From IMG/VR virus record IMGVR_UViG_3300005184_000002, positions 1-45,366 of that record: 45,366 bases of DNA. One strand, 5' to 3'. The stretch is from a virus. This document shows, in pieces, positions 1-45,366 of this stretch (the first letter of the stretch is position 1; every line of letters starts with the position of its first letter). The notes below the pieces were generated by a model. It ran no database searches, was not told the origin of the DNA, and saw nothing but the letters and a program-made list of their open reading frames with translations. The position numbers and the translations under genes were made by a program.

Positions 1-736
1 CTGAACTGGTTACGAATTTGATGTTTTCTAGAAGGGAATCGGGAGGGTCGGGTACACTCTCAGGAGCATAGAATCCCGTACCCAAAGAGACCACCCGCGC
101 GCTGCTTGGTTCTACACTGCCGTAGCACTTATATCCCTTGAATGCTTCTACACAGAGCTGATATACGGGATCGGCCAGACTTACCATCCCGCCGTCAGAG
201 AAATATCCAAATCCAGGGATCAGCCACGGATCGTGATAAGTAGCCGCACAGGCGCTCGCAACTGCGGTGTCGAGCAGCAATGCACGGCCTGTTTTCTTAG
301 AATTTGTATCGGCGTCCTTTACGAAATACCAAGCCACTCCGAGCATATCGCCGGCCGTGATCATGACATTAACCGGCGAGTCGTTGATCCGCATAGCCAT
401 CGCAGTATCAAGAGTGCGTGTCAGAACACGATGAATTATATTGCTGTCGAACTGGCGACCACGGATCAAGAGATTGAGCTTGCGGCCCTCATCGCTCAGC
501 GGTGAAAAGATTTCCGGGCCACTTTTCACGTATACTTCTAACGATTTGTAAGCCGGGATACCGGCTGCGATTGCCGCCGTAAGTAACGCCCCTGTAGATG
601 TTCCTCCGATCCACCCGAATATTTCACGCGTCAACTTTTGAGTGTGCTCTTCCAGTTTCTTTAGAGCCAGACAGGGAATTATCCCGCGGATGCCTCCACC
701 TTGGATGCTCAATAGCAACTTTTCTCTGTCTAGCAT
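1..736 (-). CDS. Patatin-like phospholipase, C-terminus beyond the window
   Basis: The frame runs off the left edge, so only the first 245 codons are present. Patatin-family enzymes hydrolyse acyl esters of phospholipids with a Ser-Asp dyad. All hallmarks are visible: the oxyanion loop GGGIRG (residues 13-18), the nucleophile elbow GTSTG (45-49, Ser47) and the dyad motif SDGGM (Asp181). The family-like stretches ITAGD and ASACAATY lie between them. There is no signal peptide. The ATG overlaps the stop of the upstream gene (AAATGCTAG), so translation is probably coupled. It is the last gene of the fibre/secreted-protein block, which suggests a role at the host membrane in entry or lysis; that role is inference. 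If the window is circular, the frame would continue from position 45366 and stop at 45311, overlapping the primase end by 8 bases. Confidence 0.9.
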   Translation of the reverse strand, partial: MLDREKLLLSIQGGGIRGIIPCLALKKLEEHTQKLTREIFGWIGGTSTGALLTAAIAAGIPAYKSLEVYVKSGPEIFSPLSDEGRKLNLLIRGRQFDSNIIHRVLTRTLDTAMAMRINDSPVNVMITAGDMLGVAWYFVKDADTNSKKTGRALLLDTAVASACAATYHDPWLIPGFGYFSDGGMVSLADPVYQLCVEAFKGYKCYGSVEPSSARVVSLGTGFYAPESVPDPPDSLLENIKFVTSS

Positions 737-1098
737 TTGATAGTAACGCTCTCTCCAGGCTTCAACACGAATTGTTTAGAAGTAGAATCGACCGTGACCG
801 CAGGCGCTGGATTGTTGTCGCCGTTCAGTGTACCCGAAATCATCATGCTGGTGGTTACTGCCTGGATGATGATCTTGACCAGATTGTCATCGGGCATCAC
901 ACTGATAGTTCCAGCGGCCTTAGCTTTGGCTACATCATTCATTACTCCTACGAACACGTCTGCGAATTTCAACGGTCCCGATTTCGGTCCATGGGTCTGT
1001 TCAGCTTCGAGAGCTTTCTTGTGAATCAAGCCGGTAAGGAAATTGATTAGAGGCGGCCCCAAGCCCTCAATCAATGGAACTAGAATCGCAGCAGCCAT
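730..1098 (-). CDS. Small protein with hydrophobic N-terminus, unknown function
   Basis: A 122-residue product that I do not recognise. Residues 2-25 form a hydrophobic, proline-interrupted stretch (AAAILVPLIEGLGPPLI and onward), possibly a membrane or amphipathic segment. The rest is soluble-looking and ends in a serine/valine-rich segment with KPGESVTIKC. I chose the ATG at 1098 because it lies 7 bases after the upstream stop. An in-frame start at 1188 would overlap the upstream gene heavily. Its position next to a phospholipase and after the fibre genes makes a holin-like or virion role possible, but nothing in the sequence decides this. Confidence 0.7.
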   Translation of the reverse strand: MAAAILVPLIEGLGPPLINFLTGLIHKKALEAEQTHGPKSGPLKFADVFVGVMNDVAKAKAAGTISVMPDDNLVKIIIQAVTTSMMISGTLNGDNNPAPAVTVDSTSKQFVLKPGESVTIKC

Positions 1099-1105
1099 AA
1101 GAAAC

Positions 1106-1645
1106 CTAGGTTCGAACACTGATGCACTGCCAGTAGTACACAACTCCAAAAGGCAGAACTGTTCTAAACTTCTTCCACACTGAACCATCAGAGCGCGTTA
1201 GTTGATAGCCCTCCTGAAAGCCATCCATAGCAGGCTGAGCGGCATTGACTTTATTACCGACTTCTGGAGACGGTTCTGGAGATGCCGGTGGAGTTGCAGA
1301 CGGTATGTCAGGTATAGGAGGCTGTTCACATATTGGGGCATCACCGACTACAGGACAGGCCCATTCGACAATGAGATCACCGTAGGGACTCGACATCCCT
1401 GGACCCGTGGTAGGATCATTGAAGTGTCCTACCACGTATCCGTTGGGAGGCGCGGGAGCCGTGTTGCGGTCGGTAATGCGTCCAGCCGTCCAGTTTATAA
1501 GCCAGTTGTTGAACTGAGTAGTATAGAATGCCTTGAGCCCTTCGTTCAGTCTAGAAACTTGTGCAGTCACGGCCGCCGTCGAAGCTGCTTGCACGGCCGG
1601 GAGCTGCGTCATTGCAAATCGTTTGAGTATTTCGTCAGTCGTCAT
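1106..1645 (-). CDS. Hypothetical protein with proline-rich middle
   Basis: A 179-residue protein of unknown function. The N-terminal third is helical and alanine-rich with a WLINWTAGR segment. A Pro/Ser/Glu-rich linker follows at about residues 108-130, then a short C-terminal domain containing DGSVWKKFRTVLPFGVVYYW. No signal peptide is seen. It lies 6 bases downstream of the large secreted protein gene and 7 bases before the next start, so it belongs to the same operon. A structural or fibre-accessory role is inferred from position only. Confidence 0.7.
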   Translation of the reverse strand: MTTDEILKRFAMTQLPAVQAASTAAVTAQVSRLNEGLKAFYTTQFNNWLINWTAGRITDRNTAPAPPNGYVVGHFNDPTTGPGMSSPYGDLIVEWACPVVGDAPICEQPPIPDIPSATPPASPEPSPEVGNKVNAAQPAMDGFQEGYQLTRSDGSVWKKFRTVLPFGVVYYWQCISVRT

Positions 1646-1651
1646 AAATTG

Positions 1652-3277
1652 TTATTGTACGCGCGCGGTGCCTCGCACCGTGCTATTCCCTGTAATGTGG
1701 GTTCCCGGAGTGGTTCCAGAAAAAGTCATGGCGTAAAACGCGGGCTGGTAATAATACGTAGTCGGGTAATTTACTTTATCCTGATCGGAGCCCGTCACCT
1801 GAAGCTCGATGGAATATGTCCCGTTGCCGTTATTGATTGTTTTTGGGATAGCTATCTGAGGGAACACAGGATTGAACGGAGTGCCATTGTCGTTCGGGTC
1901 GTACGGAACGAACTTCACCAGAGTCGCATGAGCAAAGTCCCATGGGTAACGGCCCAGGTCCCACACATTGAAACCGTTTGACTGATCGGCGTTATTGGGA
2001 TCGGCATATGTCCAGGCAGTGGCGACCCATCGATTCAGGCCGGGAATGAAATCTACGTGCGGCTTGCGGCCATATTGATCGTTGCTCCATTGCGTGCCCG
2101 AATCGTTATAGGTGTAGGGCTGCCAACTGGAGTCGGCCAGTCCATCAGAGCCACCCGACCCGATGTATCGCTGGTAATGCGAGTAGTCGCGATTGAGCTG
2201 AATGTCTTCCACGCGCACACGAACAAATCCAAACGTAGCTGCGGTACTGCTGACCGCCGTCATGTAGACCCATCCATCTGTTCCAGCATTATGCGAACAT
2301 GCAAACGGCCACGTGACGGTATTTCCTGAGATAGACGGTAGACCTCCCCAATCTTTGCAAAGTCCTACTGTGTACCCGGATATTATGTCATAGTGTCCAT
2401 TCACGGCTCCTGCATTGCCGGTGCAGCCCGACGATGTCGTAGGATAATCGTAATTTCCAGACGGCGTAAAACTCACACCCGCAGTGCCTGGACCAGACAA
2501 CGACCGCACCGGGCCTACCGTAGTTGAAAAGACATCTGCACTTTTAAAGATCAGCCCGCATCCTGCCGATCTCCACATATACTGATACACATTTCCACGA
2601 ACAGCCGCTACTCCTTCGGCAAATGACCGCTGTCCGTCAGAAGTATATGTAGTCGGAAAATTCGCAGCTCCACCGGCTCCTGTATTGTTCGCTCCTGACG
2701 GATTGCCGAGCATGGTAGCCGTGCGGTTGTCTACGTTCCATTTGCTAAGACCCACTGAGTTGCCGCAACAATTGTCAACACCCGTGAAATCATTCCCGTT
2801 GCAGACCCACGCGCCGTTCGTGGTACCATCATCGGCCCACGCGCACCATCGTGTGTCTCCCGGGTATGTATGACCGGTCAACTGATAATAGTGTCCCAGA
2901 AAAGTCGTGGTAGTGACTGAGAACGCAGTGGTGCTAGGCTGAGAAAGAGTAGTCGCACTGACATTTCCACTTGTAGTAGTAGTCCCTCCCTTGGTCTTAC
3001 TGGCCACGTGGCAATCGCTGTACGTGGTGGACGCAGCTAGGCCAGTCACGGCCGAACGGTGGTTGGTCACGCCGTAAAAATCGGCGGGCGTAACCGTGTC
3101 CACCGGATCGACTACCGGAGTGGAAAACGCTCCGCAGGTCACTTTGGAATCGCTGGCGGCCACGGTAGTCCAGGTACAAAGAATCGAAGTGTCGGTAGAT
3201 CCGGCGCAGGCAAGATTGCTGATCTGCGCCAGCGCTCCTGGAGCTGCCGCCAAAAGAATCCATATCAAGATTTTCAT
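1652..3277 (-). CDS. Large secreted protein: signal peptide, fibronectin-III-like domain, beta-rich body
   Basis: A 541-residue protein. Residues 1-17 are a clear Sec signal peptide (MKILIWILLAAAPGALA then Q). A fibronectin-III-like region follows (about 18-110), with the typical ending ASTTYSDCHVASKTKGG. The remaining ~430 residues are Trp-, Tyr-, Gly- and Asn-rich with repeated short blocks such as RWCAWADDG and HVDFIPGLNRWVATAW, and several cysteines. This recalls beta-propeller or glycosidase-like secreted proteins such as the DUF4185 type, but I could not confirm a family. Cysteines and a signal peptide suggest an exported, disulphide-bonded protein, which is odd for a phage virion component. 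It sits 4 bases after the LamG gene in a run of signal-peptide genes. A receptor- or polysaccharide-directed function is inference. Confidence 0.8.
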   Translation of the reverse strand: MKILIWILLAAAPGALAQISNLACAGSTDTSILCTWTTVAASDSKVTCGAFSTPVVDPVDTVTPADFYGVTNHRSAVTGLAASTTYSDCHVASKTKGGTTTTSGNVSATTLSQPSTTAFSVTTTTFLGHYYQLTGHTYPGDTRWCAWADDGTTNGAWVCNGNDFTGVDNCCGNSVGLSKWNVDNRTATMLGNPSGANNTGAGGAANFPTTYTSDGQRSFAEGVAAVRGNVYQYMWRSAGCGLIFKSADVFSTTVGPVRSLSGPGTAGVSFTPSGNYDYPTTSSGCTGNAGAVNGHYDIISGYTVGLCKDWGGLPSISGNTVTWPFACSHNAGTDGWVYMTAVSSTAATFGFVRVRVEDIQLNRDYSHYQRYIGSGGSDGLADSSWQPYTYNDSGTQWSNDQYGRKPHVDFIPGLNRWVATAWTYADPNNADQSNGFNVWDLGRYPWDFAHATLVKFVPYDPNDNGTPFNPVFPQIAIPKTINNGNGTYSIELQVTGSDQDKVNYPTTYYYQPAFYAMTFSGTTPGTHITGNSTVRGTARVQ

Positions 3278-3281
3278 AAAG

Positions 3282-3995
3282 CTATTGCGAAGTCACGCGC
3301 TTGCGAGCTGCCGTAAAACCGCTCGGCGGATCGGAACCGGTGGATGTACCAGATGCCGTCAGGTTCATACTACCCACACTGTCCGTCAACGAGCTGCCTA
3401 CCATGTCCCATTCATGGATAAGACCGGAAGAAACATCAGATGGCTTAGCCGTAGACCCAGACAAAGTTGTCTCTTCTGAAGAAGTCAGTTCTCGGTTCCA
3501 TACGCCACAGCGGGCTACATTACCGTTCCATGGAAACCCTCCCGTAGAACGGTTTCCTATGCTCCATGTAGCAGTAGTAGAATAGGTGCCCATACCGTTT
3601 AGTTCGACAATCTTGGCTCCGTTCAGGTACAAACGCAAGAAGGAACCCGTAGTCCAGGTCGCTCCTAATGTGTTCCAGGCGTTTGTGTTTAAAGTATAAG
3701 AACCATCGTTTACGAACGCTTGATACAGCGTTCCGTTGTTCCAATTGACCGCGATATTGTTGCCATTCGTTTTTAAGATCTGGACATAGTTGCTACTGTC
3801 TAGTATTTCAAACAGAATATGAAACGAACCATCGCCCTGTGTAAATGTCGGATAGACTTGGCAACTGAACGATCCGGTCGTTGGAAGAGCCGTCGTCCCT
3901 CCAGTCAAAGTATCACTCGTACTGGAGAACGCGCGGCTGGCTTGAACAGGACAGGCAAGTGACAGGCACGCCCAGAATATCAAAATTGTTCGCAT
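3282..3995 (-). CDS. LamG/concanavalin-A-like carbohydrate-binding protein with signal peptide
   Basis: A 237-residue protein. Residues 1-19 are a signal peptide (MRTILIFWACLSLACPVQA). The rest is a LamG-type jelly roll: an early SCQVYPTF strand, then NAWNTLGATWTTGSFLRLYLNGAKI, then WSIGNRSTGGFPWNGNVARCGVWNRELTSSE, the usual closing strand pattern. LamG domains bind glycans or proteins, and phages use them in receptor-binding proteins. The C-terminus (about 200-237) is Ser/Thr/Gly-rich. It lies 3 bases downstream of the fibre-like gene. The leader implies export if produced alone in the host. Confidence 0.85.
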   Translation of the reverse strand: MRTILIFWACLSLACPVQASRAFSSTSDTLTGGTTALPTTGSFSCQVYPTFTQGDGSFHILFEILDSSNYVQILKTNGNNIAVNWNNGTLYQAFVNDGSYTLNTNAWNTLGATWTTGSFLRLYLNGAKIVELNGMGTYSTTATWSIGNRSTGGFPWNGNVARCGVWNRELTSSEETTLSGSTAKPSDVSSGLIHEWDMVGSSLTDSVGSMNLTASGTSTGSDPPSGFTAARKRVTSQ

Positions 3996-3998
3996 GAT

Positions 3999-5777
3999 CT
4001 AGTTCACCGTATATGTTACAGAAATGGACATTCGCTTGGCTGTTCCACCTGCTGTCCCGCTAACCAGATCGAGCCAGTCACCGGCCGCAATAGCGGTATT
4101 TTGCAGCGTCGCTCCGCATGTCGTAGCGGCGTCTAGACCCGTCGTTCCTCCGGTGTTAGAACACGCCAGCGCTCCTATTGCTCCTGTAGCCAGTGCGCTG
4201 GAAACCAGATTTGCGACAGTTCCTGCATGATTGCGACCCACGATTACGCTAGGAGTCCCGGCGTCACCAGCTACCATAACCTCGACCACCGTGGCCGCAT
4301 ACGGAATGTAGCACCAGCGGGGCTGAGCCAGATCGGTATTGGCCAGTGCGCTACCGTTGTCGGCTCCGATTAGAATCGTGCAAGTGCGACGCGTATTGAC
4401 TACCGCCGATTTGGCTGAAGTAACCGCATTGGCTGCGATGGTCGCAGCGCTCGAACCTGATGTGGTAACATCACCGGTCAGATTTCCTACAGCTCCCGTC
4501 TGACCGAATACGCTCGATACCGGCGCTCCTGGTATCCAGGCAGCCGCAGTTGTGCCCGTAAGAGTTTCTCCGGCTTGTGCGGCCCCCCATGTTCCCGTAA
4601 CGTCAAATGCACAAGATGTTGTGAAGTCATAAGCCACTGCTGACGTGTTTGAAATCTTGGCTTCGCTAGGAGTAAGTGCTGAACCCGTGAATTCTGCAAT
4701 AGTATTCAACATCAGGGTTCCGCTCGCTCCGCTACCACGAGCAGCGATGTCGGCTAACACTCTCCACACTCCATTAGATAGCACTCCAGCCGTCAAAGTC
4801 AATGAAGCCGTCCCCAAGACCGTGCTACCGCACTTGAGTTTGATCGTCAATGCGTCTGCGACAGTAGGCGTGGAATACAAACCTGACACAGATACCTGTA
4901 TCAATGTACCGTTCACGAATGTATTCGCAGGAATAGTCTTAGAACCTGTTATCGTACCGATCACGCTCGTCTCTGTCGCAGTGTTACTCGGACCGGCATT
5001 GGCGGTAGCTGAAAATAGAGTAGACCCGGCGGCTCCTCCTGATCCTGAACCGCATGGAGCTCCCGCATCGCCGGCTCCCGTCGCGGCCCATTGCATACAG
5101 TTGCCTGACGTTCCAATCGCAGTAGCCGCAACTACCTTTGCGCCTGTTCCGGCAGGGCCCGTGACCGTAGTCCCAGACAGTTTGAATACATTCCCTGTCC
5201 CGGCCGTGTCGTAAGTCTTGTTCGTTAGAGTATCGGTAGTAGCGCGCGCAACGAGCGTATCAGTCACTGCCGGTAGAGTTACCGTACCTGACGCGGCGGC
5301 GGACGGTTGGACTATCGTTGTTCCACTAGTAGAACCCGACAAGACCAGGGCGCTCCCGGTTACTCCTGTGACCTGCATCGGTGAAACAGCAATCGCATTA
5401 GTCCCATCGTACCGAAATATCTGGTTACTGCATCCCGACGCCGTTCCATCGATTGTTGATGCACCCGTGACGTTCGTAGGCCAAACAAATGTTCGCCCTC
5501 CAGTTCCGTCCTGACAGATATGAAATGCGATATCTTGTCCGACAGTAGCGCCCGTCGTTGTCAGAGTCGAACTGGTTACATTCCCGGTGAGAGTAATCTG
5601 GAAGTCCTGTACGCTGGTAGACGATACGACCGTGAAAACCGGAGTGGCCGAGAAAGTGACTGTGGTGTATGCCGGATGGGAACCTCCTCCACCGCCTCCA
5701 CCACCGCCTCCAGGATAGTATTGAGCATCTATAGACCCGACCGTCAGTAGAATCAGTGCCGCAGTTCTTAGAATCAT
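3999..5777 (-). CDS. Tail-fibre-like low-complexity protein with signal peptide
   Basis: A 592-residue protein. The start at 5777 is chosen because it lies 4 bases after the upstream stop, has GAGG just before it, and opens directly into a signal sequence (MILRTAALILLTVGSIDAQ). The frame extends to 5813, but that would overlap the previous gene. A run of ten glycines follows the cleavage site. The body is Thr/Ser/Gly/Ala-rich with fibre repeats such as NLTGDVTTSGSSAATIAANAVT, a form common in phage side-fibre and neck appendage proteins. Two cysteines near CRTCTIL-type and ALACSN positions are scattered through the C-terminal half. A structural appendage role is likely; the leader peptide is unusual. 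Confidence 0.8.
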   Translation of the reverse strand: MILRTAALILLTVGSIDAQYYPGGGGGGGGGGSHPAYTTVTFSATPVFTVVSSTSVQDFQITLTGNVTSSTLTTTGATVGQDIAFHICQDGTGGRTFVWPTNVTGASTIDGTASGCSNQIFRYDGTNAIAVSPMQVTGVTGSALVLSGSTSGTTIVQPSAAASGTVTLPAVTDTLVARATTDTLTNKTYDTAGTGNVFKLSGTTVTGPAGTGAKVVAATAIGTSGNCMQWAATGAGDAGAPCGSGSGGAAGSTLFSATANAGPSNTATETSVIGTITGSKTIPANTFVNGTLIQVSVSGLYSTPTVADALTIKLKCGSTVLGTASLTLTAGVLSNGVWRVLADIAARGSGASGTLMLNTIAEFTGSALTPSEAKISNTSAVAYDFTTSCAFDVTGTWGAAQAGETLTGTTAAAWIPGAPVSSVFGQTGAVGNLTGDVTTSGSSAATIAANAVTSAKSAVVNTRRTCTILIGADNGSALANTDLAQPRWCYIPYAATVVEVMVAGDAGTPSVIVGRNHAGTVANLVSSALATGAIGALACSNTGGTTGLDAATTCGATLQNTAIAAGDWLDLVSGTAGGTAKRMSISVTYTVN

Positions 5778-5781
5778 CGCC

Positions 5782-6180
5782 TCATTTCCCCCATGTGATA
5801 CTGACAGTGTCACCAGTCTGTACTAGATAGTAGATCGTACTGAGACTGTAGTACTGATCGGGCGCTTTCAGTCCAGGAGCTGGAGGAATCGGCGGGATCA
5901 TGACTCCACCTCCTGCGGCTATTGGAATACCCCGCGATCCGGTAATCGCCGAATCACCCACACGAACAGCGTTCGTATTAGCGGTTGGACTGACGAATTG
6001 AATCCAGCGGGCCGTTCCTGATCCCTGGACAGCGTGAGCAGCTCCGTCGCCGGGGATATCAGCCAGAGTGTTCACAGTCAGATTTCCCGTGCTCTGAGTA
6101 TAGACGTCGGGCGATGTCAGAAGCAGCCCCGCCAGGACCATCACTACGAATGCCGCAAGTCTAATCGTTACGCTCTTCAT
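5782..6180 (-). CDS. Small phage protein with signal peptide and RVGDS/SRGIP motif
   Basis: A 132-residue protein. The ATG at 6180 is preceded by AGGTG at a 6-base spacing; a GTG at 6189 is the alternative. Residues 1-29 form a signal peptide or membrane anchor. The mature part contains RWIQFVSPTANTNAVRVGDSAITGSRGIPIAAGGG, cited here in pieces only: NAVRVGDS then SRGIP then AGGGVMIPP. That signature is typical of small phage structural proteins encoded next to fibre genes. The C-terminus ends in TGDTVSITWGK. It starts the run of four consecutive genes carrying leader peptides. Confidence 0.8.
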   Translation of the reverse strand: MKSVTIRLAAFVVMVLAGLLLTSPDVYTQSTGNLTVNTLADIPGDGAAHAVQGSGTARWIQFVSPTANTNAVRVGDSAITGSRGIPIAAGGGVMIPPIPPAPGLKAPDQYYSLSTIYYLVQTGDTVSITWGK

Positions 6181-6296
6181 AAAAGACACCTGTTTTGGTC
6201 TATTAGGGTCTCTAGGACAGCTCGCTAGAGTCGGGGTGGAGGTTAGGTTGCATCCCGGTCCAAAGAGTGCCCTAGAGATGTCGCTAGAAGTCTAAC
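6181..6296 (-). promoter_or_regulatory. Intergenic leader with repeated TCGCTAGA motif
   Basis: A 116-base gap before the signal-peptide fibre block. It contains two related blocks about 60 bases apart, each with TCGCTAGA followed by GTC (near 6222-6232 and 6281-6292), each also preceded by a CTAG. The TCGCTA core recurs in the other long intergenic regions of this strand (about 14.0, 25.2 and 37.1 kb). It is probably a transcription control region for genes 6180 to 1. No clear -35/-10 pair is visible. Confidence 0.4.
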
Positions 6297-6542
6297 TTAC
6301 GTCAATGGCGTCAGCCAACCCTGCTCCCAGTACAGTTGCAGAACTTTCATAGCAGCAAGACTGTAACTGACGCCTCCGACATCAAACGGCAGATTGGTCC
6401 CGACATGATAGACCGTTCCAAGGAATTCCAATGGTTCGCGGCGGCAGGCGTACTGAACAGTGCCCGAACGCTCGAAGTTCCTTTCGCCGAGCCCAACGAA
6501 TGTCTGTCTTATACCGATTCCACTCGATGTGTCTGTGGCCAT
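6297..6542 (-). CDS. Small hypothetical structural-region protein
   Basis: An 81-residue protein with no recognised family. The ATG at 6542 overlaps the end of the upstream MptE-like gene by 34 bases, but has a strong AAGGAG at an 8-base spacing, which supports it. Notable segments are SGIGIRQTFVGLGERNF and YSLAAMKVLQLYWEQGWL. It may be a tail or connector accessory protein, judged only by position after the tail-terminator-like gene. Confidence 0.7.
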   Translation of the reverse strand: MATDTSSGIGIRQTFVGLGERNFERSGTVQYACRREPLEFLGTVYHVGTNLPFDVGGVSYSLAAMKVLQLYWEQGWLTPLT

Positions 6543-7207
6543 AATTGTTCTCCTTCTGGTTCGATTAACGCTCTGAGAGATATTTCAGACCAGCATGTAA
6601 GAGCTGAGTCCTTGGTGGCGTTCAAGACTTCTACTCCGGCTTCCTTAAGAGGTTCGACCAGAGTTGCGAAACTGGGCAAGTGCGATAGACTGATGACTGA
6701 AGCGTAGCCGTCAGGACGCGGCGAATCGTGCCAGTGCGTGCGGCCATCGACTACGCGCATGTCCATGCCCAACAGCACGATTCTCTTGACTCCAAAATGA
6801 TAAGCCAGATTCATCGCAGCATAACAGCTAGAACTACCGTGGCGCAAGCCTTCTGGAGATTTCTCAAGCCCTTCCTGTCCAGTGAATTTCAATTGACGGA
6901 CCTGAGGGTGCTCCTTGAATACCGGACTGTAACCCCCGTTGACGAATGTCTTTGTGTACATCAGTTGACCGAAATTGATCGTTCTATCGAGGGACCACAG
7001 ATCTCTTTGCATCTGGTCAACAAACCAAGACTCGTCTGTGAAATACAAACAGTCGAGCCAGGGAGCCAGCCGCCAGGAGTCGTTCACGGCTAGAACTCGC
7101 CATCCTGGTCTTTTCAGAACAGATGCATCGAAGCCTCGCAGCGACGGGCCTCCACCTAGAATAAACGCCGTTTGATCAGACCATCTCTTGTCTGCTCTCC
7201 AGATCAT
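6509..7207 (-). CDS. MptE-like/DUF115-type Rossmann-fold protein (copy 1)
   Basis: A 232-residue protein. The N-terminal AFILGGGPSLRGFD (nucleotide-type glycine loop, about 14-27), LAVNDSWRLAPWLDCLYFTDESW and the later SSCYAAMNLAYHFGVKRIVLLGMDM match the family related to MptE (6-hydroxymethylpterin diphosphokinase-like). It is often found in phage head regions and sometimes annotated 'norphogenetic protein'. The substrate is unknown. A second member lies at 9707-10285, with the same GGGPS, LND and AALNLAY..GA..I.L.GYDM landmarks. Such proteins are often associated with nucleotide-sugar or surface modification, but no role is established here. Confidence 0.8.
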   Translation of the reverse strand: MIWRADKRWSDQTAFILGGGPSLRGFDASVLKRPGWRVLAVNDSWRLAPWLDCLYFTDESWFVDQMQRDLWSLDRTINFGQLMYTKTFVNGGYSPVFKEHPQVRQLKFTGQEGLEKSPEGLRHGSSSCYAAMNLAYHFGVKRIVLLGMDMRVVDGRTHWHDSPRPDGYASVISLSHLPSFATLVEPLKEAGVEVLNATKDSALTCWSEISLRALIEPEGEQLWPQTHRVESV

Positions 7208-7217
7208 AATTTAATCC

Positions 7218-7598
7218 TCAAGACCGGGCTTTCATCACTCTGAAGTTCGCTGTCATATTGGGGCGGCCTCGGTCATCATTGAACATCATCGGAGCGTAGT
7301 GCACGGCCTGTACGAAAATGTATCCCGATGCCGGTATGGAATCTTGCAGCAGATCGAAAATGTCTTTCCATTTCGTACGAGCTGTGGTGTAGTCAAGACG
7401 CGAAGCTCGGATACGAACTTGGAACGTGACGCGCTCATTCTCGCGGCCCAGAGTATCGGCGGGCAAGCCTCCGGTCTCGAATATACCAATCATCTGATCC
7501 TGGTCATCTGGGTAGTACCCGAGGTAGACCGGCCAGTTAGGAGCGCCAGCTACGTTATTGGCCAGTAGATAAGCCCGGATGTCATCCATCAGAGGCAT
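7218..7598 (-). CDS. Tail terminator / minor capsid-type protein
   Basis: A 126-residue protein matching the phage minor capsid / tail-terminator pattern: N-terminal DDIRAYLLANNV, YLGYYPDDQDQMIGIFETGGLPADTLG, then FQVRIRASRLDYTTARTKWKDIFDLLQ and a C-terminal beta-rich end. These proteins cap the tail tube and join it to the head. It follows the gp10-like completion protein by 10 bases, the usual gene order in siphoviruses. That implies a long tail whose tube genes were not found in the window. Confidence 0.8.
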   Translation of the reverse strand: MPLMDDIRAYLLANNVAGAPNWPVYLGYYPDDQDQMIGIFETGGLPADTLGRENERVTFQVRIRASRLDYTTARTKWKDIFDLLQDSIPASGYIFVQAVHYAPMMFNDDRGRPNMTANFRVMKARS

Positions 7599-7608
7599 CT
7601 ATTCCTCT

Positions 7609-8010
7609 TTACTTGTTCAAGCCCTTCTTGTACGCACCCATCAAGCGTCCTGGTAGCTCATCCTGTTTGTCTTTTACTGGATTCTCCAGGTATTTAGGGC
7701 CGCTGCCGGGCCGCGTCCAGTTGACCGTCGGGGAAAGATTCTCGTGGACGTACAAGGCATAGCCTACAGCTTCATCTCCGTATCCAAGAGTTACCGATAT
7801 CATATCGCCGGTCTCCTCTGGAAGAAGTACTTTGCCGGTATTCATCAAAGCTCCCGTATCGACCGGGACTATTTCCTTGCTCGCGGCCATGACCTCTTCG
7901 GCGAAACGATATAGTTCACCGGCTACTTCTTTCCGCACGGCCGGACCAGCAGCCTGCTTCAATTTCTCAGTCAGCTTTTCGATTCCATTGACCTTGAGAG
8001 TGATTTTCAT
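7609..8010 (-). CDS. HK97 gp10-like head-tail completion protein
   Basis: A 133-residue protein. The start at 8010 is chosen because it overlaps the upstream stop (ATGA) and follows GAGGAAAGG; the frame extends to 8043. Features are the opening MKITLKVNGIEKLTEKLKQA, then a helical segment, IVPVDTGALMNT (the highly conserved DTGxLxxS-type motif), VGYALYVHENL and a C-terminal PGSGPKYLENPV. This pattern is typical of gp10-family tail completion / neck proteins. It is translationally coupled to an inserted FkbM methyltransferase gene. Confidence 0.85.
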   Translation of the reverse strand: MKITLKVNGIEKLTEKLKQAAGPAVRKEVAGELYRFAEEVMAASKEIVPVDTGALMNTGKVLLPEETGDMISVTLGYGDEAVGYALYVHENLSPTVNWTRPGSGPKYLENPVKDKQDELPGRLMGAYKKGLNK

Positions 8011-8693
8011 CGGCCTTTCCTCTTCCAGGCAAATGTGTAGCATCTATTAAACGAATAAGAAACGCATTTGTGTATGGGAATCCAATCCTTGAATGAGCTT
8101 ATGACCTTTTGGCACCTGTCTTCATCCTGGCGATGCAATTCACCACACACTACTTCTACGAACGCAGGCAATTTTGAACCGTCTAAGAAATACAGTTCAG
8201 ATCCTTCGCAATCCGTCTTTATCAGCGTGGGCTTATGTCGCATCAGCACACTGGAAAAGGCGCTCTGATTAACAGGTAAAGTCATGCGTCCACGAGCTGT
8301 GAATACAGTTGATGCCGAACATGAATTTCCGCTCTGGGGCAATGAAAGATTTACAGTGCCCGCATCCAACCCGACGGCATGGTTCGCTGCGTAAGACGGG
8401 ATACTAAGCCGTTTCAAGTTTTCTAACAAGAGAGCATAAGCTCCAGGTTCGGGTTCATATGCTACTACACTGATTGCTCCTAATGCAGCACTACGAACTG
8501 AAAACATTCCGAAGTTAGCCCCTATATCGAGAACAGATCTGCCAGCTATTTCATTTTCCATCTTGCGATAGGTAACGTTCCACTCTTTTAATATCTGTAT
8601 ATCAGGATTGTGACCTTCTCGGACAAGTATTCCATCGACCTCAATGAGTTTTGTGTACTGCAAACCCGAAGCTCTTTTTACAAAACCGCGCAT
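8007..8693 (-). CDS. FkbM-family SAM-dependent methyltransferase
   Basis: A 228-residue protein. The SAM-binding glycine motif is SVLDIGANFGMFSVRSA (about 54-70), followed by the acidic strand end VVAYEPEPGAYALL. The FkbM signature LIKTDCEGSELYFLDG comes later. FkbM enzymes methylate hydroxyls of sugars and other small molecules. The gene is wedged between connector genes 8702-9058 and 7609-8010, with 4-base overlap on one side. It looks like an inserted cargo gene. Its substrate could be a glycan, including a sugar on the modified DNA proposed at 35-40 kb, but that link is speculative. Confidence 0.9.
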   Translation of the reverse strand: MRGFVKRASGLQYTKLIEVDGILVREGHNPDIQILKEWNVTYRKMENEIAGRSVLDIGANFGMFSVRSAALGAISVVAYEPEPGAYALLLENLKRLSIPSYAANHAVGLDAGTVNLSLPQSGNSCSASTVFTARGRMTLPVNQSAFSSVLMRHKPTLIKTDCEGSELYFLDGSKLPAFVEVVCGELHRQDEDRCQKVISSFKDWIPIHKCVSYSFNRCYTFAWKRKGR

Positions 8694-8701
8694 CGATTGT
8701 T

Positions 8702-9058
8702 TTATCCGTTGGCGCTGCCTAGCAACACTTTGACGAACAGATCACCGGTCTCGTCAGGAGTCCTCTCGATGCTGAGAATAGGCGGTATGGTAGCAGCAGG
8801 ATCGCCGCTGACATATACTTTGTCCTCATACCCGACGTTAGGCGTCCCTAGAATCCATATCTGTGATTCTGAGATCAGCTCAGGCCCCTGTCCTTTTGTT
8901 CCGCGTTCGTAAGCCTTGACGCGCGTGTTTTTGTAAACACGACGTCCCCTGAATGTCACAGGAGCCGCGTAACTGGGCTTGCCGTACTGGTCGCGGCTAG
9001 ACATGCTCTCCCAGACGATTGTCTGTGGGCACAGATCGTTCCAATCACTTACCGGCAT
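8702..9058 (-). CDS. Head closure / head-tail joining protein
   Basis: A 118-residue beta-rich protein. The N-terminal DLCPQTIVWESMSSRDQYGKPSY and the RGRRVYKNTRVKAYERG core resemble the small head-closure family encoded between the adaptor and gp10-like genes. The C-terminus is LFVKVLLG. The order adaptor, closure, (FkbM), completion, terminator supports the assignment. It lies 3 bases after the adaptor stop. Confidence 0.65.
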   Translation of the reverse strand: MPVSDWNDLCPQTIVWESMSSRDQYGKPSYAAPVTFRGRRVYKNTRVKAYERGTKGQGPELISESQIWILGTPNVGYEDKVYVSGDPAATIPPILSIERTPDETGDLFVKVLLGSANG

Positions 9059-9061
9059 AGT

Positions 9062-9529
9062 CTATGGAATATTGGGTTCACCAGGACCGTAGTTCCCGGG
9101 ACCGGGCCGCGTGTAGCTCATGCCGTCGATCTTGAACGCGGGCTGTACTTTGTCAGGTTGTTCATCCTGTGATCTCTTGTCCGACATAGACTGACCGCCA
9201 GCGAATACCTTGACGCTCTCAAGATTTGCCCGCATCCTTAATTTCGTTGATAGCTCCTGATAATTTTTAACGCGCTGGCCGTATGAAATGTGGAGGTCGC
9301 CGACAGCCTTGTCTGCGAAGCGATTGAAATGCGCCACGATGGCGTCTGCGACGTAGGCTGCCGGTAGATAGTTTCCATTGGGCGGAGGAGTATTTCCATA
9401 GACCAGAAATATGGCGTAATTGATTTCCTCGTCTTGCACAAGGGGATCGGCGCTGTTCGTATCAGACACCAAGAACCGCACTTCGTCCTTGGGGCTGCTG
9501 GATGGGTTTAATGAGTAACTCCAAGACAT
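9062..9529 (-). CDS. Head-tail connector (adaptor)
   Basis: A 155-residue protein with the typical phage connector opening DEVRFLVSDTNSADPLVQDEEI, then AAYVADAIVAHFNRFADKAVGDLHISYGQR. The aromatic/alanine helix and VGDLxISYxQR are widely conserved. The C-terminal 50 residues are Gly/Pro-rich (RPGPGNYGPGEPNIP). GGAGTG precedes the ATG at 10 bases. It acts at the portal vertex in head completion. Confidence 0.8.
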   Translation of the reverse strand: MSWSYSLNPSSSPKDEVRFLVSDTNSADPLVQDEEINYAIFLVYGNTPPPNGNYLPAAYVADAIVAHFNRFADKAVGDLHISYGQRVKNYQELSTKLRMRANLESVKVFAGGQSMSDKRSQDEQPDKVQPAFKIDGMSYTRPGPGNYGPGEPNIP

Positions 9530-9533
9530 GACT

Positions 9534-9695
9534 TTATTTCACTCCCGGCAAGTGCGTTGAAAACTCAGCGGCGGCCAGGAACATAAGCCCCAGACCCAAG
9601 AGCTTGTAGTAACGAACTTCGGGAGGCGGCGTGAACAGTGCTGCAACCCCGAATAACACCATAGCGATGGTAAACAGAATGAAAGTCACAATCAT
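9534..9695 (-). CDS. Small two-segment membrane protein
   Basis: A 53-residue protein read directly from the sequence. AAAGGAG stands 5 bases before the ATG, one of the best ribosome binding sites in the window. Two hydrophobic stretches are predicted: residues 2-22 (MIVTFILFTIAMVLFGV and on) and about 32-43 (LLGLGLMFLAAA), separated by TPPPEVRYYK. The stop lies 4 bases before the connector start. The function is unknown; small holin-like proteins have this form. Confidence 0.75.
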   Translation of the reverse strand: MIVTFILFTIAMVLFGVAALFTPPPEVRYYKLLGLGLMFLAAAEFSTHLPGVK

Positions 9696-9706
9696 AATCA
9701 CTCCTT

Positions 9707-10285
9707 TCAAGAAAACGGAAAGGCGTCTATCGAAGACTCACGACTGTGATTGAGCACGCGCACTCCCCGGCTTTTCAATTTGGGAATCATGTTTCTGAAT
9801 AGAGGAGCCCAATAGATGTACTGGTCATTGGTCTGTGGGTCCATGTCGTATCCCCATAAGTGTATCTTGCGCGCGCCTTTTAGATACGCCAGATTCAGCG
9901 CGGCGTATCCTGTGTTACAGCCCGCGCAGACCACGCCTGGATGGTCACTTAGTCCGTCAGCGTGCGATATCTGTAAATACGTCACGCCGGGTATATCAGC
10001 ACAGTCGGTCCAGGTCTCAAGAGGTAGAGCCAGATATTTCTCTCCAGGGAACGTAGAAATAAAAAACCGGTGACGCCGAATCCAGTTGTTGTCAATCGAA
10101 AACAGCGCCACCGAAGCCAATGAATGGAGAGCAAACATGGCGAGTGCAGAGTCATTCAGCCCCAGCAGCGTGCATCCAGGGAAATTCGTTACCGAGAAGC
10201 CCCGCGCCGAAGGACCGCCGCCTACGATGCAGACTTCAGTCCAGTAAGGCGGAGAGACGATCCCGTAGCTGACGCGCGGTTCCAT
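9707..10285 (-). CDS. MptE-like/DUF115-type Rossmann-fold protein (copy 2)
   Basis: A 192-residue protein, divergent paralogue of 6509-7207. Shared landmarks are VCIVGGGPSARGF (about 18-30), LLGLNDSALAMF, a middle aromatic region, and CNTGYAALNLAYLKGARKIHLWGYDMD. The ATG overlaps the upstream SAP-domain gene by 50 bases; AGGA lies 10 bases before it. Two copies on either side of the connector genes suggest either duplication or recruitment of related enzymes. The substrate is unknown. Confidence 0.78.
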   Translation of the reverse strand: MEPRVSYGIVSPPYWTEVCIVGGGPSARGFSVTNFPGCTLLGLNDSALAMFALHSLASVALFSIDNNWIRRHRFFISTFPGEKYLALPLETWTDCADIPGVTYLQISHADGLSDHPGVVCAGCNTGYAALNLAYLKGARKIHLWGYDMDPQTNDQYIYWAPLFRNMIPKLKSRGVRVLNHSRESSIDAFPFS

Positions 10286-10703
10286 CAGTAGAAAGTCCTG
10301 AGCGGTAGCAGAGTTCTTGCAGCTCCTTACGGCTCATCTTTGAAATGTCGGGCGCGACCACATCAGGTTGAGCATCGACCGCGCCGGGCGGCGCGGTTGC
10401 TTGTGGCTCTGTGAAGAGCTGACCCGATTGGTCTACTTGTTCAGTGACCCCCCTCCGGGCGCAAGCCTCACGGAGATCAGGGTCGGATAGGGCGAATGAC
10501 AACAGTTCGATGTGACAGAGAGGACGCTGGTACTCACACTGTAAAGCATAAGCACTCAGGGCTCCGCGAGGAATTTCGTCTCCCATCTCAAGTCGCTGGC
10601 CATTCACGTTAAGGCCCGCTGCCGTTGACACTACGAACCGAGATGACGTAAAGTCAACATCGCGTTCGTTAGGCCGGACGCATAGAAGTTTCAGTTCGGA
10701 CAT
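10236..10703 (-). CDS. Head-region protein with C-terminal SAP/HeH-like motif
   Basis: A 155-residue protein. The N-terminal half is a compact beta-rich domain of unknown family. A proline/alanine linker at about 95-120 follows. The last ~35 residues (MSRKELQELCYRSGLSTDG then TARQLRDRLSALL) fit a SAP/HeH helix-extended-helix, a nucleic-acid-binding motif often tacked onto phage head-region proteins. It lies 3 bases downstream of the major capsid gene. Confidence 0.75.
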   Translation of the reverse strand: MSELKLLCVRPNERDVDFTSSRFVVSTAAGLNVNGQRLEMGDEIPRGALSAYALQCEYQRPLCHIELLSFALSDPDLREACARRGVTEQVDQSGQLFTEPQATAPPGAVDAQPDVVAPDISKMSRKELQELCYRSGLSTDGTARQLRDRLSALLD

Positions 10704-10706
10704 AAC

Positions 10707-11714
10707 CTACGCGACGGCTGATGCCAAGAAATATCCGAGATACTTGGAGACAAGACCGAAAGCATATGCCGATTCGATCTCGAGGTGGTCGCTGGAATCG
10801 ACTTCCCACCGGAATTTCTTGATTCGCATTCCGGCGGCCGTCGCGCCCGTCAGGCCCGTCCAGTTGAAAGTATAACCCGCGCTGGGCGAGAAGATACCCG
10901 GAGCGTCGGATGCGTAGGCGAGCAAGGCATGTTTGCCCGCGATGAAGTCGAGAACATCGGGAGTAGTATCACTGTTCGCGTTCATATCTTCGGCGCTGGT
11001 GGTCTGCACTCCAGAAGCGACCAAGACGCGTTTGACCTTGAAGAGAGCTTCGAGGTCAGACAGATTGACGACCACCGGGCCGGGAGCCGTCTGTCCGTAT
11101 TTCAACCTGTCGATAATCTGGGCGTTAGTCAGTAGCTTGATGAATGTTTGAGCGCCCAGTACCAGAGTGTTGGGCCAATAGCCCGTCGCTTTCTTAATCG
11201 CGAGCTGACCCGTGAGCACGTCGTCTAGAGGTGTACTCCCGGCCTGATCCCATTGCTTGAACTGGCCGCCGCCGGGAGCGCCTGCGACGCCCGTCAGGTC
11301 TGTTCCCCAGATGCCCGTGCCGAAATATGCCGTGGCCCAGTTGACGTCGCGGTTAACGAGCGCCTGCTGCGTGAGCCAGAAGGTCGCGTCGCGGTCGGGC
11401 TGTAGAGGTGAATCAGAGTTGGCCCGGATCTGATCGTCGATGATCTTTTTCAGGGCCCACACGTCAGTGTTGTAATTGCCGGTGGTAAGCTTGTAGCCTC
11501 CAGCGACTGCCGGGGAACCCGGAGCGCGCTTCTGCATACTGTTGCGGTAGAAGTCGCCGCGATTGTAGATGTAGTAGAGATCCGATTTGTTGTTGACCGG
11601 AATGGGCGGAAAGACCTGTGACGCCACGAAATCGTTCAGGTCCTGAACGAATCCAATGGACATCATCGTCAGAGGCCGGTTTACGTGTACATCGCCTAAT
11701 GTTGGAAGGGGCAT
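10707..11714 (-). CDS. Major capsid protein
   Basis: A 335-residue protein in the expected place after scaffold and decoration genes. It opens with LGDVHVNRPLTMMSIGF and FPPIPVNNKSDLYYIYNRGDF. It contains GYWPNTLVLGAQTFIKLL and ALLAYASDAPGIFSPSAGYTF, and ends in KKFRWEVDSSDHLEIESAYAFG. These are patterns of HK97-fold capsid proteins of the 'DVHVN' group. AGAGGAG lies upstream of the ATG. The N-terminal GDVHVNRPL motif recurs in the 643-residue protein at 20108-22039. Confidence 0.92.
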   Translation of the reverse strand: MPLPTLGDVHVNRPLTMMSIGFVQDLNDFVASQVFPPIPVNNKSDLYYIYNRGDFYRNSMQKRAPGSPAVAGGYKLTTGNYNTDVWALKKIIDDQIRANSDSPLQPDRDATFWLTQQALVNRDVNWATAYFGTGIWGTDLTGVAGAPGGGQFKQWDQAGSTPLDDVLTGQLAIKKATGYWPNTLVLGAQTFIKLLTNAQIIDRLKYGQTAPGPVVVNLSDLEALFKVKRVLVASGVQTTSAEDMNANSDTTPDVLDFIAGKHALLAYASDAPGIFSPSAGYTFNWTGLTGATAAGMRIKKFRWEVDSSDHLEIESAYAFGLVSKYLGYFLASAVA

Positions 11715-11720
11715 TGATTC

Positions 11721-12200
11721 TTATTTCTCCTCTTTTGATTTCGTATTGCGAGCCTCGACCGTCTCCTTCTTGACGACGGCCTTGGCTTCGGGCGGCTGGG
11801 GGGCAAAGCCGTCGTTCACAGCCGCGATACGCTCGGCCTCGTTGTTGACGGTCTTGTCGGGATAGTTGGCTTTGACATAGACCATCGGAAAGACGGGCTT
11901 CTCACCGATCATGTAGTGATAGCCGTCGCGTAGTGCCTGATCGCGCTGCTCGTCATTGAACACTTCGCGCGGCGGGTAGTTGACCTGATAGAGAGTCATC
12001 GGATAAGGTGACCCCGGAAAGCTGTAGCCCACGACCGGATGCGCGCGGATGTAGTCGGCAAGCACCGAGTCGGCCGGGATAGTAGTACCGCCGTGTCCAT
12101 AGAAGAACTGGGCGATCTGCTTGATGTGATCGGCATCGAGCGTTCCCTGTAGGGCAATCTCGATAGTTTGTTTCAATGCTGCTTCTTCGCTGACTGTCAT
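11721..12200 (-). CDS. Capsid-region protein with a duplicated motif
   Basis: A 159-residue protein of unknown function between the decoration and capsid genes. Two related segments are visible: YPPREVFNDEQRDQALRDGY and YPDKTVNNEAERIAAVNDGF, each preceded by a hydrophobic strand. This suggests a tandem duplicated small domain, perhaps capsid-surface binding. The C-terminus is Lys/Glu-rich. It lies in tight operon with its neighbours. Confidence 0.7.
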   Translation of the reverse strand: MTVSEEAALKQTIEIALQGTLDADHIKQIAQFFYGHGGTTIPADSVLADYIRAHPVVGYSFPGSPYPMTLYQVNYPPREVFNDEQRDQALRDGYHYMIGEKPVFPMVYVKANYPDKTVNNEAERIAAVNDGFAPQPPEAKAVVKKETVEARNTKSKEEK

Positions 12201-12215
12201 GTCGTTTTTATCTCC

Positions 12216-12581
12216 TTACAGCTTGGAAGACTTGGGCTGATAGATGATGTCAGTGATCGAACCACTGGCTCCAGCCGCGAGGGCTACTCCCAGAACGAAG
12301 TTACCCGATACCGCCGCGACGGCTTTGCCGTTGACGTCAGTTGCGACTTCCTGTCCGGCCGTGATAGTGCCGCCGCACTGAACTTTCGTGATGTCGCCAG
12401 GAAAGCAGACAGCGCCAGGGTCGTTGGCGGCGGGCTTGTCTTGCAGCACGCCGATAGCGTAGGCTCCCGCTCCCGGGAGCGCCAATTGGCCGTTCGTGTC
12501 AATCTTGACGAAGCAGAACTGCGACGCCGCCAGACTGCCCGTGGCCTTGATGGATTTCAGTTTAACAAGTTCATATGCCAT
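12216..12581 (-). CDS. Capsid decoration/stabilisation protein
   Basis: A 121-residue protein. The start at 12581 follows AAGGAG; the frame extends to 12668 but would enter the scaffold gene. The sequence is Ala/Gly/Val-rich with QFCFVKIDTNGQLALPG, AYAIGVLQDKPAANDPGAVCF, GGTITAGQEVATDVNGKA and a C-terminal GVALAAGASGSI. This is the pattern of DUF2190-type cement proteins encoded next to major capsid genes. It would bind the outside of the expanded capsid. Confidence 0.82.
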   Translation of the reverse strand: MAYELVKLKSIKATGSLAASQFCFVKIDTNGQLALPGAGAYAIGVLQDKPAANDPGAVCFPGDITKVQCGGTITAGQEVATDVNGKAVAAVSGNFVLGVALAAGASGSITDIIYQPKSSKL

Positions 12582-12607
12582 TTCTGTGGTTTCTCCTTCG
12601 GTTGATG

Positions 12608-13960
12608 TTAGTACGACGCCACGCGCTGACGCTGGCCGTGTTCGTATTCGAGATATAGCTCGGGGCATTCGCGCAGAGCCTTTTCGATAGCGTGGGGCTT
12701 GTCGATCTTGTCGCGCTTGGCGATTTCCTCGACCTGAGCGTTGAACGCGGCCTCAGCAGGGATCGGCCCGCCGTGCTTGCCGATTTCTACGAAGTTGTTC
12801 TTCAGAGCGGCATCAGCGGCCTTGAACTGACTGAAGACCTTCTTGAATGCTTCGCCGTTCTCTCCGCCGGGCAGCGAATCGGCCAGCGTCATGAGAGTCG
12901 AGCCCTTTTCGATAGGATTGCCCGGCGTGTGGGGCAGCTCATCCTCGGCGCGCTTGGTGAACATGGTAAGACGCTCGCGCTTGGTGATTACCGCCAGCTC
13001 CAGTTCGGCTTTGGCCACGCGGTCTTGGGTGACAGAGAGCTGACGCTTGAATTCGCGCTTCTCGGTATCCTCATCGTCGTCGTCATCTTCGTCGTCACTC
13101 AAGTTTTCTTCGTTGTCGGTGGGCTTGGCTTTCTTGCCCTTCTTTTCTTTCTTGTCTTTGTCGTCGTCGGCTTTGCGGATCAGATCCTCCATCATGAGGG
13201 CGCGCTCAGTGGGACCGGCACTTTCGTAGCGTTTCTTGAATGCTTCGTCCATGCAATCCTTGGCGGCTTTCTCCTTCTGTTCCTTTTCGCAGGCCTCCAA
13301 CATGACTTTCTTCTTGTCATCGTCGGCGGCCAGGAATTCCTTGCGCTTGTCTTCAGGCATGGTCGCGTAGAGCTTGCGCTCTTTCTTGGTCATCTTGAGG
13401 ACAAGCTCGTTTTCGGTTTTCAGTAGAGCGTTGTCGGCCTTCATCAAAGCCAGAACGCCGTCCTGCTCCTCGATCTTTTTTTCGATCTCTGTCATGGTCA
13501 TAACTGCTCGGTCTCCTTTACGAATTACTTCGGGCATTTCATCCGGGCTCTTGTCAGGATTGGCCTTGCGCCACGCCGCCCGGACCTTGGCTTTGACTCC
13601 GGGTATGGCGCTAGATGGGAGCTGTACTTTATTTCCACGGAATCCTTTACCCAGAGCTGCGATAGCCGCTCCTACAATCCCGGGATCGGGTTTGCCTCCG
13701 GGTGTACTGGTGAGTCTTAACTTCCAATGACTTGGAGTATCGTCGGGAGTATATGCGTAATCACTTCGTGGGAATGTTTGTCCTCCTTGAGTCTGTCCAT
13801 CGACAGCCTTCATCAGCTCGTCGCCGTCATCTCCACCATCGCGTTTGTATAGAGCAATCACGGCGCGCCGCTGTTTGATGCCGTTCACGATTTCACTGTT
13901 AGCCGGGTTGTCTACAAGAGAGACTTCGTTGATTTTCAAATCGTTCAGTTGGGTGGCCAC
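12608..13960 (-). CDS. Scaffold-type protein with XkdF-like N-terminus
   Basis: A 450-residue protein. The GTG start at 13960 has GGAGG at 7 bases. The N-terminus (LNDLKINEVSLVDNPAN) is the tail usually found in XkdF-type prohead proteases. Next comes a domain with DYAYTPDDTPSHWKLRLTS and a FRG segment (about 66-140). From about 150 on it is highly charged, Lys/Glu/Asp-rich and predicted coiled coil, with an acidic run near residue 290. This composition fits a scaffolding protein. The actual protease is encoded 3.1 kb upstream (17055-17579), so accessory genes have apparently been inserted between the two. Confidence 0.75.
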   Translation of the reverse strand: MATQLNDLKINEVSLVDNPANSEIVNGIKQRRAVIALYKRDGGDDGDELMKAVDGQTQGGQTFPRSDYAYTPDDTPSHWKLRLTSTPGGKPDPGIVGAAIAALGKGFRGNKVQLPSSAIPGVKAKVRAAWRKANPDKSPDEMPEVIRKGDRAVMTMTEIEKKIEEQDGVLALMKADNALLKTENELVLKMTKKERKLYATMPEDKRKEFLAADDDKKKVMLEACEKEQKEKAAKDCMDEAFKKRYESAGPTERALMMEDLIRKADDDKDKKEKKGKKAKPTDNEENLSDDEDDDDDEDTEKREFKRQLSVTQDRVAKAELELAVITKRERLTMFTKRAEDELPHTPGNPIEKGSTLMTLADSLPGGENGEAFKKVFSQFKAADAALKNNFVEIGKHGGPIPAEAAFNAQVEEIAKRDKIDKPHAIEKALRECPELYLEYEHGQRQRVASY

Positions 13961-14130
13961 GCAATACCTCCGGGCTTCAATGATGGATAGACTTTCTATC
14001 TGGCGTTTAGCGACCCCAGGATGGTCGCTTGGGGTTTGGGTGGTAGTTAGTGCCTTGCGGGCGGTTGCAAGTGGTCCTGGCGGTCTCTAATAGCGTAAAA
14101 ATGGTTTCGTAATAGCGATGTTGGGGCCGG
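13961..14130 (-). promoter_or_regulatory. Leader of the capsid operon, with hairpin and conserved GGGTCGCTAA element
   Basis: A 170-base non-coding gap. It carries the 25-base element 13993-14017, which matches 37071-37095 at 23 of 25 positions; on the minus strand the core is GGGTCGCTAAACGCCA then ATAGAAA. It overlaps an inverted repeat, AGCGACC (14009-14015) and GGTCGCT (14023-14029). The position 33 bases before the scaffold start suggests a promoter or operator for the highly expressed capsid genes. No other gene is seen in the gap. Confidence 0.5.
13993..14017 (-). repeat. Copy A of 25-base intergenic element
   Basis: 23 of 25 bases are identical to 37071-37095 and in the same orientation relative to the downstream gene. 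Both copies lie 19-33 bases before a minus-strand start codon. It is probably a phage-specific regulatory site. Confidence 0.7.
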
Positions 14131-14364
14131 TTATTCCGAAACTTCATCGTCAGAGGGCACAAACCGCCCGTCATCTTCGCAGATTTCACAACCGGGACAA
14201 GCCCGTATGCCTCCACATTTGCACACGCAACCACTGTTTCCTCCACATCCCGTACAGTGCTGAACCGTATCGCCATCACATTCTTTGGGCCACAGACAGA
14301 TACAGGCATCCGATCCAGGCCTCACGGGCTCTTTCACTACAATGGATTTGATGCGCTCTTTCAT
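14131..14364 (-). CDS. Cysteine-rich small protein
   Basis: A 77-residue protein with 12 cysteines between residues 20 and 62, arranged as CICLWPKEC, CTGCGGNSGCVCKCGG and CPGCEIC, and an acidic C-terminus. The spacing suggests two zinc-binding sites, but no family is recognised. Its ATG overlaps the malectin gene stop by 4 bases, supporting real translation. Confidence 0.65.
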   Translation of the reverse strand: MKERIKSIVVKEPVRPGSDACICLWPKECDGDTVQHCTGCGGNSGCVCKCGGIRACPGCEICEDDGRFVPSDDEVSE

Positions 14365-15122
14365 TGCAAGATACAGTTCGCAGCCGGCTCATTAGATCTC
14401 ATAGACCCCGTATCGAAATGGAATCCTGTCCCTTCTGAAGAACAGACTCCATTTACCAGCGTACCCATCTTTTGAGCCGTAGTCTGATTAGTACTCGAAT
14501 TGACCATGCTCCACATGCGGGTTCCAGCACACCAGAACAAGCGTCCTGTATCTGCGGCAAAGAAGAACGACAGCCCCGGAGGGCAAGACTGCGGTATCGA
14601 AGCTTCTGTTCCTGTGAAGTAAGAAGGCGACGGGACACTGTCTATCTGAATCCCCGAAATCAGAGCATTGCCTATTTGGGCCGTCAGAGTAATGATTATC
14701 TTTCCATCAGGTGATGCCACCGGCAGCGTGTAGTCTTTGGGTTGATGCAGACCCGCGACCGCGAACAGATCGATGTTAGACAGAACTACGACCCCATTGA
14801 TTGAAACTGAAAATATCCTCTGACCGGCAATGACCTTGCTCGGTTCAATGAATTTGAAAGTCACTCGATACGAACCCGGAGGAACCATGAACGAATAAGT
14901 AAATCCCGTTCCCGGAGGCTGCGAGAATCTCGAGCGGTTGTACGGGAAGTCAAATTTACCCGCGATGCCTCCCGTCGGAGATCCTCCAACTGCAAAAGAC
15001 CCATCTGGAATCCAGGTGTTACCCGAACTGTCTGTTCCTCCAGGGCCGCCGCAAGCCACGCGGTAGTGTGTGGCCCCCGACAGTATCCAAGCAACTAGAA
15101 AGAGGATCAGTGCGCGATACAT
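14361..15122 (-). CDS. Malectin-domain secreted protein
   Basis: A 253-residue protein. The ATG at 15122 overlaps the upstream stop (ATGA) and opens a signal peptide (MYRALILFLVAWILSGA). Residues ~19-165 match the malectin fold: YRVACGGPGGTDSSGNTW, YSFMVPPGSYRVTFKFIEP, GQRIFSVSINGVVVLSNIDLF and ALISGIQIDSV. Malectin domains bind di- or oligosaccharides. The C-terminal ~85 residues include paired cysteines and WCAGTRMWSM and are unassigned. It is placed among capsid-region genes rather than with the other leader-peptide genes at 1.6-6.2 kb. The GGC/CGG-rich leader style is the same in all of them. Confidence 0.82.
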   Translation of the reverse strand: MYRALILFLVAWILSGATHYRVACGGPGGTDSSGNTWIPDGSFAVGGSPTGGIAGKFDFPYNRSRFSQPPGTGFTYSFMVPPGSYRVTFKFIEPSKVIAGQRIFSVSINGVVVLSNIDLFAVAGLHQPKDYTLPVASPDGKIIITLTAQIGNALISGIQIDSVPSPSYFTGTEASIPQSCPPGLSFFFAADTGRLFWCAGTRMWSMVNSSTNQTTAQKMGTLVNGVCSSEGTGFHFDTGSMRSNEPAANCILQ

Positions 15123-15391
15123 CAGACTACTCTTATCGGATTGATTCTCACCGATATTTCCTGTGAGCATCCAGTCTTGGCGCTCCAGTCTACATAAGAT
15201 ATCGAACCGTAAGCCTCGACATTGACTTGACCGGCCTGATCGAACGTTGAAAGCGTCTGGGCGACAAGAGTATCTATGTTCTTTACGGTTTCCATTTCGC
15301 CGGCATCTGCGAGACTGATGGCCCCGAATTGCTTGGCGATATCATGCATCACGTCCGAAACGCGGCCCTTGGCATATACGCTCCACGACAT
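15122..15391 (-). CDS. Small hypothetical protein
   Basis: An 89-residue protein of unknown function. AGGAG precedes the ATG. The first half is helical (VMHDIAKQFGAISLADAGEMETVKNIDTLVAQTLSTF); the second half is beta-like with VEAYGSISYVDW. It is translationally coupled to the malectin gene by ATGA overlap. Confidence 0.65.
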   Translation of the reverse strand: MSWSVYAKGRVSDVMHDIAKQFGAISLADAGEMETVKNIDTLVAQTLSTFDQAGQVNVEAYGSISYVDWSAKTGCSQEISVRINPIRVV

Positions 15392-15392
15392 T

Positions 15393-15626
15393 TTACCTTG
15401 TCTCTCCTCTTTTGAAAGATGGCTGCTTGAAATCTTTGGTATTGAAAGCCCCCGCGCGCCTGAGAGCTTCGGCCAGAATCGGGTCTACAGTGTCCTGGCC
15501 CATCGTCCATCGTAGAGCGTCAGTTACTTGTTGAATGTTCAGGTAGCGCATACCGGCCCTGTCAGATTCTTCGAGCATCTGTTCCAGGTGATGGATGACT
15601 TTCTTGATGTAGACTACCTGCCTCAA
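15393..15626 (-). CDS. Small helical hypothetical protein, start uncertain
   Basis: About 77 residues if initiated at TTG 15626, which overlaps the upstream stop (TTGA). Other options are ATG 15578 or ATG 15692, the latter deep inside the upstream small membrane protein gene. The product is helical: VIHHLEQMLEESDRAGMRYLN, ALRWTMGQDTVDPILAEALRRAG, then a basic end. No family is recognised. Confidence 0.55.
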   Translation of the reverse strand: MRQVVYIKKVIHHLEQMLEESDRAGMRYLNIQQVTDALRWTMGQDTVDPILAEALRRAGAFNTKDFKQPSFKRGETR

Positions 15627-15799
15627 AATAACTGCCGCGCCAGAATCGTGATTGCGATTATGATCGAGGCCAGCAAGACAATCGCAATCCATTTATTATT
15701 CTTTATGTACCGAACTGTCTTGGACGTGCCCTTGGACAAGGCAGTCCTGAGCGCGCCTTCTGATTTCTTTCCACGCCGTGTATCGCGAACATTTGACAT
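15623..15799 (-). CDS. 58-residue single-pass membrane protein
   Basis: Found by reading the gap between larger genes. The N-terminus is basic (SNVRDTRRGKKSEGALRTA). A membrane span follows at about residues 37-54 (WIAIVLLASIIIAITIL), ending RQLF. GAGG lies 10 bases before the ATG. The topology is probably N-in. The function is unknown; it could be a holin or spanin accessory. Confidence 0.65.
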   Translation of the reverse strand: MSNVRDTRRGKKSEGALRTALSKGTSKTVRYIKNNKWIAIVLLASIIIAITILARQLF

Positions 15800-15841
15800 C
15801 GCGTAAATCCCTCAGCAGCGTCAACAGCCTGACGCTAGAAG

Positions 15842-16315
15842 TTATACGGCTACACATTCTTCGCAGACTTCTAAAGAGTCTGTTTTTGTCTGGATACTGT
15901 TCTGTTCGCTCCATGGAAAATGAGTGCCGTCTTCGAAAGTCACTTCAACTCCAAGTTCGAGGAAGTGTCTGGTAATAACGCGCTCACGCGCGGCCTCTGT
16001 CTCGTATTCGAGGACGGGTAAATGCCCCACACAATGATAAGACCTATCGTTCTCCGCAATGAGTTTACGGCACAGACCGGTCAGATAGAAGCGGTTCGAA
16101 CTGATATCCGACTGCCCCACCAGCCTGTCATAAGGAGCTGGTAGATTGACTCCCTTTTCAGCCAATGAAATCGGTGTAGAACTATGCACTATTTCAGATT
16201 CTGGGATGCCACAAGCTATTGCAAAGAATCCCAGGCAGCACATATTTCCCCTATTGTCTCTGAGTGTAGAAGAGCGGCCACGCGCCCACTTGTCCCTATA
16301 GATCGTCAGTTTCAT
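15842..16315 (-). CDS. Conserved phage protein with NMCCLGFxAxACG motif
   Basis: A 157-residue protein. The opening YRDKWARGRSSTLRDNRGNMCCLGFFAIACGI recalls a small phage family of unknown function in which a double cysteine is conserved (given here by its parts RGNMCCLGFFAIACG). The middle carries ISLAEKGVNLPAPYDRL. The start overlaps the upstream gene by 20 bases. No biochemical role is known. Confidence 0.7.
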   Translation of the reverse strand: MKLTIYRDKWARGRSSTLRDNRGNMCCLGFFAIACGIPESEIVHSSTPISLAEKGVNLPAPYDRLVGQSDISSNRFYLTGLCRKLIAENDRSYHCVGHLPVLEYETEAARERVITRHFLELGVEVTFEDGTHFPWSEQNSIQTKTDSLEVCEECVAV

Positions 16316-16574
16316 CTTGGCTCTCCAGAGGTTGATAGTTAATCAGTTTGTCGTGTATCTCCGTACACTCGTCCGGATATAGCTTAACCTGACCTGATTT
16401 GGGACGGTAGTTCGCGAATCTCCTCATCGGGGAAGGCAGCGCATCCAGTTCAATATAAGCCGCTCCTGTTTCGCTGCGGCCCGTTCGCATCACAGTGCCT
16501 TTTAAATTAGATAACGATTTGTGCTCAGTATCGGGATTTGTGATCTGTACGCGCATACCGACTTTGAATTTCAT
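16296..16574 (-). CDS. Small beta-barrel-like hypothetical protein
   Basis: A 92-residue protein. The pattern VGMRVQITNPD, LKGTVMRTGRSETGAAYIELDAL, VKLYPDECTEI resembles a KOW/SH3-like small barrel used for nucleic-acid or protein contacts. This is a fold guess only. The acidic C-terminus overlaps the next gene by 20 bases. Confidence 0.65.
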   Translation of the reverse strand: MKFKVGMRVQITNPDTEHKSLSNLKGTVMRTGRSETGAAYIELDALPSPMRRFANYRPKSGQVKLYPDECTEIHDKLINYQPLESQDETDDL

Positions 16575-16579
16575 TTAGA

Positions 16580-17053
16580 TTATATCGCTCCGCCGGCGTC
16601 GGAAATCTTAAGGCGTTCGAGTATCACGCGCAAGTCACTTCGCTGAGTAGCTATTAAATCTTTGTGTGTCTCGAGCTTTTCCACCAGACCATTGAGCGTG
16701 GTAGCTGTGATATTGTTGATGATGGCCTGTTCGCCGGCACTGACTTTCATAAGCACAACGATACTGTTCAACTGAGCAATCGCATCGCGAATTTCCTTAT
16801 TTAGTTCAACGCGTGCTCCTTTGATCTCAGTGTTCAAAGAACCGATCGTGGTCTTCAGTTCAGTGTTGATGTAGCCCAAGTTCTCTCGCAGTTCCTTACG
16901 AACCTCTCCGACACTGAGAGACGCCTGCTTCTCTTCTTTCTGTACGTCCTTTTCAAGTCTATCCTGGCGGTACTTGAGTACAATCACGCCCGACGTTATG
17001 GATATCAGCAGACCAGTCGTACCGACGATGAAACTTACGGGGTCTAGAGGCAT
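16580..17053 (-). CDS. Membrane-anchored coiled-coil protein
   Basis: A 157-residue protein. One membrane span is near the N-terminus (residues 8-26, FIVGTTGLLISITSGVIVL). A basic stop-transfer KYRQDRLEK follows, then a long coiled coil to the end with heptad-like Leu/Ile spacing (for example LGYINTELKTTIGSLNTEI). The form resembles some phage holin-antiholin or spanin components and also membrane-bound assembly factors. It begins 1 base after the prohead protease stop. Confidence 0.7.
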   Translation of the reverse strand: MPLDPVSFIVGTTGLLISITSGVIVLKYRQDRLEKDVQKEEKQASLSVGEVRKELRENLGYINTELKTTIGSLNTEIKGARVELNKEIRDAIAQLNSIVVLMKVSAGEQAIINNITATTLNGLVEKLETHKDLIATQRSDLRVILERLKISDAGGAI

Positions 17054-17054
17054 C

Positions 17055-17579
17055 TTATTCTATCTTGTCGCGCTTGCCCCGGCCCCCGATACTGAAAGCC
17101 CTCAGTTCGCCGGTAGTGATTCTCTTCCAGGTATCTTCACTGTCGATCTTGAAGCCTCCCCACCAGCAGACGCATTTAAGATCTAGTTCAGCATCGACTC
17201 CTTGAGATTGGAGAGCGGCTCTCATAGCCGCCTGCTTCTCTTCAGTGAAAACAATCGACTCGACCAGACGGCCTACTCCTCTGACTAGACCGGTCGTGCT
17301 GTCTGTTCCATGCATATCACCGCCCGTGCGCGCGTTGAGCACGAAATCGTAGGCGCTCTCTTCCAGGACCTCAGCAGAGATGCGGTCACCTTGGGTATCC
17401 TCGATAAGCTTGCCGTTTATCGATACGATACTGAAGAACCCGAATACTAGATGTCTGTCGGGCTCGAGCTTGGCTATGTTCCCAACGATCTCGAACTCAG
17501 ATTTTTCCAAATCCTCGTCCAAATAAGATGCCCATGCGCCGCGTCCGATTGGAGTTACACCGTGAGTATCGCTACTCAT
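17055..17579 (-). CDS. XkdF-type prohead serine protease
   Basis: A 174-residue protein. ATG 17579 follows AAAGGG and lies 4 bases after the upstream stop; the longer frame to 17708 would overlap. Key segments are FEIVGNIAKLEPDRHLVFGFFS, DTQGDRISAEVLEESAYDFVLNAR, the likely catalytic GDMHG, GRLVESIVFTEEKQAAM, WWGGFKIDSEDTW and GELRAFSIGGRGKR, the order seen in XkdF-like prohead proteases. It cleaves scaffold and capsid proteins during maturation. It immediately follows the MuF-linked effector genes. Confidence 0.88.
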   Translation of the reverse strand: MSSDTHGVTPIGRGAWASYLDEDLEKSEFEIVGNIAKLEPDRHLVFGFFSIVSINGKLIEDTQGDRISAEVLEESAYDFVLNARTGGDMHGTDSTTGLVRGVGRLVESIVFTEEKQAAMRAALQSQGVDAELDLKCVCWWGGFKIDSEDTWKRITTGELRAFSIGGRGKRDKIE

Positions 17580-17583
17580 AAAA

Positions 17584-18483
17584 TCACCCTTTGAAGCGGG
17601 CGCGTCCTGAGAAGCCTGTGTCGGGGGGATTGGCTTTTGTGAATTTCGCAAAGGCCGCTGACTCTTTAGAACTGAGAGTGACTCCATAGTAGGCTCGATT
17701 GCCCACATTGGAGCGCGTCGTTTCTACAATCTTACCATCTTTCATGCCCCAAGTATGCTGATGCCACTGATCCTCCCACGGCCCCGGCGGAGTACGCGCA
17801 TAACCAATGGCGATAGCATCGATCTTTCTTTCCTCGAAAAGCTTACCGGCGTTCTGGTGACACTCACCATCTTTTCCCAGCATTTCCATAGAACCCTTCG
17901 TAGAAATAAACTTGCCTTCAGAAAGGATTCTAGAGAGGTCTGGATCTGTTTCCATCTGATGCTTGGCGGCTATGTAATTCCCACCGGCTTCCAGAAGTTT
18001 GCCTTCTAGTTTCGATGCATCCTTAGATACTTCAGTAGTTCTTTCAGAGGGTTCCTCATTCACCGAAATGCGAGGACCCATGCCCTTCGGTGCCGAAACG
18101 ATCGAACCGTTACGGTTAATCAGTATTTCGCCTTTAGGACCCACGCCTGCGTACTTCAGATTTTTATCGTCGGGAGATAGATAGACCGGATTCGCCCCTG
18201 TCCCAATATTCACCAATCCTGTCAAGCGCAGGCTGTCTCCAATTTTTACATCTTTCCCGGCACCTGTCGTGCCCCATCGCCCGTGTTCACTTCGCGGTTG
18301 TTCGGGGTTGTATTCTTTGTAGACATCTTCTTTTTGGAGGTCTGTCTTTTCTTTTGACTTCCGGGATGCGATGGCCGCTATCACGCCTTCTTCCACCGCC
18401 TGCGCCCAAGCTTCCGAGGGCTCAGTACTAGAATACACCCCGGCCGCCTGAGTTGGTGACTTTGGGTTTTCCGGAAGTGTCAT
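17584..18483 (-). CDS. Linker protein with C-terminal papain-like Cys/His domain
   Basis: A 299-residue protein. The start overlaps the upstream zeta-toxin gene by 56 bases but has GGAG at 5 bases. A variable N-terminus is followed by the linker YKEYNPEQPRSEHGRWG (about 55-71), shared with the two genes upstream. The C-terminal domain has GECHQNAGKLFEE (Cys near 207), AIGYARTPPGPWEDQWHQHTWG (His near 241) and DGKIVETT then AYYGVTL. That Cys...His...D/E order and the YYGV end match a phage papain-like/transglutaminase-like fold. It is probably a hydrolase or transferase acting on protein. No catalytic proof; the linker relation suggests a virion-carried effector. Confidence 0.72.
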   Translation of the reverse strand: MTLPENPKSPTQAAGVYSSTEPSEAWAQAVEEGVIAAIASRKSKEKTDLQKEDVYKEYNPEQPRSEHGRWGTTGAGKDVKIGDSLRLTGLVNIGTGANPVYLSPDDKNLKYAGVGPKGEILINRNGSIVSAPKGMGPRISVNEEPSERTTEVSKDASKLEGKLLEAGGNYIAAKHQMETDPDLSRILSEGKFISTKGSMEMLGKDGECHQNAGKLFEERKIDAIAIGYARTPPGPWEDQWHQHTWGMKDGKIVETTRSNVGNRAYYGVTLSSKESAAFAKFTKANPPDTGFSGRARFKG

Positions 18484-20107
18484 ATTCTCTCCATTGGTGA
18501 GCTACGGTCTTACCTAGATTATAAGCTTGTTTCGGTCGATTGCCGTACGACATGGCGGCTCTTACAGGCACGTAGCGTCCTGTGCGCTGGAACCGCCCGT
18601 ATACGCGCTCGGCGCTGGTAGCATCATCCACATGAGCATGAATAATCCCGATCTTGTAGCCGTCGGCTTTCAGAGCTTCGGCTGTTCTAAGTAGACGGTC
18701 TTGGTTGTCAGTCATATCGAACGTGACGTTGTAGCGCCCTTCGATGGCCGCACGCTCCAGGTAATTTCTGGCGATGTCGCAACTGCGTTCGTGGTAAGCC
18801 GCCGCATTAGACCCGGTGTAGCCCGGGAGCTTGTCTTTTATCTCATCTGAATTGATCGTCACAGACTTCGGTAGAGTCCCGATAGCCTTGGTCATGGTAG
18901 TCTTACCGGCTCCGGGCTTCCCCAACAGGAACACGGCGGTCGGAGCAGTTCCTGGTGGATTTTTGAAAGACGGGTCTAGGAAGCTATCGGCGATCCTTTG
19001 ATTTTCAGCGTGGGCTTCGGGCGTATAGTTGCCCTTTGAATCGGTGATGCTGGGGTCCATGCGGCTGTCGCCCAGAAGCATATTCGTACGTTCGGCCATC
19101 TGTACTTTAGGATCTGCGTCGGATTTATCCAGCACTGCCTGTATGCGCCGCGTCTGCTCAGCCTTATCAGTAGCTGCTCCCGTGCTGCTCCATCGACCGT
19201 GTTCGCCTCGTGGTTGATCTTGATTGTACTCTTTCCAGATGGCTTCATCGAGTTTGGCTAGTTCAGTCTCGGGAACTCCCGAAAGCTCATAAGACGTGCG
19301 CTTCCCCGCGACACACAAAGTGATACTATCGAACGTTACGGAGATGGGCTCCAGGCGCTGAATCGGGAGGTCGTCAGATGGGTCTACATACGCAAGAGTG
19401 ATGTGGGGCGTGTAGCCAAAATCGTTCTTGGCCTTAGTCCCAGGAGTCTCTATAGAACCTAGAAGCTCAGTCCTGAGATCCTGTATTTCTTTTGAGTTGA
19501 ATAGAGCTACTACCACATCGCGGCCCTCACTTGAATCTGAAGACGAGAAACGCATGGGCCCGTCCAACGTCCCCGTGACGGGCCCGTGCGCGGCCGCGAA
19601 CTGCTGTAGCTTGAGTTCAATCGAAGGGATTTCTTTAATGTCTATTTCCGATAGCTTTCCAAAGTATGCCAGCGTGACGTGCATCTCATCGGGGTCTTCA
19701 GATTCTTCAGTCCCGAGAGCCAGTTCGTCAGCTACTTCTTCAGGCGGGAACAGAGCAATCATTACTCCATTGCCCGCTTTGAGAACAGACTCAGGCTCGG
19801 AGTCATTGATAGACTCATCTGATTTCCCGACATCGTCTGGATTGTAGTGCGTAATCCCATCGGTAATAAGAATGTCTTCACTACCCTCGATAAGCCTAGC
19901 CATGTTGCGGGCAGTTTCTACGACATCTGGGGGAGACTTGATGGTCTTGAGACCGGCAATGATCTCCTCGACTTCTTTTGACTGGCCGTCTTCGAACAGA
20001 CGCTCTAACGCAGGGATTCCTTTGCTGGCTTCGCGCAGGTCTATCAAGCCCTTATTGCTGGCCAGAGGGCCCAGACTTTCTTTCTCGTTAACGATTTCGT
20101 AGGACAC
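18428..20107 (-). CDS. 2H phosphoesterase fused to zeta-toxin-like kinase
   Basis: A 559-residue protein with GTG start. An N-terminal region of ~120 residues is unassigned. A 2H (LigT/2'-5' RNA ligase-like) phosphoesterase follows with both signature motifs: MHVTLAYFGKL (about 142) and YTPHITLAYV (about 232). The linker WKEYNQDQPRGEHGRWSS is at about 292-309. The C-terminal zeta/PNK-type P-loop domain has LLGKPGAGKTTMTK (about 392-405), INSDEIKDKLPGY, HERSCDIARNYLERAAIEG and VTFDMTDN. Zeta kinases phosphorylate UDP-GlcNAc and block peptidoglycan synthesis; 2H enzymes cleave 2'-5' oligonucleotides or cyclic nucleotides and can counter nucleotide-signalling defence. No antitoxin-like gene is adjacent. 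Confidence 0.85.
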   Translation of the reverse strand: MSYEIVNEKESLGPLASNKGLIDLREASKGIPALERLFEDGQSKEVEEIIAGLKTIKSPPDVVETARNMARLIEGSEDILITDGITHYNPDDVGKSDESINDSEPESVLKAGNGVMIALFPPEEVADELALGTEESEDPDEMHVTLAYFGKLSEIDIKEIPSIELKLQQFAAAHGPVTGTLDGPMRFSSSDSSEGRDVVVALFNSKEIQDLRTELLGSIETPGTKAKNDFGYTPHITLAYVDPSDDLPIQRLEPISVTFDSITLCVAGKRTSYELSGVPETELAKLDEAIWKEYNQDQPRGEHGRWSSTGAATDKAEQTRRIQAVLDKSDADPKVQMAERTNMLLGDSRMDPSITDSKGNYTPEAHAENQRIADSFLDPSFKNPPGTAPTAVFLLGKPGAGKTTMTKAIGTLPKSVTINSDEIKDKLPGYTGSNAAAYHERSCDIARNYLERAAIEGRYNVTFDMTDNQDRLLRTAEALKADGYKIGIIHAHVDDATSAERVYGRFQRTGRYVPVRAAMSYGNRPKQAYNLGKTVAHQWREYDTSGKPKVTNSGGRGVF

Positions 20108-22039
20108 TCAGCGTATCTTCTCTTTCAGTTGAGACAGAGTGACTTTCTGCATCGATCCGTTGTAGGACTTGCCCTCAACCGGGAGCCTGAAGCATCCGAC
20201 TCCGTTACTTAGATAATACTGCGCCTTGCCAGCTCCATGTCGCATATCAGCTACGATAGTGTACATGCGAAGCTTTTCTTTCTTGGCCTCTTGCAGCTTG
20301 CGCTCGCGGCAGTCTTTTCTCATCGTGACTTGATTGCCCTTGAGGTCGATGAGCGTCTTGATCTCGACTCCAAACTTGCCGGGCGACTTGAGATCGAAGG
20401 GCTCATTGTCACTGGTACGCGGGATTCCAAGTGCGGCTGACAGTTTGCGCTCACTGGCGTCGGCAATGTCCTGTTTTTCCTTCGTATTGGCGTTGTAATT
20501 GGCGCGAGCTATTTCAGCGCGTGACTTAGGATTGGACCCGCCGATGGGAATGTGTTTTCCATTGACGGTAATCCACTCGATAGGATCATCGCCTTCAGCT
20601 TTTAGAGCATCGACTTCTGGGCTATCGTATTTAGACAGTACGCGAGCGGCCCACTTGCCTGCGTGTTTGCCTCCCCATGCGTTTTGTGTCGTCCTAGAGT
20701 CTGTATGTGATTCAACAGCCGCGAAGTGATCTGCGATCTTTTGTATCTCAGCGATCTCGAGACCATCCCCAGAAGACAGAACTTCGGTAATATCTATGAC
20801 CGCGGCTCCCGCATCGTAGGCTTTCTTAGCGGCCTGTTGGACTTCGATGGGAGGATGAAATTTCTTTACGTCATTCTTGTTCTTGTGGCCTTCGACCTGA
20901 CGGAGTCTCTCAACGGCTTCATCCTTGGTATCATAGGGTCCTCCGAGATGTTTTGACCCATCGTGAGAATAGACGTGATAGCGCCCGCCTTCTTCTCTGA
21001 TGATCTTTTCTATAGAGCCGTCTACAGCCGCCTTTTTAAGCTCGTCTGCATTGCCCTCGTCTCCGTCATCATCAGTGAGACCATGGAGTATGAGATAGAA
21101 GCCGGGCTCGAGCTCATCGTCATCCTCGAGGTCTATTTCTTTGAGCTTTTCCTTGCCCCAGCGCAGCATTGAAGTATGCTCTGGGTCATCAGGATGGATC
21201 AGGTCTTTCAAATCAAGGTCTTCATAATCGTCAGGGCAGTCAGCATCGACATAAGCCTGCAACAGTTCCATACCGCGCGAATGCATGACCGCGCCGATCT
21301 TCATTGTCGGGTGATTGAGACAGTCGTCATGTGCATCATTCAAGAAATCTAACTGTCTCTTGATGGCTTCATTGAACGGCTCGGCGGGCTTGCCGTCAGC
21401 TCCTTTACCGGGAGGGGTCTCATCTGGATTCTCGATGTAGTGAGTAATCAGGTTCTTGACGTCGCGGGGCATCTTCCCTTCGGCGTCACCGAGTCGCCAC
21501 GGCCTGAGAGCATCATTGGGCTTGGCGCAGTAAGTATCTGGGTTGCTCTCAGCAATGGCATCACGGGTTTCCTGGGCGCGCCTCAGCGGGCTGCAATGCA
21601 GCACGTCTAAGCCGCCACGCGCGGCTATGCGCTGGCCCACTTTCTCAGCGAGCTTCTTACCATTGGAGTTCAGAGAGATATTCGAATTGCCGCTGATGCG
21701 CTTCTGAACAAGACTGATGCTCTGACTGCCTGGATCGTCTTTGTCTTTCTCTTCATCTTCATCCTCATCATCGACATCAGAACCCAGAGGCCTGTTGACA
21801 TGCACGTCACCGATAGCCGGGGAATCCTTGGCGATGAACTTATCCCCGTTGCGCTGGTAGCCCGCGTCTGCCACGGCTTTGTAGGCTTTAATGTAGGCGT
21901 GCATCTCAGACAATCCCTGACGTAGATTATGATTGAGCGCAAGTCTGAACACGGTACGAGCGTTGTCATCTGCTAGAGCTTCTAGAACGCTCTTTGGCAG
22001 ATCTGAGTTGTGAGTGTACTCAACAAGAGCCAGTCTCAT
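20108..22039 (-). CDS. Multidomain head protein: ChaB-like, degenerate histidine phosphatase, C-terminal nuclease-like domain
   Basis: A 643-residue protein. Residues 1-70 resemble ChaB (SDLPKSVLEALADDNARTVFRLA). At about 75-84 lies IGDVHVNRPLG, the same nine residues that open the major capsid protein. An acidic tract follows. Residues ~106-300 have the histidine-phosphatase skeleton (SPLRRAQETRDAI; AVMHSRGMELL), but the catalytic RHG is replaced by LVQKRISGN, so it may be inactive. Residues 352-385 carry RYHVYSHDGSKHLGGPYDT, common in phage minor head proteins. WITVNGKHIPIGG (about 487) precedes a last domain (FGVEIKTLIDLKGNQVTMRKD, YTIVADMRHG) that looks like a small nuclease fold. It lies between the MuF gene and the zeta fusion. 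Confidence 0.72.
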   Translation of the reverse strand: MRLALVEYTHNSDLPKSVLEALADDNARTVFRLALNHNLRQGLSEMHAYIKAYKAVADAGYQRNGDKFIAKDSPAIGDVHVNRPLGSDVDDEDEDEEKDKDDPGSQSISLVQKRISGNSNISLNSNGKKLAEKVGQRIAARGGLDVLHCSPLRRAQETRDAIAESNPDTYCAKPNDALRPWRLGDAEGKMPRDVKNLITHYIENPDETPPGKGADGKPAEPFNEAIKRQLDFLNDAHDDCLNHPTMKIGAVMHSRGMELLQAYVDADCPDDYEDLDLKDLIHPDDPEHTSMLRWGKEKLKEIDLEDDDELEPGFYLILHGLTDDDGDEGNADELKKAAVDGSIEKIIREEGGRYHVYSHDGSKHLGGPYDTKDEAVERLRQVEGHKNKNDVKKFHPPIEVQQAAKKAYDAGAAVIDITEVLSSGDGLEIAEIQKIADHFAAVESHTDSRTTQNAWGGKHAGKWAARVLSKYDSPEVDALKAEGDDPIEWITVNGKHIPIGGSNPKSRAEIARANYNANTKEKQDIADASERKLSAALGIPRTSDNEPFDLKSPGKFGVEIKTLIDLKGNQVTMRKDCRERKLQEAKKEKLRMYTIVADMRHGAGKAQYYLSNGVGCFRLPVEGKSYNGSMQKVTLSQLKEKIR

Positions 22040-22049
22040 TGGGATTTGT

Positions 22050-22304
22050 TTAGTAGAAGACCCCTGGTTTTACCGTTTCCGGCGGGCGCGCGTCTTCTAT
22101 TCTTCCTCCAAATGTCTTAGCCGCCAGTTGGGCCATAGCCAGATCGGAATCGGGGTAATAATCCTGCCATGGAAGTCTAAGTAGATCCAGGGCTTCTAAG
22201 AGCTCATTGTCATCGCATCCCCACGAACCGGGATTACGGGTAGCCGTAACCTCGACAATCCGATTTCGAATGGCTCTCGGGAATGTAACTGTCAACTTGC
22301 CCAT
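22050..22304 (-). CDS. Small hypothetical protein
   Basis: An 84-residue protein. It opens with a basic beta-strand (GKLTVTFPRAIRNRIVEVTATRNPG) followed by a helical DNELLEALDLL and an aromatic PWQDYYPDSD. No family is recognised. It sits between two very large effector-type genes; a chaperone or immunity role is conceivable but not shown. Confidence 0.65.
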   Translation of the reverse strand: MGKLTVTFPRAIRNRIVEVTATRNPGSWGCDDNELLEALDLLRLPWQDYYPDSDLAMAQLAAKTFGGRIEDARPPETVKPGVFY

Positions 22305-22316
22305 GGAGCAATCACT

Positions 22317-25136
22317 TTAGAATTTCGTCTTATGCGCCAGTCTGATTGCCCCGATCGTGAAGAAGAAATGATCAGGGTCTTTCTGGTAGAAAGCCGCCGG
22401 ATTCTTTGAGAGATATTCAAAGCCCATGCTTATTACTTCTGTACCTCGCACACCAGGATATACTCTACCGATGTATGGATTCAGAAATTTATCGGGCCTC
22501 CCGACTTCGCTATCTCCATATGTCTTATTTCCAGTAATCTCATTCAGCTTTTGTGTTCGCTCTCCATGAGTCCTATTCTCCAAGAATGCGACAGCCGCGA
22601 TATGTACATTCGGTGATTGTTCTTCTAACCAATGCCCCATTTCGTGGAATACCAGATGCTGAGGAGGATTTTTTGAGATTGCAATTGTATTGCGATTATA
22701 ATCGTAGTACGAACGCACGCCTCCTAATACGAAGTTTACCCGAGATGACCCAGACACAGGAGCCCCGCCTACCATACGCTCAAAATCTGAAACATGCTGC
22801 TGCGCCATATTAGAAGTACGATCATCATCGATATACGAATTGAAACTGATGGGCGCGGTTACAGGACCGCCGACAGCGCCCTTGGAAATCCATTCTCCAA
22901 GAGTTGATTTAATTTCCTCATTGGCGTTTTCCAATCTCGCGTATGCGGTGTCAAGATTTTTTCGCGCGTCTGTGTATTCTTTTTCTACTTGAGTTCTTAA
23001 ATCCCGGCCCTTAGAGCCCAAACGATCCTCCAACGACATTTCGTAATATGAATTGTATTTGCTGCCAGCCCTTTTCAGTTTTTCATCATAACGCTCTACT
23101 CGTTTCTGAGCCGAGACCGCGCGCTCACAGGCATCCTTGAAGTTGGGCGCATTCAGTTCCAGAGACTTAATAAGATCTTTGCCTAGATCTTTGGTATATT
23201 CTGATGTATCGCGAGCAGGATCGCCTTTGGGAAGCAGGTTGATTTCCTTCTCGGGTTGGGTCTCACGACGACGTCCGTATCCTTTCTTTCCGGCAGCCAA
23301 TCTCCCTTCGCCTCCACCAGAAGACCATCTACCGTATTCATCGCGGGGCTGGTTTTCATTGAACTCTTTCTCTACCTTGGTATCCCGATGTTTGAGAAAC
23401 AACACCTCGCCTTCGCCGATGTAACCGAATAGCGAGGTCATGCCTGCAACAGGGACATATCCGTGGCTACGCGCCTCGCTTAGAGTCATTGTCATCGAAG
23501 GTTTTAGAGTTGTTCCCGAACTGGAACTCAACCATGATGTTGACGCACCGGCTTCGATAGTGGTCGTTGACAGAACATCCTTGTCCAAACTGCCTTTGCG
23601 GTATACCACCGGATCTTTGGCGTAATCGCGCTGTAGGCGATAATCAGAAAGATTGTAGTGGGAATCCAGAAAGCTTTCTACAGAACCATCGTATTCGGGG
23701 TCGTAAGTCGATATTCCTAACCTCTTGTCTTGCTCGAAATCCTTATAAGCCCGGTCAACTTTCTCTTGATACCAGCCATCAGCATTGCGAGCCGCGCTGT
23801 CTATCAGATATTTTTCGGCGGCCACTCGGTCATTCAAAAACTGCCCGAACCGCGAATCTGTTTCGAAGTTATCGGCAATGTCCTTGTCAGCCTCTTTCTG
23901 AGTAGCATCGCGTGTATGGGCTTCGAGTCTATTCCTGAACTCCTCGATTTCGTTGTTGGAGTAACCCAGTTCGTTGAAATGCCTAAACTGTTCGCTTCTC
24001 AAAAATGAACTATAGAGGTTTCCGGGGTTGACCTTCGCAGATATTTCTTTCAATGTGCTTGTGATTCCGCCGCCAGAAGACCATCTACCGTATTCATCGC
24101 GGGGCTGGTTTTCATTGAACTCCTTGGCGAAGTGAATCTTTCCGACTCCAGATCCAGTTACAATCGCAAGTGAACATCGGCAACTTGGATGAGTATCAGG
24201 AGGCTCCATGATACCAGGAGCGAACTCTTCATCGAGACCGCGCTCCTCGTCTTCCAGGTCCAGGCACTCAGGACAAGTTCTATCGTCTCCAGATACGACC
24301 CATTTTCGTAGAGTGTCTTTACCGAGATAGCCCTGTTGAGCCGCCTGCCTCCATAGCTCTGCCTGTCCCTTATTGCTGGCCCTGATGCTCTCAGTACGCG
24401 CGATGTTCGTGGCCCTGTAATTGACCATTCTCTGAGTGTAACGAGCCGTCATCTTATCGATAGTGCTCGCATTGAGTTGAGTGCGATTGCTGATCGCATT
24501 GAGAAGAGTCCTGTCATAACGCCCGTCCCTCAGACTGCGCGATAGAGCATTGCTCAAGTCAGTAGTCGAACCGCTTGTCAAGGCGTTCCTGTAATTGGCC
24601 ACGGCGGCTTCCATTCGCGGAGTCAGTCCGATGATCTCGCGTATCTCGCGCGCCTGTTGGGCCGGACTGCCTCCTTCTGCGAATGCTCGCGTGACGATCG
24701 ATTGGACGGCCGTCGCAGTCTCAGAGCTGATGTCTTTAATCAGATTGAACGTATAGCTGTCTAAGAACTTGACGGCCTCGGGGTTCATCACATTGAACGC
24801 GATGTTTACCTGCATCGAAGTCGGGAGTGATTCTAAGGCAGTAGTCGCGCCGGTTGTAAACGTCTCGTTCAACGCGTCCCTGACGCTGGTAACTCCTGGA
24901 GCCAGTCCGCTGCCCTGCAAAGCCTCTGAGAATCTCAAGTCGATGTCTAACAGTTCCATTACGCGCTCAGTGTCTCCAGAAGCAACTGCCTCGGTGAGAT
25001 CTGCGAGGGCCGTCTTGTCTTTGACGGCATCGACAGCGTCGAGGAACGCCTGTTGTATCTTGCCCTGCATCTTGGACGCCGCATTGAGCAGAGGATTGTC
25101 ATCAGTAGCGTCAGCTTTGCCCAGGGTAATTGGCAT
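22317..25136 (-). CDS. MuF head protein fused to ADP-ribosyltransferase-like and zincin metallopeptidase domains
   Basis: A 939-residue polyprotein. Residues 1-330 are a MuF minor head protein: IARTESIRASNKGQAELW and the Cys/His end RTCPECLDLE...THPSCRCSLA. The linker NENQPRDEYGRWSSGGG (about 339-355) leads to a domain (356-590) with VYRKGS, ASTSWLSSS and GEGEVLFLKH, the R, STS and E-x-E landmarks of ADP-ribosyltransferases. The same linker returns (591-607). It is followed by a coiled coil (~660-790) and a zinc metallopeptidase with HEMGH (831-835) and a plausible third ligand in TEVISMGFEY (about 898). MuF proteins are packaged and can enter the host. The two linkers are identical over 50 bases of DNA. 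The ADP-ribosyltransferase call is less secure than the zincin and MuF calls. Confidence 0.82.
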   Translation of the reverse strand: MPITLGKADATDDNPLLNAASKMQGKIQQAFLDAVDAVKDKTALADLTEAVASGDTERVMELLDIDLRFSEALQGSGLAPGVTSVRDALNETFTTGATTALESLPTSMQVNIAFNVMNPEAVKFLDSYTFNLIKDISSETATAVQSIVTRAFAEGGSPAQQAREIREIIGLTPRMEAAVANYRNALTSGSTTDLSNALSRSLRDGRYDRTLLNAISNRTQLNASTIDKMTARYTQRMVNYRATNIARTESIRASNKGQAELWRQAAQQGYLGKDTLRKWVVSGDDRTCPECLDLEDEERGLDEEFAPGIMEPPDTHPSCRCSLAIVTGSGVGKIHFAKEFNENQPRDEYGRWSSGGGITSTLKEISAKVNPGNLYSSFLRSEQFRHFNELGYSNNEIEEFRNRLEAHTRDATQKEADKDIADNFETDSRFGQFLNDRVAAEKYLIDSAARNADGWYQEKVDRAYKDFEQDKRLGISTYDPEYDGSVESFLDSHYNLSDYRLQRDYAKDPVVYRKGSLDKDVLSTTTIEAGASTSWLSSSSGTTLKPSMTMTLSEARSHGYVPVAGMTSLFGYIGEGEVLFLKHRDTKVEKEFNENQPRDEYGRWSSGGGEGRLAAGKKGYGRRRETQPEKEINLLPKGDPARDTSEYTKDLGKDLIKSLELNAPNFKDACERAVSAQKRVERYDEKLKRAGSKYNSYYEMSLEDRLGSKGRDLRTQVEKEYTDARKNLDTAYARLENANEEIKSTLGEWISKGAVGGPVTAPISFNSYIDDDRTSNMAQQHVSDFERMVGGAPVSGSSRVNFVLGGVRSYYDYNRNTIAISKNPPQHLVFHEMGHWLEEQSPNVHIAAVAFLENRTHGERTQKLNEITGNKTYGDSEVGRPDKFLNPYIGRVYPGVRGTEVISMGFEYLSKNPAAFYQKDPDHFFFTIGAIRLAHKTKF
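23317..23366 (-). repeat. 50-base perfect in-frame direct repeat, copy 2 (encodes linker)
   Basis: Identical over all 50 bases to 24073-24122, at an offset of 756 bases (252 codons). It encodes the linker before the metallopeptidase module. Confidence 0.95.
24073..24122 (-). repeat. 50-base perfect in-frame direct repeat, copy 1 (encodes linker)
   Basis: Identical to 23317-23366. It encodes the linker between the MuF and ADP-ribosyltransferase-like modules. Recombination between copies would remove that module cleanly and in frame. Confidence 0.95.
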
Positions 25137-25297
25137 ACACGACTGTAATCGAGTCTCTGCGACCCTTGGGAGGCCCTGGCGGGCGACCGGGCTTACTTAC
25201 TACCAGCCGGCCGCCCCCAGACCATTACAGGGTCGCTAATGCGTTAGTTCGTATCCGGTTGATTTAGTTATTTGTACTAGCGCGTACTCGTTGTGCG
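25137..25297 (-). promoter_or_regulatory. Intergenic leader of the MuF operon with GGGTCGC inverted repeat
   Basis: A 161-base gap without a gene. It has GCGACCC (25159-25165) and GGGTCGC (25230-25236, continuing to TAA at 25239) as inverted copies flanking GC-rich sequence. The same GGGTCGCTAA core is found at 14.0 and 37.1 kb, though here the copy at 25230 is in opposite orientation. It may be a regulatory region or terminator/promoter junction. The MuF ATG lacks a visible Shine-Dalgarno. Confidence 0.45.
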
Positions 25298-25627
25298 TTA
25301 GCCCTTATTTTCGGTATCGGGTTTTGATTTTCGCTCTCCCTGACTATAGACCGGCTCGGGTTGAGGTTGGGGCTGCTGATGAGGTTGGGGCTGAGTAGTG
25401 TGAGGATGTGAGCGGCCCGCCGCCATTGTCTTTTCGCGGGTCAATTCCTCTCCAGTTACCGGGTCAAAGCTCTTGGCGCGGCCCGTGTTCGGGTCCATGG
25501 TCTGAGTGTCCTCAGCAAAGATTTGAGGCTGATAGCCTCCTTCGCGGGCTTGATTCTCTTCGTACTGATCGTGGACCGTGAGGTCGGGCGAACCGGCCTT
25601 GATGAACGTCTTGGGATACTGCGACAT
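25298..25627 (-). CDS. Small Pro/Gln-rich hypothetical protein
   Basis: A 109-residue protein of unknown function. The N-terminal half contains VHDQYEENQAREGGYQPQ and DPNTGRAKSFDPVTGEEL. The C-terminal third is a low-complexity Pro/Gln/His tract. Phage proteins of this form are often disordered virion tails. Confidence 0.65.
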   Translation of the reverse strand: MSQYPKTFIKAGSPDLTVHDQYEENQAREGGYQPQIFAEDTQTMDPNTGRAKSFDPVTGEELTREKTMAAGRSHPHTTQPQPHQQPQPQPEPVYSQGERKSKPDTENKG

Positions 25628-25683
25628 AATGTGTTTACTCTCCTGTTAGCATACATGATGCCGTGAATATGATGATGATTGGA

Positions 25684-25749
25684 TCAGAGGGCATTTCGGC
25701 AGATAACTACGATGAGAGCTACAATCAATCCTACGATGACTACTACCAT
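25684..25749 (-). CDS. 21-residue hydrophobic peptide
   Basis: A very short frame encoding MVVVIVGLIVALIVVICRN plus AL. It is preceded by GGGAG 6 bases before the ATG. The whole peptide is one membrane helix. The binding site and operon position favour translation, but the short length leaves doubt. Confidence 0.45.
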   Translation of the reverse strand: MVVVIVGLIVALIVVICRNAL

Positions 25750-25769
25750 TATCAACTCCCAGGGCAAAT

Positions 25770-26252
25770 CTAATCTCCAGATGCCGTAAGAGCTGCCTTG
25801 GCTTGATCGGTTATGATTTCCTGGAGGTAAGTCAGAGCTTCGCGGTAGCGTTGAATCATCACAGACTTCAGAAGACTTGTAGAATGTCTCTTGGGATCGA
25901 GGTTGTCTTTTAGATCGGCCAACTTCACCTTGACGGCCAGTTTATTTGTTGACAGGCGTCTGATGTAATTTTCATATGTCTCGCGTTCATTTCTTGATAG
26001 CGACTGAATGGCCGCGACCACCTGGAGAGAGTATCCCATCTCCAGGAGATCCTCGACCGTTACTTCAGTATCCTCTACGATGTCGTGCAACACTGCGACC
26101 ATGCGGGCGTCAGTGTCCTCGCGGTCAGTAAAAGACAACATAACGCGCAGAGGATGCAAGATGTATTCTCGTGAATCGAGATCGACGGCGTTCCTGTGGG
26201 CCTGAGTAGCCAGAATGATGGCGTCTTCCAAAGTCGGGACTAGAGCCGTCAT
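25770..26252 (-). CDS. SpoT/MESH1-like HD hydrolase, possible ppGpp hydrolase
   Basis: A 160-residue protein. ATG 26252 overlaps the DPBB stop (ATGA), so it is preferred over 26267. The HD layout is AHRNAVDLDSREYILHPLRV (His33), VAVLHDIVEDTEV (His56-Asp57, Glu60-Asp61), then VKLADLKDNL, the order in the hydrolase half of RelA/SpoT and in MESH1. The length fits a stand-alone small hydrolase. It would remove the 3' pyrophosphate of (p)ppGpp and could blunt the stringent response or alarmone-based defence. It lies between portal-side genes and MuF, an odd place for a metabolic enzyme. Confidence 0.8.
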   Translation of the reverse strand: MTALVPTLEDAIILATQAHRNAVDLDSREYILHPLRVMLSFTDREDTDARMVAVLHDIVEDTEVTVEDLLEMGYSLQVVAAIQSLSRNERETYENYIRRLSTNKLAVKVKLADLKDNLDPKRHSTSLLKSVMIQRYREALTYLQEIITDQAKAALTASGD

Positions 26253-26605
26253 ACAATAAACTCCCATTCAACTTCTGTATTGTCAGTCATTCCTAGAGCC
26301 CTCCAGACAGATTCTCCGAGATCGATGCCGGCTCCGTTAGTGCCGCGCCCCGATATGCTGACCCCGGCTTCCGATTGAGGTCTCTGGCCTCTGAAGACAT
26401 AGGCATCGTCATTGGTGTTGAACGGGCCTACATCGAGAACCTGAGCGATGACGCTTCGACCATTGATCGGGTTTATGACTCTAACATGCCGACCAAGAGC
26501 CTTGGTATCAGGCAGTGCGACAAACGAAACGATCTGATCTGCGATGTATCCAGAAGCTGTCTTGTGCCCCTGCAAACCCTCACGCGTAGCCTTGACCCTG
26601 ATCAT
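26249..26605 (-). CDS. Double-psi beta-barrel (RlpA/expansin-like) protein
   Basis: A 118-residue protein. VRVINPINGRSVIAQVLDVGPF (NG...V.V.DxGP motif), a variable loop with SGRGTNGAGIDLGESVWRALGM, and the end TEVEWEFI are typical of DPBB proteins found in phages and in RlpA. The Asp in LDVGP and the AGIDL segment are the usual landmarks. RlpA-type barrels bind or cleave peptidoglycan glycan chains, so a wall-active virion or lysis role is possible. There is no signal peptide. It overlaps portal by 4 bases. Confidence 0.75.
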   Translation of the reverse strand: MIRVKATREGLQGHKTASGYIADQIVSFVALPDTKALGRHVRVINPINGRSVIAQVLDVGPFNTNDDAYVFRGQRPQSEAGVSISGRGTNGAGIDLGESVWRALGMTDNTEVEWEFIV

Positions 26606-28173
26606 TTTGTAGAACTGCCTCTACCTTCATTCAATCTGTCTGTAGCTCCAGACTCAGTAGGAGGAGCAGGCTTTCCGTTGGGCTTGGAGGCGGCTCTAAG
26701 GACAGGAGACTTGGCGTAAGGACTGTTGGATTTGGGTTGAGCGGTCTGTTGAGCGTTCTGAACGGCAGCGTCCTTAGCAGGCACCTGCATCTGGTCTTTG
26801 CCGGGAGGCTGCTTCCCGGGAGGTTGTTGTTGAGCTGGCTGTTGAGGGGCATTTTCTTGGCCTTCAGGCTGTTCGGGAAGACGGGCCACTTTCCTGAGAT
26901 AGTTGGCCGTATCAGTATCAAAGAACGTGATGCCCGCCATAGAAAGCTTCTGTACGTAATTAGCTAGCTCTTCCATATCGCGTGATCCGATTTCGCCGGG
27001 CATCAGCCTGGGAGCCGCGCTGACATCCATTCGATTGAGAGACATCAGGCGCGGGATGGCTATGCGATTGATAACGGCGGCTACTGAATCCATGAACGCC
27101 GATATGGCCAGCGCGAAGATCTGACTGGCAGACATGTGGAGAGAGAAGCTTCCCGTAGGCGTCTGACCGAGCTGTATGAAACCGGCCAGGAGGGTATTCA
27201 ACATGTCACTGTTGTATCTCTGGATCGTGGCATTGGGATCTGTCTGCTTGGCTCCAGCCGTCCTCATCAGTTCGAGCTTGACAAGCTGATTTCCCTTTTC
27301 GTCATAAGCCAAAGGCAGGATGACTCCAGCCTGATCGTCTACTCTTATATTCGTTACCAGAGCCCGCGCGGCCTGTTCCCCTCCCATCGCGGCCAGTGCT
27401 TCAGCAGATGAATATAAGACAGGAATGCCGCACAGATCGCGCTCGATACCGATGCCTTCTACTTCCTCCAGACGCCTCTTGAAGAACCAGCTCCTGAAGA
27501 CGTTTCTCAAGACACTGCGGCCCTCAGGAGAATTCTTAAGACTTGTCGTCCTGAAGAGCAAGAGCTTTTCAATCGGGATGGCCACCGTCTTGTAATCTGG
27601 AGCCGCGAGCTGGACGGCTCCTTGCAAGCCTCCTTCATCATCCCAGATCCAGTACAAGATAGATTCTTGAGCGCGCGGGGCCATCTTGCGCCATCCGATA
27701 AGCCCATCATCGTAACGAGATGATTTGCGTCCGTCAGCTCCCTGTCGTCTTTTGTAGACGGTCTCGAACAGAGCGAATCCGAAAGTGAACATGGAGACAC
27801 ACTCAGCAATGAAGTCCTCCCAAGTGTGTGACATGTCCTCCATGCACTCTTTGATGAACTGAGCGTACTGATCGGCTTTCTTTCCGCGTCCGGGCTCGAC
27901 TCGCCACTCGGCGCGGCGCAGGATCATTTCAAGAGCAAAGAACATCGCGCCGATAACGGCGTCGTTATCGCGCATCTCCCTGTAGATCTGCTTCTGACGA
28001 TGGACCGATAGAGCTGACAGGAACTCGTCATAGATGTAGCCGACTCCCTTCGTGCGAAGCAGGCCGCTGACGCCCACTTCCTGGAAGGGCTTGGCTTTCG
28101 GGATCTCAGCCGTGGTTCCTGGAATTGGAACCATGTCCTGCCCGATCTTTGCGATGCGATCAATCAGAGCCAT
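26602..28173 (-). CDS. Portal protein
   Basis: A 523-residue protein between terminase-side genes and MuF. It resembles the Mu gp29/DUF935-type portals: MRDNDAVIGAMFFALEMILRRAEW, the FGFALFETVYKRRQG strand, SILYWIWDDEG, IPIEKLLLFRTTSLKNSPEGRSVLR, and a helical wing with GTGSFSLHMSASQIFALAIS-like sequence near residue 340. The C-terminal ~100 residues are Pro/Gln/Ala-rich and probably disordered. It forms the dodecameric DNA gate. Confidence 0.88.
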   Translation of the reverse strand: MALIDRIAKIGQDMVPIPGTTAEIPKAKPFQEVGVSGLLRTKGVGYIYDEFLSALSVHRQKQIYREMRDNDAVIGAMFFALEMILRRAEWRVEPGRGKKADQYAQFIKECMEDMSHTWEDFIAECVSMFTFGFALFETVYKRRQGADGRKSSRYDDGLIGWRKMAPRAQESILYWIWDDEGGLQGAVQLAAPDYKTVAIPIEKLLLFRTTSLKNSPEGRSVLRNVFRSWFFKRRLEEVEGIGIERDLCGIPVLYSSAEALAAMGGEQAARALVTNIRVDDQAGVILPLAYDEKGNQLVKLELMRTAGAKQTDPNATIQRYNSDMLNTLLAGFIQLGQTPTGSFSLHMSASQIFALAISAFMDSVAAVINRIAIPRLMSLNRMDVSAAPRLMPGEIGSRDMEELANYVQKLSMAGITFFDTDTANYLRKVARLPEQPEGQENAPQQPAQQQPPGKQPPGKDQMQVPAKDAAVQNAQQTAQPKSNSPYAKSPVLRAASKPNGKPAPPTESGATDRLNEGRGSSTK

Positions 28174-28180
28174 GATACAA

Positions 28181-28336
28181 TCAGTAGAACCTGACGTTTC
28201 CGAGATACATCAGAATAAGAATTACGACGAGAATCAGCACGGCCGCTCCAATGCCTCCCTGATAGCCCCAGCGGTCATAGCCGTAGTAGCCGCTTCCACA
28301 GAGTAGCAAGATCAGTATTATCAGTATCAAAATCAT
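28181..28336 (-). CDS. 51-residue two-span membrane protein, DUF3309-like
   Basis: Read from a gap. Hydrophobic spans at residues 1-13 (MILILIILILLLC) and about 31-46 (AAVLILVVILILMYLG) flank a glycine/tyrosine/tryptophan loop (GSGYYGYDRWGYQGGIG). This arrangement is that of DUF3309-type small proteins found in many bacteria. No Shine-Dalgarno is visible. Its stop is 7 bases before the portal start. Confidence 0.65.
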   Translation of the reverse strand: MILILIILILLLCGSGYYGYDRWGYQGGIGAAVLILVVILILMYLGNVRFY

Positions 28337-28361
28337 TAGAGGTCTAAAACATCAATAGCGG

Positions 28362-28685
28362 TTACCGACGTCCACGCCCGTAACTCGCGGCAAATTCATG
28401 TGCTGACGCCTTCTGTTCGTGATACGCTATCGTACCTTTGTGGCTGGCTTTTTCACTTCTAGACTTCGTGTTCGCCATTGCTGATCTATGCGCTGAAGCA
28501 GCCGCGCGGTGAGCATCTGCGGCTCTCATATGAGATTGTCTAGAATGAGCCATTTTGGATTCTCTATCTGCTTCGTCGCTAAGACCGTTCGCGTAACCCG
28601 CCTGAGGACCGCTACCGGGACCTCCTTTTGTAATCTTGATCTTACCGGCATCAGTAAGAAGTAGAGTCGTTAGCATTGAACTCAT
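28362..28685 (-). CDS. Small Ala/His-rich protein with GGPGSGPQ motif
   Basis: A 107-residue protein. KGGPGSGPQAG (about 20-30) is a motif recurrent in phage head-associated proteins, often placed before a second domain. The rest is helical with repeating Ala/His/Ser (HMRAADAHRAAASAHRSAM). The start overlaps the next gene's stop by 4 bases. The function is unknown. Confidence 0.65.
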   Translation of the reverse strand: MSSMLTTLLLTDAGKIKITKGGPGSGPQAGYANGLSDEADRESKMAHSRQSHMRAADAHRAAASAHRSAMANTKSRSEKASHKGTIAYHEQKASAHEFAASYGRGRR

Positions 28686-28882
28686 TTCGCCATCCTCCAG
28701 CTTAAATATACCAGCCCGACACCGGCTACGATCAGAGCAGCCGGAACAAAAACCAGCATCACGCCAATCACTGTTAAAAGCGCCCCCAGAACAAGAACAA
28801 GATCGCGATAGGGAACAAGACGCTCAAGCTCGTACCATTTTAAAGGCGCGGGGGCCTTGGGCTCAGGCTTCTTGGGGCTCAC
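28682..28882 (-). CDS. Small two-span membrane protein
   Basis: A 66-residue protein. A Pro/Lys-rich N-terminus (PKKPEPKAPAPLKW) is followed by two hydrophobic segments (LVLVLGALLTVIGVMLVF and ALIVAGVGLVYLSW). It is coupled by 4-base overlaps on both sides. It is holin-like in form, but no other evidence. Confidence 0.7.
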   Translation of the reverse strand: MSPKKPEPKAPAPLKWYELERLVPYRDLVLVLGALLTVIGVMLVFVPAALIVAGVGLVYLSWRMAK

Positions 28883-29097
28883 CTTGATTTAGAAGCACGG
28901 CGCTGCTCGGCCATCTGTCGCAGGATTTCTGTGGTAGTAAATGAACAATCGTTCGCGTGCGAACTGATGTCTGTTGATTGTACTTCCAGACGGCTGATGC
29001 GCTCCTCGATACGACGCTGACCGTTGCCTAGTATCAACAGAGCAAGAACGATCATCACGGCGTTAAGACCTTCGAGCCATGTAAAGGGACTCTTCAC
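28879..29097 (-). CDS. Small single-pass membrane protein with coiled coil
   Basis: A 72-residue protein. One span (LNAVMIVLALLILGN, about 11-25) is followed by QRRIEERISRLEVQSTDI and a polar helix. Four-base overlap with terL indicates coupled translation. Together with 28682-28882 it may form a holin/antiholin-like pair next to terminase. Confidence 0.7.
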   Translation of the reverse strand: MKSPFTWLEGLNAVMIVLALLILGNGQRRIEERISRLEVQSTDISSHANDCSFTTTEILRQMAEQRRASKSR

Positions 29098-30707
29098 TTG
29101 TCGCTCCAGCGCGTGCCTAACGAAGTGCCTCCATCGATCCTGAATCCTGAAGGTTTGACCAGTGAAGAATCTGATCCACCTCCGCCGCGTGTGATGCCAA
29201 TGATCCCGAACATCTTGGGGATTATGCTGCCCGTCTTGTCTATGTATGTGACGAGGTAGCGACTGGCGTCCATACCGTGGTCGTACTCTTTTACGGGCTG
29301 CTCACCGCGTCTCCGGTTAGCCGAAGTGTCCCACACATAAACCTCGAACTCGTCTTCAGTACAGGCAGGCTTATGGGCGGCAATCAACTCGCGATCGATA
29401 TCGATCACAGAGTCGCGAAGATAGAACACGCGGGGCTTCCCGTCACCGGCAGTACGCAAACGGCCTTCTAGCGCCTGGATGCCCGGTCCTACCGCCTTCC
29501 AGGCTCCTTGGGTAGGCATGTCCAGATGACGCTCTAGAGTAGCTCGGTCTTCGGCATCGTGATCGCAGATGATTACGCGCGGGCGGGGTTCGTCCTTAGT
29601 TACTTCTTTGATGCGGCGTGCATGATCTTCGACAAGGGTCTTGGTCTTGTAGATTTCCTTGTACCTGAACAGACGCCCGTCGGGATCTTCAGCCCATGCC
29701 TGCCATACAAAAGGGTTGGTATAGCCGAAGTCGATTGACCAGTAGCGCGGCCAGCTAGATGGGACCTGATCCTTATCTAAGGGGTCCAGTACGAAGCGGT
29801 CAATGACATGCAACGCACGATCCCATGTCTCTTCATACACAGCTCCTTCAGCACTGGCCCACTGGCCCAGACGCAGACGGCGATAGCGTACTCCCGAAAG
29901 TGCATCGAGTTGTTTTAAGTACTGAGCCCCACGAATAGTCCATTCTTTGGTCTTGATATCATATAGCTCAGGGTTGTCTTCGTGACGACTTTCGAGCAGA
30001 GTCATCTGGCCTAGCTGCACGCGGGCTTTTATCCAGTGCGTAGGTGCGTCGGGGTTCATGTCACCGATGATCTGCTGGTAGGGCATCTTCCAGTTTCTTA
30101 GGCGTGAAATGATGCTCTCCCAGTCAGCCTGATCCAGCTCTTCGGCTTGGTTGACATAAGCCCCGTCCCACTCTGAAGAGTAGATCTTGCGAGGGTCATC
30201 TATACCGGCTACCGCCAAGATGCTTCCATTGCCGTAGCGATATTCCTGGTCACCTCCATGGAATGGAACTGAGCCTGGAGTAGACAAGACTTTGTTCTCG
30301 AACGTGACCATTGCCGATTGAGTAAGAGATCGCCGGGTCTTGCGTACCATGATCCAGCGGGCGTGTGGATACTTGTCACAGCACCAATTGACCTTCTCGA
30401 GACACGCCCTGGACTTGCCTGTTCCTGCGGGGCCGCTGATGCCCAGTTCAAGATCACGGCGCTGGAATATCTCTTTGCAAGCACCGCGGGGCTCGTAGTC
30501 AATGTACTGGATTTGGCTGGCCAGTATGCCCTGGCGGCGGGCTTTGAGGTATTGCTTGCGCGGTATCCACTTGGGCTTCTTGTTAGAGCCATCTCCACTG
30601 ACGACTGATGCGCCTTTATCGGAGATGTCGAGATATGAGGGCAAGAGCTTAGACGTCCTCGTCCTTAACGCCGACCACTCTCTTGATGACCTGTGTGATG
30701 GCCTCAT
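29094..30707 (-). CDS. terL: Terminase large subunit
   Basis: Up to 537 residues. The ATPase has Walker A GISGPAGTGKSR (about 92) and a Walker-B-like WDGAYVNQAEELD. The nuclease has YWSIDFGYTNPFVW (first Asp), RVIICDHDAED and the C-terminal Asp in YDHGMDASRYLV. It packages DNA through the portal. The ATG at 30707 lies 59 bases inside terS and has no Shine-Dalgarno. A TTG at 30644, 3 bases after the terS stop with GAGGA upstream, may be the true start. Confidence 0.93.
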   Translation of the reverse strand: MRPSHRSSREWSALRTRTSKLLPSYLDISDKGASVVSGDGSNKKPKWIPRKQYLKARRQGILASQIQYIDYEPRGACKEIFQRRDLELGISGPAGTGKSRACLEKVNWCCDKYPHARWIMVRKTRRSLTQSAMVTFENKVLSTPGSVPFHGGDQEYRYGNGSILAVAGIDDPRKIYSSEWDGAYVNQAEELDQADWESIISRLRNWKMPYQQIIGDMNPDAPTHWIKARVQLGQMTLLESRHEDNPELYDIKTKEWTIRGAQYLKQLDALSGVRYRRLRLGQWASAEGAVYEETWDRALHVIDRFVLDPLDKDQVPSSWPRYWSIDFGYTNPFVWQAWAEDPDGRLFRYKEIYKTKTLVEDHARRIKEVTKDEPRPRVIICDHDAEDRATLERHLDMPTQGAWKAVGPGIQALEGRLRTAGDGKPRVFYLRDSVIDIDRELIAAHKPACTEDEFEVYVWDTSANRRRGEQPVKEYDHGMDASRYLVTYIDKTGSIIPKMFGIIGITRGGGGSDSSLVKPSGFRIDGGTSLGTRWSDK

Positions 30708-31002
30708 CGAGAGTGGGGTTCTCGCGCCAGCGGCCTCGACATTTCATGATGAAGATCTGACTGGTAGTGTCGCCCTTTATGGCTTTCGTCATTAGACTGT
30801 CGGCTACCCGGCCGATCATGCTGTCGGCATAGTTGTCTATGATGTCTGAATAATGGCGCTTGAGGGTGTCTTCATCGATGCCGTTAGTGCCGCAGCAGCG
30901 AGCTATAATCGAGAGAGGGCGGCCTACCAGACAGAGGTTTTTGACCGTCTGTATATCAGCTTTAGTGGGCTTGTAACTGAACTGTCCCTTTACGCGAGGC
31001 AT
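30649..31002 (-). CDS. Terminase small subunit-like DNA-binding protein
   Basis: A 117-residue protein immediately upstream of terL. The helix-turn-helix-like N-terminus (ADIQTVKNLCLVGRPLSIIARCCG) and TSQIFIMKCRGRWRENPTL, similar to the AxFWLKxRxRWRE segment of phage small-terminase-type proteins, support the call. It selects the packaging site. The start lies after an AT-rich 80-base leader. Confidence 0.8.
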   Translation of the reverse strand: MPRVKGQFSYKPTKADIQTVKNLCLVGRPLSIIARCCGTNGIDEDTLKRHYSDIIDNYADSMIGRVADSLMTKAIKGDTTSQIFIMKCRGRWRENPTLDEAITQVIKRVVGVKDEDV

Positions 31003-31085
31003 ACGAAATTTTTAATAAGACCGTATTTTCTAATCATGTTTTATTGTTGACAGAATTCGAGGAGGTTGTCGTTTTGATCGTCGCA

Positions 31086-31310
31086 TCAAATATGCCTCTC
31101 GTATTCATCTGACTGTTCAGGAGATCTGTCTGTGAGACTTCTGTCTCTTATCCACTGAGCGCGGCAGATGGGGCATTTGAACTCGTTGATATCGTGAGGC
31201 ACGGCGGCTCCATTGAACAGGCAGCAGCGTTGAATGAGATCGAGAGGACTGGAAGAGGATTTTAGTGAGAGACGCCAGTGTGAAAATAAATTGGGGCGCT
31301 CTATAGACAT
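31086..31310 (-). CDS. Small protein with CPxC zinc-site-like motif
   Basis: 74 residues from ATG 31310. It has QRCCLFNGAAVPHDINEFKCPICRAQW, cited as CCLFNG then FKCPICRAQW, a possible zinc ribbon. The frame extends to 31448 over the next gene and no good binding site is seen, so the start and even translation are uncertain. Confidence 0.45.
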   Translation of the reverse strand: MSIERPNLFSHWRLSLKSSSSPLDLIQRCCLFNGAAVPHDINEFKCPICRAQWIRDRSLTDRSPEQSDEYERHI

Positions 31311-31327
31311 TGAACATAGAAGATGTC

Positions 31328-31717
31328 TTAAAAGGGTAAAGAACAGCCTGCTGATGCTGACATTGTCTTGGGGCGGGAAGCTTGAGTTTGGGCCTGGAAG
31401 ATGCGGTCCCAGAGATCGACCGTCTTCTTTGTGACGGGGGAGGCCCATCGTATTACGGCTCTATCGCGCCAGTATTCCTCATCGACAATGAAGTTGCGCC
31501 GGTCTGGAATTTCACGCATGGAATATACGCGTCCTGATCTTGACTTGGCTTCGTATGCTCCTCCACGCGCGATGGCTAGTGCCATTGAAGAAGTGATGTG
31601 ATGCATCTCGAGACCTTGACCGACGATCCATTTCACAAGACCTGATGTAGACTCTAGAGCTGTAAGAAGATCTTGTCCGCGTATGATCTTGAATTTTGAC
31701 TTGGATGTGTTGGGCAT
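31328..31717 (-). CDS. Hypothetical protein
   Basis: A 129-residue protein of unknown family. Recognisable segments are SGLVKWIVGQGLEMHHITSSMALAIARGG and REIPDRRNFIVDEEYWRDRAVIRW. It is mainly helical and basic with a Gln/Ser-rich end. It lies in a set of small genes preceding the terminase operon. Confidence 0.6.
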   Translation of the reverse strand: MPNTSKSKFKIIRGQDLLTALESTSGLVKWIVGQGLEMHHITSSMALAIARGGAYEAKSRSGRVYSMREIPDRRNFIVDEEYWRDRAVIRWASPVTKKTVDLWDRIFQAQTQASRPKTMSASAGCSLPF

Positions 31718-31875
31718 CGTTAAAAACGAAAATCACTGACACTGAGGGGCCATCATCGATGTGGGAAGAGCTCATATTTTACTAGAGCTCTGTTGACGTA
31801 CGACGCTTTAATAAGTAGCTTATTACCATTAAGAAAAAATGTAAAGTGAATAAATGGCCCTTAAATTTGTTGAAT
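31718..31875. other. AT-rich gap with short hairpin
   Basis: 158 bases with no convincing gene. It contains a perfect 7-base inverted repeat (31809-31815 / 31819-31825, TAATAAG and CTTATTA) and two AGAGCTC copies 17 bases apart. It could hold the promoter of the 31717-31086 genes or a terminator of those upstream, but no consensus signal is clear. Confidence 0.35.
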
Positions 31876-32256
31876 TTAGGGAGTTTCTGTGGAGACTATA
31901 GAAGCCGGTGGCTTGAGATGGTGATTCTTGACCATCTGGCGTATAATCTGTATCACTTGAAGACGCGTGATGTCCTTAAGAGGGATATTCTTTAGCCAGT
32001 GGCCGTAGAAAAGATTACGAGCCTCTTGAGGATCGAGAGACAGTAAACTCTGGGCATGATTGAGAGCGATGCTCGAACCCGGCTGGCCGAACAGCAGGCA
32101 CGCCCATCCCCCGGCGCAGGCCTGGATGTTCTGATCCTGTTGAACGGCACTGACCGGGAGGCCGTCGGGTATTATGACGTTGAGCATGTTCAAAGTCACA
32201 GGAATGGTCTGGCGTTCGATAGAATCGGCTAAAGTCAGTAATCGCACGGTGTTCAT
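31876..32256 (-). CDS. Hypothetical protein, ADSIE/GGWACLLFG type
   Basis: A 126-residue protein. LLTLADSIERQTIPVTLNMLN, ACAGGWACLLFG and a later LGLDPQEARNLFYGHW-like helix resemble a conserved phage/plasmid family of unknown role that starts with a LADxIE motif. No enzyme motif is seen. Confidence 0.7.
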   Translation of the reverse strand: MNTVRLLTLADSIERQTIPVTLNMLNVIIPDGLPVSAVQQDQNIQACAGGWACLLFGQPGSSIALNHAQSLLSLDPQEARNLFYGHWLKNIPLKDITRLQVIQIIRQMVKNHHLKPPASIVSTETP

Positions 32257-32337
32257 TTTTGATCTCCTGGCTCGGTGACTGATGTGACTGCTGGATCTGC
32301 CCCCATCCTTTCTCCCTCACAAAGATTTCTTTCTCCT

Positions 32338-32640
32338 TCACCTCCCCGCGTTTCCCGCATTCCTGTTTGGAGCCTCGCCCCTGACCTCAGCAAGCGCGGC
32401 GCGGGCCTTCTGGCAAGCATAGGAGTGCCTTCCGCCGTCAGTGTTCCAGCTCTCTTCGCACCAGCACTCGGCGCCCCGGTATGAAAGCCGCACGTCCAAC
32501 AGCGCCACGCATAAATCCGTGATGACCTTGGCGATGTCCTCGACGCCCGATACGCGGTAATTCCAGGTTCCGCAGCAAGCCTCGGCTAATTTCTTTGCCC
32601 GCATCATCAGGCGCTCGCGGCTGGTCAGTGGGACTCTCAT
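32338..32640 (-). CDS. Small cysteine-containing hypothetical protein
   Basis: A 100-residue protein. The N-terminal helix is basic (SRERLMMRAKKLAEACCG). CWCEESWNTDGGRHSYAC is a compact Cys/Trp/His cluster, possibly a metal site. Unknown function. Confidence 0.65.
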   Translation of the reverse strand: MRVPLTSRERLMMRAKKLAEACCGTWNYRVSGVEDIAKVITDLCVALLDVRLSYRGAECWCEESWNTDGGRHSYACQKARAALAEVRGEAPNRNAGNAGR

Positions 32641-32666
32641 TCTTATTATCTCCCCCCCCTAGAGGT

Positions 32667-33083
32667 TTATTGTAGCCGGACTGGATCTACTGAATGCTCA
32701 TCGACAGGCTTACGAACCCATTCGATACCGTCTTTTGTGACTCTGACTCCGTAGATGCGGTCAAAAACCAAGACGTCGATGTCGAGGCCCGTGAATGTAC
32801 GACCTTCTAAGAAACGAGTGTGATCTGACCGCCGAGCTGTAGAATCGAGTTCGAGTAGAATGGATTCCAATTGGCCGGGTAGAACAGTTCCTAAGTCAAA
32901 TCGTAATGTAAAACCGCTGCCCGCAATCAGAGATTGAAACTGAACCTCTAGGAACTGCTGGTCCTCGAACAGAACTAGAAGAGAATCTGAAGTGGTCCAG
33001 ACGCGATCGACTTTCACGCCTATGATTTTGTTCAGTGCCGGAGGAGTCTCACCCGCATCGCCATCGTAGAAATGTGTGTTCAT
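32667..33083 (-). CDS. Hypothetical protein
   Basis: A 138-residue protein, beta-rich (IIGVKVDRVWTTSDSLLVLFEDQQFLEVQF; GLDIDVLVFDRIYGVRVTKDGIEWV). It reads like a phage immunity- or SH3-like small protein, but no family is assigned. It starts one base after the stop of the 56-residue gene. Confidence 0.65.
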   Translation of the reverse strand: MNTHFYDGDAGETPPALNKIIGVKVDRVWTTSDSLLVLFEDQQFLEVQFQSLIAGSGFTLRFDLGTVLPGQLESILLELDSTARRSDHTRFLEGRTFTGLDIDVLVFDRIYGVRVTKDGIEWVRKPVDEHSVDPVRLQ

Positions 33084-33084
33084 A

Positions 33085-33255
33085 TCAATAGCCAGCCATC
33101 GCTTGTTCTGGATCTACCCGCCATACAAGAGATTGTTTACAGACCAGATGGGAATCGGGGGCTTCGAGATTGAGCTGCTCTTCTATCTTTTTTATGGCTT
33201 CTTCTCTCGAAACTGCCTGGAGTTCAAAAAGAAATTCAGCTCGATATGTATTCAT
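33085..33255 (-). CDS. 56-residue hypothetical protein
   Basis: Read from a gap. AAAGGA lies 10 bases before the ATG. MNTYRAEFLFELQAVSREEA is followed by a helical IKKIEEQLNLEAPDS and a C-terminal strand. The alternation of strand and helix suggests a small ferredoxin-like fold, but that is a guess. Confidence 0.65.
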   Translation of the reverse strand: MNTYRAEFLFELQAVSREEAIKKIEEQLNLEAPDSHLVCKQSLVWRVDPEQAMAGY

Positions 33256-33273
33256 TTCAAATCAATCCTTTCG

Positions 33274-33831
33274 TCAATAGTCTCTGCATTCCCAGAACAA
33301 AGTAGTGCTGCCCCAGACTCCCACAGGAATTTCGTATGTGCTGAATTCGACTATGCTCGTTGGGTGCTGTCCAAAGATTTCTTGTAGAGCATCATAGTCG
33401 GTAGGCTCAAGGTAGGCTTCCAATATAGATTTGGCGCGCATCCCTGAAACTTGGCTCATTTTCTCATAAGCCTGCCTCATCCCGACTCTTGAATACAGAG
33501 CATAACGCATTTCGTAATGGCGCGGACTGAGCATCACTTCAGCCTGTAATATCACTCTGTCATCGGGGGCGCTTTCGTCTAATAGCAATTGTGATCGGTC
33601 TACGACGCGCGTCTTTATCAAATAGAGACAGTGATGCATAGCCTCGCTGGGCGTCATTCGGTAGCGCTGGACGCGGGCGTCACCGCCGCGGAGACAGTTG
33701 CGGACGCTTACCAGAGAAGGCTGTTCGTCATGGTGTAAATGCGTGTATTCATCAAATGACCACATTCGCAAATGGTTTCCCAACTGGCCGCGACGCGATT
33801 TCTCAAAGAATTCAGACTTGCTCGTTATCAT
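33274..33831 (-). CDS. Hypothetical protein
   Basis: A 185-residue protein from ATG 33831, overlapping the HD gene by 20 bases. An earlier ATG at 33861 is possible. Features are EFFEKSRRGQLGNHLRMWSFDEY near the start and HYEMRYALYSRVGMRQAYEKMS in the middle. I recognise no family. Order and compactness point to the nucleotide/regulatory group of genes. Confidence 0.65.
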   Translation of the reverse strand: MITSKSEFFEKSRRGQLGNHLRMWSFDEYTHLHHDEQPSLVSVRNCLRGGDARVQRYRMTPSEAMHHCLYLIKTRVVDRSQLLLDESAPDDRVILQAEVMLSPRHYEMRYALYSRVGMRQAYEKMSQVSGMRAKSILEAYLEPTDYDALQEIFGQHPTSIVEFSTYEIPVGVWGSTTLFWECRDY

Positions 33832-34402
33832 ATTTTGAGAAATCAAAAGACGGCGTGTCATTCAATAACGGGGGATTCTCTCCCTGGGCCAGATGCCGAT
33901 AGTCGTTACGAAGTTGCAGCCACACGCCTTTCATGGCATTTAGTCCCGGGTCGCTGACGGCGGCTTCGTTGAATACGTCTTTTGAGTATTTCAGGTATTT
34001 ATCGAACACCCAGTCTATGAACTGATTTCCCATCATTCGTTGATCGCGGCAGATAAAAGCGTTGTCAAGAAAGTCGGCAGCCCGCAGTTGAAGTATTTCA
34101 ATGTCTGTGAGCTTGGGGCTCTCGATGTCGTAGAAGTTTCTGACGGCCTGTTCGAGTCTGGATATATCCCGGCAGATCATTTTCGTGGGCGCGGGGATGT
34201 CGCCGGTCTCTCCTTCTTCAAGATCGTGTAACAGAGCCGCTTGCAGCAGATTCATGCTGCAAGCCGGGACGGTCGCCATCAATATCAGAGCCACGCAAGA
34301 ACTATGATGGCCCACGGTATTCTCGCCGATGAAATGCTCAGTATGGTAACGGCGCGTACAAGCTAGACGCCTGAGATGATGAAGATGGATGTAAGGTGTC
34401 AT
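33812..34402 (-). CDS. HD-domain 5'-deoxynucleotidase (YfbR-like)
   Basis: A 196-residue protein. HD landmarks are NTVGHHSSCVALIL (His32/33), AALLHDLEEGETGDIP (His59-Asp60, Glu62-Glu63, TGDIPAP), then TDIEILQLRAADFLDNAFIC. The ALLHDxEExxTGDIPxP string is characteristic of YfbR, which dephosphorylates dNMPs. Phages that replace thymidine use such enzymes to lower canonical nucleotide pools. It lies in the same operon as the thymidylate-synthase homologue. The start codon sits 8 bases from the right arm of a long hairpin, with no clear Shine-Dalgarno. Confidence 0.85.
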   Translation of the reverse strand: MTPYIHLHHLRRLACTRRYHTEHFIGENTVGHHSSCVALILMATVPACSMNLLQAALLHDLEEGETGDIPAPTKMICRDISRLEQAVRNFYDIESPKLTDIEILQLRAADFLDNAFICRDQRMMGNQFIDWVFDKYLKYSKDVFNEAAVSDPGLNAMKGVWLQLRNDYRHLAQGENPPLLNDTPSFDFSKYDNEQV

Positions 34403-34410
34403 CGAATTTT

Positions 34411-34477
34411 ACCGTGCCCGCTTGCAAATGAGCGCTCCGAAAACGTAATCAAAAACGGAGCTGAGGACGGGCACGGT
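34411..34477 (-). promoter_or_regulatory. Two-tier inverted repeat before the HD gene
   Basis: Outer arms are 10 bases and perfect (34411-34420, ACCGTGCCCG; 34468-34477, CGGGCACGGT). Inner arms are 6 bases and perfect (34434-34439, GCTCCG; 34456-34461, CGGAGC). It lies between a 27-codon frame and the HD gene start. It could be an attenuator, an RNA switch or a processing site. Confidence 0.7.
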
Positions 34478-34505
34478 TGACTAACTATACTGTGAGCCCG
34501 GTTAT

Positions 34506-34589
34506 TCAACTAACGATTTCGACCGAGACAAAGCGGCCCCCTTCGATAGCATCAGGAATTGTTCCGAGAGTAATCTTTTCGTTTGTCAT
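34506..34589 (-). CDS. Possible 27-residue leader peptide
   Basis: A short frame, MTNEKITLGTIPDAIEGG then RFVSVEIVS, starting 4 bases after the upstream stop and ending 28 bases before the hairpin. It may simply be the end of translational read-in, but the peptide-then-hairpin-then-gene layout resembles attenuation leaders. Confidence 0.4.
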   Translation of the reverse strand: MTNEKITLGTIPDAIEGGRFVSVEIVS

Positions 34590-34593
34590 AAAA

Positions 34594-34965
34594 CTATTCA
34601 CCGCGAATGTGTTTGATGTACTCCGACGTAGATTCAGCTTTGGTAAATTCGGGGTCATCTCCGATTTCATCGTATTCTCCGATGCCCAATTTGCTTCGGC
34701 AACTCTTGCAAATACCGGATTCTGGACGGTCTACGTAGTTGGTACAATCTTTGTGCGAGCAGATGCCTCGGTTATGCAGATTCTGCTCGCGGATGTTTTG
34801 TACCATTGTTGACGCCGCAGTTGATCCGTATGCGGCCAGCACGGTTACATATAGATGCCATGCGGCAGCCCCCACAATCGTTGCGGGCGCGTTCAGGTCT
34901 ACCAATTTCCGTAGTCTGTCGCAGCACTCTATTACGAACGGTTTGAGTTTCTCTTTTTTGGACAT
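34594..34965 (-). CDS. Small protein with Cys-rich zinc-finger-like site
   Basis: A 123-residue protein; ATG 34965 is chosen because it lies 1 base after the thymidylate-synthase-like stop. The N-terminal half is helical and hydrophobic (ATIVGAAAWHLYVTVLAAYG). CSHKDC...CKSC (GICSHKDCTNYVD, SGICKSCRSKL) is a likely zinc ribbon. Function unknown. Confidence 0.65.
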   Translation of the reverse strand: MSKKEKLKPFVIECCDRLRKLVDLNAPATIVGAAAWHLYVTVLAAYGSTAASTMVQNIREQNLHNRGICSHKDCTNYVDRPESGICKSCRSKLGIGEYDEIGDDPEFTKAESTSEYIKHIRGE

Positions 34966-34966
34966 C

Positions 34967-36031
34967 TTATCGTGCTCCGATATTGGAACCGGCGACTGTT
35001 CGCTTGTTTCTGATACGATCGAGCCATTCAATCACAGCCATGCTCCAATCAGTGGCTAGACAACGATGGGCGTACATCATGGCCTTATCGAGATCACTAC
35101 TCTTGTAGGCGGTCCAGGCCATAAACAATTGTGTCGCTACCTGTGGAAAGAACTGTTGAGTGTAGCTTCCCAAGATATCGCCGCGCATCCATCGACGCAA
35201 TTCCTGGTCCCACGTCTCTTCGTATCCAGGGATGCTGGTATCGACCATCGGAAATGTAGCTACTAGACCCTCAGTATAGTAATCACGAGTAGGGATGGTG
35301 CTCTCCCCTCCAAACTTTTGCCAGCGCTCGGTATAAGCGTGCCAGCTATCAGATATCTGCCAGTATGTTCCAACAGGGACGCCGATCATGGCCGCGAGGT
35401 ATTCTTGGAGCATGCTCATATGTACGACATTGCTCCCGTAGGCCCCCCAGCAAACATCATTCGACCGGCAGCATACGGTCACCGTTAGACGACCTTCTCG
35501 AATCTTGAGATAAATCTGAGTGTTGCACGGCAGATCTCTTATTTCAGGACGTTCGAGATCCCAGATCGGATTCCACATGGCAATCACAGCCCGTCGCTCA
35601 TCAGAACTCTTTTTCAGCATACGGATTACTTTCAATAGCTGATCGGCATAATCGTCTTCAGCGCCTCCATCGAGATCGAACGCCGTCCGCCAGCGCGCTC
35701 CATAAGCTCCATGAAATACCTTGCCGTCATCGCTAAACAGCTTCATGCGCGGATTGTAGTCGGCAATCCAATCGACGTCATCGCGGCCCGCCAGCATCCA
35801 GAGAGCTTCCATGAAGTGAAATATCGGATTGGCGTTGCGTTCGGAGTTGAACAAGACTCTTTCTTTAGGATTCAGATACTCACTGATGACTGGAGCCGGA
35901 TACTCAATAACTTCCCCGGTCCTCGATGGTCGTAAGATGTGTCTTGAATTGAGATGAACCTTGGCGGCGTCCCACATGCCGTTTACATTCGGGGCCGTGA
36001 TGGTCAGTAGCAAAATCAGTTTTCCTTTCAA
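34967..36031 (-). CDS. Thymidylate synthase homologue, possible dUMP hydroxymethylase
   Basis: Up to 354 residues. Conserved fold landmarks are AYGARWRTAF, DERRAVIAMWNP, the catalytic Cys in DLPCNTQIYL (Cys169), CRSNDVCWGAYGSN and the SDSWHAY tyrosine/histidine. The Cys and the phosphate-binding Arg-Ser-x-Asp are kept. The usual His after the Cys is Asn. An Asn in the region of TS Asn177 argues for dUMP rather than dCMP. TS makes dTMP; phage paralogues make 5-hydroxymethyl-dUMP, the precursor of hypermodified thymidines. The surroundings favour the latter, but sequence alone does not decide. AAAGGA lies just inside this ATG, so a TTG at 36013 may be the start. Confidence 0.85.
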   Translation of the reverse strand: MKGKLILLLTITAPNVNGMWDAAKVHLNSRHILRPSRTGEVIEYPAPVISEYLNPKERVLFNSERNANPIFHFMEALWMLAGRDDVDWIADYNPRMKLFSDDGKVFHGAYGARWRTAFDLDGGAEDDYADQLLKVIRMLKKSSDERRAVIAMWNPIWDLERPEIRDLPCNTQIYLKIREGRLTVTVCCRSNDVCWGAYGSNVVHMSMLQEYLAAMIGVPVGTYWQISDSWHAYTERWQKFGGESTIPTRDYYTEGLVATFPMVDTSIPGYEETWDQELRRWMRGDILGSYTQQFFPQVATQLFMAWTAYKSSDLDKAMMYAHRCLATDWSMAVIEWLDRIRNKRTVAGSNIGAR

Positions 36032-36038
36032 TTGAATT

Positions 36039-37052
36039 TTACTTGATATCGAACAGAGTATTCTTAGTAGCGGGTTTTATACGCACGTAGTCAGGTTTGT
36101 CCCAAGGTCGCGGCACGGCGGGCGTATACGGTCCTAGAATCATGGCTTCTTGTATAATGCGCCTGCATTCTTCGTCAGGAGAAGGTAGAGTTTCCTTTCC
36201 CTTCTTGTCGGGAAGCAAGCCCGTGCGGTAGCTCTTGGCATTGCATCCCAGACACGGCCCAAAGTCGCGTTGATGATGAAGCAGCTTTCTACGCGCGGCC
36301 GTGAATCGTTGAGATTGCCATATCTCGTCTATAGGCGCGTCTAAAACATTTCCGATTCGGTATTGGCCGCTCCAGTCATTGCAGCATATTGCTATATTGC
36401 CGTCCCATCGTATTGATAATTCTCGAAAAGGTTTGGCGCATCTAGCGTTTTTCATGCTGTAATCGAGAGGAGCTCCCAGTCCACAATGATTGTTCAAATC
36501 AGCATGACTTCCGGCGGTAGCCTCTGAAATGTCTTGTATGATGATTACGGCATGGGTCGTTATCGAACGGCGGCGATGCGGGCTGTAATCCAATCCATCA
36601 CCTGGATAGTCATAGACCGGGTAAGGTATTTCAGCGCGTCGTTGTCGTATGCGCGGCACTATGTTTACTGTCTTGTAATCATCTAGAGCCAATATGTTCA
36701 GTCCAGCTTCCATCAGATCGGTAATGCGTTCAACAGGATTTCCTCGCAGCAGGCCGCTTCCATTGCTAGTCAGCATGATTTGATTGTCGGGCAAGTGCTC
36801 GCGCAGAATACGGATCAGATCGACATGATGAGGATTCAGTGTGGGTTCGCCGTGCATCGCAAGCTCAATACGGGATGACCATCGTGAATCAGCGATCGAA
36901 AGAGCTATGACTTCGCAGGTCTCGGGAGTCATAAACTTGTACGGCCCTCCGGCATGTTCACGAATACCGTTTTCGCCGCAGAACGGGCAGGCTAAATTAC
37001 AGCCTTCACAACTTTCGATCTGTACGGCAAATGGTGGCTCTTGCTCATACAT
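36039..37052 (-). CDS. Radical SAM enzyme with SPASM-type C-terminus
   Basis: A 337-residue protein. The cluster motif CNLACPFC gives Cys18, Cys22 and Cys25. ELAMHGEPTLNPHHVDLI and IMLTSNGSG are the usual SAM-binding strand regions. The C-terminal SPASM-like part has ARCAKPFRELSIRWDGNIAICCND, IGNVLDAPIDEIW and GPCLGCNAKS for auxiliary clusters. Phage relatives occur in thymidine-hypermodification clusters, where a radical SAM enzyme rearranges the added moiety. It starts 19 bases after the conserved intergenic element. Confidence 0.88.
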   Translation of the reverse strand: MYEQEPPFAVQIESCEGCNLACPFCGENGIREHAGGPYKFMTPETCEVIALSIADSRWSSRIELAMHGEPTLNPHHVDLIRILREHLPDNQIMLTSNGSGLLRGNPVERITDLMEAGLNILALDDYKTVNIVPRIRQRRAEIPYPVYDYPGDGLDYSPHRRRSITTHAVIIIQDISEATAGSHADLNNHCGLGAPLDYSMKNARCAKPFRELSIRWDGNIAICCNDWSGQYRIGNVLDAPIDEIWQSQRFTAARRKLLHHQRDFGPCLGCNAKSYRTGLLPDKKGKETLPSPDEECRRIIQEAMILGPYTPAVPRPWDKPDYVRIKPATKNTLFDIK

Positions 37053-37070
37053 ATAAGTAGTTTCACCTCT

Positions 37071-37095
37071 TTTCTATTTGGCGTTTAGCGACCCT
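37071..37095 (-). repeat. Copy B of 25-base intergenic element
   Basis: 23 of 25 bases match 13993-14017. It lies 19 bases before the radical SAM start and 11 bases from a perfect palindrome at 37106-37127. Confidence 0.7.
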
Positions 37096-37105
37096 ACAGT
37101 AATTT

Positions 37106-37127
37106 TTAGCGGCGGCCCCGCCGCTAA
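37106..37127. promoter_or_regulatory. Perfect 10-base-arm palindrome
   Basis: TTAGCGGCGG, two bases, then CCGCCGCTAA. It is GC-rich, without a following T-run on either strand, so it is more likely an operator or RNA control hairpin than an intrinsic terminator. It lies in the 204-base leader before the radical SAM gene; no gene is seen in that leader. Confidence 0.7.
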
Positions 37128-37256
37128 GTACCACCTGACGGTCTAGAGACAATCCTATGCACCCGCAGGCGTCAATATGAGGCATTGTACGCCGTGTTGG
37201 CGGCAGCGTTTTGCTCGTTTGTGTCATACAGGAACGATAATTGTATGCAGTAATAC

Positions 37257-38108
37257 TCAAAACAGCCTGGGTCTAGCCGCCGCACGGGCGCTCTGCACGG
37301 CTCCGGTCCAATCCACGCGCACATCGATCCTCCGTTCACCGAGAGACTGCTTCCAGCCGTCGGGACTGATGCTTCTCTTCTTGATGATGCTCACGAACGG
37401 CTTGTGAAGCGAAGCCAGTTTTCGGGCGCTGTCTTTCTGAAGTTCCAGATCGCGATACAGGCTGCATCCTCCGGCGGCTCCCGATCCGGGCTGGTTCCAG
37501 ACCCATTCTGAGATCAGAGCCGTGTCGTATCCCAGGGCAATCAACGACAGTGACACGTGCATGTCTTCCATGAGAGGAGTGGCGTCAAATCGTATTTTTT
37601 CCTTGTCTAAGATATCAGCTCGTACTCCGTACAGATTGCAAGTTTTCTTGTTGAGGCACAATCCAGGTTCGAGTTCATAGGCATACTTCGATCCGTATCT
37701 CAAAGCGAGGAAGGCGTCGTTTCCCTGACGCGCTGAAACTCCGACCATCGGGTATTTGTCTAAGAGCAGTTCGATACGGCCAAACATTTCCTCGATATCA
37801 CTTGGGATACAGACTTTGAGTCTGGGACTTGAGGGATTCTCGCGTCGAAAGAAGTAATGATCGTCGTCAGTCATGCAAAGTTTTGTTGACTTGGAGGCCA
37901 GTGTTCTCTCGACCAGCCACTGACGCGTCGCGGCGATGCCTTCTACAGAACACGACAAGACATTTCGGTCGCGGCTCCGGTGCTCATTGACTTCGGACGG
38001 CGGGCATACGAGCAAGGTCTGCGGCTTCAGTGATTCGGGAATGCGGTCCCATGTCTTCTGACTTGCGATGCGACCTCGGGTCGGAATGTAGATTTTCATT
38101 GACTTCAT
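37257..38108 (-). CDS. Glycosyltransferase, GT-A-like (TET-associated type)
   Basis: A 283-residue protein. KIYIPTRGRIASQKTW opens a nucleotide-sugar fold. LCMTDDDHYFFRRE (Asp80-82) gives a DxD-type metal site and ATPLMEDMHVSLSLIALGY a catalytic acidic motif. The pattern recalls the phage/fungal TET-associated glycosyltransferases that act on modified bases. Overlap with the next gene is 4 bases (ATGA). A plain cell-surface glycosyltransferase is the alternative. Confidence 0.72.
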   Translation of the reverse strand: MKSMKIYIPTRGRIASQKTWDRIPESLKPQTLLVCPPSEVNEHRSRDRNVLSCSVEGIAATRQWLVERTLASKSTKLCMTDDDHYFFRRENPSSPRLKVCIPSDIEEMFGRIELLLDKYPMVGVSARQGNDAFLALRYGSKYAYELEPGLCLNKKTCNLYGVRADILDKEKIRFDATPLMEDMHVSLSLIALGYDTALISEWVWNQPGSGAAGGCSLYRDLELQKDSARKLASLHKPFVSIIKKRSISPDGWKQSLGERRIDVRVDWTGAVQSARAAARPRLF

Positions 38109-39193
38109 TTCGTCAGCTCGCGGTAGTACGCCTCAGCGATTGTGACCGGGTCATGGACTCTCTCCAAGTGCTTCACGCTGTCACATCTTATCATACTCAA
38201 TTTCTTTTGAAAAGTCTTAGAACCGGCAGCTTCCTTGATTAGCGAAGTCAATTCCTCGAAGCTCGTCACGCTCAAGCAATTGAAGCCGTCTTTCATTTCG
38301 CCGGAGTAACGAAGCCAGTCTTTGTGAATGATGTTGACGGTTCCGGCGTCCCAGGCTTCCATGAACGTGTACTGACTTCCTCCTCCGTCGTTGGGGAAAT
38401 ACGTCAGATCTACAGCGAGCTTGTACTTCGACGCCGCTCTAGCCGCGGCTCCGTGCTCAAAAGGCTGGCCGGTCTTTCCCTGTTCAAAGTCTGGAAACAT
38501 CTTTCGCAGTCGGTGGTGAGTGTATAGCCTGTTCTCTGACCCGAGCAGAACGACGCGGTCACTTGACTCCAGATGTGAGTTGGCTGTCAGAATCATCTCA
38601 GTTCGTTTCACGAACGTAATCCGCGCCAGCGAGCAGGCTGTCTTGCGCGATTCGTAATCCTCGCTTGTCCAATCGTCTGAAAATTCTCTTTCGTAAGGAT
38701 GTGGAATTATCACGGCGCTAGGAAAGAAAGCTTTCATCGTTGGTCGTATTCCAAAAATCTTGTTCTTGCTTAGAACCCTGTCTGCGAACAGTCCCTGAAT
38801 CGATAGTCGTAATGAATCGAGGTGATCATACACTCCGCGCTTGCCGTCGTGATAGAACTCATTGGGATCGTGGACCACGATGCTCATTCCAAGACCGGTC
38901 AGGTCTTTCAAGAGTTCGGGTTCAACCAGATCGTCACTTCTCTCGGCGGCCGTCAGCAGCGATGGCTCGGTCTCCACAATCTCTTTCAGTTCCTCACGCG
39001 TGACGCGGGTCTCTTCGATTCCTGTATATCCTCCAAACTGATGTGATCGATTCGCAGTCTTGGTCTTAGACGGTCTTAGAAGCTTCACCCCGATGTCGGC
39101 TATTTTGAACGCTCGATAGAGGTGAACTGTGAAGCTTGTCGATCCTCCTCCCAGATGCTTTCGAGCGTAGATCAGGTTTACGTTCTGGTTCAT
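38105..39193 (-). CDS. Glycosyltransferase, GT-B-like
   Basis: A 362-residue protein. ATG 39193 is chosen; an in-frame extension to 39394 lies over the next gene. IYARKHLGGGSTSFTVHLY near the N-terminus, GMSIVVHDPNEF, VIIPHPYE and the donor-site segment GGGSQYTFMEAWDAGTVNIIHKDW indicate a GT4-like enzyme. It probably transfers a sugar to the modified base or to a sugar already placed by the neighbour. Confidence 0.82.
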   Translation of the reverse strand: MNQNVNLIYARKHLGGGSTSFTVHLYRAFKIADIGVKLLRPSKTKTANRSHQFGGYTGIEETRVTREELKEIVETEPSLLTAAERSDDLVEPELLKDLTGLGMSIVVHDPNEFYHDGKRGVYDHLDSLRLSIQGLFADRVLSKNKIFGIRPTMKAFFPSAVIIPHPYEREFSDDWTSEDYESRKTACSLARITFVKRTEMILTANSHLESSDRVVLLGSENRLYTHHRLRKMFPDFEQGKTGQPFEHGAAARAASKYKLAVDLTYFPNDGGGSQYTFMEAWDAGTVNIIHKDWLRYSGEMKDGFNCLSVTSFEELTSLIKEAAGSKTFQKKLSMIRCDSVKHLERVHDPVTIAEAYYRELTK

Positions 39194-39207
39194 TTTGTCT
39201 TCGCTTT

Positions 39208-40107
39208 TCAAATCAGACGTGACTGACCCCTGAACCGTTCGAGTCCCACGGCCCTCCCGGCTCGGAGTCTTTCCTGGGCGCGGCGGTATTTGTCGTACTC
39301 GCAGCAGCAGTGTTCGATATCTCTCATCTCGAGCGTCGGGAGGATGTCTTGGTTTTTGTTGGCTCTTATCCAGCAGTAGATTTCTTTCATGCAATCGATC
39401 AGGTCTTGTCGGCTCAATCGAGCGGTCTTGAAATCGAGTTCTAAGAGTCTACAGATTCCGCGCCGGGCACCCGGTCCGGGATTGGCCCACGTGTAGATGT
39501 CTGTCGCATTCTCAAGATATCTGGTCCATCGCAGGTCTGTGACTACTTCGTAAGCCAGAAAATTTCCAAATCCGTGAAATTGACTGAACCACTCGGTAGC
39601 AGCCTCGAGAGTCAAATCTTTTTTACGGCGACCGTCAGCCCATACGGGAACCGCTTTCTTCGATCGAACGCTCTTCCAGAGAGGGTCTAACACGCGGTTC
39701 ACGGTGTAGACCGCCTTCGAAGTCTCTCCGTGACTCGAAATCATGTAGGCGCTGGTGTAGACCTTTTCGTCCCTAGACGCCCTCTTGAGCATCGTAGACA
39801 GAACTCTTTGAGCGTTCCAGGTCTTAGGAAATCCGATTTCCTCCAAAGTGGGACTCCAATTGATCTGTCTGAAGAGGCTTACCGCGAACCAGAGGTTCTC
39901 GTGTCTTTTCTGCGGCTCTATCCAGTTCTTGTGAAGCCACCGGGTCTCGCGGTCTTGGTTTCTGTAGACGTTGCAGAACCGGTACCGTCTCATGACGGGG
40001 TCTTCCGTCCATGGAGGTTTTTGGTCTTCGATTCGCTTCAAGTAGATTTTCTGTCTTTCTTCCATCCATGTTAAGAGGCTTCGTAAGTTCTTGACTTTGA
40101 TTTTCAT
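39208..40107 (-). CDS. DNA base hypermodification protein, hmdU-kinase-helical / aGPT-PPlase-like
   Basis: A 299-residue protein, first gene of the minus-strand block. PPWTEDPVMRRYRFCNVYRNQ followed by DRETRW, then NLWFAVSLFRQINWSPTLEEIGF, YTSAYMISSHGET and FHGFGNFLAYEVVTDLRWTR, is the conserved pattern of the all-helical family found in 5-hydroxymethyl-dU DNA kinases and alpha-glutamyl/putrescinyl-thymine pyrophosphorylases. No P-loop is present, so a pyrophosphorylase/transferase-type role on DNA is more likely than a kinase. It pairs with the TS homologue and radical SAM gene. Confidence 0.82.
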   Translation of the reverse strand: MKIKVKNLRSLLTWMEERQKIYLKRIEDQKPPWTEDPVMRRYRFCNVYRNQDRETRWLHKNWIEPQKRHENLWFAVSLFRQINWSPTLEEIGFPKTWNAQRVLSTMLKRASRDEKVYTSAYMISSHGETSKAVYTVNRVLDPLWKSVRSKKAVPVWADGRRKKDLTLEAATEWFSQFHGFGNFLAYEVVTDLRWTRYLENATDIYTWANPGPGARRGICRLLELDFKTARLSRQDLIDCMKEIYCWIRANKNQDILPTLEMRDIEHCCCEYDKYRRAQERLRAGRAVGLERFRGQSRLI

Positions 40108-40365
40108 CCTGATGCTGTAATTTTACTTTTTCGTCAATTTCAAGCTCTATTCAGATTTTCAATCTACCGAGGTCTTAAAACTCTTTTGAATTTTCAAGTC
40201 ACTTCGATTTTTCTGTCTTAGAAAGAGCTCTTAGAGCCGGTTCTTAGAATTTCTGGTCTTCTTTGGAGTTCTGGTTTTCAATTTGAGCTTTGAGTTCTGA
40301 GTTCTGTCTTTCTCGGAGTGTTCGGGTTTCTCGCGCGCACGCGACTGGAGTATTTCTTATTTCTC

Positions 40366-40452
40366 CTTGGGATAGTCCCTCCGTTCGTCATGGTCTACGG
40401 AATTGTCCTTCGGACATTCCTTATCCCACTCCTCACTACGGACTATCCCAAG
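40366..40452. repeat. 13-base perfect inverted repeat with 61-base loop
   Basis: Arms CTTGGGATAGTCC and GGACTATCCCAAG. The loop contains a small TGTCC/GGACA hairpin. It may be a regulatory or origin structure. Confidence 0.8.
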
Positions 40453-40549
40453 CTTGTAGACCGGTCTATACTCGGCTATCGCCTCGTAGCCCGGTCTAAC
40501 AAGACCGCTGACGCGGATATTATTTATTTTTTCAATATAAAGTCTTTAG

Positions 40550-40565
40550 TATATATATATATATA
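40550..40565. repeat. (TA)8 tract
   Basis: Sixteen bases of alternating TA immediately before the GC-rich alternating tract; a strong unwinding element. Confidence 0.9.
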
Positions 40566-40572
40566 AAACTAA

Positions 40573-40638
40573 CACAGCGCGCGCGAGCGCACGCACGAGC
40601 ACGCTCGCGATCGCGCAGGCACGCACGCAGGTACATAT
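40573..40638. repeat. Alternating purine-pyrimidine GC/AC tract
   Basis: About 66 bases built of GC, GCAC and GAGC steps, nearly all alternating purine-pyrimidine, so prone to Z-DNA. Confidence 0.75.
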
Positions 40639-40783
40639 AGCAAGAAGTACTGACCTGATTACATAATACGAATAAAATGTTCTGATGTTAAAATATACAC
40701 ATATACATAATAAGAGTTTCTTGTTTTAATACCCCTCAGAAAGTTCCCTAGAAAGTATAGTAAAACAGACCTGACAAACAGTC

Positions 40784-40819
40784 TAATAGACGGTCTACTA
40801 GACGGTCAATAAGAGGCCG
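40784..40819 (+). repeat. Three 12-base degenerate iterations
   Basis: TAATAGACGGTC and TACTAGACGGTC are adjacent and differ at one position; a third unit, AATAAGAGGCCG, is degenerate. It lies 15 bases before the first plus-strand gene. Confidence 0.65.
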
Positions 40820-40834
40820 TACAAGAGCTTGAAC

Positions 40835-41383
40835 ATGACTACTCAAGAGAAGCGTATAGACTCTAGTATGAAAGAGTGTCTGAGCAACTGGGAGGAGTCA
40901 ATAAGAGCAGCTATACTGAGCTATGAAAACAGTCAGAGGAAGAGTATGAATGAACCTCTACTAGACTCGCATGTGAGAGTCATGTTTCAGAGTGATCAGA
41001 GATCATTGATGCGTCTGATGAACTGGAGAGTATGGTCAATAAGATACTGTATTCCTCTTGACTTCATAGTCACTGCTCTACTCGACCGCTACCGTCTACA
41101 GCGTAAAAGATCGATAGACCCCGATATCGTACTTCTGGGTATGCCGGTAGCCATGATAACAGGAGCCCGAGCCCGTCAGATCATTGAGGATGAAGTGTCA
41201 AAAACATACCCTGACCGCGAGAACTACCGAGCCATGAGGCAGAAGACAGTCCCAGTGCCCATCACAAAACTTGAGTATGAGACTCCTGAACAGTTCGTAG
41301 ACAGATACACAAAAGCCATAGAAGAGAAGCGTAAAGAGTGGCAGAGAACCGTCGGCGAAAAGCGCCGCTACCGCAAAGTATAG
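40835..41383 (+). CDS. Hypothetical early protein
   Basis: A 182-residue protein, the first plus-strand gene. ATG 40835 has AAGAG upstream; a TTG at 40829 is possible. It is helical and basic. Segments include WEESIRAAILSYENSQRK, LMNWRVWSIRYCIPLDFIVTALLDRYR and a Lys/Arg-rich end. The middle part could be a helix-turn-helix, so an origin-binding or regulatory role is possible but unproven. Confidence 0.65.
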   Translation: MTTQEKRIDSSMKECLSNWEESIRAAILSYENSQRKSMNEPLLDSHVRVMFQSDQRSLMRLMNWRVWSIRYCIPLDFIVTALLDRYRLQRKRSIDPDIVLLGMPVAMITGARARQIIEDEVSKTYPDRENYRAMRQKTVPVPITKLEYETPEQFVDRYTKAIEEKRKEWQRTVGEKRRYRKV

Positions 41384-41469
41384 TAATGCCAGTACCAGCC
41401 CGCGCCGCCGCCAGCCCTGTTGTCTGGCTATAGTTTTTCGAATCTATCCCAGGTTAGAGAGTCTGATAT

Positions 41470-41664
41470 ATGCACATTACAGTTACGTTCAAAGACGGTC
41501 GTATAAAGGACTTCAAAAGGACTCCACGACCTGGAGGAAGCTATAGCAACACGCTTGAATTCAAAGGCGAGTTCGCAGTAATAAAAGATGAGTGGGATAC
41601 CATCTACGCCTACCCGGCAGCCGACATATTAGAAATCACAGCCGAGCCTGAACGGCGTTACTAA
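41470..41664 (+). CDS. Small conserved phage protein
   Basis: A 64-residue protein of beta-rich form: HITVTFKDGRIKDFKRTPRPGG then YSNTLEFKGEFAVIKDEWD and YPAADILEI. Similar short proteins appear near phage replication genes, function unknown. The 86 bases upstream contain no gene. Confidence 0.65.
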   Translation: MHITVTFKDGRIKDFKRTPRPGGSYSNTLEFKGEFAVIKDEWDTIYAYPAADILEITAEPERRY

Positions 41665-41666
41665 GA

Positions 41667-41684
41667 CCCGGTTGCCATACCGGG
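41667..41684 (+). terminator. Weak terminator-like hairpin
   Basis: CCCGGT (41667-41672), 6-base loop, ACCGGG (41679-41684), followed by CTTTCCTT, a broken T-run. It may also serve as an RNA control element before the helicase gene. Confidence 0.45.
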
Positions 41685-41712
41685 CTTTCCTTGGTCTGAT
41701 ACTTAACGTCCA

Positions 41713-43074
41713 ATGAAAATCCAAAACAAAACAAATGATTCCGAGCGCTGGTGGGATGACGATGATTTCCAAGACCACCTGACGGCTCTATTGATATATG
41801 ACCAGACATCGCTGCGCGCCTGTGCTCCTCTGCTGACCGTAAATGACTTTAGGCCGCTGCGCCCGTCATTTCATGGCCGCGAGCGCTGGATAGTTGCTGA
41901 ACGCGCTCTAGAACATTATCAGAAGTACAAAGAGCCCCTGGGCAATCTACTGCGTTCAGACACTCTAGAATACGCTGAACAGATTGGTATGGGGGCCAGC
42001 CATGTCGCCAAGCTGAAAGACTACATTGAATTCATCGGCAAACTGAAGAGCGAGTCTCCTGGAGCCATCACCGAAAAGGTAGTACGATACAAGACTGAGC
42101 GCTTCAAGGCCGCGGGCATACAAGAGCTGATCGATGCCCAGAATGCCGGAACTCTTACTGACGAGAGGTGGCTCGAAATCAGCCAGAGAGCTCTTACGGG
42201 TAGCAGCCAGAGATCAGAAACGATAAACTATCTGGCCACTCTCGATGACCGCATCGCTAGACGGCGGACGTTAAAGGAACCCGCGCCCTGGACGTTTATC
42301 GACCCCCTAGACTCGATGGTGCGCTGTGTAGGCCCCAAGCAGTTGGGATTGGTTATAGCGCCTTACAAGCGCGGCAAAAGCCTGTTCCTGCTATGGCTGG
42401 CGGCGGCATATGCGCTACAGCGCCTTAACGTGCTGTATTTCACGCTGGAAGATCCACGTTCTATTGTGGAGGACAGACTTGATGCGCTGGTAACGCATCT
42501 GCCGGTTAAGATGCTGGGCGATCTGCCCAAGACTCTTACCAAGAGGTTCAATCGTTTCAAGGGCATGATCAAGACAAAGATCGAAATCTATGACGGTACT
42601 GCCGAAAGCATTACGGTATCGAGCATCGAGAACACTTTGCTGGCCTGTCGTGAACGCGGGTTTTTAGTGGACTGCATTCTGATCGACTATGACGAAGAGA
42701 TCGTGGCGTCGCAAGGCTACAAAGACAAGAGATATGAATCGGACGAAATATATCGTAATCTGAGACAGATGGCTTCAAAGTACAATCTAGTAATGTGGAC
42801 GGCGGCCCAGACGCAAAGGAACACGCGGCACCTGAAGATACTCTCGGGCGATCGCATCGCAGAGGACATCAGCAAACTCAAGAAAGTCACATGCGGTCTC
42901 AGTCTAGGCAAAGGCGAATGGACAGACAACAGTTTCTACCTCTGGGTCGCGGCACACAAGAACGACCGTATGGAATGCGGCGTAGAAATCGTTCCCGATC
43001 TAGACCGAATGATAATCTATGACCGCGAAGAGACGTACAGGCAGATGAAAATCCATAACGGCGGTAATCCATGA
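41713..43074 (+). CDS. DnaB-like replicative helicase
   Basis: A 453-residue protein. The N-terminal domain of ~130 residues has the DnaB-type helical layout (DHLTALLIYDQTSLRACAPLL). The RecA-like domain has Walker A LVIAPYKRGKSL (about 213-224; Ala in place of the first Gly), NVLYFTLEDPRSIVEDRL, Walker B ILIDYDEEI, and VMWTAAQTQRNTR. It unwinds the fork with the downstream primase. The C-terminal AAHKNDRMECGVEI is the usual end. The 4-base overlap with the methylase indicates coupling. Confidence 0.88.
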   Translation: MKIQNKTNDSERWWDDDDFQDHLTALLIYDQTSLRACAPLLTVNDFRPLRPSFHGRERWIVAERALEHYQKYKEPLGNLLRSDTLEYAEQIGMGASHVAKLKDYIEFIGKLKSESPGAITEKVVRYKTERFKAAGIQELIDAQNAGTLTDERWLEISQRALTGSSQRSETINYLATLDDRIARRRTLKEPAPWTFIDPLDSMVRCVGPKQLGLVIAPYKRGKSLFLLWLAAAYALQRLNVLYFTLEDPRSIVEDRLDALVTHLPVKMLGDLPKTLTKRFNRFKGMIKTKIEIYDGTAESITVSSIENTLLACRERGFLVDCILIDYDEEIVASQGYKDKRYESDEIYRNLRQMASKYNLVMWTAAQTQRNTRHLKILSGDRIAEDISKLKKVTCGLSLGKGEWTDNSFYLWVAAHKNDRMECGVEIVPDLDRMIIYDREETYRQMKIHNGGNP

Positions 43075-44039
43075 GTCAGTTGATCGCTCCATTTCCTTGG
43101 TTCGGGGGCAAGAGTCGAGTAGCTGAACAGGTATGGAAGAGATTTGGAAATGTCAGCAACTATGTCGAACCGTTCTTTGGCAGCGGGGCCGTGCTGCTGG
43201 CGCGCCCTCATTATCCGCATATTGAAACCATAAACGACAAGGACTGTTTCGTCAGTAACTTCTGGAGAGCTCTAAAGAACGATCCTAAGAAGCTGGCAAA
43301 ATGGGCTGATGACCCCGTGAACGAGGCTGACCTGACCGCGCGGCATCTGTGGCTGGTCAATCAAAAAGAATTCCAGGAATATATGAAAACCGACCCACAT
43401 TACTACGATGTAAAAATCGCAGGCTGGTGGGTCTGGGGATTGTCTAGCTGGATAGGAAGCGGATGGTGCGAAGATCTGAAGCCCAAAAACCAAAGACCCC
43501 ACATCAGTTCTGATATGGGAGTACACAGGAAACGGCCCCATCTAAGTTCTCATCAAGGAGTTCAGCGCCAGCGACCGCACCTCGGGAACTCCGGAACGGG
43601 CGTGCATCGCACTAATGGAGATCATCTACAAGCATATTTTGAAGCACTGTCAAATCGACTGCGGCGAGTTCGAGTGTGTTGCGGCGATTGGAAGCGCGTG
43701 CTTGGTTCTTCTCCGACTTCTAATTTGGGAATGACAGGCATATTTCTCGATCCGCCGTACTCCAAAGAAGCCGAACGAGACGCCAGTCTTTACGCCGTCG
43801 ATGACTTGAAAGTCGCTCATGAGGTGTGCGACTGGGCGGTCAAGAATGGTTCCAATAACCAAATGCGTATAGCACTTTGCGGTTACGACAACGAACACGC
43901 TATGCCCAATAACTGGGAGCGCGTTCGGTGGAGCACTACTGGAGGGTATGGAATGCAGTCTAATGGGAATGGCCGTGCCAATAGCTCTCGTGAAGTAATC
44001 TGGTTCAGTCCGTACTGCCGAAAGGCTACTCTATTATGA
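43071..44039 (+). CDS. D12-class DNA N6-adenine methyltransferase
   Basis: A 322-residue protein. APFPWFGGKSRVAEQVW and YVEPFFGSGAVLL (SAM site), NDKDCFVSNFWRALK, and the catalytic FLDPPYS with the D12 downstream segment. Residues 141-180 carry three consecutive 13-14-residue repeats built on RPHxxxxxGVxR, probably a loop that affects target recognition. It probably protects phage DNA or tags it for replication or packaging. Confidence 0.92.
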   Translation: MSQLIAPFPWFGGKSRVAEQVWKRFGNVSNYVEPFFGSGAVLLARPHYPHIETINDKDCFVSNFWRALKNDPKKLAKWADDPVNEADLTARHLWLVNQKEFQEYMKTDPHYYDVKIAGWWVWGLSSWIGSGWCEDLKPKNQRPHISSDMGVHRKRPHLSSHQGVQRQRPHLGNSGTGVHRTNGDHLQAYFEALSNRLRRVRVCCGDWKRVLGSSPTSNLGMTGIFLDPPYSKEAERDASLYAVDDLKVAHEVCDWAVKNGSNNQMRIALCGYDNEHAMPNNWERVRWSTTGGYGMQSNGNGRANSSREVIWFSPYCRKATLL

Positions 44040-44392
44040 TTCTCATACCGGCGCTACAAAAGATTCCATGTTACTGCTATTTCGTGCGCTTTGAAAAGAT
44101 TCCTTCGCTCAAAGATGTCGAGTGTCTGATAGAAGTAGATGCTATCGACGTTACGGTCTCTACCGATGTCTACTGTCATACAGTTGCCGGTCTGGTTAAC
44201 GTCTATGATAAAAACCACAAGACAAGATTGATGCGTGACGTACCCGGAATCGTACAGATTGCCTGCAATGGCGGCGGTCTGTATCAGTGGATAGCCGAGA
44301 ATAGTCTCTTCACATGCCAAACGAAAGAAGAATATGAAACTGAATTGAAACGCGAATATGACGAAGAATTAGAAGAGATGCTCGATTACTGA
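44036..44392 (+). CDS. Hypothetical protein
   Basis: A 118-residue protein, coupled to the methylase by ATGA overlap. Beta-rich N-terminus, DVYCHTVAGLVNVYD, and an acidic helical end (YETELKREYDEELEEML). Unknown family. Confidence 0.65.
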   Translation: MILIPALQKIPCYCYFVRFEKIPSLKDVECLIEVDAIDVTVSTDVYCHTVAGLVNVYDKNHKTRLMRDVPGIVQIACNGGGLYQWIAENSLFTCQTKEEYETELKREYDEELEEMLDY

Positions 44393-44394
44393 AC

Positions 44395-45318
44395 ATGACT
44401 TTCAAAGAGGCTTTGTTGCGTCGCCGCGTGCAATTCAAAACATCTCCCGGCGATCCTGCAAAAATTCATATCTGCTGCCCGTTCTGTACTAGCCGCGGGC
44501 GTTCACAAGACACTCAATTCAAACTTTGTGTCCACTCTGTACAGTTGTGGGGCAAGTGCGTCCATTGTGATTGGAAACGCCGGGTGGCCGTATTTACCGT
44601 ACTGAAACAACTTGGAATCACAGAGACCGTATCGGGAGTAGACTTCGAGGAACCGGCTAAGCCTCCAGAACCTGTTGAGCTGCCTGCTGACTATCAAATA
44701 CTGGACCGTGTCTATGACGATCTTGACAAACAAGCCCAAAATTATTTGCTCAACAGGGGAATAACAAAAGAGCAGATAACGACGTACCGTATAGGAGTTA
44801 GTTATCATGGCCGTTATGCCTATCGAATCATATTTCCTGTCTTTGTAGGCAACGAACTGAAAGCCGTCAACGCCCGCGATTTCACTGGGCAAAGTCAGAT
44901 CAAATATCTGAACAATCGCGGTGACAAATATCTGTTCGGGTTTGACCCGAATGCCTACGAATGTATATTGAGTGAGGGGGTTTTCAAAGCTCTTAGAATC
45001 GCGCAGGTTACTTCGAGCAATTCAGCGGCGGTGCTTGGACACGATTTGACGGATTCTCAACAGCAGCAGATCGAAGCCAGTAGCATCGAAAGAATCATAC
45101 TCTATCCCGATACGGATTTGACCGGCAGACGTGGGGTGATTGGTATTTCAGAAAAGCTCTTGAGAATCAGAAAGAAGATCGATATCAGAATCGCATGGCC
45201 CGTGGACAAACCCGCCGATGAAGAATCTCTCGATAATATCCGTGTTCTAATTGACAATGCTGCCGGTCACCCGCTCTCAATGCGTACTATCAGAGAACTG
45301 ACAAAAAGTTCTAGGTAA
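44395..45318 (+). CDS. DNA primase (zinc finger plus Toprim)
   Basis: A 307-residue protein. The N-terminal zinc finger uses HICCPFC and KCVHC (Cys28, Cys31, Cys55, Cys58). YLLNRGITKEQITTYRIGVSYHGRYAYRIIFPV is the core catalytic-fold lead-in, given here in part (LLNRGITKEQITTYRIG). Toprim has ECILSEGVFKALR (Glu) and LYPDTDLTGR (Asp-x-Asp). It is short compared with DnaG and lacks a helicase-binding domain. It works with the DnaB-like helicase upstream. Its stop overlaps the possible patatin end if the genome is circular. Confidence 0.88.
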   Translation: MTFKEALLRRRVQFKTSPGDPAKIHICCPFCTSRGRSQDTQFKLCVHSVQLWGKCVHCDWKRRVAVFTVLKQLGITETVSGVDFEEPAKPPEPVELPADYQILDRVYDDLDKQAQNYLLNRGITKEQITTYRIGVSYHGRYAYRIIFPVFVGNELKAVNARDFTGQSQIKYLNNRGDKYLFGFDPNAYECILSEGVFKALRIAQVTSSNSAAVLGHDLTDSQQQQIEASSIERIILYPDTDLTGRRGVIGISEKLLRIRKKIDIRIAWPVDKPADEESLDNIRVLIDNAAGHPLSMRTIRELTKSSR

Positions 45319-45366
45319 CCTGCAAATTTTTACGGTTTACACTCTTGCCGTACCGTGTTACTATGG

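Follow-up and report, generated by a model that had tools for sequence, protein, structure and literature searches.

Sugar-bearing thymines are known from nature, base J being one of them. The thymidine-hypermodification cassette of Pseudomonas phage M6 (gp51-gp59) combines a thymidylate synthase (TS)-like hydroxymethylase of the 5-hydroxymethyl-deoxyuridine (5-hmdU) pathway with an HMUDK_hel protein, a 5-hmdU kinase, an amino acid:DNA transferase (ADDT), a PLP enzyme, a YfbR/HD nucleotidase, and gp53, a photolyase-like radical SAM enzyme which, according to Lee et al. in 2021, is said to act as an isomerase. M6-type thymidine cassettes include radical SAM enzymes (PMC9476957). In T2 and T6, a TAGT glycosyltransferase adds a second glucose to alpha-glucosyl-hmC, with DNA as its substrate (PMC13216743). 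A sugar-bearing thymine derivative in Bacillus phage SP-15 (PMC5977210), and probably another in Yersinia phage YerA41 (PMC9023294), is accompanied by phage-encoded glycosyltransferases; the accessible portions of these two reports mention no radical SAM enzyme.

The locus described here lies in a virus record of 45,366 bases, which was analysed as a whole (the window). The source phage is represented by environmental DNA, and the record is possibly incomplete. Five consecutive minus-strand open reading frames are present as described in the initial annotation, and the YfbR-like nucleotidase that it placed just beyond them is found there as well. The features are as follows.

39208..40107, minus strand: HMUDK_hel (PF18723) protein, 299 aa; Pfam E 3e-50
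38105..39193, minus strand: GT-B-fold glycosyltransferase, 362 aa; AlphaFold model and conserved motifs, without a Pfam or PHROG family
37257..38108, minus strand: TAGT glycosyltransferase (PF20691), 283 aa; Pfam E 4.8e-12, phrog_842 E 3e-41
36039..37052, minus strand: radical SAM/SPASM enzyme, 337 aa; Pfam Radical_SAM E 4e-11, SPASM E 4e-13
34967..36031, minus strand: TS-like putative dUMP hydroxymethylase, TTG start, about 354 aa; Thymidylat_synt E 6e-18, phrog_5131 E 6e-99
34594..35031, minus strand: small open reading frame between the TS and HD genes; no Pfam or PHROG family
33812..34402, minus strand: YfbR-like HD 5'-deoxynucleotidase; PF13023/PF12917 E about 2e-6, phrog_6047 E 8e-20

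The HMUDK_hel, GT-B, TAGT, radical SAM/SPASM, and TS genes form one co-directional cluster with the HD nucleotidase nearby, and its predicted product is probably glycosylated 5-hmdU in the phage DNA. The small open reading frame occurs elsewhere, among the compared loci, only in a near-identical contig (L004/L009), and neither Rfam nor tRNA scanning gave a hit in the window.

The cassette shares with M6 the TS-like hydroxymethylase (41% identity), the HMUDK_hel protein, which is a homologue of gp55 (37% identity), and the YfbR/HD nucleotidase, whose gene occupies the same relative place as its counterpart gp59, so that the relative order hel-...-TS-HD is the same in both. However, none of the kinase, ADDT, PLP enzyme, or photolyase-like radical SAM enzyme of M6 was found in the cassette, where the GT-B and TAGT glycosyltransferases stand instead, together with a SPASM radical SAM enzyme that is BtrN-like and unrelated to that of M6. 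Neither the HMUDK kinase (PF18748) nor ADDT (PF18724) has a match anywhere in the window, while the M6 controls were positive for both. The absence of a visible P-loop DNA kinase had been claimed from the start; this stands for the HMUDK kinase, but a P-loop domain of another kind (zeta/AAA_33) is present at 18428-20107, within the structural module. The protein carrying it was considered as the missing kinase and rejected, since it has only the Walker A motif in common with M6 gp54.

The same gene families recur in many other phages. Dereplication left 87 HMUDK_hel loci, of which 66 belong to the glycosyltransferase type and 14 to the kinase/ADDT type, while seven have neither and none has both. 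Of the 80 loci retrieved with HMUDK_hel, 78 contain TAGT, and TAGT + TS + HMUDK_hel without a kinase is a common layout. The clustering of the cassette genes is not due to chance, because the same families co-occur in contigs that are divergent and differ in gene order. The cultured Brevibacterium phage LuckyBarnes and Microbacterium phage Neferthena have HMUDK_hel, TAGT, and TS in their complete genomes, in which no kinase or ADDT was found; LuckyBarnes carries two TAGT genes, and its TS homologue is of the uracil type. Nor did a kinase or ADDT turn up in any of 48 whole records from related phages, in a search that recovered both positive controls. A short contig (L103) combines HMUDK_hel and the same radical SAM enzyme with an adjacent, sub-threshold HMUDK-like kinase. 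The closest relative of the HMUDK_hel protein described here lies beside kinases and ADDT in another locus (L110); therefore, partners have been exchanged.

These two loci, the M6 counterparts of TS, HMUDK_hel, and HD, and the possible incompleteness of the record would also fit an M6-like, amino-acid-type hypermodification, in which the kinase and transferase reside in the missing part of the genome or in unrecognised genes and the glycosyltransferases act elsewhere. This reading is improbable in view of the whole records and the two complete genomes, which are free of kinase and ADDT, and of the scant resemblance of the P-loop protein to gp54. As for originality, the sugar-bearing thymidine had been supposed to be possibly new, but this phage is not alone in having the layout. 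A similar gene set had already been noted in HTVC023P-type pelagiphages, where it was read as M6-like; the available part of that account mentions neither a GT-B glycosyltransferase nor a radical SAM enzyme (PMC9599517).

In the TS homologues, the catalytic Cys and Arg are present in 187 of 187 aligned sequences, and the uracil-type base-specificity Asn in 186 of them, the cassette enzyme included. Strong homology and the active site thus point to a uracil-type hydroxymethylase predicted to convert dUMP to 5-hmdUMP. The exception is the Neferthena enzyme, which has a cytosine-type Asp at the base-reading position; therefore, HMUDK_hel may not be restricted to thymidine. The cassette resembles the alpha-GT + TAGT/BGGT system of T2/T6 in pairing a GT-B-fold glycosyltransferase with TAGT and in having a TS-family enzyme that makes a hydroxymethyl pyrimidine (PMC13216743), and it differs from this cytosine glucosylation in the uracil-type Asn and in the additional HMUDK_hel and radical SAM/SPASM proteins. 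A T-even-like glycosyl-5-hmC would be in keeping with the known action of TAGT on glucosyl-hmC, with the Neferthena Asp, and with the nearest solved family of the TS homologue, the CMP 5-hydroxymethylase MilA (E 7e-32). Nevertheless, cytosine is highly improbable as the modified base, given the Asn in the cassette enzyme and in 185 of the 186 other sequences as well as the identity to the M6 enzyme. The HD nucleotidase is a probable nucleotide-pool enzyme.

Two glycosyltransferases had been proposed for the island, and both were borne out, one by profile and the other by predicted fold. TAGT scores 46.7 bits against a curated cut-off of 27.5, its DDD motif (D81-D83) is intact, D82 and D83 being invariant in 53 sequences, and its gene and that of GT-B overlap by 4 bp. 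The GT-B gene is real as well, although it starts at the ATG at 39193 and not at the TTG-extended position 39394. Its AlphaFold model (mean pLDDT 88.2, pTM 0.89) has T4 DNA alpha-glucosyltransferase as the top PDB match (1y6f, E 1.8e-12, TM 0.67), nearly tied by the GT4 enzyme HepE; the modelled fold thus resembles T4 alpha-GT, in a match that cannot separate DNA glucosyltransferases from GT4 enzymes. H109-D110 and DGGG(S/T)QYxxxEAxDAG are conserved among 21 relatives. No significant sequence match to T4 alpha-GT was obtained (in hhalign, just 41 columns aligned, with E 0.036 and a probability of 1.4%), and a PDB sequence search with the GT-B profile found nothing. The search for bacterial or archaeal homes of GT-B gave six lone archaeal genes and no module, these distant relatives lying in soil Nitrososphaerales contigs.

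Such lone genes, together with the nearly equal scores against non-DNA GT4 enzymes, might suggest that both glycosyltransferases and the radical SAM enzyme modify a cell-surface or virion glycan, their adjacency to TS and HMUDK_hel being incidental. This is the least probable of the alternatives, as it is at odds with the finding of these genes time and again near TS and HMUDK_hel in varying orders, with the frequency of TAGT in HMUDK_hel loci, and with DNA as the known substrate of the T2/T6 TAGT. For glycosylation of 5-hmdU, we propose that GT-B may make the first sugar transfer and that TAGT may make a second or alternative one.

The radical SAM/SPASM enzyme contains both the CxxxCxxC motif and the C-terminal cluster cysteines, and C18-C22-C25 and C205/C223-C224/C267-C270 are invariant in 11 sequences. 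The family assignment of the initial annotation is confirmed by Pfam, whereas the M6-type assignment is not: no profile similarity to M6 gp53 was found beyond the cluster-binding motif, and the best PDB match is BtrN, across both the core and the C-terminal cluster domain (E 1.5e-25). BtrN is a radical SAM 2-deoxy-scyllo-inosamine dehydrogenase which oxidises an aminocyclitol in cellular antibiotic biosynthesis; it is the best solved relative of the phage enzyme, which differs in its setting in DNA-modification cassettes. Of 86 loci retrieved with the radical SAM gene, 74 have TAGT or GT-B within 3 kb, among them 16 of the 18 without nearby TS or HMUDK_hel. One locus (L017) has the radical SAM enzyme and TAGT together with UDP-glucose dehydrogenase, and in another (L054) GT-B is paired with a nucleotidyltransferase/mannose-6-phosphate isomerase protein.

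It appears that the radical SAM enzyme probably tailors the DNA-bound (or donor) sugar. A reading that differs in this one step has the enzyme act, in the manner of the M6 isomerase, on the side chain of thymidine prior to glycosylation, so that the sugars would be attached by the glycosyltransferases to a C5 substituent already remodelled. The adjoining TS gene and the occurrence of radical SAM enzymes in M6-type cassettes are compatible with such an order; it is rather unlikely, since the enzyme lacks profile similarity to gp53, accompanies TAGT even without TS or HMUDK_hel nearby, and has its best solved relative in BtrN, which oxidises an aminocyclitol.

The protein at 39208-40107 had been described as hmdU-kinase-helical/aGPT-PPlase-like. 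The first part holds, but ADDT is a separate Pfam family, so that HMUDK_hel is not to be taken as ADDT; hhalign between the two gives only E 0.038 and a probability of 1.4%. In this weak match the GFG...D and C-terminal E...C motifs align. A distant kinship of the two families is possible on sequence grounds. The HMUDK_hel model is all-helical (pLDDT 92.6), its best PDB matches in Foldseek are HhH DNA glycosylases, which are not significant (E 0.7-1), and a PDB sequence search with its profile found nothing. Fusions with a kinase or glycosyltransferase were not found in the fetched loci. As a component common to kinase-type and glycosyl-type cassettes, HMUDK_hel is proposed to be a 5-hmdU-DNA recognition/presentation subunit, which is a guess because the model has no significant structural match.

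The proposed pathway can be potentially described as follows. The TS-like enzyme would convert dUMP to 5-hmdUMP, kinases would raise it to the triphosphate for incorporation by the polymerase, and the YfbR-type nucleotidase may trim competing deoxynucleotides. HMUDK_hel would then recognise 5-hmdU in DNA or present it to the modifying enzymes. By analogy with the alpha-GT and TAGT of T2/T6, GT-B may put a sugar on the hydroxymethyl group and TAGT may add a second, or both may act alternatively; finally, the BtrN-like enzyme may oxidise or remodel the sugar. The likely benefit would be resistance to host nucleases. In SP-15, a different product, glucosylated dihydroxypentyluracil, is built with a teichuronic-type gene set (PMC5977210). 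Overall, the core of the original idea, a 5-hmdU island with a predicted sugar and no DNA kinase, has good support from homology, from the active-site residues, and from its recurrence across many phages, while the type of the radical SAM enzyme, the ADDT identity, and the uniqueness had to be given up.

More broadly, it is an evenly balanced proposition that HMUDK_hel is the hallmark of a general 5-hmdU (or hydroxymethyl-pyrimidine) platform in phage DNA with an exchangeable effector, namely kinase and amino acid transferase in M6-like phages and glycosyltransferases in a widespread second class, and that the radical SAM/SPASM enzyme here remodels a DNA-bound sugar to give an undescribed DNA base. 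The findings point to a large class of phages which glycosylate thymidine without the kinase/amino-acid route, and they suggest a role for HMUDK_hel as a component common to both cassette types. Solitary TAGT glycosyltransferases were reported in 288 of 753 phage genomes, their role being left unexplained there (PMC13216743); the exchangeable effector, if true, would provide a substrate for many of them. A radical SAM enzyme acting on a DNA-bound sugar would, if true, be new enzymology. Since the kinase-free layout is present in two cultured phages, the predicted DNA base is directly testable.

The window spans a whole IMG/VR virus record (45,366 bases) of a tailed phage and encodes Mu-like portal and F proteins, a terminase, a DnaB-like helicase, a primase and a Dam-type methylase. 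The initial annotation had placed five consecutive minus-strand genes in a predicted thymidine modification and glycosylation cassette, and all five ORFs were confirmed, in one direction and at the coordinates proposed.

Cassette genes and the YfbR/HD nucleotidase gene of the window
39208-40107, minus strand: HMUDK_hel (PF18723)
38105-39193, minus strand: GT-B glycosyltransferase
37257-38108, minus strand: TAGT (PF20691), 4-bp overlap with the GT-B gene
36039-37052, minus strand: radical SAM/SPASM enzyme
34967-36031, minus strand: thymidylate-synthase-like (TS-like) protein
33812-34402: YfbR/HD nucleotidase

The GT-B gene most likely starts at the ATG at 39193; alignments gave no support to a longer TTG start. 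Outside the cassette, a protein that combines a 2'-5' RNA ligase-like (2H phosphoesterase) domain with a zeta-toxin/AAA_33 kinase domain (18428-20107, minus strand) lies within the structural module, adjoined by a histidine-phosphatase protein (20108-22039) and the Mu F-like protein; the first two are possibly a virion-carried pair for nucleotide or RNA-end processing. Downstream of the head genes, 6509-7207 (minus strand) matches the PHROG 'alpha-2,3-sialyltransferase' (E 1.7e-33). A malectin-domain protein is encoded at 14361-15170.

The nearest known cassette is that of Pseudomonas phage M6, which comprises ADDT (amino acid:DNA transferase, gp51), a PLP enzyme (gp52), radical SAM (gp53), 5-hmdU DNA kinase (gp54), HMUDK_hel (gp55), Nmad5 (gp56), TS (gp58) and HD nucleotidase (gp59). 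The window shares 41% identity with M6 in TS and 37% in HMUDK_hel, whereas its radical SAM resembles gp53 at profile level in the cluster motif alone, and neither the kinase (PF18748) nor the ADDT (PF18724) family had a match anywhere in the whole window record.

HMUDK_hel loci fall into two classes. Among 87 dereplicated HMUDK_hel loci, 66 carried TAGT or the window-type GT-B, 14 the kinase or ADDT, seven neither and none both. A Fisher test (P 2e-11) is descriptive only, since it ignores relatedness and locus sampling. In several of the seven, other glycosyltransferase-like ORFs with weak Pfam scores adjoin HMUDK_hel. Kinase or ADDT was found in 0 of 48 whole records of glycosyl-type or radical-SAM phages, with M6 and L110, a kinase/ADDT locus, as positive controls; the TAGT cut-off was exceeded in 36 of the 48. 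The HMUDK_hel tree pairs the window with L110 as sisters (SH-aLRT 99%), and a two-state count requires at least two partner changes. The L110 contig stops about 180 bp past HMUDK_hel, and a glycosyltransferase could lie beyond. A 4-kb contig (L103, 1-4087), left out of the 87 since its HMUDK_hel is cut short, may encode a hybrid pathway: alongside HMUDK_hel it carries a SAM methyltransferase, an ORF that may be GT-B-like, a window-type SPASM radical SAM and an HMUDK-like kinase that scores below threshold.

IMG/VR searches with GT-B, radical SAM and HMUDK_hel as queries returned the same gene set in shuffled order, for example radical SAM-GT-B-TAGT-HMUDK_hel-TS-HD in locus L005 and radical SAM-TAGT-GT-B-HMUDK_hel-TS-HD in L006. 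TS was nearby in 79 and TAGT in 78 of the 80 loci fetched with HMUDK_hel, and TAGT or the window-type GT-B lay within 3 kb in 74 of the 86 fetched with radical SAM. Even where TS and HMUDK_hel were out of reach of the radical SAM, 16 of 18 loci kept TAGT or the window-type GT-B within 3 kb and, mainly for this reason, the radical SAM substrate is placed on the sugar rather than the base. A UDP-glucose dehydrogenase adjoins radical SAM and TAGT in one locus (L017), and a cytidylyltransferase/mannose-6-phosphate isomerase protein adjoins GT-B in another (L054). Two paired radical SAM and glycosyltransferase copies (radical SAM-TAGT-TAGT-radical SAM) occur in L011/L012 at 5398-8987, with neither TS nor HMUDK_hel in the surrounding 8 kb or so; in a related cassette a 196-aa protein sits between TAGT and radical SAM (L008, 9644-10231).

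By family profile, the best solved relative of the TS homologue is the CMP hydroxymethylase MilA. All 187 aligned sequences keep the catalytic Cys and the phosphate-binding Arg, and 186 of them, including the window, have Asn at the base-distinguishing position; this residue tells uracil from cytosine enzymes, as established for thymidylate synthase and dCMP hydroxymethylase. The confident predicted GT-B structure best matches, in the PDB, DNA-bound T4 DNA alpha-glucosyltransferase, with GT4 enzymes close behind; the protein has no detectable sequence homology to the T4 enzyme. Lone distant GT-B relatives (25-32% identity), with no other cassette genes beside them, occur on soil Nitrososphaerales contigs (L218-L223). 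The DDD motif of the window TAGT is intact; in T2/T6, TAGT adds a second glucose onto alpha-glucosyl-hmC (PMC13216743). Every cluster cysteine of the radical SAM is conserved, and BtrN is its nearest solved enzyme across both domains. HMUDK_hel has a confident helical predicted structure, whose resemblance to HhH DNA glycosylases is weak and falls short of significance. The GFG...D and C-terminal E...C motifs of the ADDT and HMUDK_hel profiles align with a non-significant profile score, hinting at distant common descent.

Two cultured phages carry the arrangement, and their complete genomes contain neither kinase nor ADDT families: in Brevibacterium phage LuckyBarnes, TS, two TAGTs and HMUDK_hel are consecutive genes, and Microbacterium phage Neferthena (L225) has HMUDK_hel, TS and TAGT. 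The LuckyBarnes TS has the uracil-type Asn. The Neferthena homologue (7416-8282) has Asp at the base-reading position and occurs with HMUDK_hel and TAGT, which points to a cytosine form of the system; therefore, HMUDK_hel may also be compatible with cytosine.

Base J is a known sugar-bearing thymine derivative. Others occur in SP-15 (PMC5977210) and, probably, YerA41 (PMC9023294), and a report on pelagiphages describes TS, aG/PT-PPlase1, nucleotidase and a TAGT-like gene together (PMC9599517). The features that appear to be new, with priority uncertain, are how widespread the kinase-free class is, how nearly it and kinase/ADDT exclude each other, a GT-B family without a name, and a BtrN-like radical SAM travelling with glycosyltransferases.

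Enzyme families, active-site residues, gene linkage and the absence of kinase and ADDT families are read from sequence. In the scheme proposed on this basis, 5-hmdUMP would be formed and the hydroxymethylated nucleotide incorporated into DNA, HMUDK_hel would perform the recognition, one or two sugars would be transferred, and the radical SAM would tailor the sugar. The outcome would be shielding of the phage DNA against host nucleases.
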